Shown: piece by piece, positions 1-64,000 of the stretch
Layout: each line of letters starts with the position of its first letter
Position numbering within the stretch: the first letter of the stretch is position 1
NCBI RefSeq assembly: GCF_000613285.1
Contig: NZ_BAIN01000002.1
Location: 1-64,000 of the forward strand
Origin: Acetobacter papayae JCM 25143
GTDB lineage: Bacteria > Pseudomonadota > Alphaproteobacteria > Acetobacterales > Acetobacteraceae
Direction of reading: 5' to 3'
Length of the DNA: 64,000 nt
Position numbers and translations under genes: made by a program
The notes under the pieces: generated by a model
Database searches by the model: none
What the model was told of the DNA's origin: nothing
Seen by the model: the letters and a program-made list of their open reading frames with translations, nothing else

Positions 1-518
1 GCATTGTGTTTCATTCAAAGGTGGATAGGAGATATCCGCATTAAGCAACAAAATGCAATCGCGGTTTTATCAACGCATGGGGCCCTTTAGCGTTCGTTTC
101 ACACATGTAGGAAGATGAATCTTGATAGCTATTTCCGCCGTTAGCAAAGTCATCCTTGCCTGAAAAGACAGCGATGCTTGTATGGTGATAACCTGTGCCT
201 CTTCAAGGCAGTCACCCTTGAGTGGAGTAACCAGCTCTAGGCTATGCACAGACAGCGCAACAGTTTTCCTTGCGTATGATTGGTTTTGGTTGACTGCCCG
301 GCCTCACTAAGATTCATGCCGTGCACGGCCGTCCGTAAGAGCTGTTGCTGAGGGTATAATGTTCACGGATACACAAGTCGGCCGTAACGCGCGATGTGTG
401 ACAGTCCACAGCTTAACGCAATCTATGTCGCCGCTGTCTTACTCTTCTATTTTAAAGCATCAGCCCTTGGTCTGGAAACTTGAGCACCAAAGAAACCAGG
501 CTACATAAGATTGGAATT
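1..518. other. No recognisable gene
   Basis: This stretch lies downstream of the malonate operon. I see no convincing reading frame, tRNA or repeat in it on either strand. The end of the operon (mdcH stop at 519) should carry a terminator here, but no clean hairpin followed by a T tract is visible. Confidence 0.5.
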
Positions 519-1454
519 TTAATTATGTTGCGTCAGCCAGTGGATGAGACCGTCCAGCGTGTGGAAGTCGTCAGCGCTGCGTGCCGGGATAGTGGCTAGG
601 TTCGCCTGCGCCATGCGCGATAATGCACGGCCCGGGCCTGTTTCGAGAATGGCGGAGACAGTGCTTTCAGTACAGGCGTCAAGACAGGCGTCCCAGAGTA
701 CTGTTGTCGCGACCTGTTTTGCTAGCCGATCACATCCATCGGCCATCTGAAAAATCGGTTCGCCATCATGGCCACTGAGAAGGCGTCGCCCCCGAGCGGG
801 GCGGGACGGTTTAAGGGCAGTTAGTGTCTCGCGCAGTGGCGCCACCGCGCTTTGAAGCAACGGCGTATGAGAGGGCACGGCGACAGGGAGACGCCGTGCC
901 GTGGTGGCCCCCGCGTTCAGTGACAGGAGAATGGCAGCGTCCAGTGCGGCATGGTGGCCCCCGATGACGGCGGCTTCAGGCCCGTTGGCAATAGCGATTG
1001 TCGTGCCCGTCTTGTCGAGAATGGGGGCTAGGCGCGCTATCGGTAGCCCCGCAATCCCAGCGAGGCCGGCATCTGGGGGGCTGGCTGCGTCCATGAGGTC
1101 TGCCCGCCGGGCTGCAAGGGTCAGGACCTGTTCGGGTGTCAGGCATCCGGCAATGCCCCAGGCGGCCAACTCGCCCACGCTATACCCCGCACAGAGCAGT
1201 GTCTGGCTATCGAGTGTGGTCGCAAGAGCCGCATTTAAGGCAAGCGCCTGCGTACAGCACAAGATTTGTCCGGCCCGGTTGCTGAACAGTTCTCCTTCGG
1301 AGGCCGTTTTCACGAAGGCACGGGGGTCCGCACCTAGCAGAGGTGTCGCCGCGGCGAAAATCGCCTCGGCCTCCGAACGATCTGCCTGAAGATCGAACAT
1401 GGTGGCATGCTGGCCACCCTGTCCGGAGCAGAGAATGGCGAGTGCGCCAGTCAT
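519..1454 (-). CDS. mdcH: Malonate decarboxylase, malonyl-CoA:ACP transacylase subunit MdcH
   Basis: 311 aa FabD-like acyltransferase. In the Mdc system it charges the acyl carrier protein MdcC by transferring malonyl from malonyl-CoA, priming the decarboxylase cycle in the cytoplasm. The N-terminus carries the GQGGQ motif of the family (residues 11-15), the nucleophile elbow GYSVGE (about 89-94) and the catalytic-His segment PSHTPL (about 193-198). A GPG motif follows near the C-terminus. It is the last gene of the minus-strand mdc operon, 30 bases after the transporter gene. The assignment rests on motifs plus operon context; alone it could be read as FabD. Confidence 0.93.
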   Translation of the reverse strand: MTGALAILCSGQGGQHATMFDLQADRSEAEAIFAAATPLLGADPRAFVKTASEGELFSNRAGQILCCTQALALNAALATTLDSQTLLCAGYSVGELAAWGIAGCLTPEQVLTLAARRADLMDAASPPDAGLAGIAGLPIARLAPILDKTGTTIAIANGPEAAVIGGHHAALDAAILLSLNAGATTARRLPVAVPSHTPLLQSAVAPLRETLTALKPSRPARGRRLLSGHDGEPIFQMADGCDRLAKQVATTVLWDACLDACTESTVSAILETGPGRALSRMAQANLATIPARSADDFHTLDGLIHWLTQHN

Positions 1455-1484
1455 GCGATGCGTTTCTGTGTCACAACCATTGCG

Positions 1485-2435
1485 TCAGGATACGGCTGGA
1501 ACGGCTGTGAGTGAAAGAGCAATCGTCAGGGTTATGAGGCTGAGCACGGTGCTGACAACCATGATCGATCCGGCATCCCGACTGTCTGTTTGGTAGCGGA
1601 GCGCGAAAAGCAGGCCGAAGAAGCCGGCTGGAAGGGCCATGAGCAGGATGACGGCATGGGCCATTTGTGTAGGCATCGGGATCAGCCAGATCAGCGGCAG
1701 GGCGATCAGGGGCTGAATGATGTTGCACAATATGCTGAGGAAGATAATGCGCGAGGAGAGGGATACTTTCTGCGCACTCAGGATCAGGCCGGTGACAAAC
1801 AGCGCCACACCAGCAGTTGTCTGTCCCAGCAGTTCGAAGGAGCGCAGAACAAAAACTGGCAGTGCGACACCGATCAGCGCGATGGCGACGCCCAAGAAAG
1901 GGGCAATAACTAGCGGCTTGAGCATCGAACGCCCAATGGAGATGAATAGCAACGCTAGGCCGCTCGTCTTGCCACCATCTTTCTCTGCTTCAAGAAACGC
2001 GAGGGTGAGGGGAGACATCACGATGGCGCCGGAGACGATTGCCGTGGTGATGTAGAGTTTGCCCGTTGCTCCGAAGACGGCGGCCGCCAGCGGGATACCG
2101 GCTGCGGCATAATTCGGCAGCGATGTGCTGAGCGCGATGACCGCAGAGACCGCCGAGGAAAATCCGGAAACGAAGCGCGCCATTGCCCAGACGAAGGCAA
2201 AGACGATCAGCATGCCCAGCAGCAGAACAAGCAGAAGCGGCCACTGCTCCGCCAGTACAGCGCGCGAGGCCTGAGCTGTCGTCGCGAAAAGGGCGGCAGG
2301 AAGGGCGAACTCCATGGTCAGAACGTTCAGGCTTGCAACGTTCCGGTTGTCGATCTTGCCGCGTTTACCGGCGTAATATCCCGCAATCATCACCGCGAAA
2401 ATCGGGACGAGAGAAATCAGAAGAATTTGCGCCAT
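1485..2435 (-). CDS. mdcF: Malonate transporter, auxin efflux carrier (AEC) family
   Basis: 316 aa, almost entirely hydrophobic with about ten membrane spans. It starts with the short N-terminal helix and GYYAGKRG loop typical of AEC/MdcF carriers. It sits between mdcB and mdcH, with gaps of 18 and 30 bases, which makes malonate uptake its likely role. Some bacteria use the unrelated MdcLM pair here; the sequence is clearly of the single-chain AEC type. Substrate is inferred from context. Confidence 0.88.
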   Translation of the reverse strand: MAQILLISLVPIFAVMIAGYYAGKRGKIDNRNVASLNVLTMEFALPAALFATTAQASRAVLAEQWPLLLVLLLGMLIVFAFVWAMARFVSGFSSAVSAVIALSTSLPNYAAAGIPLAAAVFGATGKLYITTAIVSGAIVMSPLTLAFLEAEKDGGKTSGLALLFISIGRSMLKPLVIAPFLGVAIALIGVALPVFVLRSFELLGQTTAGVALFVTGLILSAQKVSLSSRIIFLSILCNIIQPLIALPLIWLIPMPTQMAHAVILLMALPAGFFGLLFALRYQTDSRDAGSIMVVSTVLSLITLTIALSLTAVPAVS

Positions 2436-2453
2436 TGTCTAATTCCTGAATAT

Positions 2454-3338
2454 TTATCTTGTCGGCGATCCGGGAGGCTGTTTGTGGGGCAGTGCCGGAT
2501 CGAGCCGATCGAGAAACAGTGACAGCGCCAGACCATCGGCTGCGCCGCCGGGGGATAAGCGGTGTTTGACGAAATCACGGTGGATGATGGCCGCCTGTTG
2601 GCGCCAATCTGCCTGCCCAACGCCGCCATTTTTCAAAAAATGACGGGCATGACCCTGAGCGAAGCGCAGGCCTTCCGGTCCACCGCGATAGAGAAGGTTG
2701 GTGTCTGCCAATGTGGCGATGAGTGCCATGCAGCACTGCACGCGAGCGGCCTCCGGATCATCCGGCTGCAGAGCGCGACCTTGCCGGAGTGCGGAGACGC
2801 CCACAGTACGAATGGTAGGGAAACCCCAGCCGGCCTCTATTCTGGCTCCGCCAGCACCATGCAGGCGACGCATACGACCGCCATGTGTTGCCTCTTCGGG
2901 AGGTGTGCCCAGAATTTCCGCCCCCCAGTTTTGCCGGAGAATATCGGAGCAGGCAGAGCGCTCGCCTGATGTCGCACGGTGGCCTGCGGCAGCGCTGGCG
3001 AGGCCGAGCGCCCAGATCGCTCCCCGGTGGGTATTGATCGCGCCCGTGGCGTCCATCATGGCGCGCTCGGCATCGAGGCCGATTTCGCGCAGGCGAGAGA
3101 GAGGCGCGTTGATTGATCCGGCCTCATAAAGCTGCGCGAAAAAAGGTGTGATGGCATGAGCGCTGGAGACGAACTGCGCGACCGTCATATCGGTATGGCT
3201 ACCTTGGTCGATATGACTGACCAGCCCGGGTTTCGGCCATGTTCGTACCTCGGCGAGAAGGCAAGCTCTTGCGAGCCAGGCAATCTGTCGGGCGCTTTCT
3301 GCCGAGGGGGCAGCTTGAAAGGCGAAGCGCATCGTCAT
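2454..3338 (-). CDS. mdcB: Triphosphoribosyl-dephospho-CoA synthase MdcB
   Basis: 294 aa CitG/MdcB-family enzyme. It joins ATP-derived triphosphoribose to dephospho-CoA to make the precursor of the MdcC prosthetic group. Visible family signatures are PKPGLVSHIDQGSHTDM (about 36-52), the NTHRGAIWALG segment (about 102-112) and the C-terminal GGAADGLALSLF (about 262-273). Its start is 6 bases after the mdcG stop, so the two cofactor genes are probably co-translated. Its product is the substrate of MdcG. Confidence 0.93.
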   Translation of the reverse strand: MTMRFAFQAAPSAESARQIAWLARACLLAEVRTWPKPGLVSHIDQGSHTDMTVAQFVSSAHAITPFFAQLYEAGSINAPLSRLREIGLDAERAMMDATGAINTHRGAIWALGLASAAAGHRATSGERSACSDILRQNWGAEILGTPPEEATHGGRMRRLHGAGGARIEAGWGFPTIRTVGVSALRQGRALQPDDPEAARVQCCMALIATLADTNLLYRGGPEGLRFAQGHARHFLKNGGVGQADWRQQAAIIHRDFVKHRLSPGGAADGLALSLFLDRLDPALPHKQPPGSPTR

Positions 3339-3344
3339 GCTGCT

Positions 3345-4013
3345 CTAACCTGCGGTAAGGCGAGCAGGGTGCGCGCGGGGGTGGAGAGAGAGGCCCGTCA
3401 AGCTTTTGACTAGCACCTCGTCGCCCGGGGAGGCAGAAACGAGTTCGCGCCATTGAACGGCTCGATCGTCTGAGAAAATCAGTTCACCATCTAGCGGCGT
3501 GTGCAACGTTGCGGCGGTCTGCTCCAGATCCGCAAGGAAGGCATGAATATCCAGACAGGCGGGATCGACACGCCAGAGTAGATCGAGATCGGACGAGGGC
3601 GACAGATAAGGCAAGCCCGTCACCGCTCCCCAAAGAAGGCTTCCTGTTGGTTCGGGCGTCACATTATGGCGTTGGGCTAGGGCGTCCAACCGTTTTATGT
3701 CGGCAAGCCGGGCGGCCGTCATGCTGGGTTGCGCGGTTACCGCCTGCGGCCAGACTGATGCCGAGAAGGGGCTTAGGGCTTCCATTGGCACTCGAAAGCT
3801 CAACCGCCGCTTTCCTTCATTGGGGGGCAGTGGCAGGCCAAGCGGCACCACTCTGTCCGTCAGTTCAGGCTCGGAAGCGTAGGGGCGGCGGACGATGAGC
3901 GGCCAGCCCCGCTTGGCCCAGTGCCGCACGAGCATCTCGGGCTGTGCGGTCGCGACGGCCAGCCAGACCTGCGGTTCGACGACAAGCAGAGCGTGGCGCC
4001 GAAGCGTGATCAT
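3345..4013 (-). CDS. mdcG: Phosphoribosyl-dephospho-CoA transferase MdcG
   Basis: 222 aa holo-ACP synthase of malonate decarboxylase. It attaches 2'-(5''-triphosphoribosyl)-3'-dephospho-CoA to a serine of MdcC. The nucleotidyltransferase core is visible as GSLLWGAVTGLPYL followed by SSDLDLLWRV (about 128-151), including the DLDL acidic pair for metal. The start overlaps the stop of mdcDE, giving translational coupling. Length fits the family. Confidence 0.92.
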   Translation of the reverse strand: MITLRRHALLVVEPQVWLAVATAQPEMLVRHWAKRGWPLIVRRPYASEPELTDRVVPLGLPLPPNEGKRRLSFRVPMEALSPFSASVWPQAVTAQPSMTAARLADIKRLDALAQRHNVTPEPTGSLLWGAVTGLPYLSPSSDLDLLWRVDPACLDIHAFLADLEQTAATLHTPLDGELIFSDDRAVQWRELVSASPGDEVLVKSLTGLSLHPRAHPARLTAG

Positions 4014-5670
4014 CAGATCGTGCCTTCTCCGGCTGTTGCTTCCAGAAAAGCCGCCTCAACCCGCGAGGCGATGTCATGCGCCTGCTTGCGGCCACCCCGC
4101 TCGGCACCGAGCGCATCGCGTGTGTCCTTAGTGGCAGGTGTAGCCAGCACAGTGGCAAGGCGGGGGGCAAGCGGACCATCTGCGGCGGTCCAGACCTCCG
4201 CGACAGCGCCTGTTGCTGCGAGCGGAGCCACACCGGGTGCGAAAATGGGTGTGGAGGCCGCTTTTTCTGTCAGTACGTCCAAAGGCAGTTTGGTTACACG
4301 CGCGATAGACGGTAAATCCATGACACTGGGATGTGCACCATCCAGCGCGATCAGCGTTTGCGTGGCAAGGGCCGTTGCGATGAATGCTCCGGCTGCCGCC
4401 GTACCATAAAGCAGAGCGACGGTTCGATGCCCCCGCGCGCCGGCAAGGGTGATGACCTTGGCGAGATGCCCGAGATATTCATTCAGGCCAAGCATTTCAT
4501 CGCGCCGTGTCATGCGCTGGCTTGCCGTGTCGATCAGCAGGATAATCGGCGTTTTCTGGCCCGCGCGGATGATATCGAGAACGGACCCGGCTAGGGTGAT
4601 GGCGATCTCCGGGCTCAGAGGCGTGGCATCCGTGATCCCCAGCACAGCGACAGTCTCGTTCTTTACAGTCGCTGTGCCTAGCAGGGTATTTTCTGCTCCG
4701 GGGGTGACGTTGTGGCCCTCGGGGAAGAGGGCGGCAAGCAGCTCAGCGGGCGCCATGGGCGTGTCCCTTCTCGGCAAGCAGAGTGATGAAAGCGTCGTCA
4801 CTGAGTTCAGATACGCTCTCGGGAGCATCAATACCGGCGCGCGCCCATATCTCGGGCGTATCACGCAATCTCCGTAAGCGTTCAGCCGGTCTTCGAGGCG
4901 CTTTTGCTCGGCATCGAGCGTTGCAAGAGAGAAATCGGGCAGCGTATTGCGGGTAATCGCTGCTGCTTGGCGAAAGCTCGCTACATCGCCTTTGACGTAG
5001 CTGTCCGCCCCACCGAGCAGAGCGCGGCTTCGCCCGCCGGTTACTCGCCAGACGAGGGCGCGATCACGGGAGTCGAATTCCTCTGCTCCCTTGTTCGTTT
5101 CAATGACTTCCGGCCCACTGATGGAAATGCGGCCCTGTTCCGAGATGATGACATGCGAGCAGCAGGCCGTGACGATGCCGCCACCGCCAAAAGCGCCAGC
5201 GCGGCCGCCGATCAGCGCGATGACCGGAACTCCTGCGCTACGGGCCTCCAGAACGGCTCTTACCGTTTCGGAAACGGCCATTTCTCCGGCATTGGCTTCC
5301 TGAAGGCGGACGCCCCCCGTATCAAGCAGCAGGAAAACGGTCGATACCGCCTGCGCCGTGCCAGCGGCTGTGGCCGCAGCCCGTAGTAGCCCCACGAGTT
5401 TAGCGCCACTCACCTCGGCAAAAGTGCCACCCATGAACTGGCCTTCCTGCGCCGCAATAGCGACGGGTTGGCCATTCAAGGTGCCGCGGCCGATAATCAT
5501 GCCATCGTCGAAGGCGGGCGGCAGATCGAACAGGGCGAGATGCGGGCTGATCACACGGGCTTCGGGGCCGAGGATTTCCCTGAAGCTCCCGTGATCGAGC
5601 AGCCCGTTGATCCGGGCACGCGCCGAGGATTCATACCATGACGCGGCTTGGTGATGTTTTCGGGAATCAT
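4013..5670 (-). CDS. mdcD: Fused malonate decarboxylase beta/gamma subunits (MdcD-MdcE), frameshifted at the N-terminus
   Basis: Carboxyltransferase-fold decarboxylase that removes CO2 from malonyl-S-MdcC. The first half is MdcD (DDGMIIGRG, FMGGTFAEVSGAKL, LLDTGGVRLQEAN). The second half is MdcE (NTLLGTA, LLIDTASQRMTRRDE, LYGTAAAGAF, HPSVMDLPSIARVT). The two are joined in one frame with no stop, although they are separate genes in many bacteria. An in-frame ATG exists only at 5670, overlapping the mdcC stop as ATGA. From it ten codons (MIPENITKPR) run until about 5639. There the conserved continuation WYESSARARINGLL lies one base out of frame, consistent with one missing base. The uninterrupted frame otherwise begins at a GTG near 5554 and would lack about 40 conserved residues. 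Confidence 0.88.
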
Positions 5671-5978
5671 GAGGGCATCTCCAGCATTTTCGTTCCCTGC
5701 ATCAGGCGCAGCATCACCGTATCGGGGCGTGCGCCGTTGTCATGGATGGTAATGCGCACGCCCCCTGGCGAGGTCCGCTCCACAAAATCGTGGATGACGG
5801 CTTCCCAGACTGCGCGATACCCCGTCGAAGCTGTCAGGACATCGATTTCGACCGCGTCACCGCCGATCCGTTCAAACAGGAGTTCGAGATTTCCCGACGC
5901 GACAACGCCAAGGATAGCCTGCTTGGTTGTGCCGGGCAGGGGGCGCTGTGCGCGGGTGCTGATGGTGAATTTTTCCAT
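5667..5978 (-). CDS. mdcC: Malonate decarboxylase acyl carrier protein (delta subunit) MdcC
   Basis: About 103 aa starting MEKFTIST. This is the small carrier whose serine holds the dephospho-CoA-type prosthetic group and passes acetyl and malonyl groups between MdcA and MdcDE. I chose the ATG at 5978, 8 bases after the mdcA stop, because the 13 extra upstream residues overlap mdcA and are absent from the family. The GVVASGNLELL segment (about 24-34) matches the region of the modified serine. It overlaps the mdcD start by ATGA. Confidence 0.92.
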   Translation of the reverse strand: MEKFTISTRAQRPLPGTTKQAILGVVASGNLELLFERIGGDAVEIDVLTASTGYRAVWEAVIHDFVERTSPGGVRITIHDNGARPDTVMLRLMQGTKMLEMPS

Positions 5979-5985
5979 GACGCTC

Positions 5986-7638
5986 TCACCAGTTCCGGAA
6001 TTTTGACGGCGGCGCATAAAGCCCGTCCGACCAGGTTACAAGATCGCGGATGGAGCGCGCTGCCAGAAGGTTGCGGTTGGCCTGAAGCGGGTCGATACCC
6101 AGATCTTCAGGACGCCGAATGATGCCGCGCGCGCGCAGTGCTGCCACCTTCGCGTGATCGCGCGCCATACCAACGGGGGTGTAGCCCGCCACACCTCGAA
6201 TGGCCTGTTCGATGTCGTCACTACTACGGCAAAGAAGAAGATTGGCGATGCCCTCTTCGGTGACGATATGCGTCACGTCATCGCCGAAGATCATGACGGG
6301 GGCGAGGGGCATGTTGAGCTTGCGCGCTAGAGCGATGCTGTCGAGTTCTTCGACGAAGGCTGGCTTCATCCCGTCCCCAAAGGTTTCAACCATCTGGACA
6401 ACAAGCTTGCGGCCGCGCACCAGTGGCCCTTCCGCTCCTGCGGCTTCGCGCCCGGCCTTGAGCCAGGCATCCGACGTATGGCGGCGGCCATGGGCATCCG
6501 ACCCCATGTTAGGCGCACCGCCAAAGCCTGCGATTCGGTCTGGGGTGACAGTGGAGGAGTTACCGGCGAGATCGATCTGGAGTGTTGAGCCTATGAACAT
6601 GTCACAGGCATAGAGCCCAGCATTTTGGCATAGCAGACGATTGGAACGCAGTGTGCCGTCCTTGCCGGTGAAATAGACGTCGGGCCGGGCTGACATATAG
6701 GCATCCATGCCGACCTCGCTGCCGAAGCAGTGTATCTGCTGGACCCAGCCACTTTCGATGGCGGGGATCAGCGTTGGATGCGGGTTCAGCGCCCAATGTG
6801 TAGCCACATCACCGCGCAGACCGAGTTCTTCACCATAGGTGGGCAGCAGCAGCTCAATAGCCGCAGTAGAAAAGCCGATGCCATGGTTGAGGCGTTTGGG
6901 CCGGTACTCGGCGTAAATGCCTTTCAGCGCCATCATGGCCATGAACACCTGTGTGTCCGTTACGGCGCCGGGATCACGGGTGAAAAGCGGTTCTACGTAG
7001 AATGGCCTTGGGGCTTCGACGATGAAGTCGATCTGATCGGCGGGAATATCCACGCGGGGCACCCGATCAACGATCTTGTTCACCTGTGCGACGACGATAC
7101 CGCTTTTATAGGCAGTTGCCTCGACGATCGTCGGTGTGTCTTCCGTATTCGGGCCGGTATAGAGATTGCCCTCCCGATCTGCACAGACCGCAGCGATCAG
7201 CGCTACATTCGGCGTGAGATCGATGTAGTAGCGTGCGAAAAGCTCAATATAGGTGTGGATCGCACCCAGTTCGATCTTGCCTTGGTCCAGCGCGCGGGCA
7301 ATCGCTGCCGATTGCGGACCAGAATAGGAAAAATCGAGCTTGCGGGCGATGCCGAGGCGGAAGAGATCGAGATGTTCAGATAAAACCAGCCCCGATTGCA
7401 CGATATGGAGGTCATGGATGAGACCCGGATCAACCTCTGTTAGGCAACTCGCGAGAAAATCGGCCTGCTTCTGATTGTCCCCCTCGAGGCACACGCGATC
7501 TTCGCTGCAGATGATGCGCTCGAGAAGCGCGGTCACGTTGTCTTTGGCTACGATCTTGCCGTCTGTCAGCGGCGCTGCTGCATTCAGCCGCCGCGTTCGT
7601 TCCGTCGCCTGCTTCGTCCACATACCCATGCGCTTCAT
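5986..7638 (-). CDS. mdcA: Malonate decarboxylase alpha subunit MdcA (acetyl-S-ACP:malonate ACP transferase)
   Basis: 550 aa CoA-transferase-like subunit that swaps acetyl for malonyl on MdcC, regenerating malonyl-S-MdcC in each cycle. Recognisable blocks are LEGDNQKQADFL (about 53-64), NHGIGFSTAAIELLLPTYG, CFGSEVGMDAYMSARPD and GFGGAPNMGSDAHGRRH. Length matches the family. It is the first gene of the operon and faces mdcR across about 100 bp, so operon control by MdcR is expected. Confidence 0.95.
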   Translation of the reverse strand: MKRMGMWTKQATERTRRLNAAAPLTDGKIVAKDNVTALLERIICSEDRVCLEGDNQKQADFLASCLTEVDPGLIHDLHIVQSGLVLSEHLDLFRLGIARKLDFSYSGPQSAAIARALDQGKIELGAIHTYIELFARYYIDLTPNVALIAAVCADREGNLYTGPNTEDTPTIVEATAYKSGIVVAQVNKIVDRVPRVDIPADQIDFIVEAPRPFYVEPLFTRDPGAVTDTQVFMAMMALKGIYAEYRPKRLNHGIGFSTAAIELLLPTYGEELGLRGDVATHWALNPHPTLIPAIESGWVQQIHCFGSEVGMDAYMSARPDVYFTGKDGTLRSNRLLCQNAGLYACDMFIGSTLQIDLAGNSSTVTPDRIAGFGGAPNMGSDAHGRRHTSDAWLKAGREAAGAEGPLVRGRKLVVQMVETFGDGMKPAFVEELDSIALARKLNMPLAPVMIFGDDVTHIVTEEGIANLLLCRSSDDIEQAIRGVAGYTPVGMARDHAKVAALRARGIIRRPEDLGIDPLQANRNLLAARSIRDLVTWSDGLYAPPSKFRNW

Positions 7639-7701
7639 CCCATCCGACTGCTGACTTGGGAAACTTTACGCGTTATTCGGCGGTAGTGGCAGAACAAATT
7701 A

Positions 7702-7729
7702 TTGACACCTTTGTGAGTGGTTTTATAAA
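7702..7729 (+). promoter_or_regulatory. Candidate sigma-70 promoter for mdcR
   Basis: TTGACA at 7702-7707 and TATAAA at 7724-7729 are separated by 16 bases and point toward mdcR. Transcription would start about 5 bases before the ATG at 7740, so the mRNA would be leaderless or nearly so. The AT-rich patch also lies where a LysR regulator would bind to control divergent mdcA. This is a pattern match only. Confidence 0.45.
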
Positions 7730-7739
7730 TAAATCTATC

Positions 7740-8639
7740 ATGCTTGATACTGGACTTCTCGAAAGTTTCCTTGCTGTTGTTGAAGAGGGAAGCTTCACCC
7801 TAGCCGCCGAGAGGATCGGGCGGACGCAATCCACAGTGAGCCAGCAGATCCGTCGGCTGGAGGAGCAGTTGGGCCAGCGTCTGCTCCATCGGTCGACGCA
7901 TCATGTGACGGTGCTGCCGGATGGCGAGCGGCTTCTCCCTCATGCACGGCGCATCCTTGGCGCAATTATGGAAGCCGAGCGCGATCTCAGCGGGTCGAGC
8001 CTGAGTGGCCATGTCAGCCTTGGTGTGGCGGAGGATTTCGCGACATCGCGCCTGCCGGATATTCTAAGGCGGTTTCGCCGGTTTTATCCGCAGGTGACGT
8101 TACAGGTGGAGATCGGACTGAGCGGCAATCTAAAGGATAAACTCCATGCGGGTTTTTTCGATGCCATTCTGATAAAAACTAAAACTGTCTCCGAAGGGGC
8201 CGAGCCGCTGATGGCGGATCCGCTGGTCTGGGTGGCGTCGCTCGATGATCCCATGATCTATCGGCAGCGGCCCTTGCCCCTTGCGCTCCATCCCGAGCCG
8301 AGTGTTACGCGCGGAATGGTAATCGAAGCCCTGAAGGCTGCCGGAATTCCCTTCACGATTGCCCATACGAGCTTGAGCATTACTGGCCTACGTGCCGGGG
8401 TTATCGCTGGTATGGGCATATCGGCCTTCGGGCGTAGCTTCATACCGGATGGGATGCAGATTATTGACACGCAAGCCATGGATCTGCCGCGTCTGGCAGA
8501 TCTATCTTTCGTTGTCGAATTGCAGGACAGTAAGCATGACAGCCTCGCGGTGACGGCACTGATCCAGGCAATTCGGGAGAATATTGCCTTGTTGGATCAG
8601 CACACCCTTCCTCAGGGGGCCAGGACTAGATTGGCGTGA
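7740..8639 (+). CDS. mdcR: LysR-family regulator of the malonate operon
   Basis: 299 aa. The winged helix-turn-helix covers residues 1-60 (LESFLAVVEEGSFTLAAERIGRTQSTVSQQIRRLE). A periplasmic-binding-like effector domain follows. The ATG at 7740 is preferred over the upstream in-frame start at 7656 because LysR proteins normally begin just before the LLESF helix. Divergent placement next to mdcA argues for malonate-responsive control of the mdc genes, as known for MdcR proteins. The reading frame ends just before the ClC gene. Confidence 0.85.
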   Translation: MLDTGLLESFLAVVEEGSFTLAAERIGRTQSTVSQQIRRLEEQLGQRLLHRSTHHVTVLPDGERLLPHARRILGAIMEAERDLSGSSLSGHVSLGVAEDFATSRLPDILRRFRRFYPQVTLQVEIGLSGNLKDKLHAGFFDAILIKTKTVSEGAEPLMADPLVWVASLDDPMIYRQRPLPLALHPEPSVTRGMVIEALKAAGIPFTIAHTSLSITGLRAGVIAGMGISAFGRSFIPDGMQIIDTQAMDLPRLADLSFVVELQDSKHDSLAVTALIQAIRENIALLDQHTLPQGARTRLA

Positions 8640-8643
8640 AACA

Positions 8644-9971
8644 GTGACATTGATAAATCCCTTCCATAGACATGACAAATCACAAGCGGGCACGAGTCAG
8701 CCGCCTAGTCGTCTCACTGCGCTTTCTCTCCTGTCCATTTTGACGGGCGTTGTAGTCGGAGCGATATGTGGAATATTCCGGCTGTTTCTGGAATATCTGG
8801 AAGGACTGAGGACAGCTCTGGCAGTTGGTGCTTTGCATAGCTTTCCTGCATGTTTGTTCTTGATTGTGCTCGGCAGCCTCTCAGCCTTTATTGCATCATG
8901 GATGGTTAGACGATTGGCGCCGCTGGCTTCGGGGAGTGGAATTCCTCATGTCGAGGCTGTTCTGGCCGGACTTACAACCCCAGCTTCTATCGGATTGATC
9001 CCGGTCAAGTTTATCGGAGGATTACTGGCCATCGGAGGGGGGCTGGCGCTGGGGCGGGAGGGGCCCAGTGTGCAGATGGGCGCTACGGCCGCCAGCACAA
9101 TCGGCCGTCTGCTACGGCTGGGGCCGGCGGATTGTCGGTCATTGTTAGCAGCAGGGGCGGGGGCCGGGCTGGCAACGGCGTTTAATGCGCCTGCGGCAGG
9201 TGCGATCTTCGTACTGGAAGAACTGGTCGGCCGGTTCGAGGCGCGAACCGCCTGTTCCGCGCTTGGCGCGTCGGTGTCTGCCATCCTTGTCTCCCGCGCT
9301 TTGCAGGGCGGCCATCCTGATTTTGTTGTGGCTGATAGTCCCATGGTTATCAGCGTTTCAGCACAATTGCTGTTTTTACTGACGGGTCTTGCGGTCGGTT
9401 TGCTTTCGGTGCTGTACAATCGAACAATTCTTGTCACGTTGCGATTGGCAGAACGTATCAATGTTGGTGTCGAAATCCGGGCTGCGATTATTGGCGCGTT
9501 CGGTGGCTGATCGTGTGGCTCACGCCGCACCTTGCCGGAGGCGGTGACTGGATCACACAAAGCGCCATTGACGGAAAGCTGGTCTGGACTGCGCTACCGA
9601 TGCTGTATGTTCTACGTTTGGTCTTCGGCTCTGTGTCCTATGCCGCAGCAACACCGGGCGGGTTGTTTGCTCCCATGGTGGCTCTTGGCGCTCTAGCGGG
9701 ACTGGGTTGTGGAGACCTTGCCCACGTTCTTTCCCCCACACTGGCAGCAAGGACGACGCCATTTGTGGTCGTTGGCATGGCCGCGATGTTTGCGGGGGCG
9801 GTAAGGGCTCCTCTCACCGGGATCATTCTGGTGACGGAAATGACCAATACGCCCAGCCTTCTGCTTCCGCTGCTATCGGGCAGCTTTGCTGCCATGTTCG
9901 TGGCGGACGCAATGGGCGAGGCACCGATTTACCAAGCTTTGCGCGTCCGTGCTGCAGGTGAAAAACGTTAA
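8644..9971 (+). pseudogene. ClC-family chloride channel/antiporter, frameshifted
   Basis: Voltage-gated ClC-type membrane protein. The anion-pathway signatures are clear: GSGIPHVEA (the GxGxP motif), GREGPSVQMG (GREGP, holding the gating glutamate) and FNAPAAGAIFVLEE. After 9510 a stop interrupts the frame. Homology resumes one base out of phase with WLIVWLTPHLAGGGD and continues through PGGLFAPMVALGA to the end. Restoring one base near 9505 rejoins GAFGG to LIVW, giving a protein of about 440 aa. Start is uncertain: GTG at 8644 or TTG at 8650, four to ten bases after mdcR. Whether it works with the malonate genes is unknown. Confidence 0.85.
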
Positions 9972-10069
9972 ACCCAATACTGCCTCCTGCTAAAACTGAC
10001 CGTGACGGTGAAAAGCGTCACGGCTAACAGAGCCATGGCGGCACCACCGGTAAGCGGGAGGGAAGAAGC

Positions 10070-10357
10070 TCACAGCCTAGGCGCGGTGCCGTGGGCTGCG
10101 AGATAAAGGACCCGAGCAGTGTATCGGGTGTTGCGCTGACATTTTGCACGGTGGTCGGTGTCGAAAAATAAAAGATAATAATAGTTAAAATTCTGCTTTA
10201 TTAGTGAGTTGGGCATCCATTTCATATGGATACGATCGAATACCGCAGTCACAGCGTCGGCATCCCCAACGTTACAGTCGTAACCAACCGCCTGTGAAAT
10301 GTCTCTGGCTAGTTCCCGAACCCGCTCCGGCAATGACAGCGGGGTGGCGTTCGACAT
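10070..10357 (-). CDS. Hypothetical protein
   Basis: About 95 aa starting MSNATPLSLPERVREL. A strong AGGGAAGG ribosome site stands just before the ATG at 10357, which is the main argument that it is translated. The first half (LPERVRELARDISQAVGYD) could form an amphipathic helix. The second half, from about NSLIKQNF on, is low-complexity and comes from a more AT-rich stretch, so the gene may be truncated. I do not recognise a family. Confidence 0.4.
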   Translation of the reverse strand: MSNATPLSLPERVRELARDISQAVGYDCNVGDADAVTAVFDRIHMKWMPNSLIKQNFNYYYLLFFDTDHRAKCQRNTRYTARVLYLAAHGTAPRL

Positions 10358-10396
10358 CTGCCTTCCCTGCAATTGAGGCGGCCTCGCCGTAGTCGG

Positions 10397-11284
10397 TTAG
10401 TCGCTAAAGATGACGCCAGCCTTGGCAGCCAGTAATTCAGAGGTAGCAATATAACGCTTGGCATAAGCCTCATTCATGCCTTCGGATGGCTGAATGGCCT
10501 GTGCCTTGCGATTGAAGAATGCTCCGCTTCGCTGATCCAGATCGGGAGAGACCAGCAGGGGCAGAATGCGCGCCGCGTAGTCGTCAGCGCTCGGAGCCAG
10601 CTTGCCGATCAGCCATTCCATGATCCGGTGCTTGAGGCTGTCTGCGCCCATCAGGTTGCTACGAATGCCCGATTTGATCAGGCCAGGATTAAGACCGAAC
10701 ACGTCGAGATCGGGATAGCGATGGGCGGATTCCACGACCAACGCCTCGTTGCCTGCAACCGTATTCATATGGGCCGTCATCACCTTATAGACCCGCTCCG
10801 AATTCAGGTCGTCCGGTGTGCCGAGCTGGCCAGTTCCCGGATATCCCATGAGGAACACGCGTGCCCGTGCCGCACCTTCACCTCGTTGCGTTCCCAGCCG
10901 GGGAGCAAGGTTACGCAGCATCACCAGACGGTTCAGATAGCTGACCGCCATGTCGCGCTCGATCCCCTCGGCCGTCACCTGACGTTTCGGCGCTGCGAAG
11001 ATACCGGTCGTAAAAAGCAGCAGGTCAGCCTGTTCTGCGGGCAATTCCCGTGCCACCCGTTCCGCGTCTTTCAGCAGACTCAGATCAGCCTGCACGAACG
11101 AGATATTGGCAATATCCGCGTCACGGAACGTCTGTCCAACGACGGTTACCTGCGCTCCTCGGCCCGCAAGTGCCCGGCTGATGGCTCGGCCAAGCCCACC
11201 TGTTCCACCAACAACAATGACTTTTCTCCCTTTCAGGGAGCCTGCATCCACATTGTGCCATTTCAGGCTATGATCACGTTTCAT
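10397..11284 (-). CDS. SDR-family (NAD(P)-binding) oxidoreductase
   Basis: 295 aa Rossmann-fold protein. The cofactor loop GGTGGLGRA lies at about 26-34, followed by ADLS (about 70-73), the usual adenine-binding acidic position. The classical YxxxK pair is not evident: the equivalent segment reads MTAHMNTVAGNE. It is therefore either a divergent or an atypical SDR. It faces the TetR gene at 11360 over 75 bp, so repression by that TetR is likely. Substrate unknown. Confidence 0.8.
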   Translation of the reverse strand: MKRDHSLKWHNVDAGSLKGRKVIVVGGTGGLGRAISRALAGRGAQVTVVGQTFRDADIANISFVQADLSLLKDAERVARELPAEQADLLLFTTGIFAAPKRQVTAEGIERDMAVSYLNRLVMLRNLAPRLGTQRGEGAARARVFLMGYPGTGQLGTPDDLNSERVYKVMTAHMNTVAGNEALVVESAHRYPDLDVFGLNPGLIKSGIRSNLMGADSLKHRIMEWLIGKLAPSADDYAARILPLLVSPDLDQRSGAFFNRKAQAIQPSEGMNEAYAKRYIATSELLAAKAGVIFSD

Positions 11285-11359
11285 AATTTGGATACCCCTT
11301 GCTTTCTTTCTGGACAGAAAGATATAGTGCCGGGGTGAATCGTCAAGTCGGAATCAGGA

Positions 11360-11966
11360 ATGAAAATCGGACGCCCAAAAGAAGTCTCGGACGAACACAT
11401 CGTAGCCATTGCCCGTCGCTGCTTTTTAGAACGTGGGGGGAGTATCTCGGCTGCGGACATCGCACGAGAAATCGGTGTCAGTCATACGACCCTTTTCAAC
11501 CGCTTTGGTTCGAAGCAGGGCCTTATGCTGGCAGCGTTGGGCGCGCCAAAGGAAATCCACTGGATTGGAACACTTGAGGCCGGTCCCGATAACCGGCCAA
11601 TTCGGGAGCAGCTTGTCGAGATAGCCTGCACGATTGCAGCTTTTTTCGAAGCCCTGCATGCCGGATTTACGGTGCTTCAGGCCAGTGGCATCGCGACCGA
11701 TGCTTTGTGTTCAGGGGAAGACCCGGAGCAATCGGCGCCTGCGCGCGCCTTCCGGGCCCTGACAGAATGGATCGACCGGGCGCAGGAACAAGGAAAGCTG
11801 GCGCGGTGCGATGCACAGGTGCTTGCCTCAACCTGCTGGGTGTTCTGCATAACCGGGCCTTTTCAAACCGCATCTGCGGCGAACCGGGTTCTGATAAGGC
11901 AACGGACGAGCGTCATGTTGCGACGTAATCACCCTGCTTTGGGACGGGATCAGACCGGTGTCCTAG
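11360..11966 (+). pseudogene. TetR-family regulator, frameshifted twice
   Basis: The N-terminal DNA-binding domain is intact (AADIAREIGVSHTTLFNRFGSKQGLM, about residues 34-59). After ACL/VLAS near 11832 the expected C-terminus continues one frame back as LLGVLHNRAF. Near 11924 it shifts again to VITLLWDGIRPVS with a stop at 11964-11966. Both are single-base losses. The repaired protein is about 200 aa. It lies between a divergent SDR and a downstream Old Yellow Enzyme gene, a common TetR-controlled reductase arrangement. Confidence 0.78.
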
Positions 11967-12029
11967 CAGGCTTTTCCATCAGGCATCGCGTTGCTGAAAG
12001 CGCTCGATGCCGAACAAGGACAGATGACT

Positions 12030-13085
12030 ATGACGGATATCTGGCAGCCGATTACCTTGGGCCGGGCCACTCTGCCCAACCGTTTTGTAATGGCCCCCAT
12101 GACCCGCAGCCGGGCGCAATATGACGGCACACCGGGGCCTCTTGTCGCTGAGTATTATGCTCAACGCGCCAGTGTCGGCCTGATCGTTGCCGAGGGGACT
12201 CAACCGTCCGACGATGGGCAGGGTTATCTGATGACACCGGGCATCTATACCGAGGCCCATATTGCCGGCTGGAAAACGGTGACGTCCGCCGTTCATGCCA
12301 AAGGCGGGCATATCTATATCCAGTTGATGCACGCGGGCCGCATGTCCCATCCGGACAACACCCCGCATCATCGGCAGGGTGTTGCTCCCTCGGCAATCGC
12401 CCCAGGCACGGGTATGTTCACGGTCACCGGCATGCAGGATATTCCCACGCCGCGCGCCTTGAGCATTGAGGAAATCAGCCAGACGGTTCAGGACTTCCGG
12501 CACGCCGCCAAGTGCGCGATCGAAGCCGGAGCAGATGGTGTTGAGATCCATGGTGCCAACGCTTACCTGATTCAACAGTTCTTTGCTCCAAGCGCCAATA
12601 CACGCACCGATGAATATGGCGGATCGATCGAAAGCCGTGCGCGTTTCGCAATCGAGGTCGCCGCAGCTATTGCCGATGAAATCGGAGCCGATCGGACGGC
12701 TATCCGCTTCTCACCGGGCACCAGCCTCTGGGGCATTGATGAAGGCGAGGAGGGGCCGGACCTGTATCGGTATCTGATTGCCGAGCTGGATAAACTCCAT
12801 CTGTCGTATGTTCACATCATGCATCAGGGCAATGAACAGCTTCTGTCCGATATCCGGCAACTCTGGACAGGCAAGCTGATCCTCAACCGTCCCGGTCGAC
12901 CGCGCGAAGAGATCGGGAAAGACGTGGTCAGCGGCCTCTCCGACATGGAAGCCTACGGCCAGATGATTCTCGCAAACCCGGACTTCCTGGCCCGCCTGAA
13001 GGCAGATGCTCCGTTGAACGAGGCGGACCGTAACACGTTCTTTGGCGGAACCGAGAAGGGCTACACCGACTACGCTTCTCTTTAA
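12030..13085 (+). CDS. Old Yellow Enzyme-type alkene reductase (NemA-like)
   Basis: About 351 aa FMN-dependent TIM-barrel reductase that uses NAD(P)H to reduce activated C=C bonds or nitro compounds. Family features are PMTRSRA near the N-terminus, the substrate-binding HGANAYLIQQFF (His/Asn pair), RTDEYGGSIESR, and the C-terminal LILNRPGR phosphate-binding region. The ATG at 12030 sits nine bases after AAGGA; an ATG at 12024 is also in frame. It probably shares control with the preceding TetR, and such pairs often respond to electrophiles. Exact substrate unknown. Confidence 0.9.
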   Translation: MTDIWQPITLGRATLPNRFVMAPMTRSRAQYDGTPGPLVAEYYAQRASVGLIVAEGTQPSDDGQGYLMTPGIYTEAHIAGWKTVTSAVHAKGGHIYIQLMHAGRMSHPDNTPHHRQGVAPSAIAPGTGMFTVTGMQDIPTPRALSIEEISQTVQDFRHAAKCAIEAGADGVEIHGANAYLIQQFFAPSANTRTDEYGGSIESRARFAIEVAAAIADEIGADRTAIRFSPGTSLWGIDEGEEGPDLYRYLIAELDKLHLSYVHIMHQGNEQLLSDIRQLWTGKLILNRPGRPREEIGKDVVSGLSDMEAYGQMILANPDFLARLKADAPLNEADRNTFFGGTEKGYTDYASL

Positions 13086-13100
13086 TTACGAACGGGCATC

Positions 13101-13128
13101 TCTCAATGTCTGATTGTAGACATTGAGA
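13101..13128. terminator. Hairpin after the Old Yellow Enzyme gene
   Basis: TCTCAATGTCT and AGACATTGAGA form a perfect 11-bp stem around a 6-base loop, 16 bases after the stop. There is no T tract, so it may be a weak or Rho-assisted terminator, or protect the mRNA 3' end. Confidence 0.5.
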
Positions 13129-13356
13129 GACCCAAAACCAACATTCCGCCTGCCACCTGATCTCCCAGTCAACTTGGTGCTACAAGAGCAGGCTGGCTGT
13201 AGGCACCATCATTCAGTAACCGTAAAATGCAGAACGACTTCAAGCGTGATACCGTGTGGACGGGCCGCCTCGGCCGGAGGTCATGCGCAGCACAGCCCGA
13301 AGGTCAGACACCCGTGCTTCGGAGCACCAGCCTGATAAGGCTTCGCGCTGCAGACC

Positions 13357-14256
13357 TCACGCGCTCCGAAGGAGCTTTGAGCCGATAATTTCCACCACCC
13401 AGTCGATGAAGACACGCACACGCGGAGAAAGCTGCCTGTTGCTCGGGTAGAGCACTGAGAGCGGCGTGGGTGTCGGTGGAAAATCGGTTAGAACCTCAAT
13501 CAAACTACCATTCGCGAGATCATCAATGAAGCGGTAACGTGGAGCCTGCACGAGCCCGAATCCTTGCCGCGCGGCCGTGGCACTGGTTTCAGCGCCACCG
13601 ACCAACAGCCGCGTCGGCAGCGTCACCTCTATCACCTCGTCTCCGCGGGTGAACTCCAGCGGCAGGGGATGGCCTGTGCGCGACGATACGAAACCGATCA
13701 TCTGGTGGCCTTCAAGGTCCTCCGGTGTCGCGGGCATGCCATGCCGTGCCAGATAGTCCGGGCTGGCTACGGTGACTTCTTTCATCACCCCCAGAGGCTT
13801 GGCTACCATGTCGCTGTCGGCAAGAGGGCCAGCCCGCACGACGCAATCAACACCCTCACGGACCAGATCGACAAACCGTTCGCCCTCTCCGAGATGGACG
13901 GTCAGGGCAGGGTGCCGTGCGAGAAATTCGGGTAGTGCTGGCAGTATGATGGTACGCGCGAGGTAGCCAACGACGTCCACGCGTAAAATGCCGGAAACAG
14001 TGCCTGCCGCCCCACGATCCGCGTCCTCGAGATCGGCCAGGATCGCGACACAGCGCTGATAATAGGCGGCTCCTTCCACCGTGGGCCGGACGTGCCGGGT
14101 CGTACGTTGCAGCAACCGGGTGCCAAGCCTGTTCTCCAGCGCCTTGATCGCAGCGGTCGCGACAGGCCGTGAAACACCACAGGCGGCGGCTGCAGCACTG
14201 AAGCTGCCGCGATCAACAATGCGGATAAAAAGATCGAGCGTGGCAAGCCTGTCCAT
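13357..14256 (-). CDS. LysR-family transcriptional regulator
   Basis: 299 aa. The helix-turn-helix covers residues 1-60 (LFIRIVDRGSFSAAAAACGVSRPVATAAIKALE). A substrate-binding domain of the AaeR/DsdC-like type follows (GVDCVVRAGPL, SRTGHPLPLEF). It is divergent from the SDR at 14358 with about 100 bp between them, so that gene is its probable target. Effector unknown. Confidence 0.88.
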   Translation of the reverse strand: MDRLATLDLFIRIVDRGSFSAAAAACGVSRPVATAAIKALENRLGTRLLQRTTRHVRPTVEGAAYYQRCVAILADLEDADRGAAGTVSGILRVDVVGYLARTIILPALPEFLARHPALTVHLGEGERFVDLVREGVDCVVRAGPLADSDMVAKPLGVMKEVTVASPDYLARHGMPATPEDLEGHQMIGFVSSRTGHPLPLEFTRGDEVIEVTLPTRLLVGGAETSATAARQGFGLVQAPRYRFIDDLANGSLIEVLTDFPPTPTPLSVLYPSNRQLSPRVRVFIDWVVEIIGSKLLRSA

Positions 14257-14357
14257 GGGATTGTTCCATGACGCAAAAAAATGCTTTCGGGAAGGATGAT
14301 CTTATCGAACGGGCGATGGGGTGAGCAATATGGGCTTCCCACCAAACGGAGAGTCCC

Positions 14358-15119
14358 ATGACTGAAGTCAAAAAAATTGCCCTCATCACCGGCGGTAGCC
14401 GAGGTCTCGGGCGTTCGACGGTCGAGGCGCTTGCCCGACGCGGTGTTTCATCGATCTTCACCTATCACGCCAACAGGGCTGCTGCTGACGCGGTTGTCGC
14501 CAGTGTCGAACGCAGCGGAGCCCGCGCTGTGGCCCTGCAACTAGACACAGGTGATGCGCACACGTTTCCGGCCATTGCCAATGAGATTCAACGCGTGTTA
14601 GGCGACTGGGGTGCTGAGCGTTTTGACTACCTCATTAACATGGCAGGTACGTCGCATAGCGGTCTGTTTGGCGAGGTAACGGAGGAGGACTTTGACGCTG
14701 CTTATCGTGTTCACGTCAAAGGTCCGTTCTTCCTGACGCAGGCGTTGCTACCATTGATCGCGGATGGCGGTCGGATCGTGAATATCTCGTCCGGGCTGAC
14801 CCGTTTCTCTTACCCCGGCCGGATCGCCTATGCCTCCATGAAAGGGGCGGTGGAAGTCATGACACGTTATATGGCCAAGGAACTCGGCCCACGCCATATT
14901 GCTGTCAATACAGTTGCACCCGGCGCTATCCAGACGGATTTTTCAGGCGGCGTAGTGCGGGACAATCTGGATGTGGCCCGGCATATTGCGGAAGCAACCG
15001 CACTTGGGCGTCCGGGGTTGCCGGATGATATCGGCCCGATGATCGCCTCGCTGCTGTCTGAGGACAATCGCTGGGTTAATGCACAACGGATCGAGGTCTC
15101 CGGTGGTCAGGCTATTTGA
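14358..15119 (+). CDS. SDR-family oxidoreductase
   Basis: 253 aa classical short-chain dehydrogenase/reductase. It has TGGSRGLG (11-18), NMAG (94-97), catalytic Ser in ISSG (about 143-146) and YASMK (Tyr158/Lys162). The C-terminal NRWVNAQRIEVSGGQ is typical of NADP-type SDRs. LysR gene at 14256 is divergent. Substrate cannot be read from sequence. Downstream to 15285 I see no further gene. Confidence 0.9.
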   Translation: MTEVKKIALITGGSRGLGRSTVEALARRGVSSIFTYHANRAAADAVVASVERSGARAVALQLDTGDAHTFPAIANEIQRVLGDWGAERFDYLINMAGTSHSGLFGEVTEEDFDAAYRVHVKGPFFLTQALLPLIADGGRIVNISSGLTRFSYPGRIAYASMKGAVEVMTRYMAKELGPRHIAVNTVAPGAIQTDFSGGVVRDNLDVARHIAEATALGRPGLPDDIGPMIASLLSEDNRWVNAQRIEVSGGQAI

Positions 15120-15285
15120 GTGCGAGCGGGCGTCTGTCATAAACAGGTAACAGGCTGAGCAGATGCTTCTCGATATTGTGGTCGCGGCTGCGTTGTAGGG
15201 CTTTCCGTAGTCGGAACATTAGTGGATGAGCAGTAATGTCGTGACCGGCGATGGGGACTGCTGTTATGGCAGGCGTGCCGATTAT

Positions 15286-16275
15286 TTAGAGTGCTTGCGG
15301 CAGTTGTTCTGTGAGTCGCTCCCAGTTCCCATGCGCGAATGCCCGCCTTTCGGACTCATCTAGACCGCAATTTTCGAGAAAGCGCCGTGCATCGCCACCG
15401 GGACGGTATTGGTACGGATAGTCGGTGGAGAACAGCAGCCTGTCCCGACCGACAATCCGTGCCGCCTGTTCCAAATAATGCGGCAGGAACAGTCCGCTCG
15501 CCGTGACATACAGGTTGCGCCGGAAATACGTCGCCATGGAATGGGTCAGCCCGGACACGCGATCCATGTTGGCGATACGCTCTGCATAGAACAGGATCAA
15601 TTCGCCCCAGTGGCCCAGAATAATCTGGAGGTCCGGGAAACGATTAAAATGGCCCGCGAGTACGAGGCGCAGGAACTGAATGCCAGCATCGTAATGCCAG
15701 CCGAGACCGAAACAGGAAAACGCGGCGTCCACCTGCGGGCTGAACCCGGAATAATAGGCATCCCGGACGGTCTTCTCTGGCGCTCTGGGATGAAGCAGGA
15801 TCGGGGCTTTCAACGTTGCAGCGCTTTGAAAGATCGGGAGGAAATCAGTGTGGTCCAGGTTACGGTGGCCCACGCGCCCGCACAGCATTGTTCCCTTGAA
15901 GCCGAGCGTTCTGACGCAGCGTTCGAGTTCAAGGGCGGCTTCGTCGGGCATCGCAACCGGCAGCGTCGCCAGCGCCTGAAAGCGATCCGGGTGGCGCGCG
16001 ACCGCTTCTGCCACGGCGTCATTCGCGCGGCGCGCCAGATCGATACTGTTCGGTCCAAGATCGTGCAAGGACGGTGTGGTGAGTGACAGGACCTGCATAT
16101 CCAGCCCTGTTTCGTCCATGAGTGCCAACCGTTCTTCGGCAATATCCGTCAGCCGCTTTTCAAGCGGGCCGCCATGGAATGCGACGCTCGGATCAGCGGC
16201 TTCCAGGCCAATAGCGAACCAAGCCTCTTTCACCTCGGTTGTCAGGAAATGCTCTTCGATACCGATCAGCTTCAT
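15286..16275 (-). CDS. Amidohydrolase family 2 protein (ACMSD/resorcylate decarboxylase-like)
   Basis: 329 aa metal-dependent TIM barrel. Putative metal ligands are in IEEHF (residues 6-10), ILLHPRAP (His, mid-protein) and FSTDYPY (Asp, near the C-terminus); ILGHWGE supplies a second catalytic His. The IEEHF start is shared with gamma-resorcylate and related aromatic acid decarboxylases, so a non-oxidative decarboxylase is more likely than a hydrolase. It is divergent from the LysR gene at 16436, its probable activator. Confidence 0.85.
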   Translation of the reverse strand: MKLIGIEEHFLTTEVKEAWFAIGLEAADPSVAFHGGPLEKRLTDIAEERLALMDETGLDMQVLSLTTPSLHDLGPNSIDLARRANDAVAEAVARHPDRFQALATLPVAMPDEAALELERCVRTLGFKGTMLCGRVGHRNLDHTDFLPIFQSAATLKAPILLHPRAPEKTVRDAYYSGFSPQVDAAFSCFGLGWHYDAGIQFLRLVLAGHFNRFPDLQIILGHWGELILFYAERIANMDRVSGLTHSMATYFRRNLYVTASGLFLPHYLEQAARIVGRDRLLFSTDYPYQYRPGGDARRFLENCGLDESERRAFAHGNWERLTEQLPQAL

Positions 16276-16435
16276 AGAATAGCTCCTGTCTGCAGGCTCC
16301 TGTCATGATTGACATTCCTGCTTCCATGTCAGCGAAAATAGGAGAGGAGCCAAGGAAGGCGCCAGACGCACACAGATCAAAGTATTATTGCATCTAACGC
16401 TATCTGTTGTTTTTCATTGTTGATAGGCTCATCGG

Positions 16436-17386
16436 ATGGAAAACTTGGATCTCAACCTTCTGACGGCGCTGGATGTACTACTCGACGAAGCCAGTGTGAC
16501 CGGTGCTGCCCACCGACTTGGGCTCAGCACGTCCGCGATGAGCCGCACGCTGGCGCGGCTCCGCTCAGTCACCAATGATCCATTACTGGTGCGGGCAGGC
16601 CGACATCTCGTGCCGACCCCTTATGCAACGGATATTCGTGAGCACGTCCATACCCTGACCCGTGACGTGCAGGCCGTGCTACGCCCGCGGCATCGGGAGC
16701 TGGATTTGAAAACGCTGGATCGGACATTCGTTCTTCGCGCCAATGAAGGCTTTCTGAATGTTGTTTCAGCCCCTTTGGTGACGGCTATTTTGAACGAAGC
16801 ACCACGGGTTCACCTAAGGTTTATGCCCAAAACTGATAAGGATGCGTTACCACTGCGAGAGGGGCGGATCGATCTGGAAATTGGTGTCCGGGGCGTGTCG
16901 GCACCAGAGATCCGAAGTCGGCTCCTGTTCCGGGATACGTTCGTAGGCGTGGCGCGTATCGACCATTCTCTTTTTGCAGATGGAGATATCAGCATAGCGC
17001 GCTACGCCGCATGCCGTCATGTCGCGGCCTCACGACGTGGGACATTCAGGGGGCCGGTTGATGATGCACTGGAGCAACTGGGATACCAGCGCACCGTGTC
17101 GGTCGTCGTGCCTGGATTTCCGGATGCGCTCGAGATCGTGCGGCAATCGGATATGGTGACGCATGTTCCGCGATCGTGTCTCGCGAACCTCGCTCATGAT
17201 CTCGCAAGGGGATCGAACCTGAGACTGTTCGAACTTCCTGTAAAAACATCTGAAATCGCTATAGCCTCCATGTGGCATCCCAGAATGGATGCTGACCCTG
17301 CGCATCGTTGGCTTCGTGATACGGTGCAGGCAGTTTGTCGGAGGCTTTTTGCTTGCTACGATGTCTGCTTTTGGAAAAGTACTTGA
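16436..17386 (+). CDS. LysR-family regulator, NodD-like subgroup
   Basis: 316 aa. The first 60 residues (LDLNLLTALDVLLDEASVTGAAHRLGLSTSAMSRTLARLR) are the NodD/PnbR-type helix-turn-helix, which often responds to aromatic ligands. Its divergent neighbour is an ACMSD-like decarboxylase, which fits an aromatic acid effector. The last dozen residues (FACYDVCFWKST) run into IS5-derived DNA that starts at about 17402, so the natural C-terminus may have been altered. Confidence 0.85.
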   Translation: MENLDLNLLTALDVLLDEASVTGAAHRLGLSTSAMSRTLARLRSVTNDPLLVRAGRHLVPTPYATDIREHVHTLTRDVQAVLRPRHRELDLKTLDRTFVLRANEGFLNVVSAPLVTAILNEAPRVHLRFMPKTDKDALPLREGRIDLEIGVRGVSAPEIRSRLLFRDTFVGVARIDHSLFADGDISIARYAACRHVAASRRGTFRGPVDDALEQLGYQRTVSVVVPGFPDALEIVRQSDMVTHVPRSCLANLAHDLARGSNLRLFELPVKTSEIAIASMWHPRMDADPAHRWLRDTVQAVCRRLFACYDVCFWKST

Positions 17387-17401
17387 TGGTTTTGAACGTC
17401 C

Positions 17402-17482
17402 TCTATGCGGATCGGTCTGGCCAATATCGTCTACAATATGCGCTGCTTCCTCTTTCTCAAGAGGTTGAAGGCGAGCGCGTAG
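17402..17482 (+). mobile_element. IS5-family transposase C-terminal scrap
   Basis: Twenty-six codons read SMRIGLANIVYNMRCFLFLK followed by RLKASA and a stop. This matches the well-known C-terminal end of one IS5 transposase group. Nothing of the rest of the transposase is present here. The remnant lies directly behind the LysR gene. Confidence 0.7.
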
Positions 17483-17663
17483 CCTTTTGTACTCTCCGGC
17501 CTGATCAAAACGCAGATCGAAAGCCACCTTGGGCACCTGTAATCAGCACGCCACAACCCTGAAATCACGAGCCAAGCGCATCAACCAACGGTTCTTCGAT
17601 CCTTCCATTGAGAGAGCCTGATCCGAAAGAGGCACTCCCCTCTCGGATCTATGCTTCCTTTTC

Positions 17664-20600
17664 TTAGAACTGGAAACGTGCCTGTGCTCTGGCTCCACTA
17701 TCAACGGAATGATTTCCGTACTGCCCCATATAAGACAGACCTACATCAACCCTGTCGGTCAGTTTTACGGTTAGCCCTGCGTCAACAACTGCTGCATTGA
17801 CGGACAGCGGGACCCCGGCAATGTCCATGTTGCCACCACTAGAAAGCTGGAACATTTCATGAGCCGTTGGTGTGGACAGGCCAAACGCATGCCGGTAACC
17901 CAGAGAGCCATGGGGGATCAGAGTATAATCTCCAACATGGAACAACGAAGACCCTTTAATCCCGAATGTCGAGAACGTAACCCCCGTATCCACTCCCCGA
18001 CCATGCAGAGCCGCTTGCCCTCCCGTCTCGTCGTATTTATTGGTCTGCTGGTTAACGTAAGCGATATTACCAAACGGTTCGACCATGCCGTGACCAATAT
18101 GAAACTTGTAACCTAGTTCGCCAAATGCCTGCGCTGTACCGCCCAGGTAATTGCTCGAGAGACGGTCACTATAATTAACAAACCCGACATTGCGTTGAAT
18201 GCTCAGCATGTTCCAGGTATAGGCCACCCCCAGCCGCAGGTTAAGGCCACCCCAATGCGTGCCAGCATACCCGCCCACAGTCACATCGTTACTATGCCCG
18301 GATGAGCCACGGCCGCTGCCCACATCAAACATGGAGCGTCCATAGCCAACCATTCCACCAACGCGCCACGTCTCCGCCACGGGCGTATCTATCCCCATGA
18401 TGAAGCCAGCCGTGGAGTGGTTCATACCTGCCGCATTGCCATCGCCTGTATTATGGCCAAGGCTACCATATGCAGCCCCCCAGATCACAGGCTGATCAGC
18501 AAGACACCCCGTATTCCTGCGTCCGGTTTTAAGGGATGCCGTATGCAGGTTGAATCAACAATACTTCCATCGCAGTCAGCGGTATCCAGCCTGTCCAGAG
18601 CAGCTTGCCTTACATAAAAGCTGTCCTGAATCAGTGCTGTCCGGGCGGAGGCATGCACTTCACCAGACAGGCTGTTCAACGCGGAGCGCGCCTGATCCGT
18701 TGTCAGGCTATCCAACGCAAGCGCCACAGTGCTGTTGGAGGCGGACGTCGCGAGTGCAACTGCCGTTTCATACTGGTTTCGGGTTTCTGCTACGCTCGAA
18801 TAACTCAACGTGTTACGTCGCAAAACCACATCCACAGAGTCCGCAGAATAAAGCAGTTCAGGGGTGAGGAATACATAAGGCGAAGTCAGGCTTGAAAACT
18901 GTCCACTCACACCTCCCGCAGCCGTCAGCAGACGATAAACCTGCCCTGATTCGACTTCACCAGACAAGGCAGCAAAAGAAACATCGCCACCTTCTAGTTT
19001 AGCCGCTCCTGTTACGGACACCAGATCGCTCGCCATGTTATTCAATGTTACGCCTTGAATAGTGAGTGTAGAAAGCGCCTGATCTGCCTTTGCATTCGCA
19101 ATATACTCTGCTCCCTCTTCTACCGTAAGGTTCCCATTGACTGTCAGAGTGCCAATAGTGCTCGATGTTCCTGGGGAAATAACAGAGCCGGATTCAAGCA
19201 CCGTAGTGCCGACCTCACCACCTCCCTGAACTGTTGCTCCGGTTTGTAGATTGACTGTTGAATTGGAAATTGTTCCCAAAACATCCAGAAGACCATCCTG
19301 CACCGTGATGGAGCCCGTATAATCACTGGAACCCGACAATATAACCGCTGAATTTTTAACAGAAATACTGCCGTTACCGGTTATGGAGCCGCTCAGGGTC
19401 GATGTGCCATGCGTAACATTTAATGTACCCGCATTTTCTATGTTAGCGTCGATACTATTGGTGCCCGATACATTCAAAGTGCCTGCATTATCGATATTAC
19501 CGCTCCCTGTCAGGGTCGCATCAGACAGGTTTAAGGTGGCATTGTTAGTAAGCTGCGCACCAGACAGGTTCACGGCAGCACTTGTGACATCTATTGTGCC
19601 AGAATTAGCTATAACAGAGTCGATACTATCGGTGCCTGATACATTCAGGGTACCCGCATTATCGACCGTGCCATTCCCTGTCAGGGTCGCATCAGACAGG
19701 TTTAGGGTGGCATTGTTAGTAAGCTGCGCACCAGACAGGTTCACGGCAGCACTTGTGACATCTATTGTGCCAGAATTAGCTATAACAGAGTCGATACTAT
19801 CAGTGCCTGATACATTCAGGGTGCCTGCATTATCGATCGTGCCATTTCCTGTCAGGGTCGCATCAGACAGGTTTAGGGTGGCATTGTTAGTAAGCTGCGC
19901 ACCAGACAGGTTCACGGCTGCACTTGTGATATTTATTGTGCCAGAATTCGCTATAATAGAGTCGATGCTATCAGTGCCTGATATAATCAGGGTGCCTGCA
20001 TTATCGACCGTGCCATTCCCTGTCAGGATCGCATCAGACAGGTTTAGGGTCTCATTGTTAATAACATGCGAGCCACTAAGGCTCACATGGCCGCTCACAT
20101 CAGCAACACCATCGTTTGTAAATGTTATATTCTCTGCTGTGGTAACCCCATCTGCAGTGCATCCACGGCTGACTGAACAATCTCCGATAACCATATGGGA
20201 GTTTGCCCCTGCTATCAGGGTCGAACCCGACAGGTTATCTCCATACATTTCGGTGAAACCATAGTTTTCTATATCGGTATTTTTAGCAATATTCTGTATC
20301 AAAATCATTGTGGACGATGAATCTGTCGTTGATCCGTTAATAAAACTCCCTCCATCCATAGAGTTGTTTTTCATATACATATAGCCGCCATCTGCGTTGG
20401 TTATGGTGCCCCCAGATAACGTATTGTTTTCTGCTTCCATGGTTGCAGATATATTGTGCATATCTAAGCCTGACACTGTATTATTCAGCATTGTCACGCT
20501 AGAGCCGCTCTCATTAGTCAGGCTTGTGTTGGTTGTTTCACTTGTATCAATAGTCATTTTTGAATTGTTCTGATTGAATAGTGTAGCATTATCTGCAGTG

Positions 20601-21319
20601 GTATCCAAAAGATCCAGCTGCGAGTCATCATTGATCAATGTCGCTCCATTGGCATTGTTGCCAACAAAGTTCATGACACTACCATTTTCATTGAGAATAT
20701 GCGCATTATTGGCAGAATTCTTAATAACTGACATTGTGGCAGCATTGTTTTCAATAACAACACCATCTGCCGTATTGTTCTCAACATAAGCGACGCTGCC
20801 GTTTGTGTTTGTAATGTGTACTTCGGAAACAACATTCTGATACAGAACAGCGTAGGTATTCGCGCCCGATACATCAATATGTAATGTTGTTGATGAAGGT
20901 GTCACATAATTGCCTGCGAGAACAGATATTCGGGCTACGGATGTCGATGTCGCAGATGGCACAGTGAGAACCCCTCCCACATCAGAAGCCTGAATGGTTT
21001 CTGCAATAAGATAGTAACCAACATCATACGAAGAGGCGAGAGACGCCAAGGCCCCTTTGGGAACGAAGCTCTGGCTTCCTGAAGAATCGGATGTAACATA
21101 TGGATTATCTGATGACGGAAATGTACTGCCGTCATAGGCGTAATTTGAGCCCGTGTTTGACGCTGACGGCGTTAAATTGCCGTAGGCATCTGTCTGCGCC
21201 AAGGCTGGAGTTGCATATCCTGCAATACCAAAGATGCTTCCCAAAAGCAGAGTTCTAAAACCATTGGCAAGAAAAAAATTGAACCTGACTGTCACTATGG
21301 ACGGATGCTGGATCGTCAT
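17664..21319 (-). pseudogene. Autotransporter (type Va) with repeat-rich passenger, frameshifted before the barrel
   Basis: A long extended signal segment ends in PALAQTDA (about 38-45). It is followed by an Asn/Thr/Ser-rich beta-helical passenger of roughly 850 aa, including short NN(A/N) repeats and a tandem 57-aa repeat. The PL-type linker then leads to a C-terminal beta-barrel of about 275 aa ending in the outer-membrane signature ARAQARFQF. The passenger frame stops at 18485. The barrel frame (CLADQPVIWGAAYGSLG) is one base off, so restoring a base near 18508 yields about 1,215 aa. Function could be adhesion or aggregation; no protease or lipase motif seen. GC content is lower than in neighbouring genes. 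Confidence 0.85.
19505..20060. repeat. 171-bp tandem repeat inside the autotransporter
   Basis: The block beginning CCTGTCAGGGTCGCATCAGA recurs at 19506, 19677, 19848 and (with one change) 20019, exactly 171 bases apart. Each unit encodes 57 residues with the core NLSDATLTGNG, NAGTLNVSGTDSID and VNLSGAQLTNN. The middle copies are nearly identical at DNA level. Copy-number change by recombination would keep the frame. Confidence 0.9.
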
Positions 21320-21715
21320 AACCTGCGCACTCGCTTGATGTACACTGTGAAATCAAGAGATTGCACAAATCAATGAAAATTATGTTAATATATATTCTCG
21401 TAATAAGGTCTCTTAATTCATAATTGATAATTTTTTATTTTATAATATTTAACCAATTTGTGGTTTTATTTAAATGGCATGCTACATTTTGTATACTCTC
21501 AAAAGGGAAATTCTGGTTTTTGATGGCGAGTGGTCGATGGGATGACAAGTGTCTCTGGGGCCTGATCCAGTGTGCTTGTTGGTGATCAGAAATCGTTCGC
21601 CGGCTTCGGCGAGGTGAGACCTAGTGTCCAGGAGTTCCCCTTCTGTGTCGCTCAGGAGTCTCGAGATAGGCGTGACCTAGGGTGTTGAATGTCATCATCG
21701 CTATAGGCTCAGGAT

Positions 21716-22317
21716 TCATTCTTTGAGGTGGAAGATGATACTTGCTGAGATATGGATTGCGAACATGAAAGTATGAGCGCAGTGATCGTATCGTATTACG
21801 GCACATCGATATTTTTTAAGGTTTACGAACATGTATTCTATAATGTGGAATTTTTTATATAGATGCCATTTTTTTTAAGGTGGATTTGATTTCCGACCCT
21901 TTTTCGGTGGAATACAGGCAGAGATATTCCGCTCTGCGAGAGGCTGCCTGACTTTCTTACTGTCACACGGCATGGAGCTTTGAACTCAGTCCGCCTTTTG
22001 TATGTCTGATATGATGAGGAAAGTCCCTTTTTGAGCAGTGACGCTGCCGTTCTATGTGCCTTTATATGTGTTGCATGAAACATCAGACGCTTTGAACGGT
22101 CAGCCTGTTCCATCAGCGTTACGAATATCCGGTCAAAGACGCCGAGGTAGCTCTGCCGGATAAAGAGATTATACAAAGTCTTGTGTAGACCATACGCTTT
22201 CGGGGTGGCTTTCTACGGAAGACTATTACGGATCACATCAACGATCCCGTTCAGAACACGACGATCATCTGCGCGAGGCACTCCGTATGCCATATGAAAC
22301 GGTTCAACCCGTTTCAT
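21716..22317 (-). mobile_element. IS5-family (IS427-like) transposase, internally deleted remnant
   Basis: The N-terminal third is readable from 22317: GVPRADDRRVLNGIVDVIRN, then LP followed by a stop where the family has Trp, then YNLFIRQSYLGVFDRIF and KAHRTAASLLKKGL. After a frame change it fades near 21850. The C-terminal end CAHTFMFAIHISASIIFHL resumes at about 21790-21720. The central catalytic part is missing, so the element cannot move itself. Confidence 0.75.
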
Positions 22318-22320
22318 ATG
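22291..22320. repeat. Perfect 12-bp inverted repeat
   Basis: CATATGAAACGG and CCGTTTCATATG flank the 6-base loop TTCAAC. It lies at the 5' edge of the IS5 remnant, about 170 bases from the TetR gene. It may be an old hairpin of the element or a regulatory palindrome. Confidence 0.6.
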
Positions 22321-22492
22321 GATTTTATACAGTAAAAATACGTCACTATAGTCTCACATCTATCGGTGATGCTATGAATCGCAACAAATTAATCAAGTTC
22401 AATAAATTAAATAGGTCCTGATTCTAGATTTATTTCTGAATTTCTATTTTGGGTGTATTGCGGAAAACTATTTTTCGTGCCGTGGCTTTCTC

Positions 22493-23116
22493 TCACATAC
22501 TCGGCCAAGCTTGCATTCCAATCCGCGCGATTTCCAGAAGCCTGTCTCGTGAAGCTCCGTCACGGGCCTGTACGGCCATGCCGCGCAGCAGGGATCCGTA
22601 AAAAGCAGCCAGAGCCTCAATATCGGTGTCAGATGGTAGGTCTCCTGTAATCTGCCCCTTTCGCAGGCGCTGGGCCATAGCGTCTTCTGCCTGTGTTCGC
22701 TGGCTGGCCAGAAGGTCGCGCAAGCGGCTCTGGTTGGGGGAGCATTGGGTCGCCGCAACTGAAATCATACATCCCGCAGGTCGGTCGGGGTGTGTGAACT
22801 CTATAGCGGCGGCTGTCGTCAAATCCTCAAAGACAGTTCGCGTATTGGCGTCTTCATTCAGGATGCTAAGGAACCAGCCCCCTGCGACGCTCATATAAGC
22901 TTCAATCGCCTCATGGTACAGCGCTTCTTTGCTGCCAAAGGCATTGTAGAAGCTGGAGGCACTGATCTGCATTGCCGCAATCAGATCATCGAAGCTTGTT
23001 CCTTCATAACCACGGTCCCAGAACAGGCGCATGGCAGCGCATAACGCCTCTTTGCGGTCAAAAGACTGGGGGCGGCCCCGTCTTCGCTGTGCACCAGATT
23101 CTTTTTTTGGTGTCAT
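22493..23116 (-). CDS. TetR-family transcriptional regulator
   Basis: About 207 aa from MTPKKESG. The helix-turn-helix is GTSFDDLIAAMQISASSFYNAFGSKEALY (about 40-68). The C-terminal domain (PAGCMISVAATQCS) is of the AcrR/YcdC-like type often paired with SDRs. I chose the ATG at 23116 rather than 23185 since the extra residues would cross the operator region. It is divergent from the SDR at 23263. Confidence 0.86.
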   Translation of the reverse strand: MTPKKESGAQRRRGRPQSFDRKEALCAAMRLFWDRGYEGTSFDDLIAAMQISASSFYNAFGSKEALYHEAIEAYMSVAGGWFLSILNEDANTRTVFEDLTTAAAIEFTHPDRPAGCMISVAATQCSPNQSRLRDLLASQRTQAEDAMAQRLRKGQITGDLPSDTDIEALAAFYGSLLRGMAVQARDGASRDRLLEIARIGMQAWPSM

Positions 23117-23166
23117 CGCTCCATAAATCCTTGAAACCAGAAACCCAAGTCTTATATGCCTTATGT

Positions 23167-23182
23167 TGGAGCGATCACTCCA
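23167..23182. promoter_or_regulatory. Candidate TetR operator
   Basis: TGGAGCGATCACTCCA is a 16-bp near-perfect palindrome (5-bp arms TGGAG/CTCCA around a GATC-containing centre). It lies midway between the divergent TetR and SDR starts. TetR repressors bind such palindromes; assignment is by position. Confidence 0.55.
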
Positions 23183-23262
23183 CATTTAAATCCATAGGTT
23201 TCGACAAAACGGGCATTAAAGTACGCATGTGCGTTCTGGCCCATACAGACAGGCACATATCA

Positions 23263-24009
23263 ATGAGCAAACTTTCCGGAAAAGTTGCAATCGTAACCGG
23301 CGCCTCCAAGGGGATCGGCGCTGCCATTGCCAAGGCGCTCGCGGCTGAGGGGGCTGCTATCGTCGTCAATTACGCGTCCAGCAAATCCGGGGCTGATGCG
23401 GTCGTCGCGGCCATTGCAAGCAGTGGAGGAAAGGCAGTCGCCGTTCAGGGTGACGTTTCCCGCAAGGCGGATGCGCAGGCAATTGTGGATGCTGCGATCA
23501 CACAGTTCGGTCGGCTGGATATTCTAGTCAATAATTCCGGTGTGTACGAATTTGCATCGATTGACGAGATCACGGAGGAGCATTTCCACCGTCTCTTCAA
23601 TATCAACGTGCTAGGCACGCTCCTGACGACGCAGGCTGCATCGAAGCACCTTGGTGACGGCGGTAGTGTCATCAATATCAGCTCTGTTGCCTCTCGCATC
23701 ACGCCGCCAAACTCTGCTGTCTATACGGGAACGAAAGGTGCCGTGGACGCCATTACCGGTTCTCTTGCCCGTGAACTGGGCACAAGGAATATCAGGGTCA
23801 ATGCGATCAACCCAGGGCTGATCGAAACGGAAGGCACAAAAACGGCCAATGTTGTTGGTTCCGAGATGGAGCAGTTTATTATTTCGCAGACACCACTGGG
23901 GCGGGTCGGTCAGGTGCAGGACATTGCGCCTCTTGCTGTATTTCTTGCCTCTGACGATGCGCGTTGGCTGACAGGTGAAACCCTTATCGCGTCCGGCGGC
24001 CTGCGCTAA
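23263..24009 (+). CDS. SDR-family oxidoreductase
   Basis: 248 aa glucose/3-oxoacyl reductase-like SDR. It has TGASKGIG (12-19), NNSG (90-93), Ser in NISSVAS (about 138-144) and YTGTK (Tyr154/Lys158). The end TGETLIASGGLR is the typical dimer-contact tail. The ATG at 23263 is preferred because the family starts a few residues before GKVAIVTG. It is probably repressed by the divergent TetR; substrate unknown. Confidence 0.9.
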   Translation: MSKLSGKVAIVTGASKGIGAAIAKALAAEGAAIVVNYASSKSGADAVVAAIASSGGKAVAVQGDVSRKADAQAIVDAAITQFGRLDILVNNSGVYEFASIDEITEEHFHRLFNINVLGTLLTTQAASKHLGDGGSVINISSVASRITPPNSAVYTGTKGAVDAITGSLARELGTRNIRVNAINPGLIETEGTKTANVVGSEMEQFIISQTPLGRVGQVQDIAPLAVFLASDDARWLTGETLIASGGLR

Positions 24010-24018
24010 AGCTTGAAA

Positions 24019-24046
24019 TTGACCCGGCAGAGTTTTGCCGGGTCAA
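24019..24046. terminator. Hairpin after the SDR gene
   Basis: TTGACCCGGCA and TGCCGGGTCAA form an 11-bp GC-rich stem ten bases after the stop codon. The following bases are not a T tract. Likely 3' end of the SDR transcript. Confidence 0.6.
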
Positions 24047-24507
24047 GATTGCACTGTCAGCATGCATTGCAGGCCATGGCTGTCTAGAAATGAGGTCATC
24101 GCCGCAGAATACTCATCAGGCGCCCGACGTTGTCGGCGAATGATATATGGTCATTATTGACATAAAGCTCCGCTATTAATCGTATTTCGCAGGCCATTCA
24201 TTTTCTCATCAAGGCCGGGGTGGTTTGTCGGATAACCACCATCATGCACGATGGGCTTCCGAGCATTTCTGATCCTATCCATCGTCGAGGATCAGGGAGC
24301 TTCATGGCGCGGTCGAATGGGAAGCGCAGCCTAAGCGTTACACACATCGTTCCTCGGTAAAGCCGGTGGCGTTCAGTCCTTTCATCTTTTTTAGCATATT
24401 GAATAAGTTAACCGCTTTTATTGTTGGGGCGGAATCTTTTTCCTTGACCCACTTATTCCGTTATCGCACTAATCGGATATAAAGATTCCTTTTGGTGTAT
24501 TATCTAT
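24047..24507. other. Intergenic region, no recognised gene
   Basis: Short frames exist on both strands but none shows a family signature or ribosome site I trust. It contains the promoter region of the LysR gene at 24508; the last 100 bases are AT-rich. It could include old mobile-element debris. Confidence 0.4.
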
Positions 24508-25368
24508 ATGCTCGATAAATCTAATCTAGATCTGCACCACCTCAGGTCTTTTCTGGCTGTGGCAGAAACGCTCCACTTTACGTCGGCAGCCCATTTGCGT
24601 GGGGTCAGCCAGTCGACTATCAGCCTGCACATCCACCGGCTGGAGGAAGCGCTTGGAATCTCCCTTCTTTCCCGTTCCACCAAAGTGGTTGAGTTAACAG
24701 ATTCTGGCCATGCTCTTATCCGGCTTGCGCAGGAAACATTGCAGTCCCACGATCGTATTTTCCAGCTTTCAGCTCATATACAAACACAGAGTCACATTAG
24801 AATTGGGCTGACGGAAGACCTTGTTCTATCTGAATTTCCGCTTGTTTTAAGAAATTTTCGTAACCAGCATACACAGACACAGATCAGCCTGACCACTGGG
24901 TTAAGCCATAGTCTACGCACCCGTCTGGGTAGTGGAGATATTGATCTTATGTTTGGCATGCAGGGGCCAAATGAGACGCATGGCAACCTTCTGTGGCAAG
25001 AGAAACTGAAATGGTACATGCATCCAGATGAAAAATTGAACAAAAAGCAGTCTGTTCCACTGGTTGTTTTTCCGGAAGGTAGTGTTACACGGCGCATCGC
25101 GCTGGAAACACTTAATCGCCACAACATCAATTGGCATATAGCATTTTGTAGCGATAGCCTGAGCGCTCTTCTGGGTGCGGTTAAGGCTGGTTATGGGTGC
25201 ACGCTCCAGCCAAGTTTTCTGCAACGCAGTGCTCTTGCGTCACCAATTATCATGCCAGATCTACCGGAACCGCCACCTGTCGGTTTTGTCGCGCTGAATA
25301 ACAGACAGGAATTCAGCTCCCTTGAAAGCATGCTGATAGCGGCAACGAAAGACGTCTTTCCTAGCTAA
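24508..25368 (+). CDS. LysR-family regulator heading a transport/hydrolase cluster
   Basis: 286 aa. The helix-turn-helix is at 9-50 (LRSFLAVAETLHFTSAAHLRGVSQSTISLHIHRLE). The effector domain follows. It points the same way as the porin, MFS, SBF and Ntn-hydrolase genes that begin 27 bases later, so it may belong to the same transcript and regulate it. GC content is somewhat lower than in the mdc region. Confidence 0.85.
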   Translation: MLDKSNLDLHHLRSFLAVAETLHFTSAAHLRGVSQSTISLHIHRLEEALGISLLSRSTKVVELTDSGHALIRLAQETLQSHDRIFQLSAHIQTQSHIRIGLTEDLVLSEFPLVLRNFRNQHTQTQISLTTGLSHSLRTRLGSGDIDLMFGMQGPNETHGNLLWQEKLKWYMHPDEKLNKKQSVPLVVFPEGSVTRRIALETLNRHNINWHIAFCSDSLSALLGAVKAGYGCTLQPSFLQRSALASPIIMPDLPEPPPVGFVALNNRQEFSSLESMLIAATKDVFPS

Positions 25369-25395
25369 TATCAGCTTTTACGAACAGGTATTGCC

Positions 25396-26966
25396 ATGAC
25401 CCATATCTCATTTCTGCCAAAACGTTGCGTTATAGCATCATCTGCGTGCGTTACCGCGTTGCTTGGTGCCCTGCCTGCATTTTCTGCGCCTGTAAAAAAC
25501 AGTCAGGATGCATCTTCTTCCAATGTGGTCGTCCATGCCAAACGCTTAGAAGACATACTGGCTCGTTCCATGACGGATCCTGCCGTCCCTGCCTATGTGC
25601 CCGCAATCAATACACCCGCTGGCGTGCCAGCTCCACCTTCTGCCCACAGTTCAAACTCCAACACTCCGCAGCCCTACTTGTTTTCGTTACACACAAAGCC
25701 GGTCATGTCTGCAGGTAAATATCTGGCACAGAATGGTGTCTATATTACCGGATGGAGTGTTTCCGAATATTCTGGTGTACCTGCTGGTGGTATCAAGCAT
25801 GGTTCGTTTTTTAACAACTTTGCGGGCCTTGGTCTTGATCTGGATATGCAGCGTATTGCTCATATTCCCGGTGCCAAAATTCATTTTCTGGCAGACGATG
25901 TAGCGGGAGATGGGAGGGCAGGGGGCTTTACCGGCTCCAACTGGGGTTTTGTCTCCTATTACGGCAACCATAACGGTTTGCAGGTGAGGGAGTTTACGTG
26001 GGATCAGGCATTGTTCAACAACCGCCTGTTCATTCTGGCCGGACGCTCCATGCCCAAAGGTGGGGAGTTTGATGGTTCTGACCTGTACTGCATGTTCCCC
26101 TCCTTCATGTGTTCCGTTCCAACCACCCTTACGGTTAATGGTTCCATGCCGTCCTTTGTCACATCTTCCTGGGGTGTGCGTTTGCTTTATAAGCCAACGG
26201 AAAAAACCTATATCAAAACAGGCATATGGGAGGCTGAACCCTGGCTCAAGGCAGGTAACCATAATAGCTGGCCCGGCCCGGACTGGGGTTTTGACAAAGC
26301 GCAGGGGGAATATATTCCTACTGAAGTAGGCTATCGCACCAATTTTACCAACGACCGCTACCCACGTGCTTATTCCATAGGATTTGTATACGATACCGCC
26401 AGTTATTCAGACCCGCTCTACAACAACCGTGGCCAGTCTCGGGCGTTGTATGGTGGCACAGCCATGAATCGTCGTGGTCGTACGCAACTATACCTGCAGG
26501 CGCAGCAGATGATCTGGAAGCCGGACGAAAAGGGGACACGCGGCCTGATTCTGTTTGGTGCTGCCAACCTGATGACTTCTGGTAATGCGACCATCCACGA
26601 TGGCTTTGTCGCTGGGTTGTTTGACTGGGGGCCCTTTGCCTCCCGCCCGCGCGACTACATTGGTTTGGTTGGTCAGACCTTTATCTGGGATCATCGCTTT
26701 GTGCAGGGCATGAATGACACGCTCAGTGTACACGGCAATTCTGCCGCTGGGCCAATCAGGAAACCATGGCAGAAATAAACTATGGTCTCAATATTGCTCC
26801 GGGCGTCATGTTTACTCCGTATTTTGAGTATATCTGGAACCCAGACCAGCTTGGACGCAAAAGCATTATTCCTAACCTGAACACTGCAGTGCAGGCTGGT
26901 GCCATGCTGAACATCCAGTTCAGTCCCGCTTTTGGTCTTCCCACACTGCACCGTACACGCAGCTAA
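25396..26966 (+). pseudogene. OprB-type carbohydrate/organic-acid porin, frameshifted near the 3' end
   Basis: Outer-membrane porin of about 520 aa after repair. The signal peptide ends at LPAFSAPVK (about 28-36). Family features include SEYSGVPAGG, ADDVAGDGRAGG, WDQALFNNRLFILAGR and the late SIGFVYDTASYSDP. The main frame stops at 26778. The true C-terminus (WANQETMAEINYGLNIAPG to IQFSPAFGLPTL) lies one base out of frame, so one base is missing near 26746. Provides the outer-membrane route for whatever the next two carriers import. Confidence 0.85.
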
Positions 26967-27012
26967 CAGGCACAGACGGATCCTAATTCCCTATTTTTCA
27001 AGGATAAAGCAG

Positions 27013-28235
27013 ATGATTGCAGTAAAATGGCAGCAGATGATTGCCGGTCTTCTGTGTATGGGGGCTATTTCATCCCCGCAATATGTGTGGACGCTGTTTA
27101 CCCCAGCCCTGAAAGTTGATTTCAACACTAGTGCTGCGGCGTTGCAGGTTACTTTTTCCCTTCTTATTGTGCTTCAGACACTTTTTTCACCCATTCAGGC
27201 TGGATTGCCAAACATGTGCATCCTCGTAGCCTGATTATGGTTGGTATTGTGGTAACCGGTGCAAGCTGGGTAGCGACAGCAAAGGTACAGAGCCTGAGCA
27301 TGCTGTATCTGACCTATGGCGGGTTAGGCGGCATAGGCACGGGCATTGTCTACGTAGGCGTTGTTTCCTTACTTATGCAGTGGTTCCCCAAAAACCGGGG
27401 CATGGCCGCAGGCGCTGCCGCAGCGGGCTATGGTATGGGGGCAATGTTGACGACTTTCCCCATTTCCCATCTTCTGGCGGCATCGGGCTGGCGCACGACG
27501 ATGGCGGTGTTTGGCCTTGTCATGATTGCAGCTGGTCTTATAGCGGCTTTTTTTCTCAAGACACCACAGGTGGAGGCAGCGCAGGCCGAGCAGGGTACAG
27601 ACAGCGCGGGCTATAAAACCTCATTTGTTGTTAAAACCCCCCTGTTCTGGTTAATGTTTTTTATGATGGCCACTATGGCTACGTCCGGCCTTATGGTTAC
27701 CTCCCAGCTTGCACAGATCGCATCAGATTTTGGCGTGGCGCATCTGAGTATTCTGGGGATGGCGGCTCTTCCGCTGGCCATGACATTGGATCGTATTGCC
27801 AATGGCATTACACGGCCTTTGTTCGGCTGGATTTCCGACCGGTTGGGGCGTGAGCAGACCATGGCTTTTGCCTTCACGCTGGAAGCCATTGCCCTGACCT
27901 GCTGGCTGGCATTGGCCAACCACCCGGTTGCCTTTGTGCTGCTGTCAGGCGTGGTATTTCTCGGCTGGGGTGAAATTTTTTCGCTTTTCCCAGCAACTCT
28001 GACAGACACATTTGGCACCCGTGATGCCTCGCGCAATTACGGTCTGCTGTATATGGCCCAGGGAGTGGGTGCCATATTTGGTGGTCCGCTGGCCGCATGG
28101 CTGCACCAGAGTAGCGGTAACTGGCACCCGGTTTTTGCTCTGGCCATCGGCGGAGATCTGCTCACGGCTTTGCTGGCATTTGTCGTGCTGCGGCCCATGC
28201 GCCGTCGTTTTATGCAGAGCAGCCCCCATGCGTAA
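27013..28235 (+). pseudogene. MFS transporter, oxalate/formate antiporter-like, frameshifted
   Basis: About 408 aa after repair. It starts MIAVKWQQMIAGLLCMGAI, typical of OxlT/YhjX-like MFS proteins, and the GYGMGAMLTTFPIS and RPLFGWISDRLGRE loops follow. The frame breaks near 27199. Restoring one base turns IQAG into IQGWIAKHVHPRSLIMVG and joins both halves. It overlaps the next gene by 8 bases (ATGCGTAA), so the two are translationally coupled. Monocarboxylate or dicarboxylate is the likely substrate. Confidence 0.84.
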
Positions 28236-29184
28236 ACTGGACCCTTTTTTAACTGCGCTTATCGGTGCGGTCGTGCTGGCAACCTTTCTGCCTTGCCACG
28301 GCCTTGCCACCACTGTTTTGGAATATCTGACAGATGCGTGCATCATGGTCATGTTCTTCATGCAGGGGCTCAAGCTGGAACGGCGCGCCATATTGGACAA
28401 TATGCGCAACTGGCAGTTACAGGGATTGGTGTTGGCCTGCACATTTGCCCTGTTTCCAGCGCTCGGTTTAGGCTTGCACGCTTTGGCGCCGGACCTTATG
28501 GAAAATAACCTGTGGCTGGGCGTGCTGTTTCTGTGCTGCCTGCCCTCCACAGTGCAGTCCTCAATTGCGTTGACATCCCTCGCTAATGGTAATGTTGCTG
28601 CATCAATCTGCGCAGCAACTCTTTCTAACATTGCAGGTATTTTTATAACGCCGATTCTTGTTTCGTTTGTTCTGCACACGCATGGGGTTTGGTCCGCGCA
28701 TGCCATTGTTGGTATTGCCGTGCAGCTTCTATTGCCTTTTGTAGCAGGGCAGCTCCTACAGCCTTTTCTGTACAAATGGGCCCATCGCAACAAAAAAATC
28801 ATTTCTATTACAGATCGCTCTTCCATCATTCTTGTTGTTTACACTGCTTTTAGTCATGCTGCGGTGGAGGGAATATGGCTGCAACTCTCGGCGCGCAATA
28901 TTGCCACTCTGATTGCCGTTGATACGGGGCTGCTTCTGGCGGTAATAGTAATAACTCTTCTCACAGGGAAACTATTCAGTTTTTCTTCAAAGGATGAAGT
29001 GTCCCTTATTCTCTGCGGCTCGAAAAAATCACTCGCTTCAGGCGTGCCTATGGCCAATGTGCTGTTCCCAGCCTCTGCCGTTGGCTTTGTTATTCTGCCG
29101 CTCATTCTTTATCACCAGATACAGCTTTTTCTCTGCACACTTCTTGCCCGCCATTATCACAATAAACACCTTACGGACGTCTGA
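28228..29184 (+). CDS. Bile acid:sodium symporter-family (SBF-like, YfeH/Rch1 type) transporter
   Basis: 318 aa, about ten membrane spans. Starts MRKLDPFLTALIGAVV. Signature segments are MVMFFMQGLKLER, CCLPSTVQSSIALTSLANGN and GSKKSLASGVPMANVLF, typical of the SBF-like subfamily. The first codons overlap the MFS stop and its stop overlaps the next start (TGATG), so it is embedded in the operon. Substrate unknown; the operon suggests an organic anion. Confidence 0.88.
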   Translation: MRKLDPFLTALIGAVVLATFLPCHGLATTVLEYLTDACIMVMFFMQGLKLERRAILDNMRNWQLQGLVLACTFALFPALGLGLHALAPDLMENNLWLGVLFLCCLPSTVQSSIALTSLANGNVAASICAATLSNIAGIFITPILVSFVLHTHGVWSAHAIVGIAVQLLLPFVAGQLLQPFLYKWAHRNKKIISITDRSSIILVVYTAFSHAAVEGIWLQLSARNIATLIAVDTGLLLAVIVITLLTGKLFSFSSKDEVSLILCGSKKSLASGVPMANVLFPASAVGFVILPLILYHQIQLFLCTLLARHYHNKHLTDV

Positions 29185-30774
29185 TGCTCCATACATTCCA
29201 TTCAACACGCGGTATGGTGACATCACCGCATCATCTGGCAAGTCAGTCAGGGCTTGATGTTCTCAAAAAAGGCGGCACAGCTTGGAGGCTGTTGTGGCTA
29301 CTGCCGCGACACTTGCTGCCGTTTACCCCCATATGACAGGTCTGGGGGGAGATTCCTTCTGGCTGATTTCCTACCCGGATGGACGTACCTGCGTTATAGA
29401 CGCATGCGGTGCGGCGGCGGCGGACGCGTCTCTTCAGCTCTATCGCAGTGCTGGTCATACCAGCATACCCTGGAGGGGAGGGCTGGCCGCCAACAGCATG
29501 GCCGGAGCCGTTTCTGGTTGGCAGGAAGCTCTGCACCAAAGTGCCAGACTTCAACCCAATCTGCCATTGCAAGACCTTCTGGCTGAGGCCATCCATTACG
29601 CGGAACGCGGCTATGCTGTATCAGATAGTGAGGCAACACTCCTACACGAAAAACAGGCTGAATTGTCAGAAAACCAAGATTTTATAGGGGCCTACACCAA
29701 TGCTGACAGGCTGTTCACCCTTGGAGATATACGCCGTAACCCCGCACTGGGTTGTACCTTAAGGTATCTGGCCGAGCACGGCCTGAACAGTTTTTATACC
29801 GGCCCCATGGTCAATACCCTGTGTGCAGATCTTGCCAAAGTGGGCAGCCCTCTGAAGCAGCAGGATTTTTTACGACACACGGCAACCCTGACAACACCAT
29901 TACACACCACTATACGGGGCTGCACGCTCTACAACACCCCGCCGCCCACACAGGGCGTTGCATCACTCGCCATTCTCAAGATTTTTGATCTGTTGAATGC
30001 TGCGGAACCCGAAAGTTTTTCCCATATTCATGGCTTGGTGGAAGCTACAAAAAAAGCTTTCCTGTTTCGCAACGCCCATGTTGGTGATCCTGCTTATATG
30101 GAGGTTTGCGCACAGTCTTTTCTTAATGACACGGCCCAGATCAGTGGTCTTGCGCAGGATATCGACATGCACAAGGCTATGCCATGGCCAGCCCCCTCGC
30201 AGCAGGGAGATACAACATGGATGGGAGCTATTGATTCGTCTGGTGTGGCGGTCAGCATGATTCAGAGCCTGTATTTTGAATTCGGCTCGGGCGTCTTTTT
30301 GCCGGAAACTGGAATACTATGGCAAAATAGAGGTTCGTGCTTCAAACTTTCTGATTCTGGTTGGAATACTCTTCGGCCCAGCCGCAAGCCATTCCACACG
30401 CTCAACCCTGCGCTCGCGCGCTTTGATGATGGACGCACCATGGTATACGGCACCATGGGGGGAGAAGGGCAGCCACAAACGCAGGCCGCTATTTTCTCGC
30501 GCTATGCCCGTTATGGTGTCCCCCTGCAACAGGCTGTTACAGCCCCGCGCTGGCTTCTTGGCCGCACATGGGGGATGGAAAGTGTCTCCCTTAAAATGGA
30601 GAGCTCTTTCTCTTCAACCTTGTGCAGGAGCTGCAAAATGCAGGTCATGAGGTAGAGATGGTTGCACCATTTTCTTCCATGATGGGGCATGCAGGGGCTC
30701 TGGTCAGGCATGGTAATGGCATGATCGAAGGTGCTTTTGATCCACGGAGCGATGGCTCTGTTGCTGCTTTTTAA
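29184..30774 (+). pseudogene. Ntn-hydrolase of the gamma-glutamyltransferase family (oxamate amidohydrolase/YwrD-like), frameshifted twice
   Basis: Self-processing amidohydrolase, about 530 aa after repair, without signal peptide. The N-terminus MLHTFHSTRGMVTSPHHLAS loses a base near 29282, after which VEAVVATAATLAAVYPHMTGLGGDSFW is in another frame. A second loss near 30603 hides the end (FNLVQELQNAGHEVEMV to GAFDPRSDGSVAAF). The predicted cleavage and nucleophile Thr is in GDTTWMG, followed by QSLYFEFGSGV and TGILWQNRG. That pattern resembles HpxW oxamate amidohydrolase and YwrD more than secreted Ggt. With an OxlT-like carrier upstream, an oxamate or related amide substrate is plausible. 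Confidence 0.8.
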
Positions 30775-31103
30775 CGAGCAGGCACGGGGCTCCGACCCAT
30801 ACAGATCGGGCTCTTATGTCTCTCACCAATATAGTGCGACTGGCAGGGCTACTCCCTGACCAGTTGGGGTGTCAGAGCCAGATCAGGTACCCGTATGGTA
30901 TACTTTGGTCTCGACGGTCGGCCAGTCTCTTGCTGTCGTAACCTCAGATATATTGAAGAGTAGGATAATGTGCTTGTGTTATCGTGTCCATGCGAATCGG
31001 GAACAGCGAGTAATTCCATGGGGTGGAGCGTGGTAGATCCCGCGCTACGACGGTAGATAGGCTCTGCCTAAAATAATATGAGTATGTTGAGGAAGAGGGC
31101 TCA
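30775..31103. other. Intergenic region, no recognised gene
   Basis: No convincing frame on either strand and no clear terminator. It separates the Ntn-hydrolase operon from a decayed LysR gene. Confidence 0.4.
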
Positions 31104-31932
31104 TATAGGTCACGCAAGAATCTAAATGACCTGCACGCTTTTCTGGCTGTGGCACGTGAGAGAATCTTCACGCGTGCTACGGCAACGCTGGGTGTCTCGC
31201 AGTCCATGGAAGAACGCCTTGGTCTGCGACTGCTTACGCGAACGACACGCAGCGTGACGCCGACGAACGCGGGTGATTATCTCATCCGCAACATTGCTTC
31301 GTATTTTGGTCAGATCAAGACTCAGATTGTATTTTGGGGCCAGTATGGGATCAGCCGAGTGGCATAATCCGTATTACTGAGAGCGATGATGTTATCGCCT
31401 ATATTCGACGTCCAAGGATTGATCTGTTTATTAAAAAATATCCGGATGCAAACATTGAGATCCATGCCAATCGCAAACTGCTGGATATAGTGGTTGAACG
31501 TTTCGACGTCCGGAGCAGGCTGGGGAAAAGGTTAAAAAGGACATGAATTCGGTTCCGTTGACGCTTGATATTGGTTTTGTCGTTCTAGGCACCAAGTCTT
31601 ATTTGAGAATCATCCCAAACCGAAGGTTCCGGATGACCTTCTGAAACATCAATGCATCACGATGAGGTTTCCGCCCTTTGGTGGGATTTATGCCTGAGAG
31701 TTCGAGGGGAACGGCCGGGATGTCAGGGGGCGTGTTGATGTGCCTGTTATATTCAATAGCATTTTCCCGGTTTGGGATGTCTGTCTGGAGGGTTGGGACT
31801 TGCTCATACGCCCGAAATGATAGTGGAAAAATATATCGCTGAAGGGCAGTTGGTAAAAGTTTTCGAAGGCTAGTGTCCTTGCTGGTTTTGTCAAAGCGAT
31901 GCGCCAAGAGCCGGGTGAAGCATCTCATTCAT
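31104..31932 (+). pseudogene. LysR-family regulator, decayed
   Basis: Pieces of a LysR protein appear in order but in different frames. LNDLHAFLAVARERIFTRATATLGVSQS lacks about a dozen residues before MEERLGLRLLTRTTRSVTPT. Then come PSGIIRITESDDVIAY, KYPDANIEIH, LDIGFVVLGTKSY, and KPKVPDDLLKHQCITMRFPPFGGIYA. There a TGA replaces the usual Trp codon, followed by EFEGNGRDVRGRVDV. An in-frame deletion, several shifts and a nonsense change show genuine decay, unlike the single-base losses elsewhere. Confidence 0.8.
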
Positions 31933-32043
31933 GACTAAAACTGAAGAGTGTATGCAATGACAGGGGGCTAATCGCGCGGGCTGTAAGGGGCTACATAGGT
32001 AAAGCGTTGGTAATTTGGGCGCAGAAAGAGGCGAAGAAACACC

Positions 32044-32826
32044 ATGAAAGCGGTTTATCCTATCCTATGCGCGGTTTCCCTGATGGCGACAGGATCTGCC
32101 TTTGCTGCTCCGACGTTGGAGCAGGCTGTTAAGTCCGAAAGCCGTGATATCCGGCTTGTGGCGCGAGATTCGATCCGGCATCCCTTAGAAGAACTACAGT
32201 TCTTTGGCCTGCGTCCGGATGCCAATGTTGTCGAAATCTGGCCGGGTGGAGGGTATTGGACGCAAATTCTTGCTCCATACCTGCACGACAAAGGAGTTTA
32301 CACGCTGGCTCTTGGTCCGGAAGATGGGGCAGGATCAGCCTTTAGCAAAATGGTTGCTGCCCATCCCGAACTCAATAGAACGTTCAGGACAGCGCAGTTT
32401 GATGGCGAGCATCTCGATTTTTCTCCACCTAATAGTGCTGACTTTGTTCTTACATTCCGCAACCTGCATAACTGGATGGAAGCCGGCAATGCACCGCAGA
32501 TGCTAGCGGCCATCCATCGTGCTCTGAAGCCGGGGGGCATATTCGGCGTTGAAGACCATCGGGGCCATACGAATGCTCCGCAGGATCCACGTGCGGAGGA
32601 TGGCTACGTCCGCCAGTCTTACGCGGTCTCACTGATTGAAAAGGCGGGGTTCAAACTGGTTGGCACGTCGGAAATCAACGCCAATCCGCGGGATACAGCC
32701 AGCTGGCCGAAGGGTGTGTGGACCTTACCCCCGACCTTTGCTCTGGGAGACAAGGATCACGCCAAATATGCCGCGATTGGTGAGGGCGATAACTTCGTTC
32801 TCAAATTCCAAAAAATTGGCCACTGA
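32044..32826 (+). CDS. Exported class I methyltransferase-like protein
   Basis: 260 aa. A cleavable signal peptide (MKAVYPILCAVSLMATGSAFA, cut near residue 22) precedes a Rossmann-like methyltransferase domain. The SAM-binding motif I is replaced by VVEIWPGGGYWTQ (about 62-74). The family (COG4798-like) is predicted periplasmic, where SAM is not expected, so its activity is unclear. It is followed 18 bases later by an SDR gene and probably shares its transcript. Confidence 0.82.
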   Translation: MKAVYPILCAVSLMATGSAFAAPTLEQAVKSESRDIRLVARDSIRHPLEELQFFGLRPDANVVEIWPGGGYWTQILAPYLHDKGVYTLALGPEDGAGSAFSKMVAAHPELNRTFRTAQFDGEHLDFSPPNSADFVLTFRNLHNWMEAGNAPQMLAAIHRALKPGGIFGVEDHRGHTNAPQDPRAEDGYVRQSYAVSLIEKAGFKLVGTSEINANPRDTASWPKGVWTLPPTFALGDKDHAKYAAIGEGDNFVLKFQKIGH

Positions 32827-32844
32827 ACAATACGGAGCCTGATC

Positions 32845-33591
32845 ATGACAAATACCATTGCAAATAAGATTATCGTCATCACAGGAGCAAGCAGCGGTCT
32901 GGGCGCGGAAGCCGCTCGGCACCTTGCGGAGCAGGGGGCTACTGTTGTGCTGGGAGCGCGGCGCGAAGACCGGATCAAAACGCTTGCTGATGGCATTACA
33001 GCCAAGGGTGGCAAAGCTCTGGCGGTCGAAACCGATGTGACGGATCGTGCTTCTGTCCTGAATCTCGTTGATACGGCGGTCAAAACCTATGGTCGGATCG
33101 ATGTACTGCTTAACAATGCGGGTGTCATGCCGCTGTCACCGCTTGAAAAACTGCGCGTCGATGAATGGGACCTGATGATCGACGTTAATATCAAGGGCGT
33201 CCTGTATGGTATTGCGGCAGCCCTTCCACACATGAAGGCGCAAAAAAGTGGTCATATCATCAACGTATCCTCTGTTGCGGGGCATCGTGTGTTGGAAAAC
33301 AGTGCCGTTTACTCAGCCACAAAATTTGCAGTCCGTGCGCTCTCTGAAGGATTGCGGGGCGAAGTGAAGCCCTACAATCTGCGCACGACGGTCATTTCGC
33401 CAGGGGCTGTCCAGTCAGAACTGCTCAGTAGCATTCATGATGAAGCGACTGCCGAACAGCTCCAGAATTTTGTGCCAGGCATTGCTATCGGTGCTGACTC
33501 GTTTGCAAGATGCGTGGCCTTTGCGATCAATCAGCCGGAAGATGTCGATATCAACGAGATTCTTTTTCGTCCGACAAAACAACAGGTCTGA
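32845..33591 (+). CDS. SDR-family oxidoreductase
   Basis: 248 aa classical SDR. It has TGASSGLG (13-20), NNAG (90-93), Ser143 in VSSVAGH and YSATK (Tyr156/Lys160). The region after the catalytic Lys ([14 protein letters not shown]) and PGAVQSEL are typical of the YdfG/serine dehydrogenase-like subgroup. Substrate unknown. Start supported by its short distance to the preceding gene. Confidence 0.9.
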
Positions 33592-33953
33592 ACCCGACCA
33601 GACTACGCCTTTTCAAAGAAATGGCGGGGCCGTGTCATCTGGGATGGTGCGGCCCATCCGTATGATGTCACCGAGACATAGCCGAGAGATTGGTAATCAA
33701 TCCGACGCAGAACCTGAGGTATGCCATCTCCGGTAGAATGACATGGAATGGTTATTCATGAGGGTTACTCATGATCATGTTCACTTTAGCGGGGTTGGTT
33801 CGGCAGCCTTTCGTTCCCTATGTCCTAGGATCAACCTTGCTGCAGGGAATGAATGAAACAGGCAAGAGTAGCCAGATGGATGCCGCCTGTTGATTTTGTT
33901 CCTAGCTGTAAGGAAAGAGCCATAACTATGGTTTTTCGTAATATTGAGGCGAA
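33592..33953. other. Intergenic region before the exporter gene
   Basis: About 360 bases with only a possible 40-codon frame near 33771 (MIMFTLAGLVRQPF), which I do not recognise. Ribosome-site-like GAGGCGAA stands directly before the ATG at 33954. Confidence 0.4.
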
Positions 33954-35150
33954 ATGGATACAATTTCTCAAACAACTTCTGAAATAACCCGTAATGCCGA
34001 TAGGCAGGCAGGAGCTTGGGGTGCTGTACTCGCCATGTCTCTTGGTGCCTTCGCGCTTGTGGCATCGGAGTTTATGCCTGTCAGCCTTCTGACACCGATT
34101 GCAGCCGATCTTCATATCAGTGAGGGGCAGGCGGGTCAGGCTATCTCGGTCTCTGGGGCGTTTGCGGTTCTGACCAGCCTTTTCATTTCCTCTCTGGCTA
34201 AAGGCATCAATCGCAAGACGCTTCTTTTGTCTCTTATTGGTATGATGATCGTTTCAGGTACCGTTGTTTCTCTGGCACCGAACTACATTATCTTCATGTT
34301 CGGGCGGGCGATGATCGGTGTTGTGATCGGCGGTTTCTGGTCGATGTCCGCCGCCACGGCCATGCGTCTTGTGGAAGACCATCATGTTCCACGCGCGCTT
34401 GCGATCCTGAATGGCGGAAATGCCCTAGCGACTGTTATTGCGGCGCCTGCGGGCAGTTTTCTAGGCAGTCTGATCGGCTGGCGTGGGGCTTTTTTCTGTG
34501 TGGTGCCGGTGGCTGTTATTGTCTTCATTTGGCAGCTTATCAGTCTTCCTTCCATGGTCAGCGAACGCCATAGACAGCCTGCAAGCGTCTTCGGTCTGCT
34601 GACACGGCCGGTTGTGATGATGGGGATGATCGCGGTCAGCTTCTTTTTTATGGGGCAGTTCACGCTTTTCACATATGTGCGGCCTTTTCTCGAAGTGGTT
34701 GCCCATGTCGATGTGTCCACCCTGTCGCTGATCCTGCTGTTAATGGGTATTTCCGGTTTTATTGGCACCATGCTTATCGGAAACGCCTTGAAGCACAGTG
34801 TTTATCCGGCGCTGATTGTTATTCCGGCTCTAATGGCATTTCTGGCCGTTGGGCTTATTCTTATAGGCCAGTGGATTGTCGCTTCTGCTGCAATGCTTAC
34901 TGCATGGGGCCTTTTTGCAACATCGGCACCTGTCGGGTGGTGGACTTGGCTTGCCCGCACACTTCCGCAGGATGCTGAAGCGGGAGGAGGCCTCATGGTT
35001 GCGGTCGTCCAGCTTGCCATCACGCTCGGGGCCACTTGCGGCGGCATTCTTTTCGACGGGATCGGGTATCAGGCCACATTTTCTGCCAGTGCGCTTGCAC
35101 TGTTAATTGCTGCTTTGCTGGCTTTCGCGATGATGCGATTGGCCCGGTAG
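33954..35150 (+). CDS. MFS exporter, NepI/AraJ-like (purine ribonucleoside efflux type)
   Basis: 398 aa, 12 predicted spans. Close resemblance to NepI: EFMPVSLLTPIAADLHISEGQAGQ (about 40-63), GGFWSMSAATAMRLV, GSFLGSLIGWRGAFF, PVGWWTWLAR and VQLAITLGATCGG. NepI exports purine nucleosides, but the wider family also carries sugars and drugs, so the substrate is tentative. Convergent with the methyltransferase at 35363. Confidence 0.86.
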   Translation: MDTISQTTSEITRNADRQAGAWGAVLAMSLGAFALVASEFMPVSLLTPIAADLHISEGQAGQAISVSGAFAVLTSLFISSLAKGINRKTLLLSLIGMMIVSGTVVSLAPNYIIFMFGRAMIGVVIGGFWSMSAATAMRLVEDHHVPRALAILNGGNALATVIAAPAGSFLGSLIGWRGAFFCVVPVAVIVFIWQLISLPSMVSERHRQPASVFGLLTRPVVMMGMIAVSFFFMGQFTLFTYVRPFLEVVAHVDVSTLSLILLLMGISGFIGTMLIGNALKHSVYPALIVIPALMAFLAVGLILIGQWIVASAAMLTAWGLFATSAPVGWWTWLARTLPQDAEAGGGLMVAVVQLAITLGATCGGILFDGIGYQATFSASALALLIAALLAFAMMRLAR

Positions 35151-35283
35151 TTCTGATTTTGTCGGGCATTCAGGCGAAGCTCAATACTCCCTTTGCCTTT
35201 GCGACTGGGAAGAAATGGCATGAGTGTTTACTTTTAGAAATTCTTTCCAAAAGTGCACGATGGTTATTATGAGGATGGGAGTT

Positions 35284-35316
35284 GCCTGTCTGCGCGTTTT
35301 ATCGCAACAGACAGGC
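35284..35316. terminator. Hairpin between convergent genes
   Basis: GCCTGTCTG and CAGACAGGC pair around a 15-base loop between the ends of the exporter and the methyltransferase. It could end transcripts from both sides; a T run is only loosely present at 35331-35338. Confidence 0.45.
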
Positions 35317-35362
35317 GTGTTGACGGATAGTTTTTCTTAAGGGCAAGCGAGTATCTCCCCGC

Positions 35363-36127
35363 TCATGTTTTGCTCCATGACACGATTGAGATAGGGAAAT
35401 AGAAATGGATCCCGTTTGAATCTTGCCATGCTCCCATGCCCAGACGATCCTGACCGCCTGCGATATCCTCTGCAAACATTGCTTGCAGAGCAGTCCAGTC
35501 CTCTGGCGCGACCTGATCCTCCAGATGAGACTCAAGGCGATATTGATGTATCATAGCAGGTGACAGCCCCGCTTTATTTCCGAGTGACAGTAACTGATCC
35601 AGTGTCAGGGCACTTGTATGTGAGGGATCGCGGAGTGTTTCTGCCCGATCATATCCTGCCTGACATTCGGGTGCCGGGGTTGCGTCAATCACAATAAGCC
35701 GGCCATCGGGGCGACAGACGCGTACCATTTCTGCCAGAACTTTTGCTGGGTCCTGCATGTGGTGAAAACTGTACCGTGTCACAACCCGGTCGAAACTGTC
35801 CGCTGGAAATGGTAAATGCAGAGCATTGCCAATATGATACGCCACTGTCACGCCCATGTTGTCTGCACGCAGACGGGCCTGTTCGATCATGGCGGGTGTC
35901 AGGTCGATGCCCGTGACGTGTGCACCAATACGGGCCAGTTCACAGGCGACAATTCCCGGGCCGCAAGCAACATCAAGTACTTTCATGTCTTTACTCACTG
36001 CGCAGGCAGCAAGTGTTTGTGCCATACTTTCATTTTCCGCGTGGATGGCCAACTCAGAAAATGGTTTTGCCCAGCGTGTAAACTGGGCAACGATCTGAGC
36101 ATCATGTGGTGTGTGTGAGGCAGACAT
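35363..36127 (-). CDS. Class I SAM-dependent methyltransferase
   Basis: 254 aa from MSASHTPHDAQ. UbiE/Methyltransf_11-like domain with motif I VLDVACGPGIVACELA (about 51-66), acidic VTGIDLTPAMIEQAR (about 73-87) and RYSFHHMQDP (post-motif). The ATG at 36127 is chosen because the longer frame would overlap the divergent AraC promoter. Divergent from the AraC gene by 88 bases, its likely regulator. Confidence 0.87.
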   Translation of the reverse strand: MSASHTPHDAQIVAQFTRWAKPFSELAIHAENESMAQTLAACAVSKDMKVLDVACGPGIVACELARIGAHVTGIDLTPAMIEQARLRADNMGVTVAYHIGNALHLPFPADSFDRVVTRYSFHHMQDPAKVLAEMVRVCRPDGRLIVIDATPAPECQAGYDRAETLRDPSHTSALTLDQLLSLGNKAGLSPAMIHQYRLESHLEDQVAPEDWTALQAMFAEDIAGGQDRLGMGAWQDSNGIHFYFPISIVSWSKT

Positions 36128-36215
36128 CTTTATTCCTTTCCTTGTCCATTCAGGGTAAGGAAAGGGCAGGTGGCCGTCTAACGCCATGCGGCCATAAATA
36201 AGCGAATATCGGCCA

Positions 36216-37025
36216 ATGAAAAATCTGACAGCCATAGAAACACAAACTATTCTTGTCGAGAACAGGCTGGATGGTCCGGGGAAGCCCGGCTTTGCATATC
36301 GCAACCCGTCTTCCGCCATATTTTACGACTGGCATGCCCATCCATGCCACCAGATTACCTATGCACGACGTGGCACGACACAGATTGAAGGTCCTGACGG
36401 TCATCATTTGCTGCCCACTGCACATGCCATATGGATTCCGGCAGAAACACGACACCGGACCATGATCCGTGATCTGGATGGCGTTTCCGTCTTTTTTGAT
36501 CCTGTATATTTTCCGCATGCTGGCCCGGAGCATATCCAGACATTTCCTATAACGACAATGTTGCAAGAGATGCTGCTTTACACCCTGTGCTGGCAATCAG
36601 GCTCAGCGGAGCAAGATCCGATTGCTCAGAGTTTTTTTCATACTCTAGGCTTGCTCTGCATGGAGCAGATGCAGGTGAAAACAGCCCGGCTTTTCACTCT
36701 GCCGCGAGCCACGCATCCGTCTATCATGCGCGCTATGCAAGCGGCCCTTGTCAGCCCCGGTCAGGCAAATCTGCTTCTGATGCTGCATCATGCAGGAATG
36801 TCAGAACGCAGCTTTCGTCGCCATTTTAACGAGGAAACCGGCATGACATGGCAGGACTGGATCATACAGGCTCGTCTCTTTCACGCTGCAACCCTGCTAG
36901 CCGAAGGGCAACGTGTAACAGATGTAGCGGCCAGTGTTGGCTACACATCGCTTAGTGCATTTGCAAAAGCTTTTGCCGGCCTGATGGGTATGTCCCCAAC
37001 TCGCTTTCGGGGCTTGCAAGCGTAA
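36216..37025 (+). CDS. AraC-family transcriptional regulator
   Basis: 269 aa. An N-terminal cupin sensor (DWHAHPCHQITYARRGTTQIEG, about 38-59; AIWIPAETRHR) precedes two C-terminal helix-turn-helices (GMSERSFRRHFNEETGMTW and VAASVGYTSLSAFAKAF). It is the single-cupin YtdP/NimR type that often controls a neighbouring exporter, here possibly also the divergent methyltransferase. A terminator follows. Confidence 0.88.
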   Translation: MKNLTAIETQTILVENRLDGPGKPGFAYRNPSSAIFYDWHAHPCHQITYARRGTTQIEGPDGHHLLPTAHAIWIPAETRHRTMIRDLDGVSVFFDPVYFPHAGPEHIQTFPITTMLQEMLLYTLCWQSGSAEQDPIAQSFFHTLGLLCMEQMQVKTARLFTLPRATHPSIMRAMQAALVSPGQANLLLMLHHAGMSERSFRRHFNEETGMTWQDWIIQARLFHAATLLAEGQRVTDVAASVGYTSLSAFAKAFAGLMGMSPTRFRGLQA

Positions 37026-37027
37026 AT

Positions 37028-37054
37028 AGGAGCGACTGTTTCAGTCAGGCTCCT
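37028..37054 (+). terminator. Terminator after the AraC gene
   Basis: AGGAGCGACTG and CAGTCAGGCTCCT fold around TTT with a 2-base bulge, just after the stop codon. The 3' side reads GTGTTTGG. Confidence 0.6.
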
Positions 37055-37094
37055 GTGTTTGGTTCTCTATTCCGGCCGCATCTCGACGTTTGAG

Positions 37095-37437
37095 GCGATG
37101 TCCTGATGGTGGGCATGATGAATGCCGAGGTTCTTGTCCTCAGGCTTGAAAGCCACGAGACCCATTACTGGAGCCGAAGCAGCCAGTGCCTGTGGCGCAA
37201 GGGCACGACGAGCGGGTTTGCCTATCGGCAACGATCAGCATGCGGTCTAGTTGCGCGTTAGCATGGCGGGTTCCGGGGCGAACTGCCACGTGGGATATCG
37301 TAGCTGTTTTTACGGGCGTGTCGATTTCTCTGCTGATGAAGGTATTCCGGCGTCACCGGCTGAACTCGTCTTTTACGAGACGCACAAGACCTTCGATCCG
37401 GTCGCTGCTTATGGCGACACTCGAACCCAACGCGGTT
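37095..37437 (+). pseudogene. Phosphoribosyl-AMP cyclohydrolase (HisI-like), decayed
   Basis: Two fragments of a HisI protein. [22 protein letters not shown] with [13 protein letters not shown] comes first. Then, after a deletion and frame change, NDQHAV, a TAG in place of Trp, [22 protein letters not shown] and YETHKTFDPVAAYGD. The metal-binding Cys/His region (NCHVGYRSC) survives. It precedes a COG0523 fragment, as in zinc-starvation loci where HisI paralogues sit beside such GTPases. Not functional as read. Confidence 0.75.
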
Positions 37438-37694
37438 CTGAAGGAAAAACGAACATCGACATGAACGAGGTCAATATCGATGTCGATCTGGTATGTAGGG
37501 GGGCAGTAACCTGTCGTGTACTGGTGAAAAACTGGTTGGAATGACCAATGGCTGTATCTGCTGCACAGTGCGAGATACCCTGCTGCAGGATGTACGGCGG
37601 CTCGTCTTACAGGAGCGATATGGACTGTGCAGGCATGACTCCAGCACAGTCCTGAAACTTCGGAGGCAGGTTTCCTCTATATTCAGTTGTTCCA
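37438..37694 (+). pseudogene. COG0523/CobW-family GTPase, fragment
   Basis: The text MNEVNIDVDLV, then in a shifted frame EKLVGMTNGCICCTVRDTLLQDVRRL, is the region of COG0523 proteins carrying the CxCC metal-binding motif. The Walker A start and all of the protein after about 70 residues are missing. It lies directly against the end of codA on the other strand. Confidence 0.72.
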
Positions 37695-38961
37695 TCATAC
37701 ATCCGAAAGATCGAACAGCTTTTCTTCCGTAAGGTAGAGATGGCTCAGGCGTGGCTCTGTGCGAGAGAGTATGCGGCCATGACGCAGGACGTACAGACGG
37801 GCAGGGCGCAGACGGATTGCATCTATAGCTGAGCGCGCTTGCAAAACTACAAGGTTAGCTGGGTTTCCGGGGGCGAGGCCGTAGTCTGGCAGGTTAAGAA
37901 TGCGGGCGGCTGTCTGCGTTACACCGTTGAAACAGTCATGCAGGCCCTGTTCATCAGTCATCTGGCTGACATGGACAGCCATGGAAGCGACTTCGAGCAT
38001 ATCGTGGCTGCCCAGACGGTACCACGGTCCATGACGCAATCATGACCCAGAGCGACGGGAACGCCTGCGCGTAGCAGTTCGGGCATGCGGGTCATGCCGC
38101 GGCGCTTGGGGTAGGTGTCATAGCGGCCCTGCAGGGTAATGTTGATCAGTGGATTAGCCACGGCTCCCATGCCTGCTTCGGCAATCAGGCTTATCAGCTT
38201 GTCGGCATAGGCATTGTCCATGGAGTGCATGGAGGTTAAGTGCGAGGCCGTAACACGACCCTGTAGCCCGAAGCGCACAGTGGCAGCCGCCAGAGTTTCG
38301 ACATGGCGGGAAGATGGATCATCGGTTTCATCGCAATGCATGTCAACGGGTAGGCCCCTGTCCGCGGCAAGGCGCATCAGGTCGTCGATTGATGCTGCTC
38401 CATCCTGCATCGTGCGTTCGTAATGCGGAATACCCCCAACAAGGTCAACGCCCATGTCCAGTGCGCGCACTAGCAGCTCGCGTGCGGCGGGCATGCGTAA
38501 AAAGCCATCCTGCGGAAAGGCGACAAGCTGGATGGTCATCCAGGGTTTCATATCTTCGCGCAGGCGTAGTAGTGCGCGCACTGCGGTCAGATTTGGGTCG
38601 CTGATATCGACATGGCTGCGGATAGCCAGCGTGCCTTGTGTGATAGCCATTTCGCACAGTTTGCGTGCGCGCTGGTAAATATTTTCTTCTGTCAGGAGTG
38701 TTTTCGTTTCCTTCCAGATTTGTATGCCTTCCAGCAGGGTGCCGCTGGCGTTGTGTCGCACCAGCCTGAGGTGAGGGTAGAATCAAGGTGAAAATGGCTA
38801 TCCACGAATGGCGGGCAGACAAGGTGCCCGCCCAGATCAAGCATCTGTGCGGCATCGCCGGTAAAGCCCTTACCAACGGAAACGAATTTTCCATCATGAA
38901 TGGCAATGTCCGCTGGTGTGCTGTCAGGCAGGGTGGCGTTGCGCAGCAGGAGGTCAATCAT
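37695..38961 (-). pseudogene. codA: Cytosine deaminase, frameshifted twice
   Basis: Amidohydrolase that turns cytosine into uracil plus ammonia, feeding the reductive pathway encoded next door. About 422 aa after repair. Metal-site and active-site blocks are VDSHFHLDS (HxH), IRSHVDISD, MHCDETDD, and GHDCVMDPWYRLGSHDML. The frame is lost near 38764 (SG/LVRHNASG) and near 38027 (VMD/PWYRLG), in both cases by one missing base. Last gene of the minus-strand set dioxygenase-codB-codA, 17 bases after codB. Confidence 0.86.
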
Positions 38962-38978
38962 GGCTGTATCCTGTTGTT

Positions 38979-40402
38979 TCAGTTCTGCCGGGCAGCAGCA
39001 CGGCGGCGGAGTATGCAGATCTGCAGGCCCCCGGCGAGGAAGAAGCCGACAAGATAACCGATGTCAGCCCCGTTCAGCACGGTAGCGATTGGGCCAGTGT
39101 AAAGAGGTGTGGAGGAAAATAGCGAGATTGTCAGCGTGGTTACGGCCACAAATACCGTTGCGCTGCTTGTCCAGCCTGGGAGCGCGTTGCTGCGTTCGGC
39201 CTTGATGTTGGCCGGGCGGCAGTACCAGTCTGCTAGCACAATGCCGCACCATGGCGCGATCCAGTAAAGGGCGAGCAGCAGGTAGTTTTCATACAGGGAG
39301 ACAAACCGCCCTTCGCCCATGACGGCCAGCACATAGCCCAGACCCGCTGTTACTACGGCGCTAAGCATGCGGTTGACATGAATGCCTGCGGAAATGAGCG
39401 CATAGGCGGCGGTGTTATCATTGGCTGCGTTGATGGCGACGGAAGAAAAAGCGACAGCCGCCAGTGCCAGCGGGGCGAGTGGGCCAGACCATGCCTGCAA
39501 GGCGTGAATCAGGGCATCGGGCGAGGGGTCCTGAATAGCAGCCCCGGTCAGCAGGCCGAACATTTCCATAATGAAAGAGGACAGGAACGTGCCGAGGAAT
39601 GTCAGCCAGAAGATACGTTTTGCAGGCGTGGCGGGTGGGACATAGCGCGTATAGTCGGACGCATAGGCCGCCCACGCCATGTTGAAGCTACTGACAGCGC
39701 CCAACCCGACCATAATATCCGCGAAAGCGGCGCTACTGGTGGCCCCTGTGCCGGAAGGGGTAGCAGAATGTGTGACCGCGATCACCCCTACAATGGCGAA
39801 CGCTCCCATGAGAACCCAGCCGAGATATTTCTCGATAGTCTGTACAAAATCATGTCCGCCCATGCTGGCCAGCAACTGGATAAAGGCAAGAACCCCAAGG
39901 GCAAGCCAGAAAGGAGCGGGGATGCCCACCATCCTGAGCAGGAGGATGAAAGCCAGTGCGGATGGTACGTTGTTGACCGCATCCCACCCGACGCAGTTGG
40001 CCCAGTTGATGAAGGCGGGCAGCCTTTTGCCTGTTTTGCCAAATGAAAAGCGAGAGGCTTCCATTTGTGGCAGGCCTGTTTTCGGTCCCATGACGCGCAG
40101 AGCGCCACTGGAAGGGACCCCATGATATTGCCTAGTAGCAGCACCATAATACCCGTCCAGCCCGTCAGGCCGAGACTGACGACCAGAATACCGATCACCC
40201 ATGCCGAAGGAGCGAGGTTAGGGGCAAAATGGCTCCAGAAAACCCGATCTGCTTTCATGGTCTGCAAATCGGGGGAAACGCTTTGAAGAACGGCCGCGCT
40301 GCTTGTTGCTTCGACTTTCATGCCAAGGAGTTCCTTCGGGGAAAGGGCGCTGGATGGGAGCGTATCAGTCTTCGTTCTGTCGGTAGCTATAGGTTTCATC
40401 AA
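38979..40402 (-). pseudogene. codB: NCS1-family cytosine permease, frameshifted
   Basis: Cytosine/purine permease, about 474 aa and 12 spans after repair. The N-terminus (LAPSAWVIGILVVSLGLTGW) reads to GSLPVALCAS, then a base is missing near 40093, and MGPKTGLPQMEASRFSFG (the NCS1 TM1-TM2 signature) resumes in another frame. Later YASDYTRYVPP and NAANDNTAAYALI fit the family. Overlaps the dioxygenase end by 38 bases and precedes codA, so cytosine is the likely cargo. Confidence 0.85.
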
Positions 40403-41399
40403 AACGCGAAAGAATATATGCGCCTGCGCCTATGGCGGGAAACAGAGGAGGATGTGCCTCGTCAACACAGGAAGCCAGAGGGCTGATGAGGGTATCGTAA
40501 TCCGGCCCGAAGAAAAGCGGCATGGAGTAACGCTCTTTTCCGGACTGGTTGATAACGCGGTGCAAGGTGGAGCAGAACAGGTTGTTGGTCCAGCGTGCCA
40601 TCATATCGCCGACATTAATCACGAAGGTGTCGGGAATGGGGGGAGCTGCGATCCATTCCTTGTTGGCATTGAGCACCTGAAGGGCAGATTCTCCATTCTG
40701 GTGGAGAATGGTAAAGCACTCGTAATCAGAATGTGCACCGATTCCAATCTGCTTTTCATCAATAGCACCAGCCTGCGGTGGGTAGCGTAGGATACGCATA
40801 TGTGCCAGCGGCTTGTGTATGAACTGCTCGAAATGGTTTTCTTCCAGATCAAGGGCGAGAGCAAAAGTACGGAAAATAACATGCCCCAGCCTGATCAGGG
40901 CGGCATGGCAGGTCATGACCGTATTTCTGAAATCTTTGGGCTCGTCAGGCCAGAGATTGGGGCCGTAGAGAGATTTTCCGGCTAGCACGTCAGGGTCGCT
41001 TGCAGGAATGTCGCAGGCTAGGTCGAAGGCTTCGTGCAGGTCGCCTAGTGATTCTGGGTTTGTGTTTTCTTCCAGCAGGGGGCCGTAACCGCGATGGTTA
41101 GCCGAGTTGCGGATATGGATACGGTTTTTTTCTGGAAGAGGTAGGGCAAAAAACTGGCGGCTGCGTTCATAACAGTCTGACAGGGTTTGCTGGGACACGC
41201 CATGGTTTCGGACATAGAAAAAGCCTACTTCTGTACAGGCTTTTCTGACAGCGCGGCCGACATCGTGGCGTTTTTGAGGGTCGGGCAGAAACATGCCGGC
41301 CAAGTCAATGACAGGAATCTGCTCAAAGGCTAGCTGTTTGACGTCCAGCCCAGCCTTGCCGACGGGGCGCAGGCCATTGCCGGTTTTTACCATAACCAT
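40365..41399 (-). CDS. 2-oxoglutarate/Fe(II) dioxygenase of the isopenicillin N synthase family (possible thymine 7-hydroxylase-like)
   Basis: 344 aa from MVMVKTGNGLRP. AGGAGG lies 11 bases before the ATG at 41399, so the extra upstream residues are not likely translated. DIOX_N begins at IPVIDLAGM; the plant-type core has HSDYE (HxD iron ligands), LHRVI (third His) and RYSMPLFF (RxS, 2OG-binding). It heads an operon with codB and codA and faces preT. In fungi an enzyme of this fold, thymine 7-hydroxylase, oxidises thymine toward uracil, so a pyrimidine substrate is attractive. That is inference. Confidence 0.82.
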   Translation of the reverse strand: MVMVKTGNGLRPVGKAGLDVKQLAFEQIPVIDLAGMFLPDPQKRHDVGRAVRKACTEVGFFYVRNHGVSQQTLSDCYERSRQFFALPLPEKNRIHIRNSANHRGYGPLLEENTNPESLGDLHEAFDLACDIPASDPDVLAGKSLYGPNLWPDEPKDFRNTVMTCHAALIRLGHVIFRTFALALDLEENHFEQFIHKPLAHMRILRYPPQAGAIDEKQIGIGAHSDYECFTILHQNGESALQVLNANKEWIAAPPIPDTFVINVGDMMARWTNNLFCSTLHRVINQSGKERYSMPLFFGPDYDTLISPLASCVDEAHPPLFPAIGAGAYILSRFDETYSYRQNED

Positions 41400-41491
41400 C
41401 CGGGGTTGTTCCTCCTGGTGGGATTGAGGCGTCCTGTGGCGCTCCGTGCAGGCAGCATACTGTTGCATATTTCGGATTCGCAATATTTTTC

Positions 41492-41505
41492 TGACCATCC
41501 AGACA
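41492..41505. promoter_or_regulatory. RutR-like operator, dioxygenase/codBA side
   Basis: TGACCATCCAGACA matches the left half of the Escherichia coli RutR site TGACCAnnTGGTCA and part of the right. It lies 93 bases upstream of the dioxygenase start. Confidence 0.55.
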
Positions 41506-41542
41506 AATTCTGTGGGTTGGTCTCGCGTTCGCGTATGAAAAC

Positions 41543-41556
41543 TGACTGGATGGTCA
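41543..41556. promoter_or_regulatory. RutR-like operator, preT side
   Basis: TGACTGGATGGTCA read on the other strand is TGACCATCCAGTCA, with two mismatches to the RutR consensus TGACCAnnTGGTCA. It lies 72 bases upstream of preT. A RutR-like gene is at 45679. Confidence 0.6.
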
Positions 41557-41627
41557 GAAAAATATTGCGCGTGTCGGTTTGATGGTCATACCATTGCGAA
41601 ACCAAAATATCATGAGGTGCCGACAAC

Positions 41628-42962
41628 ATGCTGCAACAGGATATTGCTAGTGGTAGGCTTGATCATGAGGAACTACGGAGCAATTTCGCTCAGGCTTCTC
41701 CACCTCTTGCGCCGATGCAGGCCGTTATGGAGTCGGAACGGTGTTTTTATTGCCATGATGCGCCCTGTATTCAGGCATGCCCGACATCCATTGATATTCC
41801 GCGCTTCATAAACGCGATTGGTAATGGCAATCCGGGTGGGGCTGCCCGTATTATCCTGGAGGCCAATATTCTGGGGGGCTCCTGCGCGCGTGTTTGTCCA
41901 ACAGAAATCCTGTGTGAACAGAAATGCGTTCATAACCTGCTAGAAAATGGCCGACCGGTGCGGATTGGCGCGTTGCAGGAATACGCTACGGACTGGCAGA
42001 TGGCTCAGGGCAGTCAGCCTTTTACCCGTGCTGAGCCGACAGGGCGGCGGGTGGCTGTTGTAGGGGCTGGGCCAGCCGGGCTGGCCTGCGCGCACCGGCT
42101 GGCTTTGCATGGGCATGATGTGAGCATATTTGACAGCCACGGGCACCCCGGCGGACTGAACCAGTACGGGGTGGCCGCCTATAAGATGGCCGATGATTTT
42201 GCAGCACGCGAGGTTGCGTTTCTGCTGTCGATCGGTGGCATTGTCTTCGAGGGCGGAAAAAGTCTCGGCATTGATTTTACGTTGGATACGCTGCGTCAGG
42301 ATTATGATGCAGTGTTTCTGGCGTTTGGTCTGGGCAAGAGCCGTTCAGTTGGAATTGAGGGCGAAGATCTGCCCGGCGTAATGGATGCGCTTGCGTTTAT
42401 TGAGCAGATCCGCACGCAAGTGTTGTCGGATATTCCCGTAGGGCGGCGTGTGATCGTGATCGGCGGTGGTAACACTGCGGTCGATGCAGCGGTGCAGGCA
42501 CGCAGGCTGGGGGCAGATAGTGTTACACTGGCTTACCGCCGGGGGCCGGAACAGATGTCCGCCACACTGGCCGAGCGAGAATGGGCACAGACCAATGGCG
42601 TGAGCGTGCGTTTCTGGTCGTCTCCGGTAAAGATCATGCACGAAGATGGTGTTCTGAGCGCAGTGGCGTTTGATCACACACCGCTGGGGCAGCATGATCA
42701 GGCTCCACGACGAGAGGTTATTCCGGCCGATATGGTGCTGACTGCCGTAGGGCAACTCATGGACCCCGGCATGGTCTCTGCGATGCATGTAACCATGCGT
42801 AACGGGCGCATTGTTGTGGATGATCAATACAGAACAAGCCTGCCGGGTGTTTATGCAGGAGGGGACTGTACGGAGGGTATGGACCTGACCGTGGCTGCGG
42901 TGCGTGATGGCCGGGATGCGGCACAGGCCATTCACGCCGCCTTTGGTCAGGACCGGGAGTAG
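41628..42962 (+). CDS. preT: NAD-dependent dihydropyrimidine dehydrogenase subunit PreT
   Basis: 444 aa. Flavin/Fe-S subunit that takes electrons from NAD(P)H and passes them to PreA for uracil or thymine reduction. The N-terminal Fe-S region has CFYCHDAPCIQACPTSIDIP (about 39-58) and CARVCPTEILCEQKC (about 86-100). Two nucleotide-binding folds follow: VAVVGAGPAGLACA and VIVIGGGNTAVDAA. GDCTEGMDLTVAAVRDG closes the FAD site. It starts the plus-strand operon and is 6 bases from preA. Confidence 0.93.
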   Translation: MLQQDIASGRLDHEELRSNFAQASPPLAPMQAVMESERCFYCHDAPCIQACPTSIDIPRFINAIGNGNPGGAARIILEANILGGSCARVCPTEILCEQKCVHNLLENGRPVRIGALQEYATDWQMAQGSQPFTRAEPTGRRVAVVGAGPAGLACAHRLALHGHDVSIFDSHGHPGGLNQYGVAAYKMADDFAAREVAFLLSIGGIVFEGGKSLGIDFTLDTLRQDYDAVFLAFGLGKSRSVGIEGEDLPGVMDALAFIEQIRTQVLSDIPVGRRVIVIGGGNTAVDAAVQARRLGADSVTLAYRRGPEQMSATLAEREWAQTNGVSVRFWSSPVKIMHEDGVLSAVAFDHTPLGQHDQAPRREVIPADMVLTAVGQLMDPGMVSAMHVTMRNGRIVVDDQYRTSLPGVYAGGDCTEGMDLTVAAVRDGRDAAQAIHAAFGQDRE

Positions 42963-42968
42963 AAAAAC

Positions 42969-44258
42969 ATGGCTGATCTGAAAACAGAATTTGCAGGTAT
43001 TCGTTCTCCCAATCCGTTCTGGCTGGCCTCCGCGCCACCAACGGACAAAGCCTATAACGTCAAGCGGGCGTTTGAGGCAGGGTGGGGCGGCGTTGTGTGG
43101 AAAACACTGGGAGAGGACCCGCCGGTGGTCAATGTCAGTTCCCGTTATGGTGGGCTGCACCATCATGGCCGGAAAATGATCGGGTTTAACAATATCGAGC
43201 TGATTTCAGATCGGCCACTTGCGGTCAACATCGCCGAGATCAAGGCAGTCAAAGCCGCTTATCCTGACAGGGCCGTGGTGGTCAGCCTTATGGTGCCATG
43301 CGAGGAGCAAAGCTGGCGCGCCATACTGCCCATTGTTGAGGAAACCGGGGCCGATGGCATCGAGCTGAACTTTGGCTGTCCTCACGGCATGTCCGAACGC
43401 AATATGGGGGCGGCGGTAGGGCAGGTGCCCGAGTATGTGGAAATGGTGACGCGCTGGTGCAAGCAGTTTACCCGCATGCCAGTTATCGTGAAGCTCACTC
43501 CTAATGTAACGGATATTCTCATGCCTGCGCGCGCGGCCTTACGTGGCGGGGCGGATGCCGTTTCCCTCATCAACACGGTGCAGTCCATTATTGGGGTCGA
43601 TCTAGACCAGATGGCGCCTATGCCGGTTGTGGATGGTATGGGCACGCATGGTGGCTATTGTGGCCCGGCCGTCAAGCCTATTGCCTTGCGTATGGTGGGG
43701 GAAATCGCGCGGGATCCCGGACTGGCCCACCTGCCTATTTCTGGCATGGGTGGTATTGAAACATGGCGCGACGCAGCGGAATTTCTGGCTATGGGGGCCT
43801 CTGCCCTGCAGGTCTGCACGGCGGCCATGCATTACGGCTTTCGTATCGTGCAAGACATGATAGACGGCTTGTCCGCGTGGATGGATGAAAAGGGCTATCA
43901 GGATATCCACGCACTGAGCGGGCGGGCGGTGCGCAATTATGTGCCATGGAACACGCTCAACCTGAAGTTCAGAACCATAGCACATATCGATCAGGAACGC
44001 TGCGTGGGCTGCGGACTGTGCCATATCGCCTGCGAGGACACCTCGCATCAAGCCATTGCTGTTGGTGGCGTGTCCGGTGCGCGCCGGTACGATGTCATTG
44101 AGAGTGAATGCGTTGGGTGCAATCTGTGTGCTCATGTCTGCCCTGTTGCGGAGTGCATCACCATGCAGCCGCAACCAGTCGATGGGCACGTGACATGGCG
44201 TGAATACGAACACAGTGCAGAGCGCCTAGCAGGCTGCTCAGTAGCTCACGGCGTATGA
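42969..44258 (+). CDS. preA: NAD-dependent dihydropyrimidine dehydrogenase subunit PreA
   Basis: 429 aa. DHOD-type FMN barrel with a C-terminal ferredoxin. ASAPPTDK and ELNFGCPHGMSERNMGAAVGQ carry the substrate and active-site Cys region; GMGGIETW is the FMN phosphate site. Two 4Fe-4S motifs follow: CVGCGLCHIAC and CVGCNLCAHVCPVAECI. With PreT it reduces uracil to dihydrouracil. The stop lies 14 bases before the amidohydrolase start. Confidence 0.95.
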   Translation: MADLKTEFAGIRSPNPFWLASAPPTDKAYNVKRAFEAGWGGVVWKTLGEDPPVVNVSSRYGGLHHHGRKMIGFNNIELISDRPLAVNIAEIKAVKAAYPDRAVVVSLMVPCEEQSWRAILPIVEETGADGIELNFGCPHGMSERNMGAAVGQVPEYVEMVTRWCKQFTRMPVIVKLTPNVTDILMPARAALRGGADAVSLINTVQSIIGVDLDQMAPMPVVDGMGTHGGYCGPAVKPIALRMVGEIARDPGLAHLPISGMGGIETWRDAAEFLAMGASALQVCTAAMHYGFRIVQDMIDGLSAWMDEKGYQDIHALSGRAVRNYVPWNTLNLKFRTIAHIDQERCVGCGLCHIACEDTSHQAIAVGGVSGARRYDVIESECVGCNLCAHVCPVAECITMQPQPVDGHVTWREYEHSAERLAGCSVAHGV

Positions 44259-44272
44259 GGGGAGAGGTGAAC

Positions 44273-45567
44273 ATGACACAACAGGACAGGACCGTGCAGG
44301 GGGCGGGCCCCCGTGGGCAGGGTGATAATTTGCGGGTGGATGGTGCCGCCCTGTGGCGCGATCTGATGGACAGTGCGCGTTTTGGAGCGACCCCCAAGGG
44401 CGGGATACGTCGTCTGGCCCTGACGGAGGAGGACAGGCAGGTCAGGGAATGGTTTGTCAGTGCTTGCGAGGCTCTGGGCTGCGTGGTTTCATATGACTCC
44501 ATGGGCAATATTTTTGCCCGTAGGCCGGGGCAAGATAATACCCTGCCGCCACTGGCCATGGGCAGCCACCTTGATACGCAACCTACAGGGGGGCGCTTCG
44601 ATGGTATTCTGGGTGTGCTGGGCGGGCTTGCGGTGCTACGCTCCCTACACATGGCCGGGCATGTAACCCGCCACCCGGTGGAGCTTGTCTGCTGGACGAA
44701 CGAGGAAGGCTCGCGGTTCTCGCCTCCCATGATGTGTTCTGGCGTGTTCGCGGGTGTTTTTACCGAGCACGAGGTTCTGGAAAAGCAGGATCGTGCTGGC
44801 CTGCGCTTTGGCGATGCCCTGCAGGCTATTGGCTACAAAGGGGCGGAGCGTGTGGCCAGCACCCTTTGACAGCGTATTTTGAGCTCCATATCGAGCAAGG
44901 CCCCATTCTGGAAGCGGAAGGCCATACCATCGGGATTGTCCGCGGTATTCAGGGCGCGCGGTGGTACGAGGTTACGCTCAGGGGCAGGGAGGCGCATGCG
45001 GGCTCCACGCCCATGCCAATGAGGCACGATGCTCTTGTGGCTGCGGCAGGCATGGTTCTGGCTGTCAGACATGTGGCGATGCAGCATGCGCCTTTGGCAG
45101 TTGGTACGGTCGGCCTTGTTGAGAACCGCCCGAATAGCAGTAACGTTGTGCCGGGAGAGGTCTTTTTCACGATCGATATCCGTCACCCTGAAGATGCATT
45201 CGTGGTCGACATGGAAAAAGCCTTGATGGGTGATCTGGAGCGCCTAGCGGCGGAAAGCGGGGTGCTGCTGGATGTGAAGCGTATATGGGATGCACCCGCC
45301 GTACCTTTCGATCCAGCCTGCATAGAAATTGTGGCGCGCGCGTCGGACCAGCTTGGTTATTCTGCTCGTGAGATAGTGTCTGGCCCCGGTCATGATGCGG
45401 GTTACATCGCTCGTGTAGCGCCAACCGCCATGATTTTCGTGCCCTGCAAGGACGGCTTGAGCCATAATGAAGAAGAAAGCATTCTTGAGGAGGATGCCGA
45501 AAAAGGTGCCAATGTGCTGTTGGCGGCCCTGTTGGCGGCGGATGCTCGTTTCAGTCGTGGTGCCTGA
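44273..45567 (+). pseudogene. Zn-dependent amidase/hydantoinase-carbamoylase (beta-ureidopropionase-like), frameshifted
   Basis: M20-family enzyme of about 431 aa after repair. It hydrolyses N-carbamoyl-beta-alanine or a similar N-carbamoyl amino acid. Metal-binding motifs are GSHLDTQPTGGRFDG, the catalytic WTNEEGSRFSPPMM, HIEQGPILE and HAGSTPM; GPGHDAGYI and HNEEES are near the end. The frame is lost near 44849 (KGAE/RV), beyond which CGQHPLTAYFELHIEQG runs one base out. Together with dihydropyrimidinase at 47869 it would finish uracil breakdown to beta-alanine. Confidence 0.86.
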
Positions 45568-45678
45568 TTACGCCTGAGTGGCGGGAATAAAACATACCGG
45601 CTGGTCTTTTGCGTGTGAATGGCTGTGCTATAGCCGTAAAGGTGGTGCAACCTCCATGTGAAAGACTGCCCCGGCGAT

Positions 45679-46329
45679 ATGACCAAACAGAAAAAAACAT
45701 CAGAAGAACCGGGTGTTCCGCGGCGCAATAATTCAAAACAGATATTGGATGCCGCGGAAAAGGTATTTTCTGTCCATGGGTTATCTGGCACGCGGATAGA
45801 AGATATCGCCCGTGCCTGTGGGCTGCCTAAGGCGAATGTCCTTTATTATTTCAGCACCAAGGAAAAACTTTATAAGGCAACGCTGGAGCGTGTGCTTGGG
45901 CACTGGCTCGCGAATGCCGAATTGCACCTCTCGGCGGAACAGGATCCTGCGGAAGGATTGAGACAGTATGTGCTCTCAAAAATGGCATTTTCGCAAAAGC
46001 ACCCTGCTGCATCGCGTCTGTTCATGCATGAATTGCTTGCAGGTGGGCGGCATGTGCGGGGGTTCCTTAAAACAACCATGCGCGAGCATGTTGCCAACCG
46101 TGTCACGGTTTTTAAGGTATGGCAGGAAAAAGGTCTGATCCAGATTGCCGATCCGGTGCATTTCCTGTTTTTGCTCTGGGCGATGACACAGTCTTACGCG
46201 GATATGCAGGTTCAGTACGCTACCTTGCTGGGGCGTGCGCGTCTGACTCAGGCTGATTTTGAAAACGGCACAGAGGCGATATTGCAACTGGTCAATGCCG
46301 CCTGCCTGCAAAAGCCGGATGGAAACTGA
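45679..46329 (+). CDS. rutR: RutR-like TetR-family regulator of pyrimidine catabolism
   Basis: 216 aa from MTKQKKTSE; a GTG at 45658 is in frame but lacks support. The helix-turn-helix is GTRIEDIARACGLPKANVLYYFSTKEKLY, followed by the TetR_C_6 ligand domain typical of RutR (HPAASRLFMHELLAGG, WAMTQSYADMQVQ). RutR in enteric bacteria senses uracil. Three copies of a RutR-like operator flank the operons here. The 3' end overlaps the convergent permease. Confidence 0.88.
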   Translation: MTKQKKTSEEPGVPRRNNSKQILDAAEKVFSVHGLSGTRIEDIARACGLPKANVLYYFSTKEKLYKATLERVLGHWLANAELHLSAEQDPAEGLRQYVLSKMAFSQKHPAASRLFMHELLAGGRHVRGFLKTTMREHVANRVTVFKVWQEKGLIQIADPVHFLFLLWAMTQSYADMQVQYATLLGRARLTQADFENGTEAILQLVNAACLQKPDGN

Positions 46330-47728
46330 GCAGCAGATAGAGCAGGACAGACACGCCTAGGCCTGTGAGTTCGGACAGGCTGGCCAGAACTGGCCATACA
46401 GGAGCGAAGATCAGCATAATACTTACGGCTGTTCCACCGGCCAGTGCTATGAGCGCGCGCGGGTTGATGCCGCGGGAATACCAGTAAATATCCTGAGGGC
46501 GGGCGCTGTAGAGAGCCTGTATGTCGACCTGCTTATTGTGGATGATGTGATAATCCGTAATGACAATGCCGGCGAGCGGGCAAATGAACGCCCCCAGTAT
46601 GTCCAGTGTCAGGTGAATAAGTTCGGGGCGTGCATAAAGGTTCCACGGCGTAATACCTATGGCGGCTGTGGCGGCCAGCAGGCCCCCTTTGCGCCAGGAT
46701 AGTGCTTGTGGGGCAAGGCTGGAAAAATCAAAAGCGGCAGAGACGAAATTGGCGGTAATGTTGATGCCAGCCGTAGCAATGACGAATGTTATAATGCCGA
46801 TAACAGAAGCAGTCGTGTTGTCGAGGCGTGCAATGGTCTCGACCGGGTCTGTCAGTAACTGCCCGAAAACCGGGAGTGTCAGGCTGATACTGCTCAGGCT
46901 GAGTAGGGAAAAGGCAAGGAAATTCAGCGGAAGCCCAAGGAAATTGCCTTTTCGTACAGAATCGGGGCTGGAAGCGTAGCGTGCAAAATCACCAAAATTG
47001 AGAACGATCGGCGAAAAATACGCCACGACCATTGTGATGATATCCAGCATGCCACCAAGAGATGAAGCGGTTTTTGCAACCGGTAAGCTTGCAGGAAAAT
47101 GCCAGCCAGTTCGGGACAAAAGCCATAGGACCAGAACAATCATCATTCCATAAATTGCAGGACCAGCCCAGTCTATGAAGCGGCGTACGGCGTTCATGCC
47201 GTTCCAAAATATGGTGATCTGTAGCCCCCAGACAGCAAGAAATGCTACCCAGCCTATCAGTGAAAGCCCGGCAAAGCCGTGCAGACTGGCATTGGCAAGT
47301 GGGCTGAAAGCGGGATGGAGGGCTATGACCAGAATGACGAGCGCGTTTGAGGCAAGCCATGTCTGGATACCATACCAGCCAATGGCGATGCAGCCCCTAA
47401 TCGTGGCAGGCACGGCAGCGCCATAAACCCCAAATGCCATTCGGGCTACGACGGGAAAGGGAGCGCCCGAGACCATACTGGGGCCAGCTATGAGGTTGCA
47501 ACCCAATTGAACGATGATAATGGCCGCCATCATGGCGGCCAGAATATGTGTAACCGGCAGGCCGATCATAAGAAAACTGCCGATTGTGACATAACCTGCG
47601 ACACTGTGGATGTTTGACATCCACAAAAACAGATAGTCTTTCCAGGCCCATGTGCGCAGGGCCGAGGGTGATAGGTCGTCATTTGTCAGGGCTGGGTCAT
47701 TCTGATCCGCGGATTTGCTGTCAAACAT
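46292..47728 (-). CDS. NCS1-family nucleobase/hydantoin/allantoin permease
   Basis: About 478 aa from the ATG at 47728. Twelve hydrophobic spans. NCS1 markers include SPSALRTWAWKDYLFLWMSN, NLIAGPSMVSGAPFPVVARMAFGVYGA (TM2), and GDFARYA. It resembles PucI/HyuP-type carriers for hydantoins, allantoin or dihydropyrimidines. It is second to the codB homologue in this cluster. The next gene, divergent at 47869, is dihydropyrimidinase, so dihydrouracil, uracil or hydantoin are good candidates. Confidence 0.85.
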   Translation of the reverse strand: MFDSKSADQNDPALTNDDLSPSALRTWAWKDYLFLWMSNIHSVAGYVTIGSFLMIGLPVTHILAAMMAAIIIVQLGCNLIAGPSMVSGAPFPVVARMAFGVYGAAVPATIRGCIAIGWYGIQTWLASNALVILVIALHPAFSPLANASLHGFAGLSLIGWVAFLAVWGLQITIFWNGMNAVRRFIDWAGPAIYGMMIVLVLWLLSRTGWHFPASLPVAKTASSLGGMLDIITMVVAYFSPIVLNFGDFARYASSPDSVRKGNFLGLPLNFLAFSLLSLSSISLTLPVFGQLLTDPVETIARLDNTTASVIGIITFVIATAGINITANFVSAAFDFSSLAPQALSWRKGGLLAATAAIGITPWNLYARPELIHLTLDILGAFICPLAGIVITDYHIIHNKQVDIQALYSARPQDIYWYSRGINPRALIALAGGTAVSIMLIFAPVWPVLASLSELTGLGVSVLLYLLLSFHPAFAGRRH

Positions 47729-47765
47729 TGTCCTTGCCCCATCGATTCCTGCTGACAAAGAGTAT

Positions 47766-47779
47766 TGACCATTTAGTCA
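47766..47779. promoter_or_regulatory. RutR-like operator between permease and dihydropyrimidinase
   Basis: TGACCATTTAGTCA differs from the RutR consensus TGACCAnnTGGTCA at one position. It sits 38 bases before the permease start and 90 before the dihydropyrimidinase start, well placed to control both. Confidence 0.65.
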
Positions 47780-47838
47780 GATAAACAATACGGTATCGAT
47801 ATAAAATAAAGGATATAACAGGATCAGGCAGCCGTTAG

Positions 47839-49261
<1,423 letters not shown>

Positions 49262-49414
49262 GGCCAGAGTCTATAACTTTGATGCTGAGTGGAGAGTGTG
49301 ATTCAGAGGTTTGGCAAGACCGCGTGAAGCCTGTTTGCAATCTTCGCACTGGTGCGTTTGATAGCCGTTCTGCTGCTTTCCGTAACGATGTGCTTGGTCC
49401 GACAGTGGGCCAGT

Positions 49415-49935
49415 GTTTTATCCAGCAGGCCCTCGTGCAGTCTGGCGCTATCACTGGCAGCCGCCTCTGTCGTCTTCCATTTGCGGATCAACCTGAACTT
49501 CCGGTCGATGGAGATGTGCGACTTCTAGCCAAAGAACGGTATGGCGATATCCGTGGACGGGATCGTCCCGTCTACCTGGCACTTTGCTTTCGTGAACTTC
49601 AGCGTCCATCACTCATGCCTGTCCTTGTGGGACAGCTTTGTGGGCTTGTCGTCCAGTCCTGTGGGATTTGCCCGTCACGCAAATCCGTCTTCTCCGCGTT
49701 CGTGTTGCGCTGCTTTGGGGCCGCGACGAGGGTAGCACCCAGTTTCAGACCTGACATCGGTAGGTAACCCACGTTCCGCAGGGTTGCGCCTTAGCGATTG
49801 AACAGACCATCGATCGCACCCGTCTGTGTGAGACGCTCGGCGGAACAGCCAGTCCGTTTTGGCGCATCCGGCAAGTGATCTGAAAGCCTCAGACCAAAGA
49901 AGCCAGCCTGCCTCATCATCCATCGTCCTCAATCA
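49415..49935 (-). mobile_element. IS5-family transposase remnant
   Basis: Read on the minus strand in broken frames. GLFNR followed by a stop, ATLRNVGYLPMSGLKLGATL, VAAPKQRNTNAEKTDLRDGQ and IPQDW match one IS5 transposase group. Further on come a disrupted stretch, then IRKWKTTEAAASDSARLHEG with LLDKT. The C-terminal third is absent. In-frame stops and several shifts show decay. The sequence between the dihydropyrimidinase stop and 49415 holds nothing I recognise. Confidence 0.75.
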
Positions 49936-50139
49936 ATGAAGGAGAAATGCAATCACGGGAAAGCCTCAAAACAGAACCCTCTAGGTTCAACTGGTTTGTA
50001 AGATACTTGCCATCCTATCTACTATACCGCATAAAAACTGAGTGATTTTCTGTGGTGGGTGCAGAAAAATGACTACCTTCTATGTGAGTAGATTAAGGCG
50101 AGGTTAAAATGTCTTTCTTATTCAATCCCTCACATAGCG

Positions 50140-51372
50140 ATGCGCATCAAGCGCAAGGTGAATGTCCTTAATATGCGAATTTTTAAAAATATAAAATTCT
50201 TTAATTACTTACCAATTAAAAGTCCCTTGCTAAGGGCTTTAATTGCATCTTTGCTATTATTTCATGATTCTTATTTAATGGTTAAGCCATTTTTATTAAA
50301 AAGTTTCAGGAATTTTATTTCTGAAGGAAACCAAAATTATTCATGGCATGATGCCATTATTTTTATGGGGTTGCTGGATATTCCGCGGTTTTTTATGGGA
50401 ATAGTATTATTTTTAATATCATTTATAATATTGTTCAGAACAAGACTGGCGTGGTTTTCATCTGTTTCGATACTTTTTTGTGTATCTTTTATAGATTATT
50501 TTATAAGCAAAACACACTCAATGGATTTGCTTTATTTAATTGGCACAATAATATATTTATTATTTGTTTGGAGGGATTTTTATAAACACAACTTGGGGAC
50601 AATTAGTTTATTTTCTTTATTAAGTATCGTGTCGCTATTAGTGTATGGTTCTCTAGGTGTTCTCTATCTAGGGGATCAATTCTCACCGCATATTCTAAAC
50701 ATATACGAAGCAGTGTATTTTGTTATTGTATGTATGTCGACTGTTGGTTTCGGGGATATTGTTCCAGTAAGTGACAATGCGAGAATTTTTACTGTAACTG
50801 TAATTATATTCGGGATTACAATTTTTGCAGCGTCGGTTGCATCCATTGCGGGCACTATGGTTAGGAATAATGTTAAAAAAATCCTTCAGGGAAAGATGGC
50901 AAAAGTGACAAGAAATAACCACTGCATAGTAATTGGTGCATCATATTTCGCGCAGGGTGTGTGTCGAAAATTTGTAGAATCCGGCATTGTTATAACGGCT
51001 GTTTGCAGAGCAGGAGAGAAAGGTTTTTTCACCGAAAAAATGGATGTTATTGAGGGTGATCCAAGTTCTATTGATACGTTGAGTGAGGCAGGAGCAAAGC
51101 AAGCAAAATATATTATATCACTAATGGAAAATGACTCTGATAATGCTTTTGTCCTGTTAGCTGCCAAAGAGGTTTGTGGAGAAAACACAAAAATCATATC
51201 TCTAGTGAATGATGATCATAATGTTAACAAAATAAAAATAATAAAACCAGATGGTATCCTGTCATTGCAGCAGTTGGGTAGTGAGATATTGATGCAGGCT
51301 ATCAGTGGTGAAACTGACAATAATTCTATTGTGAATATATTCCTCAAAACGCAAAATGCAGAGGGTAATTGA
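50140..51372 (+). CDS. kch: Kch-type voltage-gated potassium channel with RCK domain
   Basis: 410 aa (or about 399 from the ATG at 50173). Six membrane spans and a pore with the selectivity filter TVGFGDIVP precede a cytoplasmic TrkA-N/RCK domain (HCIVIGASYFAQGVCRKF, ENDSDNAFVLLAAKEV). Alignment by eye with E. coli Kch is good throughout, including LWRDF-like and GSLGVLYL segments before the pore. The gene is strikingly AT-rich compared with everything around it and lies behind an IS5 remnant, so transfer is likely. No operon partner. Confidence 0.87.
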   Translation: MRIKRKVNVLNMRIFKNIKFFNYLPIKSPLLRALIASLLLFHDSYLMVKPFLLKSFRNFISEGNQNYSWHDAIIFMGLLDIPRFFMGIVLFLISFIILFRTRLAWFSSVSILFCVSFIDYFISKTHSMDLLYLIGTIIYLLFVWRDFYKHNLGTISLFSLLSIVSLLVYGSLGVLYLGDQFSPHILNIYEAVYFVIVCMSTVGFGDIVPVSDNARIFTVTVIIFGITIFAASVASIAGTMVRNNVKKILQGKMAKVTRNNHCIVIGASYFAQGVCRKFVESGIVITAVCRAGEKGFFTEKMDVIEGDPSSIDTLSEAGAKQAKYIISLMENDSDNAFVLLAAKEVCGENTKIISLVNDDHNVNKIKIIKPDGILSLQQLGSEILMQAISGETDNNSIVNIFLKTQNAEGN

Positions 51373-51536
51373 GTGATACATCATAAATAATGATGAGTTA
51401 ATCATGCTAATTTCATGATCAATAGTTGTGTTTCTGGTGAGGGCAAAAAGAGACTGTCCCACATTGATTGTGCCTGTTTGTAAGGCATCCATGAAGTTCC
51501 AAAAAAGGGGAGGAGGGTTCTTATACCCTCCAGATC

Positions 51537-51962
51537 TTACTGTCCTTGTACGCGGCAGCCTCGAGTGTGTTCGACTGCTTGAATGTGCCTTAGCTGTGCG
51601 TGCAGGTGGTCTCGTTGAGCACTACGCTGTGGGGCAGTATTGGGCGCACTTGTCTGTTCGGATGATCCAGCAATACCGAATGTTTTCACGGGAGAGAAGG
51701 TTACCTGCCCGAAGTTATTGCCGCCCTTTGTTGGCAGGGGTGCTTCATCGGCTAAACGGTCTTCTTCTCCCAGCGCTGCGATCTGGTCGGAGGTTTTTAC
51801 GTCCTCTCCAAGTAGATGGCGGCAATCGAGAGTGTCATAATCCACTGAAACCTCGAGAACCTTGTTCTGTTCCGGGAGCGGATGACACCCCGCAACTAGC
51901 AGTGTCAGGCATAGGTATGGCCATAGTGTTCTTTTCCAGTTCAGGCGCGCGTACGGTTTCAT
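51537..51962 (-). CDS. Putative lipoprotein
   Basis: 141 aa. The N-terminus MKPYARLNWKRTLWPYLCLT leads to a lipobox LVAGC (Cys26). A good AGGAACGAGG ribosome site precedes the ATG at 51962. The rest is polar and of low complexity; no domain recognised. It starts 48 bases after fmdB, so it may be the last gene of the amide operon, but this is only positional. Confidence 0.6.
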   Translation of the reverse strand: MKPYARLNWKRTLWPYLCLTLLVAGCHPLPEQNKVLEVSVDYDTLDCRHLLGEDVKTSDQIAALGEEDRLADEAPLPTKGGNNFGQVTFSPVKTFGIAGSSEQTSAPNTAPQRSAQRDHLHAQLRHIQAVEHTRGCRVQGQ

Positions 51963-52010
51963 TGCCTCGTTCCTTATGTGTGGCCGATACGGGCCTGAGC
52001 ATGGGGCAGT

Positions 52011-52334
52011 TTAGTGGCTTATCATCCACGGTCGTTTAGAGGGAAACACCTTTGCCGCCGAAACGCTTTGTGCTGTCAGGGGTGTTTTTTGGCGACAGCA
52101 CCCACAGTTTGGACCATGTCGCCCTGAGACCTTTCGAGGCTCATGGGATGCGCGTTCATTCGTAGCGAAAGCATTGCGCCGGGCCTGTGGCATCATGGCC
52201 AGCGCAGGTAGCGTTATCATCCGCTGTGACACCTTGCCGCAGGAGGGACACTCCTGCGGCGTGGCGAACTGCTCCATGCCCCGCATAAGCGAGAACGAAC
52301 CGCAGTCCGGGCATTCGTAATCATACAGTGGCAT
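52011..52334 (-). CDS. fmdB: FmdB-family zinc ribbon protein
   Basis: About 107 aa from MPLYDYECPDCGSF. Two CxxC knuckles (CPDC, CPSC) form the FmdB/CxxC zinc ribbon within the first 45 residues; a later GPNCGCC adds cysteines. In Methylophilus the formamide-induced fmdB gene lies beside fmdA and was proposed to regulate it. Here it follows fmdA by 11 bases. Confidence 0.88.
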   Translation of the reverse strand: MPLYDYECPDCGSFSLMRGMEQFATPQECPSCGKVSQRMITLPALAMMPQARRNAFATNERASHEPRKVSGRHGPNCGCCRQKTPLTAQSVSAAKVFPSKRPWMISH

Positions 52335-52345
52335 GTGCAATCCTT

Positions 52346-53575
52346 TTACAGATCGGGTGACATGGGCACATCAGTGCCGGGTGCGATGCCGCCTTTGGGG
52401 CCATCCGCGCCGGGGTTGATGTCAAAGTCAAAGATTTCCGTCGGTATCCACAATGTGGCGCAGGAGTTGGGAATATCCACGACCCCGCTGACATGCCCCT
52501 GCACAGGTGCTGAGCCCAAAAGGCTGTAAACCTGAGCCCCCGTATAGCCGAATTTCTTGAGGTATTCGATCGCATTCAGGCAGGCCTGACGATAGGCTAC
52601 GTTGAAGTCTAGGTAATGCTGCTGACCGGTTTCATCCACCGAAATACCTTCGAATATCAGATGGTCATTGTAGACAGGTCGGATCGGGCTAGGTTTGAAA
52701 ATCGGATTTTTGATTCCGTATTTTGCCATACCACCCTTGATGAGATTGACACGAAGATGCGCCCAGCCGGGCATTTCAATCGCGCCACAGAAAGTAATTT
52801 CACCATCCCCCTGGCTAAAATGCAGGTCGCCCATGGAAAGACCTGCCCCGTTGACATAAACGGGAAAAAACACCCGTGCGCCGCGTGTCAGATCCTTGAT
52901 ATCGCAATTGCCACCATGCTCACGCGGAGGAACCGTGCGAGCACCCGTTGCTGCGGCATCAGCCCGGGCTTCACCTTTCAGGCGGCCCATATGGGCTGTG
53001 GGCACATGGGGCGGGTTGGCCAGAGGCGGCACGCGGGTCGGGTTGGTGGCAATCAGCCCGGTTTCACGCCGGTTCCATGTTTCCAGAAGATCTGGAGAGG
53101 GTAGGGTACCTATCAGGCCGGGATGAAGCTGCCCGGCAAAGCGCACCCCCGGTACATGCCGTGACTGAGTGAACAGGCCATCAAAATCCCAGATGGATTT
53201 ACGGGCTTCAGGAAAATGGTCGGTCAGAAAGCCGCCACCATTTGTTTTTGAGAAAAATCCGTTAAAACCCCATGGGTTCTCTTTCAGTGTTCCAATATCC
53301 AGCAGGTCAACCACCAGCAGGTCGCCCGGTTCAGCCCCCTCCACACCAATAGGGCCGCTGAGGAAATGCACGATGCTCAGATCAACATCGCGCACATCAT
53401 CTGCGCAGTCGTTATTTTTAATGAAACCGCCAGTCCAGTCATAACATTCAAGGATGAAGTCATCGCCCGGTTTGACCGTTGCAACCATGGGCAGATCAGG
53501 ATGCCAGCGGTTATGAACATTTTCGTTCTCATAGGCGGATTGAGACAGGTCAACCTTTACGAGTGTTTCAGGCAT
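52346..53575 (-). CDS. fmdA: Formamidase/acetamidase FmdA
   Basis: 409 aa amidohydrolase that releases ammonia from formamide or other short amides. Family blocks include NVHNRWHPDLPM, DWTGGFIKNNDCADDVRDVDL, ENPWGFNGFF, PREHGGNCDIKDL (the HGGNxD metal region) and GDLHFSQGDGEI. The second ATG (53575) lies about seven bases after AAGGA and is preferred to 53581. Directly downstream of the Urt transporter genes, which suggests imported amide is hydrolysed at once. Confidence 0.94.
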   Translation of the reverse strand: MPETLVKVDLSQSAYENENVHNRWHPDLPMVATVKPGDDFILECYDWTGGFIKNNDCADDVRDVDLSIVHFLSGPIGVEGAEPGDLLVVDLLDIGTLKENPWGFNGFFSKTNGGGFLTDHFPEARKSIWDFDGLFTQSRHVPGVRFAGQLHPGLIGTLPSPDLLETWNRRETGLIATNPTRVPPLANPPHVPTAHMGRLKGEARADAAATGARTVPPREHGGNCDIKDLTRGARVFFPVYVNGAGLSMGDLHFSQGDGEITFCGAIEMPGWAHLRVNLIKGGMAKYGIKNPIFKPSPIRPVYNDHLIFEGISVDETGQQHYLDFNVAYRQACLNAIEYLKKFGYTGAQVYSLLGSAPVQGHVSGVVDIPNSCATLWIPTEIFDFDINPGADGPKGGIAPGTDVPMSPDL

Positions 53576-53599
53576 TGTCATGTCCTTATGGTTTACGGT

Positions 53600-54289
53600 T
53601 TAAACAGAAAGGAAGCGAGCTATGCGGTCTTCATCCACATTGGCGCGGCTATCCTCATGGACAATCTGTCCATTTTCGATCACTAGAACTCTATCCGCGA
53701 TATCCAGCGCGAAGCTGAGCACCTGCTCGGCCACAAGAATGGTCAGACCCATTTCATCGCGGATGCGCCGTAGCGTGCGGGCAAGTTCAAGAATGATCGA
53801 TGGCTGGATGCCCTCAGTTGGTTCATCCAGCAAAAGCACTTTGGGGCGGGTTGCCAGAGCGCGGGCAATAGCAAGCTGCTGCTGCTGCCCGCCTGACAGG
53901 TTGCCTCCCCGGCGTGTACGCATTTCCTTCAGAACCGGGAAAAGTGTATACAGGTTCTCGGGAACAGTTTTCCCACCCCGCACAAACAGGCCGGTTTCAA
54001 TATTCTCCTGCACGGTCATGGCTGAAAACACCATGCGACCCTGCGGCACAAAAGCCAGTCCGGCAGCTACGCGCTGGTAACTGGGCAGATTTGTGATTTC
54101 CTGCCCATCCAGCGCGATATGACCGGAACGCACCGGAACCATCCCGATGAGTGATTTCATGAGTGTGGTTTTGCCCATGCCGTTGCGCCCCATGATGGCG
54201 ACAATCTCGCCCGGGCGCAGAGTCATATCCACCCCGTGCAACACCTCGCTCTCGCCGTAGCAGACCCGGAGCTGAGAGATTTCAAGCAT
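53600..54289 (-). CDS. urtE: Urea/short-chain amide ABC transporter ATPase UrtE
   Basis: 229 aa LivF-type ATPase. Walker A GRNGMGKTT (about 36-44), signature LSGGQQQQLA, Walker B LLLDEPTEG. ATG at 54289 follows the urtD stop by 13 bases; the long upstream extension overlaps urtD and is rejected. Partner of UrtD. Confidence 0.92.
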   Translation of the reverse strand: MLEISQLRVCYGESEVLHGVDMTLRPGEIVAIMGRNGMGKTTLMKSLIGMVPVRSGHIALDGQEITNLPSYQRVAAGLAFVPQGRMVFSAMTVQENIETGLFVRGGKTVPENLYTLFPVLKEMRTRRGGNLSGGQQQQLAIARALATRPKVLLLDEPTEGIQPSIILELARTLRRIRDEMGLTILVAEQVLSFALDIADRVLVIENGQIVHEDSRANVDEDRIARFLSV

Positions 54290-54302
54290 TGCGTTGTCTT
54301 TT

Positions 54303-55049
54303 TCAGTGGCCAAGGTACACCTCGATAACGCGCGGATCGTTCTTGACATGCTCCATGGAACCTTCGGACAGGATACGGCCCTGATGCAAAACCGTGACTT
54401 GATGGGCAATTTCCTCAACAAACCCCATGTCGTGTTCAATCACGATAACCGATCGTGTTCGGATAATGTCTTTCAGCAATGCTGCTGTTTTGACACGTTC
54501 GCTTACGGTCATGCCGGCCACAGGTTCATCAAGCATCAGCAGGGCAGGATCCTGAATGAGCAGCATGCCCAGTTCCAGCCACTGCTTCTGCCCATGGCTG
54601 AGGTCTTCAGCACGGCGGTCAAGTTGGTCGTCCAGAAAAATGGTGCGGGCGACTTCATTGACCCGCTCCACCACTGCCGTATCCCGGCGGAAGATCAGAG
54701 ACCCCATAATACCCCGCCCTTTGGGGTAGGAAATTTCCAGATTTTCGAACACCGTCAGGTCTTCGTAAATCGAGGGGTTCTGAAACTTGCGGCCGACACC
54801 TGCTCGCACAATCTCATGTTCTTTCAGGCGTGTCAGTTCCGTGCCCTTGAAACGGATGGAGCCTGAAGTGGCACGAGTACGCCCACAGATTAGATCCAGA
54901 ACGGTAGTTTTGCCTGCTCCGTTCGGTCCGATTATGACCCGCAGCTCGCCCTCACGAACGGAGAAGGATAGGTCGTTGACTGCCCTGAACCCATCGAAGG
55001 AAACCGTGAGGTCTGTGACGGACAGAAGAGGTTCATTACCCGTTTGCAT
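54303..55049 (-). CDS. urtD: Urea/short-chain amide ABC transporter ATPase UrtD
   Basis: 248 aa LivG-type ATPase. Walker A GPNGAGKTT, the GRKFQNPSIYEDLTVFENLE segment characteristic of UrtD, signature LSHGQKQWLELGM and Walker B LLMLDEPVAGM. The start overlaps the urtC end by 14 bases. Confidence 0.93.
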   Translation of the reverse strand: MQTGNEPLLSVTDLTVSFDGFRAVNDLSFSVREGELRVIIGPNGAGKTTVLDLICGRTRATSGSIRFKGTELTRLKEHEIVRAGVGRKFQNPSIYEDLTVFENLEISYPKGRGIMGSLIFRRDTAVVERVNEVARTIFLDDQLDRRAEDLSHGQKQWLELGMLLIQDPALLMLDEPVAGMTVSERVKTAALLKDIIRTRSVIVIEHDMGFVEEIAHQVTVLHQGRILSEGSMEHVKNDPRVIEVYLGH

Positions 55050-56166
55050 GATCGGCCTCCCTGCCAGCGTGAACCGGTGCTTTGGATGACGAACCAAGCA
55101 GGCGGCTGATATAAGGGTCGAGATAGGTGCGGTAGAGGCTGGCAAGCCCGCCAGGCAGCACCACAACAATGAAGACAAACAATGCCCCCATGGCGAACAT
55201 CCAGACCTGCGGCATGGTTTCTGAAAAGCTCGTGCGCGCCCAGTTTACCAACAGGGTGCCGTATATGACGCCCAGAAGGGATGTGCGGCCGCCTACCGCG
55301 CAGTAAATAACCATTTCGATAGATGGCACGATCCCGACAAAGCTGGGGGACATAAACCCCACCTGAAGGGTAAACATGGCACCGCCAATCCCCGCCATGG
55401 CCGCGGCAAAGCAGAAAACGAAGGTTTTGAAACTGGCGACATCATAGCCTGAAAACCGCACCCGATCTTCGCGTTCACGCATCGCCACCAGAATACGCCC
55501 TAGCTTGCTGCACCGGATGAAATGCGCGCCACCCAGACAAACCAGCAGCAGGGCAATGGTGACAAAATACAGGATAAGCTTGGCGTGATCGGTGCGAATA
55601 TCCCAGCCGTTAAGTGTGCGCAGGTCGGTAATACCGTTGACACCCCCCGTATACCCCTGTTGCCCGATGATGAGGATCGTCAGGATTGAGGCAATGGCCT
55701 GTGTGATGATGGCGAAATACGTTCCCCCAACCCGGCGCTTGAACATGGACAGGCCGATGATGAGTGCGAGCAGCATAGGCACGGCTGCGACCGCCACAAT
55801 CGAAAATGCAAGGCTGTGGAACGGTTGCCAGAACCACGGCAACGTTGTGATCTGGTTCCAGTCCATGAAGTCGGGAATACCCGGTGTGGACTGGATCTTG
55901 GTTGCTTCAGGTGTGGAGGCCTGCAGTTTGAGGAACATGGCCATGCAGTAACCGCCAAGGCCGAAGAAAATACCCTGTCCCAAGCTGAGAATACCCGCAT
56001 CGCCCCAGCACAAGACCAGCCCGAGTGCCACGAAAGCATAGGTCAGGTATTTCCCAACAAGGTTGAGCCTGAACGGTTCAAGTACCAAAGGTAGGATAAC
56101 GGCCAGAATGGCTACGAGAACCAGAACAAAGAGCGCGGTTTTCCTGTCACGTAATAACGATTTCAT
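55036..56166 (-). CDS. urtC: Urea/short-chain amide ABC transporter permease UrtC
   Basis: 376 aa LivM-type inner-membrane permease with about ten spans. GDAGILSLGQGIFFGLGGY is the conserved family motif, followed by GGTYFAIITQAIASI and the EAA-like loop RVRFSGYDVASFK. The large soluble insertion ATKIQSTPGIPDFMDWNQIT is typical of UrtC. Confidence 0.93.
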   Translation of the reverse strand: MKSLLRDRKTALFVLVLVAILAVILPLVLEPFRLNLVGKYLTYAFVALGLVLCWGDAGILSLGQGIFFGLGGYCMAMFLKLQASTPEATKIQSTPGIPDFMDWNQITTLPWFWQPFHSLAFSIVAVAAVPMLLALIIGLSMFKRRVGGTYFAIITQAIASILTILIIGQQGYTGGVNGITDLRTLNGWDIRTDHAKLILYFVTIALLLVCLGGAHFIRCSKLGRILVAMREREDRVRFSGYDVASFKTFVFCFAAAMAGIGGAMFTLQVGFMSPSFVGIVPSIEMVIYCAVGGRTSLLGVIYGTLLVNWARTSFSETMPQVWMFAMGALFVFIVVVLPGGLASLYRTYLDPYISRLLGSSSKAPVHAGREADHANG

Positions 56167-56175
56167 GATCTTTCC

Positions 56176-57102
56176 TCACCGCCGCACTTTGAGAACGAAC
56201 AGACCCTGCGGGCGGAGCATCAGAATGATGACAACGCTCAGCAGCACGATGACCTGCGCCATGGAACCGCTCAGGAAAAACTCCAGAATTGAACGGGTCT
56301 GTGAAATACTGAAGGCCGAAGCAATGGTGCCTGTGAGGCTTTGTGCTCCGCCAAATGCCACGACCAGAAACGTATCTACAATATAGAGCTGACCGGCCGT
56401 GGGGCTGGTGGAGCCAATCATGGTAAAGGCGGCCCCGGCTACCCCTGCAATGCCGCAACCCAGACCAAAGGTCATGCGGTCAACCCGCTCGGTATTGATA
56501 CCCACCGCACCAGCCATGGCACGGTTTTGCATGACCGCACGCACCTGCTTGCCCCAGCCTGAACGGAACAGGAGAAGATACACCCCGGCCGTAATAACCA
56601 GCGTCATGCCCATGACAATTATGCCGTTGATGGGAATTTCGATGCTGTCAGACAGGTGGGTAGACCCCATCATCCATTCCGGCAGGTTCACACCCACTTC
56701 ACGCGCACCGAAAATGGAGCGGTACGCTTGCTGGAGCATGAGGCTGATGCCCCATGTAGCCAGCAATGTGTCCAGTGGACGCTTGTAAAGAAACCGGATC
56801 AGCGACCACTCCAGCGCCATGCCCAGCAGGCCCGGCACAATGAATGAAACAATGATTGCGACAAAGAAATACAGGCTGAACAATCCCGGCATATATGCAC
56901 TGAACAGCCGGGAGCATTCATAGGTCATGTAGGCCCCGAGGATCATGAACTCCCCATGGGCCATGTTGATGACACCCATCTGCCCGAAAATGATCGCCAG
57001 CCCCAGCGCCATCAGCAGATAGACGGAAAACATGATCAATCCGGCAAAACCCTGCATGACCAGGATGGAGCCAAGATCGCTGAATGAATAGCCCATCAGC
57101 AT
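56176..57102 (-). CDS. urtB: Urea/short-chain amide ABC transporter permease UrtB
   Basis: 308 aa LivH-type permease. Motifs GVINMAHGEFMILGAYM and VMQNRAMAGAVGINTERVD are well conserved. It lacks the long periplasmic N-terminal extension found in many UrtB proteins, as in amide-type homologues. Ten bases before urtC. Confidence 0.92.
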   Translation of the reverse strand: MLMGYSFSDLGSILVMQGFAGLIMFSVYLLMALGLAIIFGQMGVINMAHGEFMILGAYMTYECSRLFSAYMPGLFSLYFFVAIIVSFIVPGLLGMALEWSLIRFLYKRPLDTLLATWGISLMLQQAYRSIFGAREVGVNLPEWMMGSTHLSDSIEIPINGIIVMGMTLVITAGVYLLLFRSGWGKQVRAVMQNRAMAGAVGINTERVDRMTFGLGCGIAGVAGAAFTMIGSTSPTAGQLYIVDTFLVVAFGGAQSLTGTIASAFSISQTRSILEFFLSGSMAQVIVLLSVVIILMLRPQGLFVLKVRR

Positions 57103-57170
57103 GGAACGCGATCTCCCGATGGCGAAAGAACAGGAATTTTTCTCATGATGTCAGATCAGTCGCGCCAGTC

Positions 57171-58433
57171 TTACTGGTAGCCAACGGGGAAGGGGTTGGG
57201 CTCCATCAGATCCGGTGTCTGGTAAATCACGTTGAACTGACCATCGGTGCGGGCTTGACCCACAAGAGTGCGGCTCCACAGATGGTGGTTGGGGTGAATA
57301 CGCACATACCCTTCGGGGGCGTTTTTGAATTCCACGCCGGGTGAGGCGTCTATCACCTTATTGATGTCGAAACTGCCTGCTTTTTCCACGGTCAGTTTCC
57401 ATAGCCACGGACCCAGATAGGCGGCCTGTGTAACATCGCCGATCACGCTGTTTTCGCCCCACATTTTCTTGAATGCGGCAACGAATTCCTTGTTGGCGGG
57501 GTTATCAAGGCTCTGGAAATATTTCATGCAGGCATAGGCCCCGGCGATGTTTTCGCCCCCGATCCCGAGAATTTCATCTTCGGTCACGGAAATGGTCATC
57601 AGGGTCTGCTTGCTCAGGTCGATACCGGCCGCCTTGAGCTGTTTGTAAAAGGCGACATTAGAGCCACCGACAATGATGGCGTAAATCACATCGGGCTTGT
57701 GCAGTTTGATCTTGTTGATGACGGAATTGAACTGGGTATGACCAAGGGGGAAGTATTCCTCACCAATAACCTTGGAATCCTTCAGGTGGCCTTCGATATG
57801 TTTGCGCGCAATCTTGTTAGCTGTGCGCGGCCAGATATAGTCCGAACCCAGAAGGTAATAGGTTTTGGCTTTCTTTTCGCGGCTGACCCAGTCCAGACCG
57901 GCTAGAATCTGCTGCGTTGCTTCCTGCCCGGTGTAAATGACGTTGCGTGACTGCTCCAGCCCTTCGTAAAAAGTGGGGTAATACAGCATGCCATTATACT
58001 GCTCGAATACGGGTAGAACGGCCTTGCGCGAGGCAGATGTCCAGCAACCGAAAACGGCAGCACATTTGTCGTTTTCAAGCAGTTTCCGGGCTTTTTCCGC
58101 AAAGGTAGGCCAGTCGGATGCACCATCTTCCTGCACAACCTTGATCTGGCGACCCAGCACCCCACCCGATGCGTTGATCTGGGCAATGGCAAGTTTTTCG
58201 GCTTCGACCGAACCCGTTTCGCTGATAGCCATGGTGCCGGTAATGGAATGCAGGATACCAACTGTTACCGTATCATCGGTAACGGCAAGGCCTGTGGTGT
58301 TGACCGCGGATGTGGCTGACGCGGCCTGCGCAAGCCGTGGCAGGCCAGCCATGACCGGAAGTGCCGCGAGGCCTTTGAGAATCTGTCGGCGATTTGATTG
58401 TATACCGAAAATACCTGTCTTTTTCTCTACCAT
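57171..58433 (-). CDS. urtA: Urea/short-chain amide-binding protein UrtA (FmdD-like)
   Basis: 420 aa periplasmic binding protein. A twin-arginine-like signal (NRRQILKG, about 14-21, then AGLPRLAQAASA) precedes the mature domain. Binding-protein blocks include VGILHSITGTMAISE, AVFGCWTSASRKAVLPVFE, and LLGSDYIWPRTANKI. First gene of the minus-strand operon urtABCDE-fmdA-fmdB. With a formamidase and no urease genes in the window, formamide or acetamide is a likelier ligand than urea. Confidence 0.92.
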   Translation of the reverse strand: MVEKKTGIFGIQSNRRQILKGLAALPVMAGLPRLAQAASATSAVNTTGLAVTDDTVTVGILHSITGTMAISETGSVEAEKLAIAQINASGGVLGRQIKVVQEDGASDWPTFAEKARKLLENDKCAAVFGCWTSASRKAVLPVFEQYNGMLYYPTFYEGLEQSRNVIYTGQEATQQILAGLDWVSREKKAKTYYLLGSDYIWPRTANKIARKHIEGHLKDSKVIGEEYFPLGHTQFNSVINKIKLHKPDVIYAIIVGGSNVAFYKQLKAAGIDLSKQTLMTISVTEDEILGIGGENIAGAYACMKYFQSLDNPANKEFVAAFKKMWGENSVIGDVTQAAYLGPWLWKLTVEKAGSFDINKVIDASPGVEFKNAPEGYVRIHPNHHLWSRTLVGQARTDGQFNVIYQTPDLMEPNPFPVGYQ

Positions 58434-58516
58434 GTCGCACCTGTCTTTCCTGTGGCGGCAGAGTATGTCCGCTACCTGATGCGCACAGAATTCCAGTTAC
58501 GAGGTCGAAACTGTTA

Positions 58517-58532
58517 TACGTCGAACGACGTA
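58517..58532. promoter_or_regulatory. Candidate response-regulator operator in the urtA/NCS1-kinase promoter region
   Basis: TACGTCGAACGACGTA: 7-bp arms TACGTCG/CGACGTA around AA. It lies 84 bases before urtA and 97 before the sensor gene. LuxR-type regulators bind such palindromes; the cognate regulator would be that at 62055. Confidence 0.5.
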
Positions 58533-58628
58533 CCCGCCTGCATAGCCCTGCCCATTCGATGTATGCTATTGCGTAAACGAAACAAAAATGACACACTTCC
58601 ATTCCACCACGAAAGCGGCATATAGAGC

Positions 58629-61600
58629 ATGCGCCAACGTATCCTTCCGATCCGCCGGGATTATAACCGCTGGGTCGGCAACGAGATGCTGGAAGACTAT
58701 GCCCTGCGCTTTACCGCGCGCAAGGCTAGGCGCTGGTCCTCCCTTACGGTTGCAAACACGGCCTTTGGCGGTGTTTCCTTCCTTGCACTCGAGCTGATCG
58801 GCGGCGTCACAACGGTCCATTACGGCTTTGCAAATGCCGCAGTGGCGCTGGGGCTGACCTGTGTGCTGATTTTTCTGACTGCCCTGCCCATATCGTTTTA
58901 CGCGACACAGGGGGGAGTGGATATTGACCTGCTGACACGAGGGTCCGGGTTTGGCTATGTCGGCTCCACCATTACATCGCTGGTCTATGCCTCGTTTACA
59001 TTCATCTTTTTTGCCATTGAAGGTGCCATTCTAGCCAAAATTTTGCTGGCGTGCTTCGGCATCCCGCTCTGGTTTGGCTATATCATCGCCACCGTGCTGG
59101 TGGTGCCGATCGTGGCTAATGGCATACGCTTTATCAGCCAGTTTCACCTCTGGACTCTCCCTCTCTGGCTGGGTCTGCAGCTTCTACCTTTTGTTTTTCT
59201 GGCGCGTTCAGGCAATGGCCACGCATTGGTAATGGAATGGACCCGCTTTGGGGGGCTTGATGGCACCCCGGGGCTTAGTCTCATGGCCGTTGGAGCAGCG
59301 GCTTCCGTTATGTTTTCTGTCGTGGCTCAGATTGGCGAGCAGGTAGATTATCTGCGCTTTCTGCCGCCGCCCACTACATCGGGCATGACCAGTCGGGCGC
59401 GCTGGTGCTGGCGCTCTTGTTTGGCGGAGCGGGATGGATTGTATTTGGCGGAGGTAAAATTCTGGCGGGTTCGTTTCTAGCATGGCTGGTGCTGCATGTG
59501 GGCGGCACACCGGCAGATGCAGTGCAGCCCACCGTCATGTATCTGCTGGCTTTTTCCAATGTGACCACATACCCGATGCTGGCTCTGGTACTATCTGCGT
59601 GCTTTGTCATGGTCTCGCAGATCAAGATCAACATCACCAACGCCTATGCGGGGTCGATCGCATGGTCGAATTTTTTCTCGCGCCTTACGCATAGCCATCC
59701 GGGACGGGTTGTATGGGTGCTGTTCAATGTCACTATCGCTCTGGTGTTGATGGAAGAGGGTATTCACCAGACCATCACCTTTACGCTTATTGCCTATTCC
59801 TGCATTGCCGCCTCATGGATTGGCGCTCTGGTAGCGGATCTGACCGTTAACAAGCCTTTGGGTTTCAGCCCGGCGCATACCGAATTCCGTCGTGCCTATC
59901 TGTATGACATCAACCCGTTGGTGTAGGCAGCATGACACTGGGGCTCATCACATCAGCCTTGGCCTATGGGGGCATTCTGGGTCCACTGGCGCAGGCATTT
60001 GCGCCGTTTCTCGCGCTACTGGTGGCTTATGTCAGCGCGCCACTGATCGCCTGGACCACAGGGGGGCGATATTATCTGGCGCGCAGGCCCATCAGCCTAA
60101 AGACCAATAATACCTACAGCCTTAAATGCGTGATTTGCGAACATAAATTCGAGCGTGAAGACATGGCGCTGTGCCCTGCCTACGCAGGCCCGATCTGTTC
60201 ATTATGCTGCACGCTTGATGCCCGGTGTCATGATAGCTGCAAACCACAGGAAGCCCGTGCGGGCTACCAGCTTTCGTTTATCAGCCGCCGGATTTTGAGC
60301 TGGCTCGTGCCCGCGGGAGTGGATGAAGGACCATACCGCTCTGTACTGCGCTATTTCAGCCTGTTTACACTCATGGGGGGGGGCATAGGGCTGGTTCTGC
60401 TGATCATTTATGATGAGGTCGTTCGTGTTGCTGAAGAACGTGCGCAGGATGTAGCCAATGTATTCTGGCTGGCTTTCCTGCTGCTGCTATGTGCGGCCGG
60501 AATCATGACATGGTTTGTGGTGCTGGCCCTGCAAAGTCGGCGCGTTTCCGAGGATGAAAGCCGCCGACAGACCCGATTGCTGATGAATGAAATCCGAGCG
60601 CATCGCCGCACTGACATTCAACTCCAGCGTGCAAAGGAGCGGGCTGAAGCGGCAAATCTGGCCAAAAGCCGGTTTATTGTCGGTGTCAGCCACGAGGTGC
60701 GCACGCCGCTCAACGCGATCATGGGGTATGCCCATCTGCTGGAGCATAATCTGATTTCTCCCGCACGCAGGCTGGATGGCCTGCGCGCCATTCAGCGTGG
60801 TGCCGAACATCTGACTGGCCTGATAGAAGGTCTGCTGGATATTTCCAAAATCGAAGCCGGGCGGATCGAGCTGTACCGAGAGGAATTGCAACTTCCCGAC
60901 TTTCTGGATCAGCTTGTTAGCATGTTCCGCCTCCAGACCGAGGCCAAAGGGATTGGTTTTGAATGCACTATTCCGTCTGATCTGCCGCATCTGGTCTACA
61001 CGGATGCGCGCCGCCTGCGACAGATTCTGATCAATCTCCTGTCCAATGCGGTCAAGTTTACCCAGCATGGCTCTGTTAGGCTGACAGTGCTCTGGCAGGC
61101 CGAAATTGCTGAATTCATGATAGAGGATACAGGCATAGGTATTCCACCTGATGACCTCTCGCGTATTTTCGAGCCGTTTCAGCGAGGGCAGGGGGCTGCT
61201 GCCGCCATACCGGGAATAGGTCTGGGTCTGACTATAACCCAGCTTCTGGTTCAGATTATGGGGGGGGAACTTTCAGTTTTCAGCACGTCGGGGCTGGGGA
61301 GCTGCTTCAAGGTTCGGTTGATGCTTTCACAAGCGCCACAGACCTGCCAGCCTGCTCCGGTCGTTGAGCATATCAGCGGTTATCGTGGTGGTCGTCTGAC
61401 CGCTATGGTGGTGGATGATGACCCAGTACATCGCGACATGCTTCGTGACATGCTCGAGCCGCTGGGTTTTCTGATTTACACAGCGACAGACGCACAGGAT
61501 TGCCTGAATTTTTCCAACCTGCTTACGGTAAATCTGTTTTTGCTCGATGTCTCCATGCCCGGTATGGACGGGTTTACACTGGCCAGACAGTTACGTGCAG

Positions 61601-62058
61601 GTGGAGCTGACAAAGCCACTATTCTGATCGTGTCTGCCAGTACACACGACCTGATCAGTCGTCCCGCGACAGATGACAGCTATAACGCCCTGCTCAGCAA
61701 ACCGGTTCATGTGCCCACATTGCTGGAACTGATTGGCCGGACAATGACCATAGAATGGACCATGCACGATCTGCCGGTTGCGGAGCGGACCATGCCTGAG
61801 CTTTCTTCTTCGCAGGGCGGCCTAGAGCAAACACCATCAGGGTTCAGCACTCATGCCGTAATTCCTCTGACTGCGAAACAGATTTCCGAGCTCCAGCGCC
61901 TTGGTGAGTTGGGTTATATCGAAGGTATCCGCCAGACACTTGCACGGATAGAGGCTGAACAGCCTGATACGCGAGACAGTATTGAACCCCTTCGAGCCAT
62001 GATTGCGGCTTCACGGATCGACACTTTTCTGCACAGCTTGCGGAACATAGCGCAATGA
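58629..62058 (+). pseudogene. NCS1 transporter-histidine kinase-receiver hybrid sensor, frameshifted twice
   Basis: Repaired length about 1,140 aa. Residues 1-460: an NCS1 permease-like domain of about 12 spans (VGNEMLEDYALRF, TANTAFGG-like VANTAFGGVSF, QGGVDIDLLTRG). Then a Cys-rich knuckle region (CVICEHKFEREDMALC, CSLCCTLDARC), two more spans and a HisKA domain (VSHEVRTPLNAI, His codon at 60691). HATPase boxes are NLLSNAVKF, EDTGIGIPP and GIGLGLT. A receiver with phospho-Asp codon at 61546 (LLDVSMPGMDGF) and a short C-terminal HPt-like tail without obvious His follow. Frame losses near 59367 and 59918 are single missing bases; the second splits NPL/GVGSM, so transporter and kinase are one gene. 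Confidence 0.85.
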
Positions 62059-62966
62059 ATACGAACCAGATCATTCTTGTTATTGATGATTCTCCTGACT
62101 CGCTAGGAATGATAAACGAGGCGCTGAGCGCGAGCGGCTATTCGGTACTGGTGGCCCTATCGGCTGAAACCGCCTTTACTATCATGAACACAATCCGGCC
62201 GGATCTGATTTTGCTTGATGCCATTATGCCAGGCATGGATGGGTTTGAAACCTGTACTATTCTCAAGCGTACGCCGGGCCTGAGTGATATTCCGATCATT
62301 TTCATGACCGGGCTTAGCCAGCCAGAATATATTGTCAAAGCACTGACAACCGGCGGCGTTGATTATGTGCAAAAACCCGTTATTCCATCAGAGGTTTTAG
62401 CTCGTATTCGTGTCCATATTGGAAACGCGCATAAAACACAAAGTGCGCGTGAGGCGCTCGATCATGCCGGAAGGCACCTGTTGGCGCTGGATATACGCGG
62501 GCGCCTGCTTTGGGCAACGCCCAAGGCTGCAAGCCTGCTTAATCACGATATGAAAGAGGGAGAAAGCATTCTTCCCCCTGAGGCAGAAAGCTGGGTGTTA
62601 ACCTGTGCCCGGCGCAATACCCCAGCGGGGGCGCGCCGCAGCTTTGATTTTCCTCATGCGGAAACCACAAGTCTAGAGCTTACCTATATGGGACAGACCC
62701 GACCCGGGGAATATCTGCTAAGGCTGACGGCAATCCAGCATAAACGCGAAGAGTTCATTCTGCGTGAACGCCTGAGCCTGACCATGCGTGAAGCCGAGGT
62801 GTTGCTCTGGCTGGGAAGAGGCAAGACAAACCGTGATATAGCGGAGATTCTTTCCATAAGCCCACGTACTATCAACAAACATCTTGAGCAGGTTTATACT
62901 AAAATAGGGGTTGAAAATCGTGCCTCTGCTACGGCTGTCGTCATGAATGCTTTGCAGGATTCCTAA
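62055..62966 (+). CDS. Response regulator with LuxR-type DNA-binding domain
   Basis: 303 aa. N-terminal receiver (DD11-12, phospho-acceptor Asp55 in LLDAIMPGMDGF, Lys107) followed by a PAS-like middle (about 145-225, DIRGRLLWATPKAASLL) and C-terminal GerE/LuxR helix-turn-helix (TMREAEVLLWLGRGKTNRDIAEILSISPRTINKHL, about 243-277). The start overlaps the kinase stop as ATGA. The likely targets are urtA and the sensor/porin genes. Confidence 0.92.
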   Translation: MNTNQIILVIDDSPDSLGMINEALSASGYSVLVALSAETAFTIMNTIRPDLILLDAIMPGMDGFETCTILKRTPGLSDIPIIFMTGLSQPEYIVKALTTGGVDYVQKPVIPSEVLARIRVHIGNAHKTQSAREALDHAGRHLLALDIRGRLLWATPKAASLLNHDMKEGESILPPEAESWVLTCARRNTPAGARRSFDFPHAETTSLELTYMGQTRPGEYLLRLTAIQHKREEFILRERLSLTMREAEVLLWLGRGKTNRDIAEILSISPRTINKHLEQVYTKIGVENRASATAVVMNALQDS

Positions 62967-62980
62967 TATTATACCGTTTT

Positions 62981-63010
62981 TATGGAGCAGGCATGCAAGC
63001 CTGCTCCATA
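62981..63010. terminator. Hairpin between convergent genes
   Basis: TATGGAGCAGGC and GCCTGCTCCATA form a perfect 12-bp stem with a 6-base loop between the response regulator and the porin. There is no T tract on the plus side; T's lie before the stem, so it may serve both directions poorly. Confidence 0.5.
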
Positions 63011-63019
63011 CCATGTGGT

Positions 63020-64000
63020 TTAGTACTGGAACTGAACCCCTGCCAGAAAGCCGTCTGAGGCTTTGGTGGATGGTGAATTGTAATGAACATAATCAAGGGT
63101 AATTACGGAGTTATGGCCATCTATCACATAGTTTGAACCGGCTTCAAACTGTGTGGTTTTACCATTATTGGTGGCAGCATAGTGATATGGCTTGAACTGC
63201 TGGTAGCGTATGACCGGCTGAAACCGTCCCCACCCCAACGTGTAGGGGATCAGATACGCAGTATCCAGCATGAAGCAGTGCCCGCCTGAATACCCCCTAC
63301 ATTGGCATCATTGGCAGCCCCGTGCCAGCCTGATGCAACGTCTTGCACGCCGTCGGTATGATACTGATAATATGCGCCTTCAAGCTATAGGTGCCGGATT
63401 TTCCATCTTTTCCAATGCGTTTTTCAAAAAGTCCATCAACGTTCCACGCTTTGTAGTCACCACGGTTCTGCGCTGTGCCGACACCATCCACCTGATACTG
63501 CCCAACCAGAGCAATGGCCAGAATATCATGTTGGCCGTAATAGGTGCTGGCGGTGTAGTACGCGGGTGAATCCTCAGGATCGAGAAAGTTATACTCGGCT
63601 CTGGCGGCAAAAAGCGGGTGATTCCCGCCATTCGATGCGTTATCGTAACGATTGTGGCCGCGGAAAATGCCGGCAACATACCGGAAATGATTATGTGCAA
63701 GACGGCCCCAGATATTGATCCCGTCATCACGGCCTGACCATACCCCCGGGTATTGCGCCACTACGCCGGGATAAAGGTAGCTGTTCAGGTAATACGGCCC
63801 GTCAAGATTGGAACGATCGCTCGGTGTCAGCATCCGGCCGACCCAGATATTGATTGCGGAGCTGGGTTCAAATTGAAAAATGCCGTCGAGAAGGTTCCAG
63901 TTATTTCCAGCAAGCCGTTCAACATTGACCGTTGCCTTGATATGTTTGTTCAGCTGCGCGCCCATATACAGACGGAAGTTATCGAGTGATACCGAGTTTG
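63020..64000 (-). pseudogene. Outer-membrane porin (amide porin FmdC-like), frameshifted, partial at window edge
   Basis: C-terminal 330 or so residues of a porin; the start lies beyond the window. The family traits are MGAQLNKHIKATVNVERL, WVGRMLTPSDRSNLDGPYYLN and a final beta strand FLAGVQFQY ending in an aromatic residue. Frame is lost near 63376 (SLK/AYYQYHTDGVQDVASGW) and near 63282 (IQAG/HCFMLDTAYLIPY), each by one missing base. Neighbours argue for an amide/urea porin, as in the Methylophilus fmd cluster, where fmdC encodes it. Confidence 0.75.

What the first reader, a model, noticed from the sequence alone, without database searches (positions are those of the whole stretch)
58629..62966. 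An NCS1 nucleobase transporter welded to a histidine kinase, with a cysteine knuckle cluster between
The gene joins a permease-like domain, two CxxC-rich segments (60128-60245), HisKA, HATPase and receiver. Its response regulator overlaps it. It sits divergently from an amide/urea importer and formamidase. The permease domain may act as the ligand sensor. The role of the cysteines (metal, redox or structural) is not obvious. This is the most interesting unit in the window.
Basis: partly seen in the sequence, partly recalled or inferred. Interest (0 to 1): 0.75.

Follow-up and report, generated by a model that had tools for sequence, protein, structure and literature searches.

The report
Permease-fused kinase sensing urea and amides
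Many bacteria carry a sensor protein made by joining a transporter-like membrane domain and a small cysteine-rich knot to a signalling kinase, and its gene neighbours and a shared DNA site suggest that it detects urea or small amides and switches on the genes that take them up and break them down.

Summary
The unit is real, but in this assembly the sensor gene is split by two frame changes. Essential rpoB of the same genome is split too, so sequencing error is the likelier cause. Outside this genome, 56 of 56 strong homologue places (398 genomes searched) are one open frame of 894-1365 aa. The N-terminal domain is an outlying NCS1-like branch: 0 of 19 members match Pfam's NCS1 family, yet the best folds are Mhp1 and CodB, and profile comparison finds NCS1 but not SLC5. 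The ligand is probably not a nucleobase: 39 of 39 neighbourhoods examined in other Pseudomonadota hold urea/amide-importer (urt), formamidase or urease genes, and 4 of 6 unfused relatives examined sit beside urease or formamidase. A perfect inverted repeat (TACG-N8-CGTA) lies between urtA and the sensor; it recurs in 45 of 70 homologous upstream regions (shuffles: mean 0.31) and before amiF in congeners. Best reading: a transceptor kinase whose LuxR-type regulator binds this site and activates urea/short-amide uptake and hydrolysis. The orphan AmsS/StkS of Acinetobacter baumannii belongs to the family. The cysteine module is probably a zinc site. Ligand, zinc and phosphotransfer are untested.

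The parts
58629..59480 (+). Sensor, piece 1: N-terminal NCS1-like permease domain (first about 250 residues), frame 1 of 3
   Evidence: 50-59% identical to intact homologues
59405..59926 (+). Sensor, piece 2: permease domain, middle (holds the KIN-TNAYAG motif), frame 2 of 3
   Evidence: 56-67% identical to intact homologues
59908..62058 (+). Sensor, piece 3: permease end, cysteine module, two further hydrophobic helices, kinase, receiver, C-terminal tail
60127..60240 (+). Eight-cysteine module C-x2-C-x11-C-P-x6-C-x2-C-C-x5-C-x3-C, probably zinc-binding
   Evidence: small beta-hairpins plus a short helix in the model
60661..60861 (+). HisKA with the phospho-acceptor histidine (SHEVRTPLN)
   Evidence: (residues 244-310 of piece 3)
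61003..61326 (+). HATPase_c
   Evidence: residues 358-465
61405..61734 (+). Receiver domain of the hybrid kinase
   Evidence: residues 492-601
62055..62966 (+). Response regulator: receiver plus LuxR/GerE DNA-binding domain; ATGA overlap with the sensor
58517..58532 (.). Candidate operator TACGTCGAACGACGTA, 84 bp from the urtA ATG and 97 bp from the sensor ATG
   Evidence: only TACG-N8-CGTA in the 64-kb window
57171..58433 (-). urtA-like periplasmic binding protein, divergent from the sensor
56176..57102 (-). urtB-like permease
55036..56166 (-). urtC-like permease
54306..55061 (-). urtD-like ATPase (span of homology)
53603..54343 (-). urtE-like ATPase (span of homology)
52349..53599 (-). fmdA formamidase (open frame)
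52014..52370 (-). fmdB-like small zinc-ribbon protein (open frame)
   Evidence: 42% match of one neighbour locus; name partly recalled
63023..63998 (-). Outer-membrane porin (FmdC-like by position), broken by two frame switches here
   Evidence: porins beside homologous loci

Best explanation
The gene encodes a transceptor-type hybrid histidine kinase: a 12-helix NCS1-fold domain that no longer has the sodium site of Mhp1 serves as the membrane-embedded receptor for urea or short-chain amides. Ligand binding in the permease-like pocket changes its conformation; the change passes through a cytoplasmic eight-cysteine (probably zinc) module and two further transmembrane helices to the kinase, which alters phosphorylation of the overlapping LuxR-type response regulator. 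The regulator binds the inverted repeat TACG-N8-CGTA between urtA and the sensor and activates urtABCDE-fmdA-fmdB (uptake and hydrolysis). Shown here by computation: fusion in relatives, NCS1-like fold, gene company, conserved cysteines, conserved operator-like repeat. Inferred: ligand, direction of the response, zinc, binding of the regulator to the repeat, and the phosphotransfer route (the tail after the receiver has no conserved histidine, so either direct kinase-to-regulator transfer or an unlinked Hpt).
For: Fusion: 56 of 56 strong places outside this genome, in 51 of 398 Pseudomonadota genomes, are one frame of 894-1365 aa; 16 of 49 congeners' genomes (own included) have it. Fold: Mhp1 Z 28.3 over 420 residues, CodB Z 27.2 over 391; the next non-NCS1 row is Z 21.9 (model pLDDT 71, pTM 0.70). 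Profile: NCS1 prob 97.2, E 3.8e-11, Mhp1-led 98.2 and CodB-led 98.4; SSF control prob 0.3, E 0.2. Company: 39 of 39 sensor loci examined in other Pseudomonadota (of 56 strong places) hold urt, fmdA or urease genes within about 20 kb; 28 of 29 earlier loci hold urt, amiF/fmdA or urease genes; 0 of 20 background stretches at >=45% identity and >150 bits. Unfused relatives beside urease (K. pneumoniae, A. lwoffii, A. ursingii) or fmdA-fmdB (M. osloensis). Operator: 45 of 70 upstream regions, shuffles mean 0.31, max 3; spacers 3-7 and 9-14 give 0-1; in four congeners also 115-119 bp before amiF and in two others before fmdA. Conserved pocket and cation-site residues are the same in formamidase-linked, urease-linked and unfused proteins.
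Against: No ligand, transport, zinc or DNA-binding data exist for this protein. PF02133 is not matched. The published work on the A. baumannii member reports induction by CCCP and wide metabolic effects, not urea (PMC10112286), and the 20 kb around that member holds none of the urt, urease or formamidase references. Outside the genus, only 1 of 13 urease-linked loci has the operator. The cyanobacterial homologue has none of the reference neighbours. With one mismatch allowed, the operator is not commoner genome-wide than its reversed control; position is the evidence. In this assembly the gene is broken.
Confidence: 0.68

Rival explanations
1. Nucleobase sensor: the NCS1-like domain binds uracil, cytosine or a pyrimidine breakdown product, and urea/amide genes are controlled because they salvage nitrogen from it.
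For: NCS1 fold. This window also has a putative pyrimidine-degradation cluster with two genuine NCS1 permeases at 39045-40094 and 46400-47665.
Against: No pyrimidine genes were among the recurrent neighbours I tested for (only NCS1, dihydropyrimidinase-like and PreA-like window proteins: none reported in 29 loci); the constant company is urt/fmd/ure. The Mhp1 pocket residues W117 and Q121 correspond to F/L and an invariant E.
Confidence: 0.1
2. Status sensor: the protein measures something other than the nutrient itself, such as membrane energization, pH or ammonium, and uses the permease fold as a voltage or proton sensor.
For: The A. baumannii member is reported to be induced by CCCP and to affect intracellular pH (PMC10112286, abstract and passages). 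A conserved lysine stands where Mhp1 has sodium-site S312. Ammonium-sensing Amt-kinases exist (PMC5764959, start of abstract in listing).
Against: Such a sensor would not need to track the urt, urease and formamidase genes across alpha-, beta- and gammaproteobacteria, nor share pocket residues with unfused permeases at urease loci.
Confidence: 0.15
3. Redox or metal sensor: the eight cysteines are the signal input and the permease only anchors the kinase.
For: Cysteines conserved in 68 of 70; the A. baumannii authors speculated about one cysteine and quinones (PMC10112286, passage).
Against: Unfused permeases without kinase keep four of the cysteines at their C-terminus, and the permease pocket is at least as conserved.
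Confidence: 0.1
4. Decayed or split gene: in this strain permease and kinase are separate or dead.
For: Three frames in the sequence; the second copy on contig C161 is also broken.
Against: Essential rpoB is broken in the same assembly; homologues are fused; all kinase motifs remain readable.
Confidence: 0.15

Closest known systems
AmsS/AmsR (StkS/StkR) of Acinetobacter baumannii (PMC10112286: abstract, sections 21 and 24, passages; PMC9146086: passages)
   Same: Many-helix (14 TM reported) hybrid kinase, LuxR-type regulator overlapping by 4 bp. The A. baumannii locus L153 has the NCS1-like domain (52% to L009), the eight cysteines, an ATGA overlap, and a sensor frame of 3456 bp (first in-frame ATG choice 8968-12423), the length of the interval 118775-122230 given for the StkSR entry. 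Same family.
   Different: Those passages name no NCS1 fold, zinc module, urea or operator. Its divergent neighbour is an unfused permease of the same family, not urt/fmd; a TACG-N8-CGTA lies between them (L153:8861). Identity with A1S_1393 rests on anatomy and length, not on a locus tag.
CbrA and other SLC5/STAC kinases (CrbS, RpuS) (PMC13022988: passages; PMC9100948, PMC5715377, PMC7096432: listing only)
   Same: LeuT-fold transporter domain fused to a kinase through a cytoplasmic adaptor; proposed to couple transport-domain motion to kinase activity.
   Different: Transporter is NCS1-like, not SLC5 (hhalign prob 0.3 against SSF); adaptor is a small cysteine module plus two helices rather than the four-helix STAC bundle.
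Ks-Amt5, Amt domain fused to a kinase (PMC5764959: start of abstract; passage in PMC8534201)
   Same: Nitrogen-nutrient transporter fold turned receptor and fused to a kinase.
   Different: Unrelated transporter fold; ammonium.
Mhp1 and CodB (NCS1, PF02133)
   Same: Best structural and profile matches over the whole 12-helix domain.
   Different: No PF02133 match; Q121 to invariant E, sodium-site S312/T313 to K/I; fused to a kinase.
fmdCABDEF of Methylophilus methylotrophus (PMC10781810: passages)
   Same: Formamidase, porin and short-amide/urea importer, reported as induced by formamide and urea.
   Different: Its inducer-sensing protein is not named in the passages seen; no sensor comparison was possible.

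Membership tests
NCS1 (PF02133) | match to the Pfam family model | tested here: not met
   0 of 19 members at E<=10; pieces and seven full proteins none; own-genome PF02133 search lists six places, not the sensor
NCS1 (PF02133) | Mhp1/CodB fold | tested here: met
   Foldseek ranks 1-5; VIA Z 28.3 and 27.2, next other family 21.9
NCS1 (PF02133) | profile similarity over the domain | tested here: met
   SSF control negative
NCS1 (PF02133) | Mhp1 pocket/sodium residues (positions recalled; letters checked) | tested here: not met
   W117 to F/L, Q121 to E, S312/T313 to K/I-V; N318 kept
NCS1 (PF02133) | cation-coupled transport of ureide/nucleobase substrates | not testable with these tools
   -
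SLC5/STAC histidine kinases | SLC5 (SSF) transporter domain | tested here: not met
   hhalign prob 0.3; no PF00474 among Pfam matches of 19 members
SLC5/STAC histidine kinases | four-helix STAC domain | tested here: inconclusive
   linker model shows beta-hairpins, short helices; no STAC profile was run
AmsSR/StkSR | about 14 TM hybrid kinase with overlapping LuxR-type regulator | tested here: met
   TM count of the window protein is inferred from the fold plus two helices
AmsSR/StkSR | sequence homology to the A. baumannii protein | tested here: met
   47% over 690 aa between L047 and L153
Hybrid kinase with built-in Hpt | conserved Hpt histidine after the receiver | tested here: not met
   no conserved His in the tails of 22 aligned sensors
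Zinc finger (RING/PHD/FYVE-like) | significant fold or sequence match | tested here: inconclusive
   top Foldseek rows are mostly zinc domains but E>=0.4; VIA Z<5; weak Pfam E 0.1-0.4

The most novel reading that the evidence does not exclude
A widespread, so far unnamed branch of the NCS1 fold recognises urea and short amides. It exists as small unfused permeases with a zinc-finger tail at urease and formamidase loci, and as the receptor of transceptor kinases. Each kinase reads the tail as its conformational relay and drives a one-motif regulon (TACG-N8-CGTA) for uptake and hydrolysis. The orphan A. baumannii AmsSR and the urt-amiF systems on hundreds of Klebsiella plasmids are members, which would recast AmsS as a urea/amide sensor.
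Probability: 0.5. Interest if true: 0.8.

Novelty: new variant of a known kind. Interest (0 to 1): 0.7.

Why it matters
Kinases fused to transporter folds are few in the literature seen here (CbrA is called rare in PMC13022988). This would be a widespread NCS1-type class, at 51 of 398 Pseudomonadota genomes besides this one. It offers the missing inducer-sensing protein for urea/short-amide gene clusters, a ligand hypothesis for the orphan AmsSR, and a compact test case for how transporter motion reaches a kinase, with unfused relatives as natural controls. It also questions annotations such as 'cytosine permease' or 'allantoin permease' next to urease genes.

Tried and rejected
Nucleobase reading: lowered because urea/amide genes are the constant company. 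SLC5/CbrA-like reading: rejected by profile comparison. Separate genes: no separated strong homologue among 398 genomes other than this broken assembly; a 94-aa fragment in a 70%-complete genome (G341) and a few weak NCS1-like matches (E 1e-45 to 1e-11) were not counted.

Ligand-specificity residues: columns that differ between formamidase- and urease-linked sensors were sought; none lies at the mapped pocket or cation positions (best: position 41 and three others, changed in 4 of 5 urease lineages), so no specificity code is claimed. Tree: formamidase/urease context needs at least 5 changes (quick tree, several open forks).

Cysteine fold: no significant match (model pLDDT 69, pTM 0.47). PDB sequence search with the permease-plus-Cys alignment gave kinase matches only above noise. 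Search of 398 genomes with the unfused permease found only fused proteins and the broken G000 copy at E<=1e-60; unfused ones came from plasmid-collection records. Of six unfused proteins examined, A. baumannii and Streptomyces chartreusis had no urease or formamidase reference nearby.

Rows dropped before counts: L205 (28% identical NCS1 protein) and L064 (same sequence as L056) from tree and cysteine counts; L013 (same contig as L054), L063 and L064 from the operator count; L017, L063 lack a whole permease frame. Operator regions are not independent: 20 of 20 in the genus carry the motif, 25 of 50 outside it. One search took 21 loci chosen because they carry the motif.

Papers: searches (open-access PMC only) showed no paper that links this kinase family with NCS1 or with urea; subscription papers were not searched.
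Full report
OBSERVATION. The sequence at 58629-62966 encodes, on the + strand, a permease-like domain, a cysteine-rich segment, HisKA, HATPase_c and a receiver domain, followed by a REC+LuxR response regulator whose ATG overlaps the sensor stop by 4 bp. Upstream and divergent are urtABCDE-like genes, fmdA and a small fmdB-like gene. As sequenced, the sensor is in three frames. The gene is probably whole in the organism: rpoB of the same assembly is also in three frame pieces and whole in three congeners, though rpoC is whole. In a homology test 5 of 23 genes of this genome had frame switches (8 in total), against 10 of 134, all single, in seven congeners. The second copy of the system in this genome (contig C161) is broken too. 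A pseudogene is not excluded.

FUSION. In 49 genomes of the genus, 16 (own included) have a match to the junction region. The genus is Acetobacter by inference: contig length 375100 of one congener equals that of the A. sicerae record. Among 398 Pseudomonadota genomes, 56 had a match to the permease profile at E<=1e-10; four were weak or partial and one is this genome. The other 51 hold 56 strong places (E<=1e-164), each one open frame of 894-1365 aa.

THE PERMEASE DOMAIN. Pfam does not recognise it (0 of 19 members match PF02133 or SSF even at E 10). The AlphaFold2 model of the Azorhizobium member (pLDDT 71, pTM 0.70) is closest to Mhp1 (Z 28.3, rmsd 3.6, 420 residues) and CodB (Z 27.2, 391 residues); a third and fourth Mhp1 entry score 25.6 and 22.3, and the first other family 21.9. 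Profile comparison agrees: prob 97.2 against 15 NCS1 proteins, 98.2 and 98.4 with Mhp1 or CodB leading, and 0.3 against 12 SSF proteins. I call it an outlying NCS1-like branch and do not file it in PF02133. Through the alignment, Mhp1 W117 and Q121 (positions recalled, letters checked) correspond to F/L125 and E129; sodium-site S312 and T313 to K326 and I/V327; N318 to N331 (L047 numbering). E129, K326, N328 and N331 are the same in all 69 rows tabulated, formamidase-linked, urease-linked, unfused and A. baumannii alike. A fixed lysine at a cation site suggests sodium independence; that is inference. The TM6 part of the alignment is gapped and I draw nothing from it.

THE CYSTEINE MODULE. Eight cysteines in the order C-x2-C-x11/12-C-x7-C-x2-C-C-x5-C-x3-C occur in 68 of 70 homologues. 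The two exceptions are unfused permeases, which end in a shortened form, CxxC...CSLCK; further unfused relatives do the same. So the module belonged to the permease branch as well as to the kinases. Its model (pLDDT 69, pTM 0.47) resembles zinc domains only weakly (Foldseek E>=0.4, VIA Z<5). A structural zinc site is my inference.

KINASE. HisKA, HATPase and receiver motifs are conserved. The tail has no conserved histidine in 22 aligned sensors, so it is not an Hpt. Two members have, by eye, an NtrB-like kinase without receiver (L226, L227), and a cyanobacterial one has HisKA and HATPase but no receiver: the permease-Cys-two-helix module is combined with different kinases.

NEIGHBOURS. I fetched 40 regions of other Pseudomonadota (39 of the 56 strong places, from 34 genomes, plus one weak match that proved to be a 28%-identical NCS1 protein). 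All 39 hold urt, formamidase or urease genes, each at least one reference at about 65% identity or more. Of 29 loci from the genus and from the search for related loci, 28 hold such genes; the cyanobacterial one does not. Within the genus the window-type copies have amiF (L045-L049), and many C161-type copies have urease. Background: 0 of 20 stretches from five genus genomes at >=45% identity and >150 bits. A tree of 71 permease domains needs at least 5 changes between formamidase and urease context. On plasmids, 552 records match, 342 of them Klebsiella; one such plasmid has amiF-urtEDCBA divergent from sensor and regulator.

UNFUSED RELATIVES. K. pneumoniae has one directly after ureG (annotated cytosine permease, 38% identical). 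A. lwoffii and A. ursingii plasmids have one beside a urease cluster. M. osloensis has one divergent from fmdA-fmdB. In A. baumannii one is divergent from the sensor, and in S. chartreusis no reference gene except a 30% UrtE match was found.

OPERATOR. The urtA-sensor gap of the window has a perfect repeat TACGTCG-AA-CGACGTA at 58517-58532, the only TACG-N8-CGTA in the window. Of 70 homologous 420-bp upstream regions 45 have TACG-N8-CGTA: 28 of 37 formamidase-linked, 9 of 21 urease-linked, 8 of 12 others. Shuffled regions give a mean of 0.31 (maximum 3 in 200); spacers 3-7 and 9-14 give 0 or 1; ten control half-sites give 0-6. In the genus 20 of 20 regions carry it, outside it 25 of 50, and only 1 of 13 urease-linked regions outside it. 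In 21 loci chosen because they carry the motif, all 30 sites lie within 600 bp before urtA, amiF or fmdA, usually 73-130 bp. In four congeners one site is 115-119 bp before amiF; a fifth has a one-mismatch site there. Genome-wide, the one-mismatch count does not exceed the reversed control. That the regulator binds it is inference.

LITERATURE. PMC10112286 (abstract, sections 21 and 24, passages) describes AmsS, a 14-TM hybrid kinase with a LuxR-type regulator overlapping by 4 bp, CCCP-induced, with broad metabolic effects. PMC9146086 (passages) describes the same system as StkSR; the interval given there is 3456 bp, the length of the sensor frame 8968-12423 in L153. PMC11784087 (passages) gives amsS as A1S_1393. 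None of the passages mentions NCS1 or urea. A formamide review (PMC10781810, passages) says the M. [quoted passage not shown]

VERDICT. New variant of a known kind (transporter-fold kinase, 'transceptor'). The regulated process (urea/short-amide uptake and hydrolysis) is well supported; the direct ligand is likely but untested.

Noticed in passing
window 37961-47776: Putative pyrimidine-degradation cluster (by eye) with two genuine NCS1 permeases, 39045-40094 and 46400-47665 on the minus strand.
   Followed up: partly
G000 contig C161, L017 6706-12505: A second, urea-type sensor/regulator/urtA locus in the same genome, each of the three genes broken by frame switches.
   Followed up: partly
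G000 C167:20259-24378: Essential rpoB in three frame pieces: this assembly carries indel errors.
   Followed up: yes
window 63023-63998: Porin gene next to the regulator, broken by two frame switches.
   Followed up: no
L155:8941-10548; L257, L258, L259: Permeases annotated as cytosine or allantoin permease, or hypothetical, beside urease or formamidase genes: candidate urea/amide permeases.
   Followed up: partly
L226, L227: Same receptor module on an NtrB-like kinase without receiver, beside fmdA.
   Followed up: partly
L015: Cyanobacterial member with another kinase and none of the reference neighbours.
   Followed up: partly
NZ_CP064203.1, CP125156.1: Records of 3.97 and 5.37 Mb filed as plasmids look like chromosomes.
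   Followed up: no
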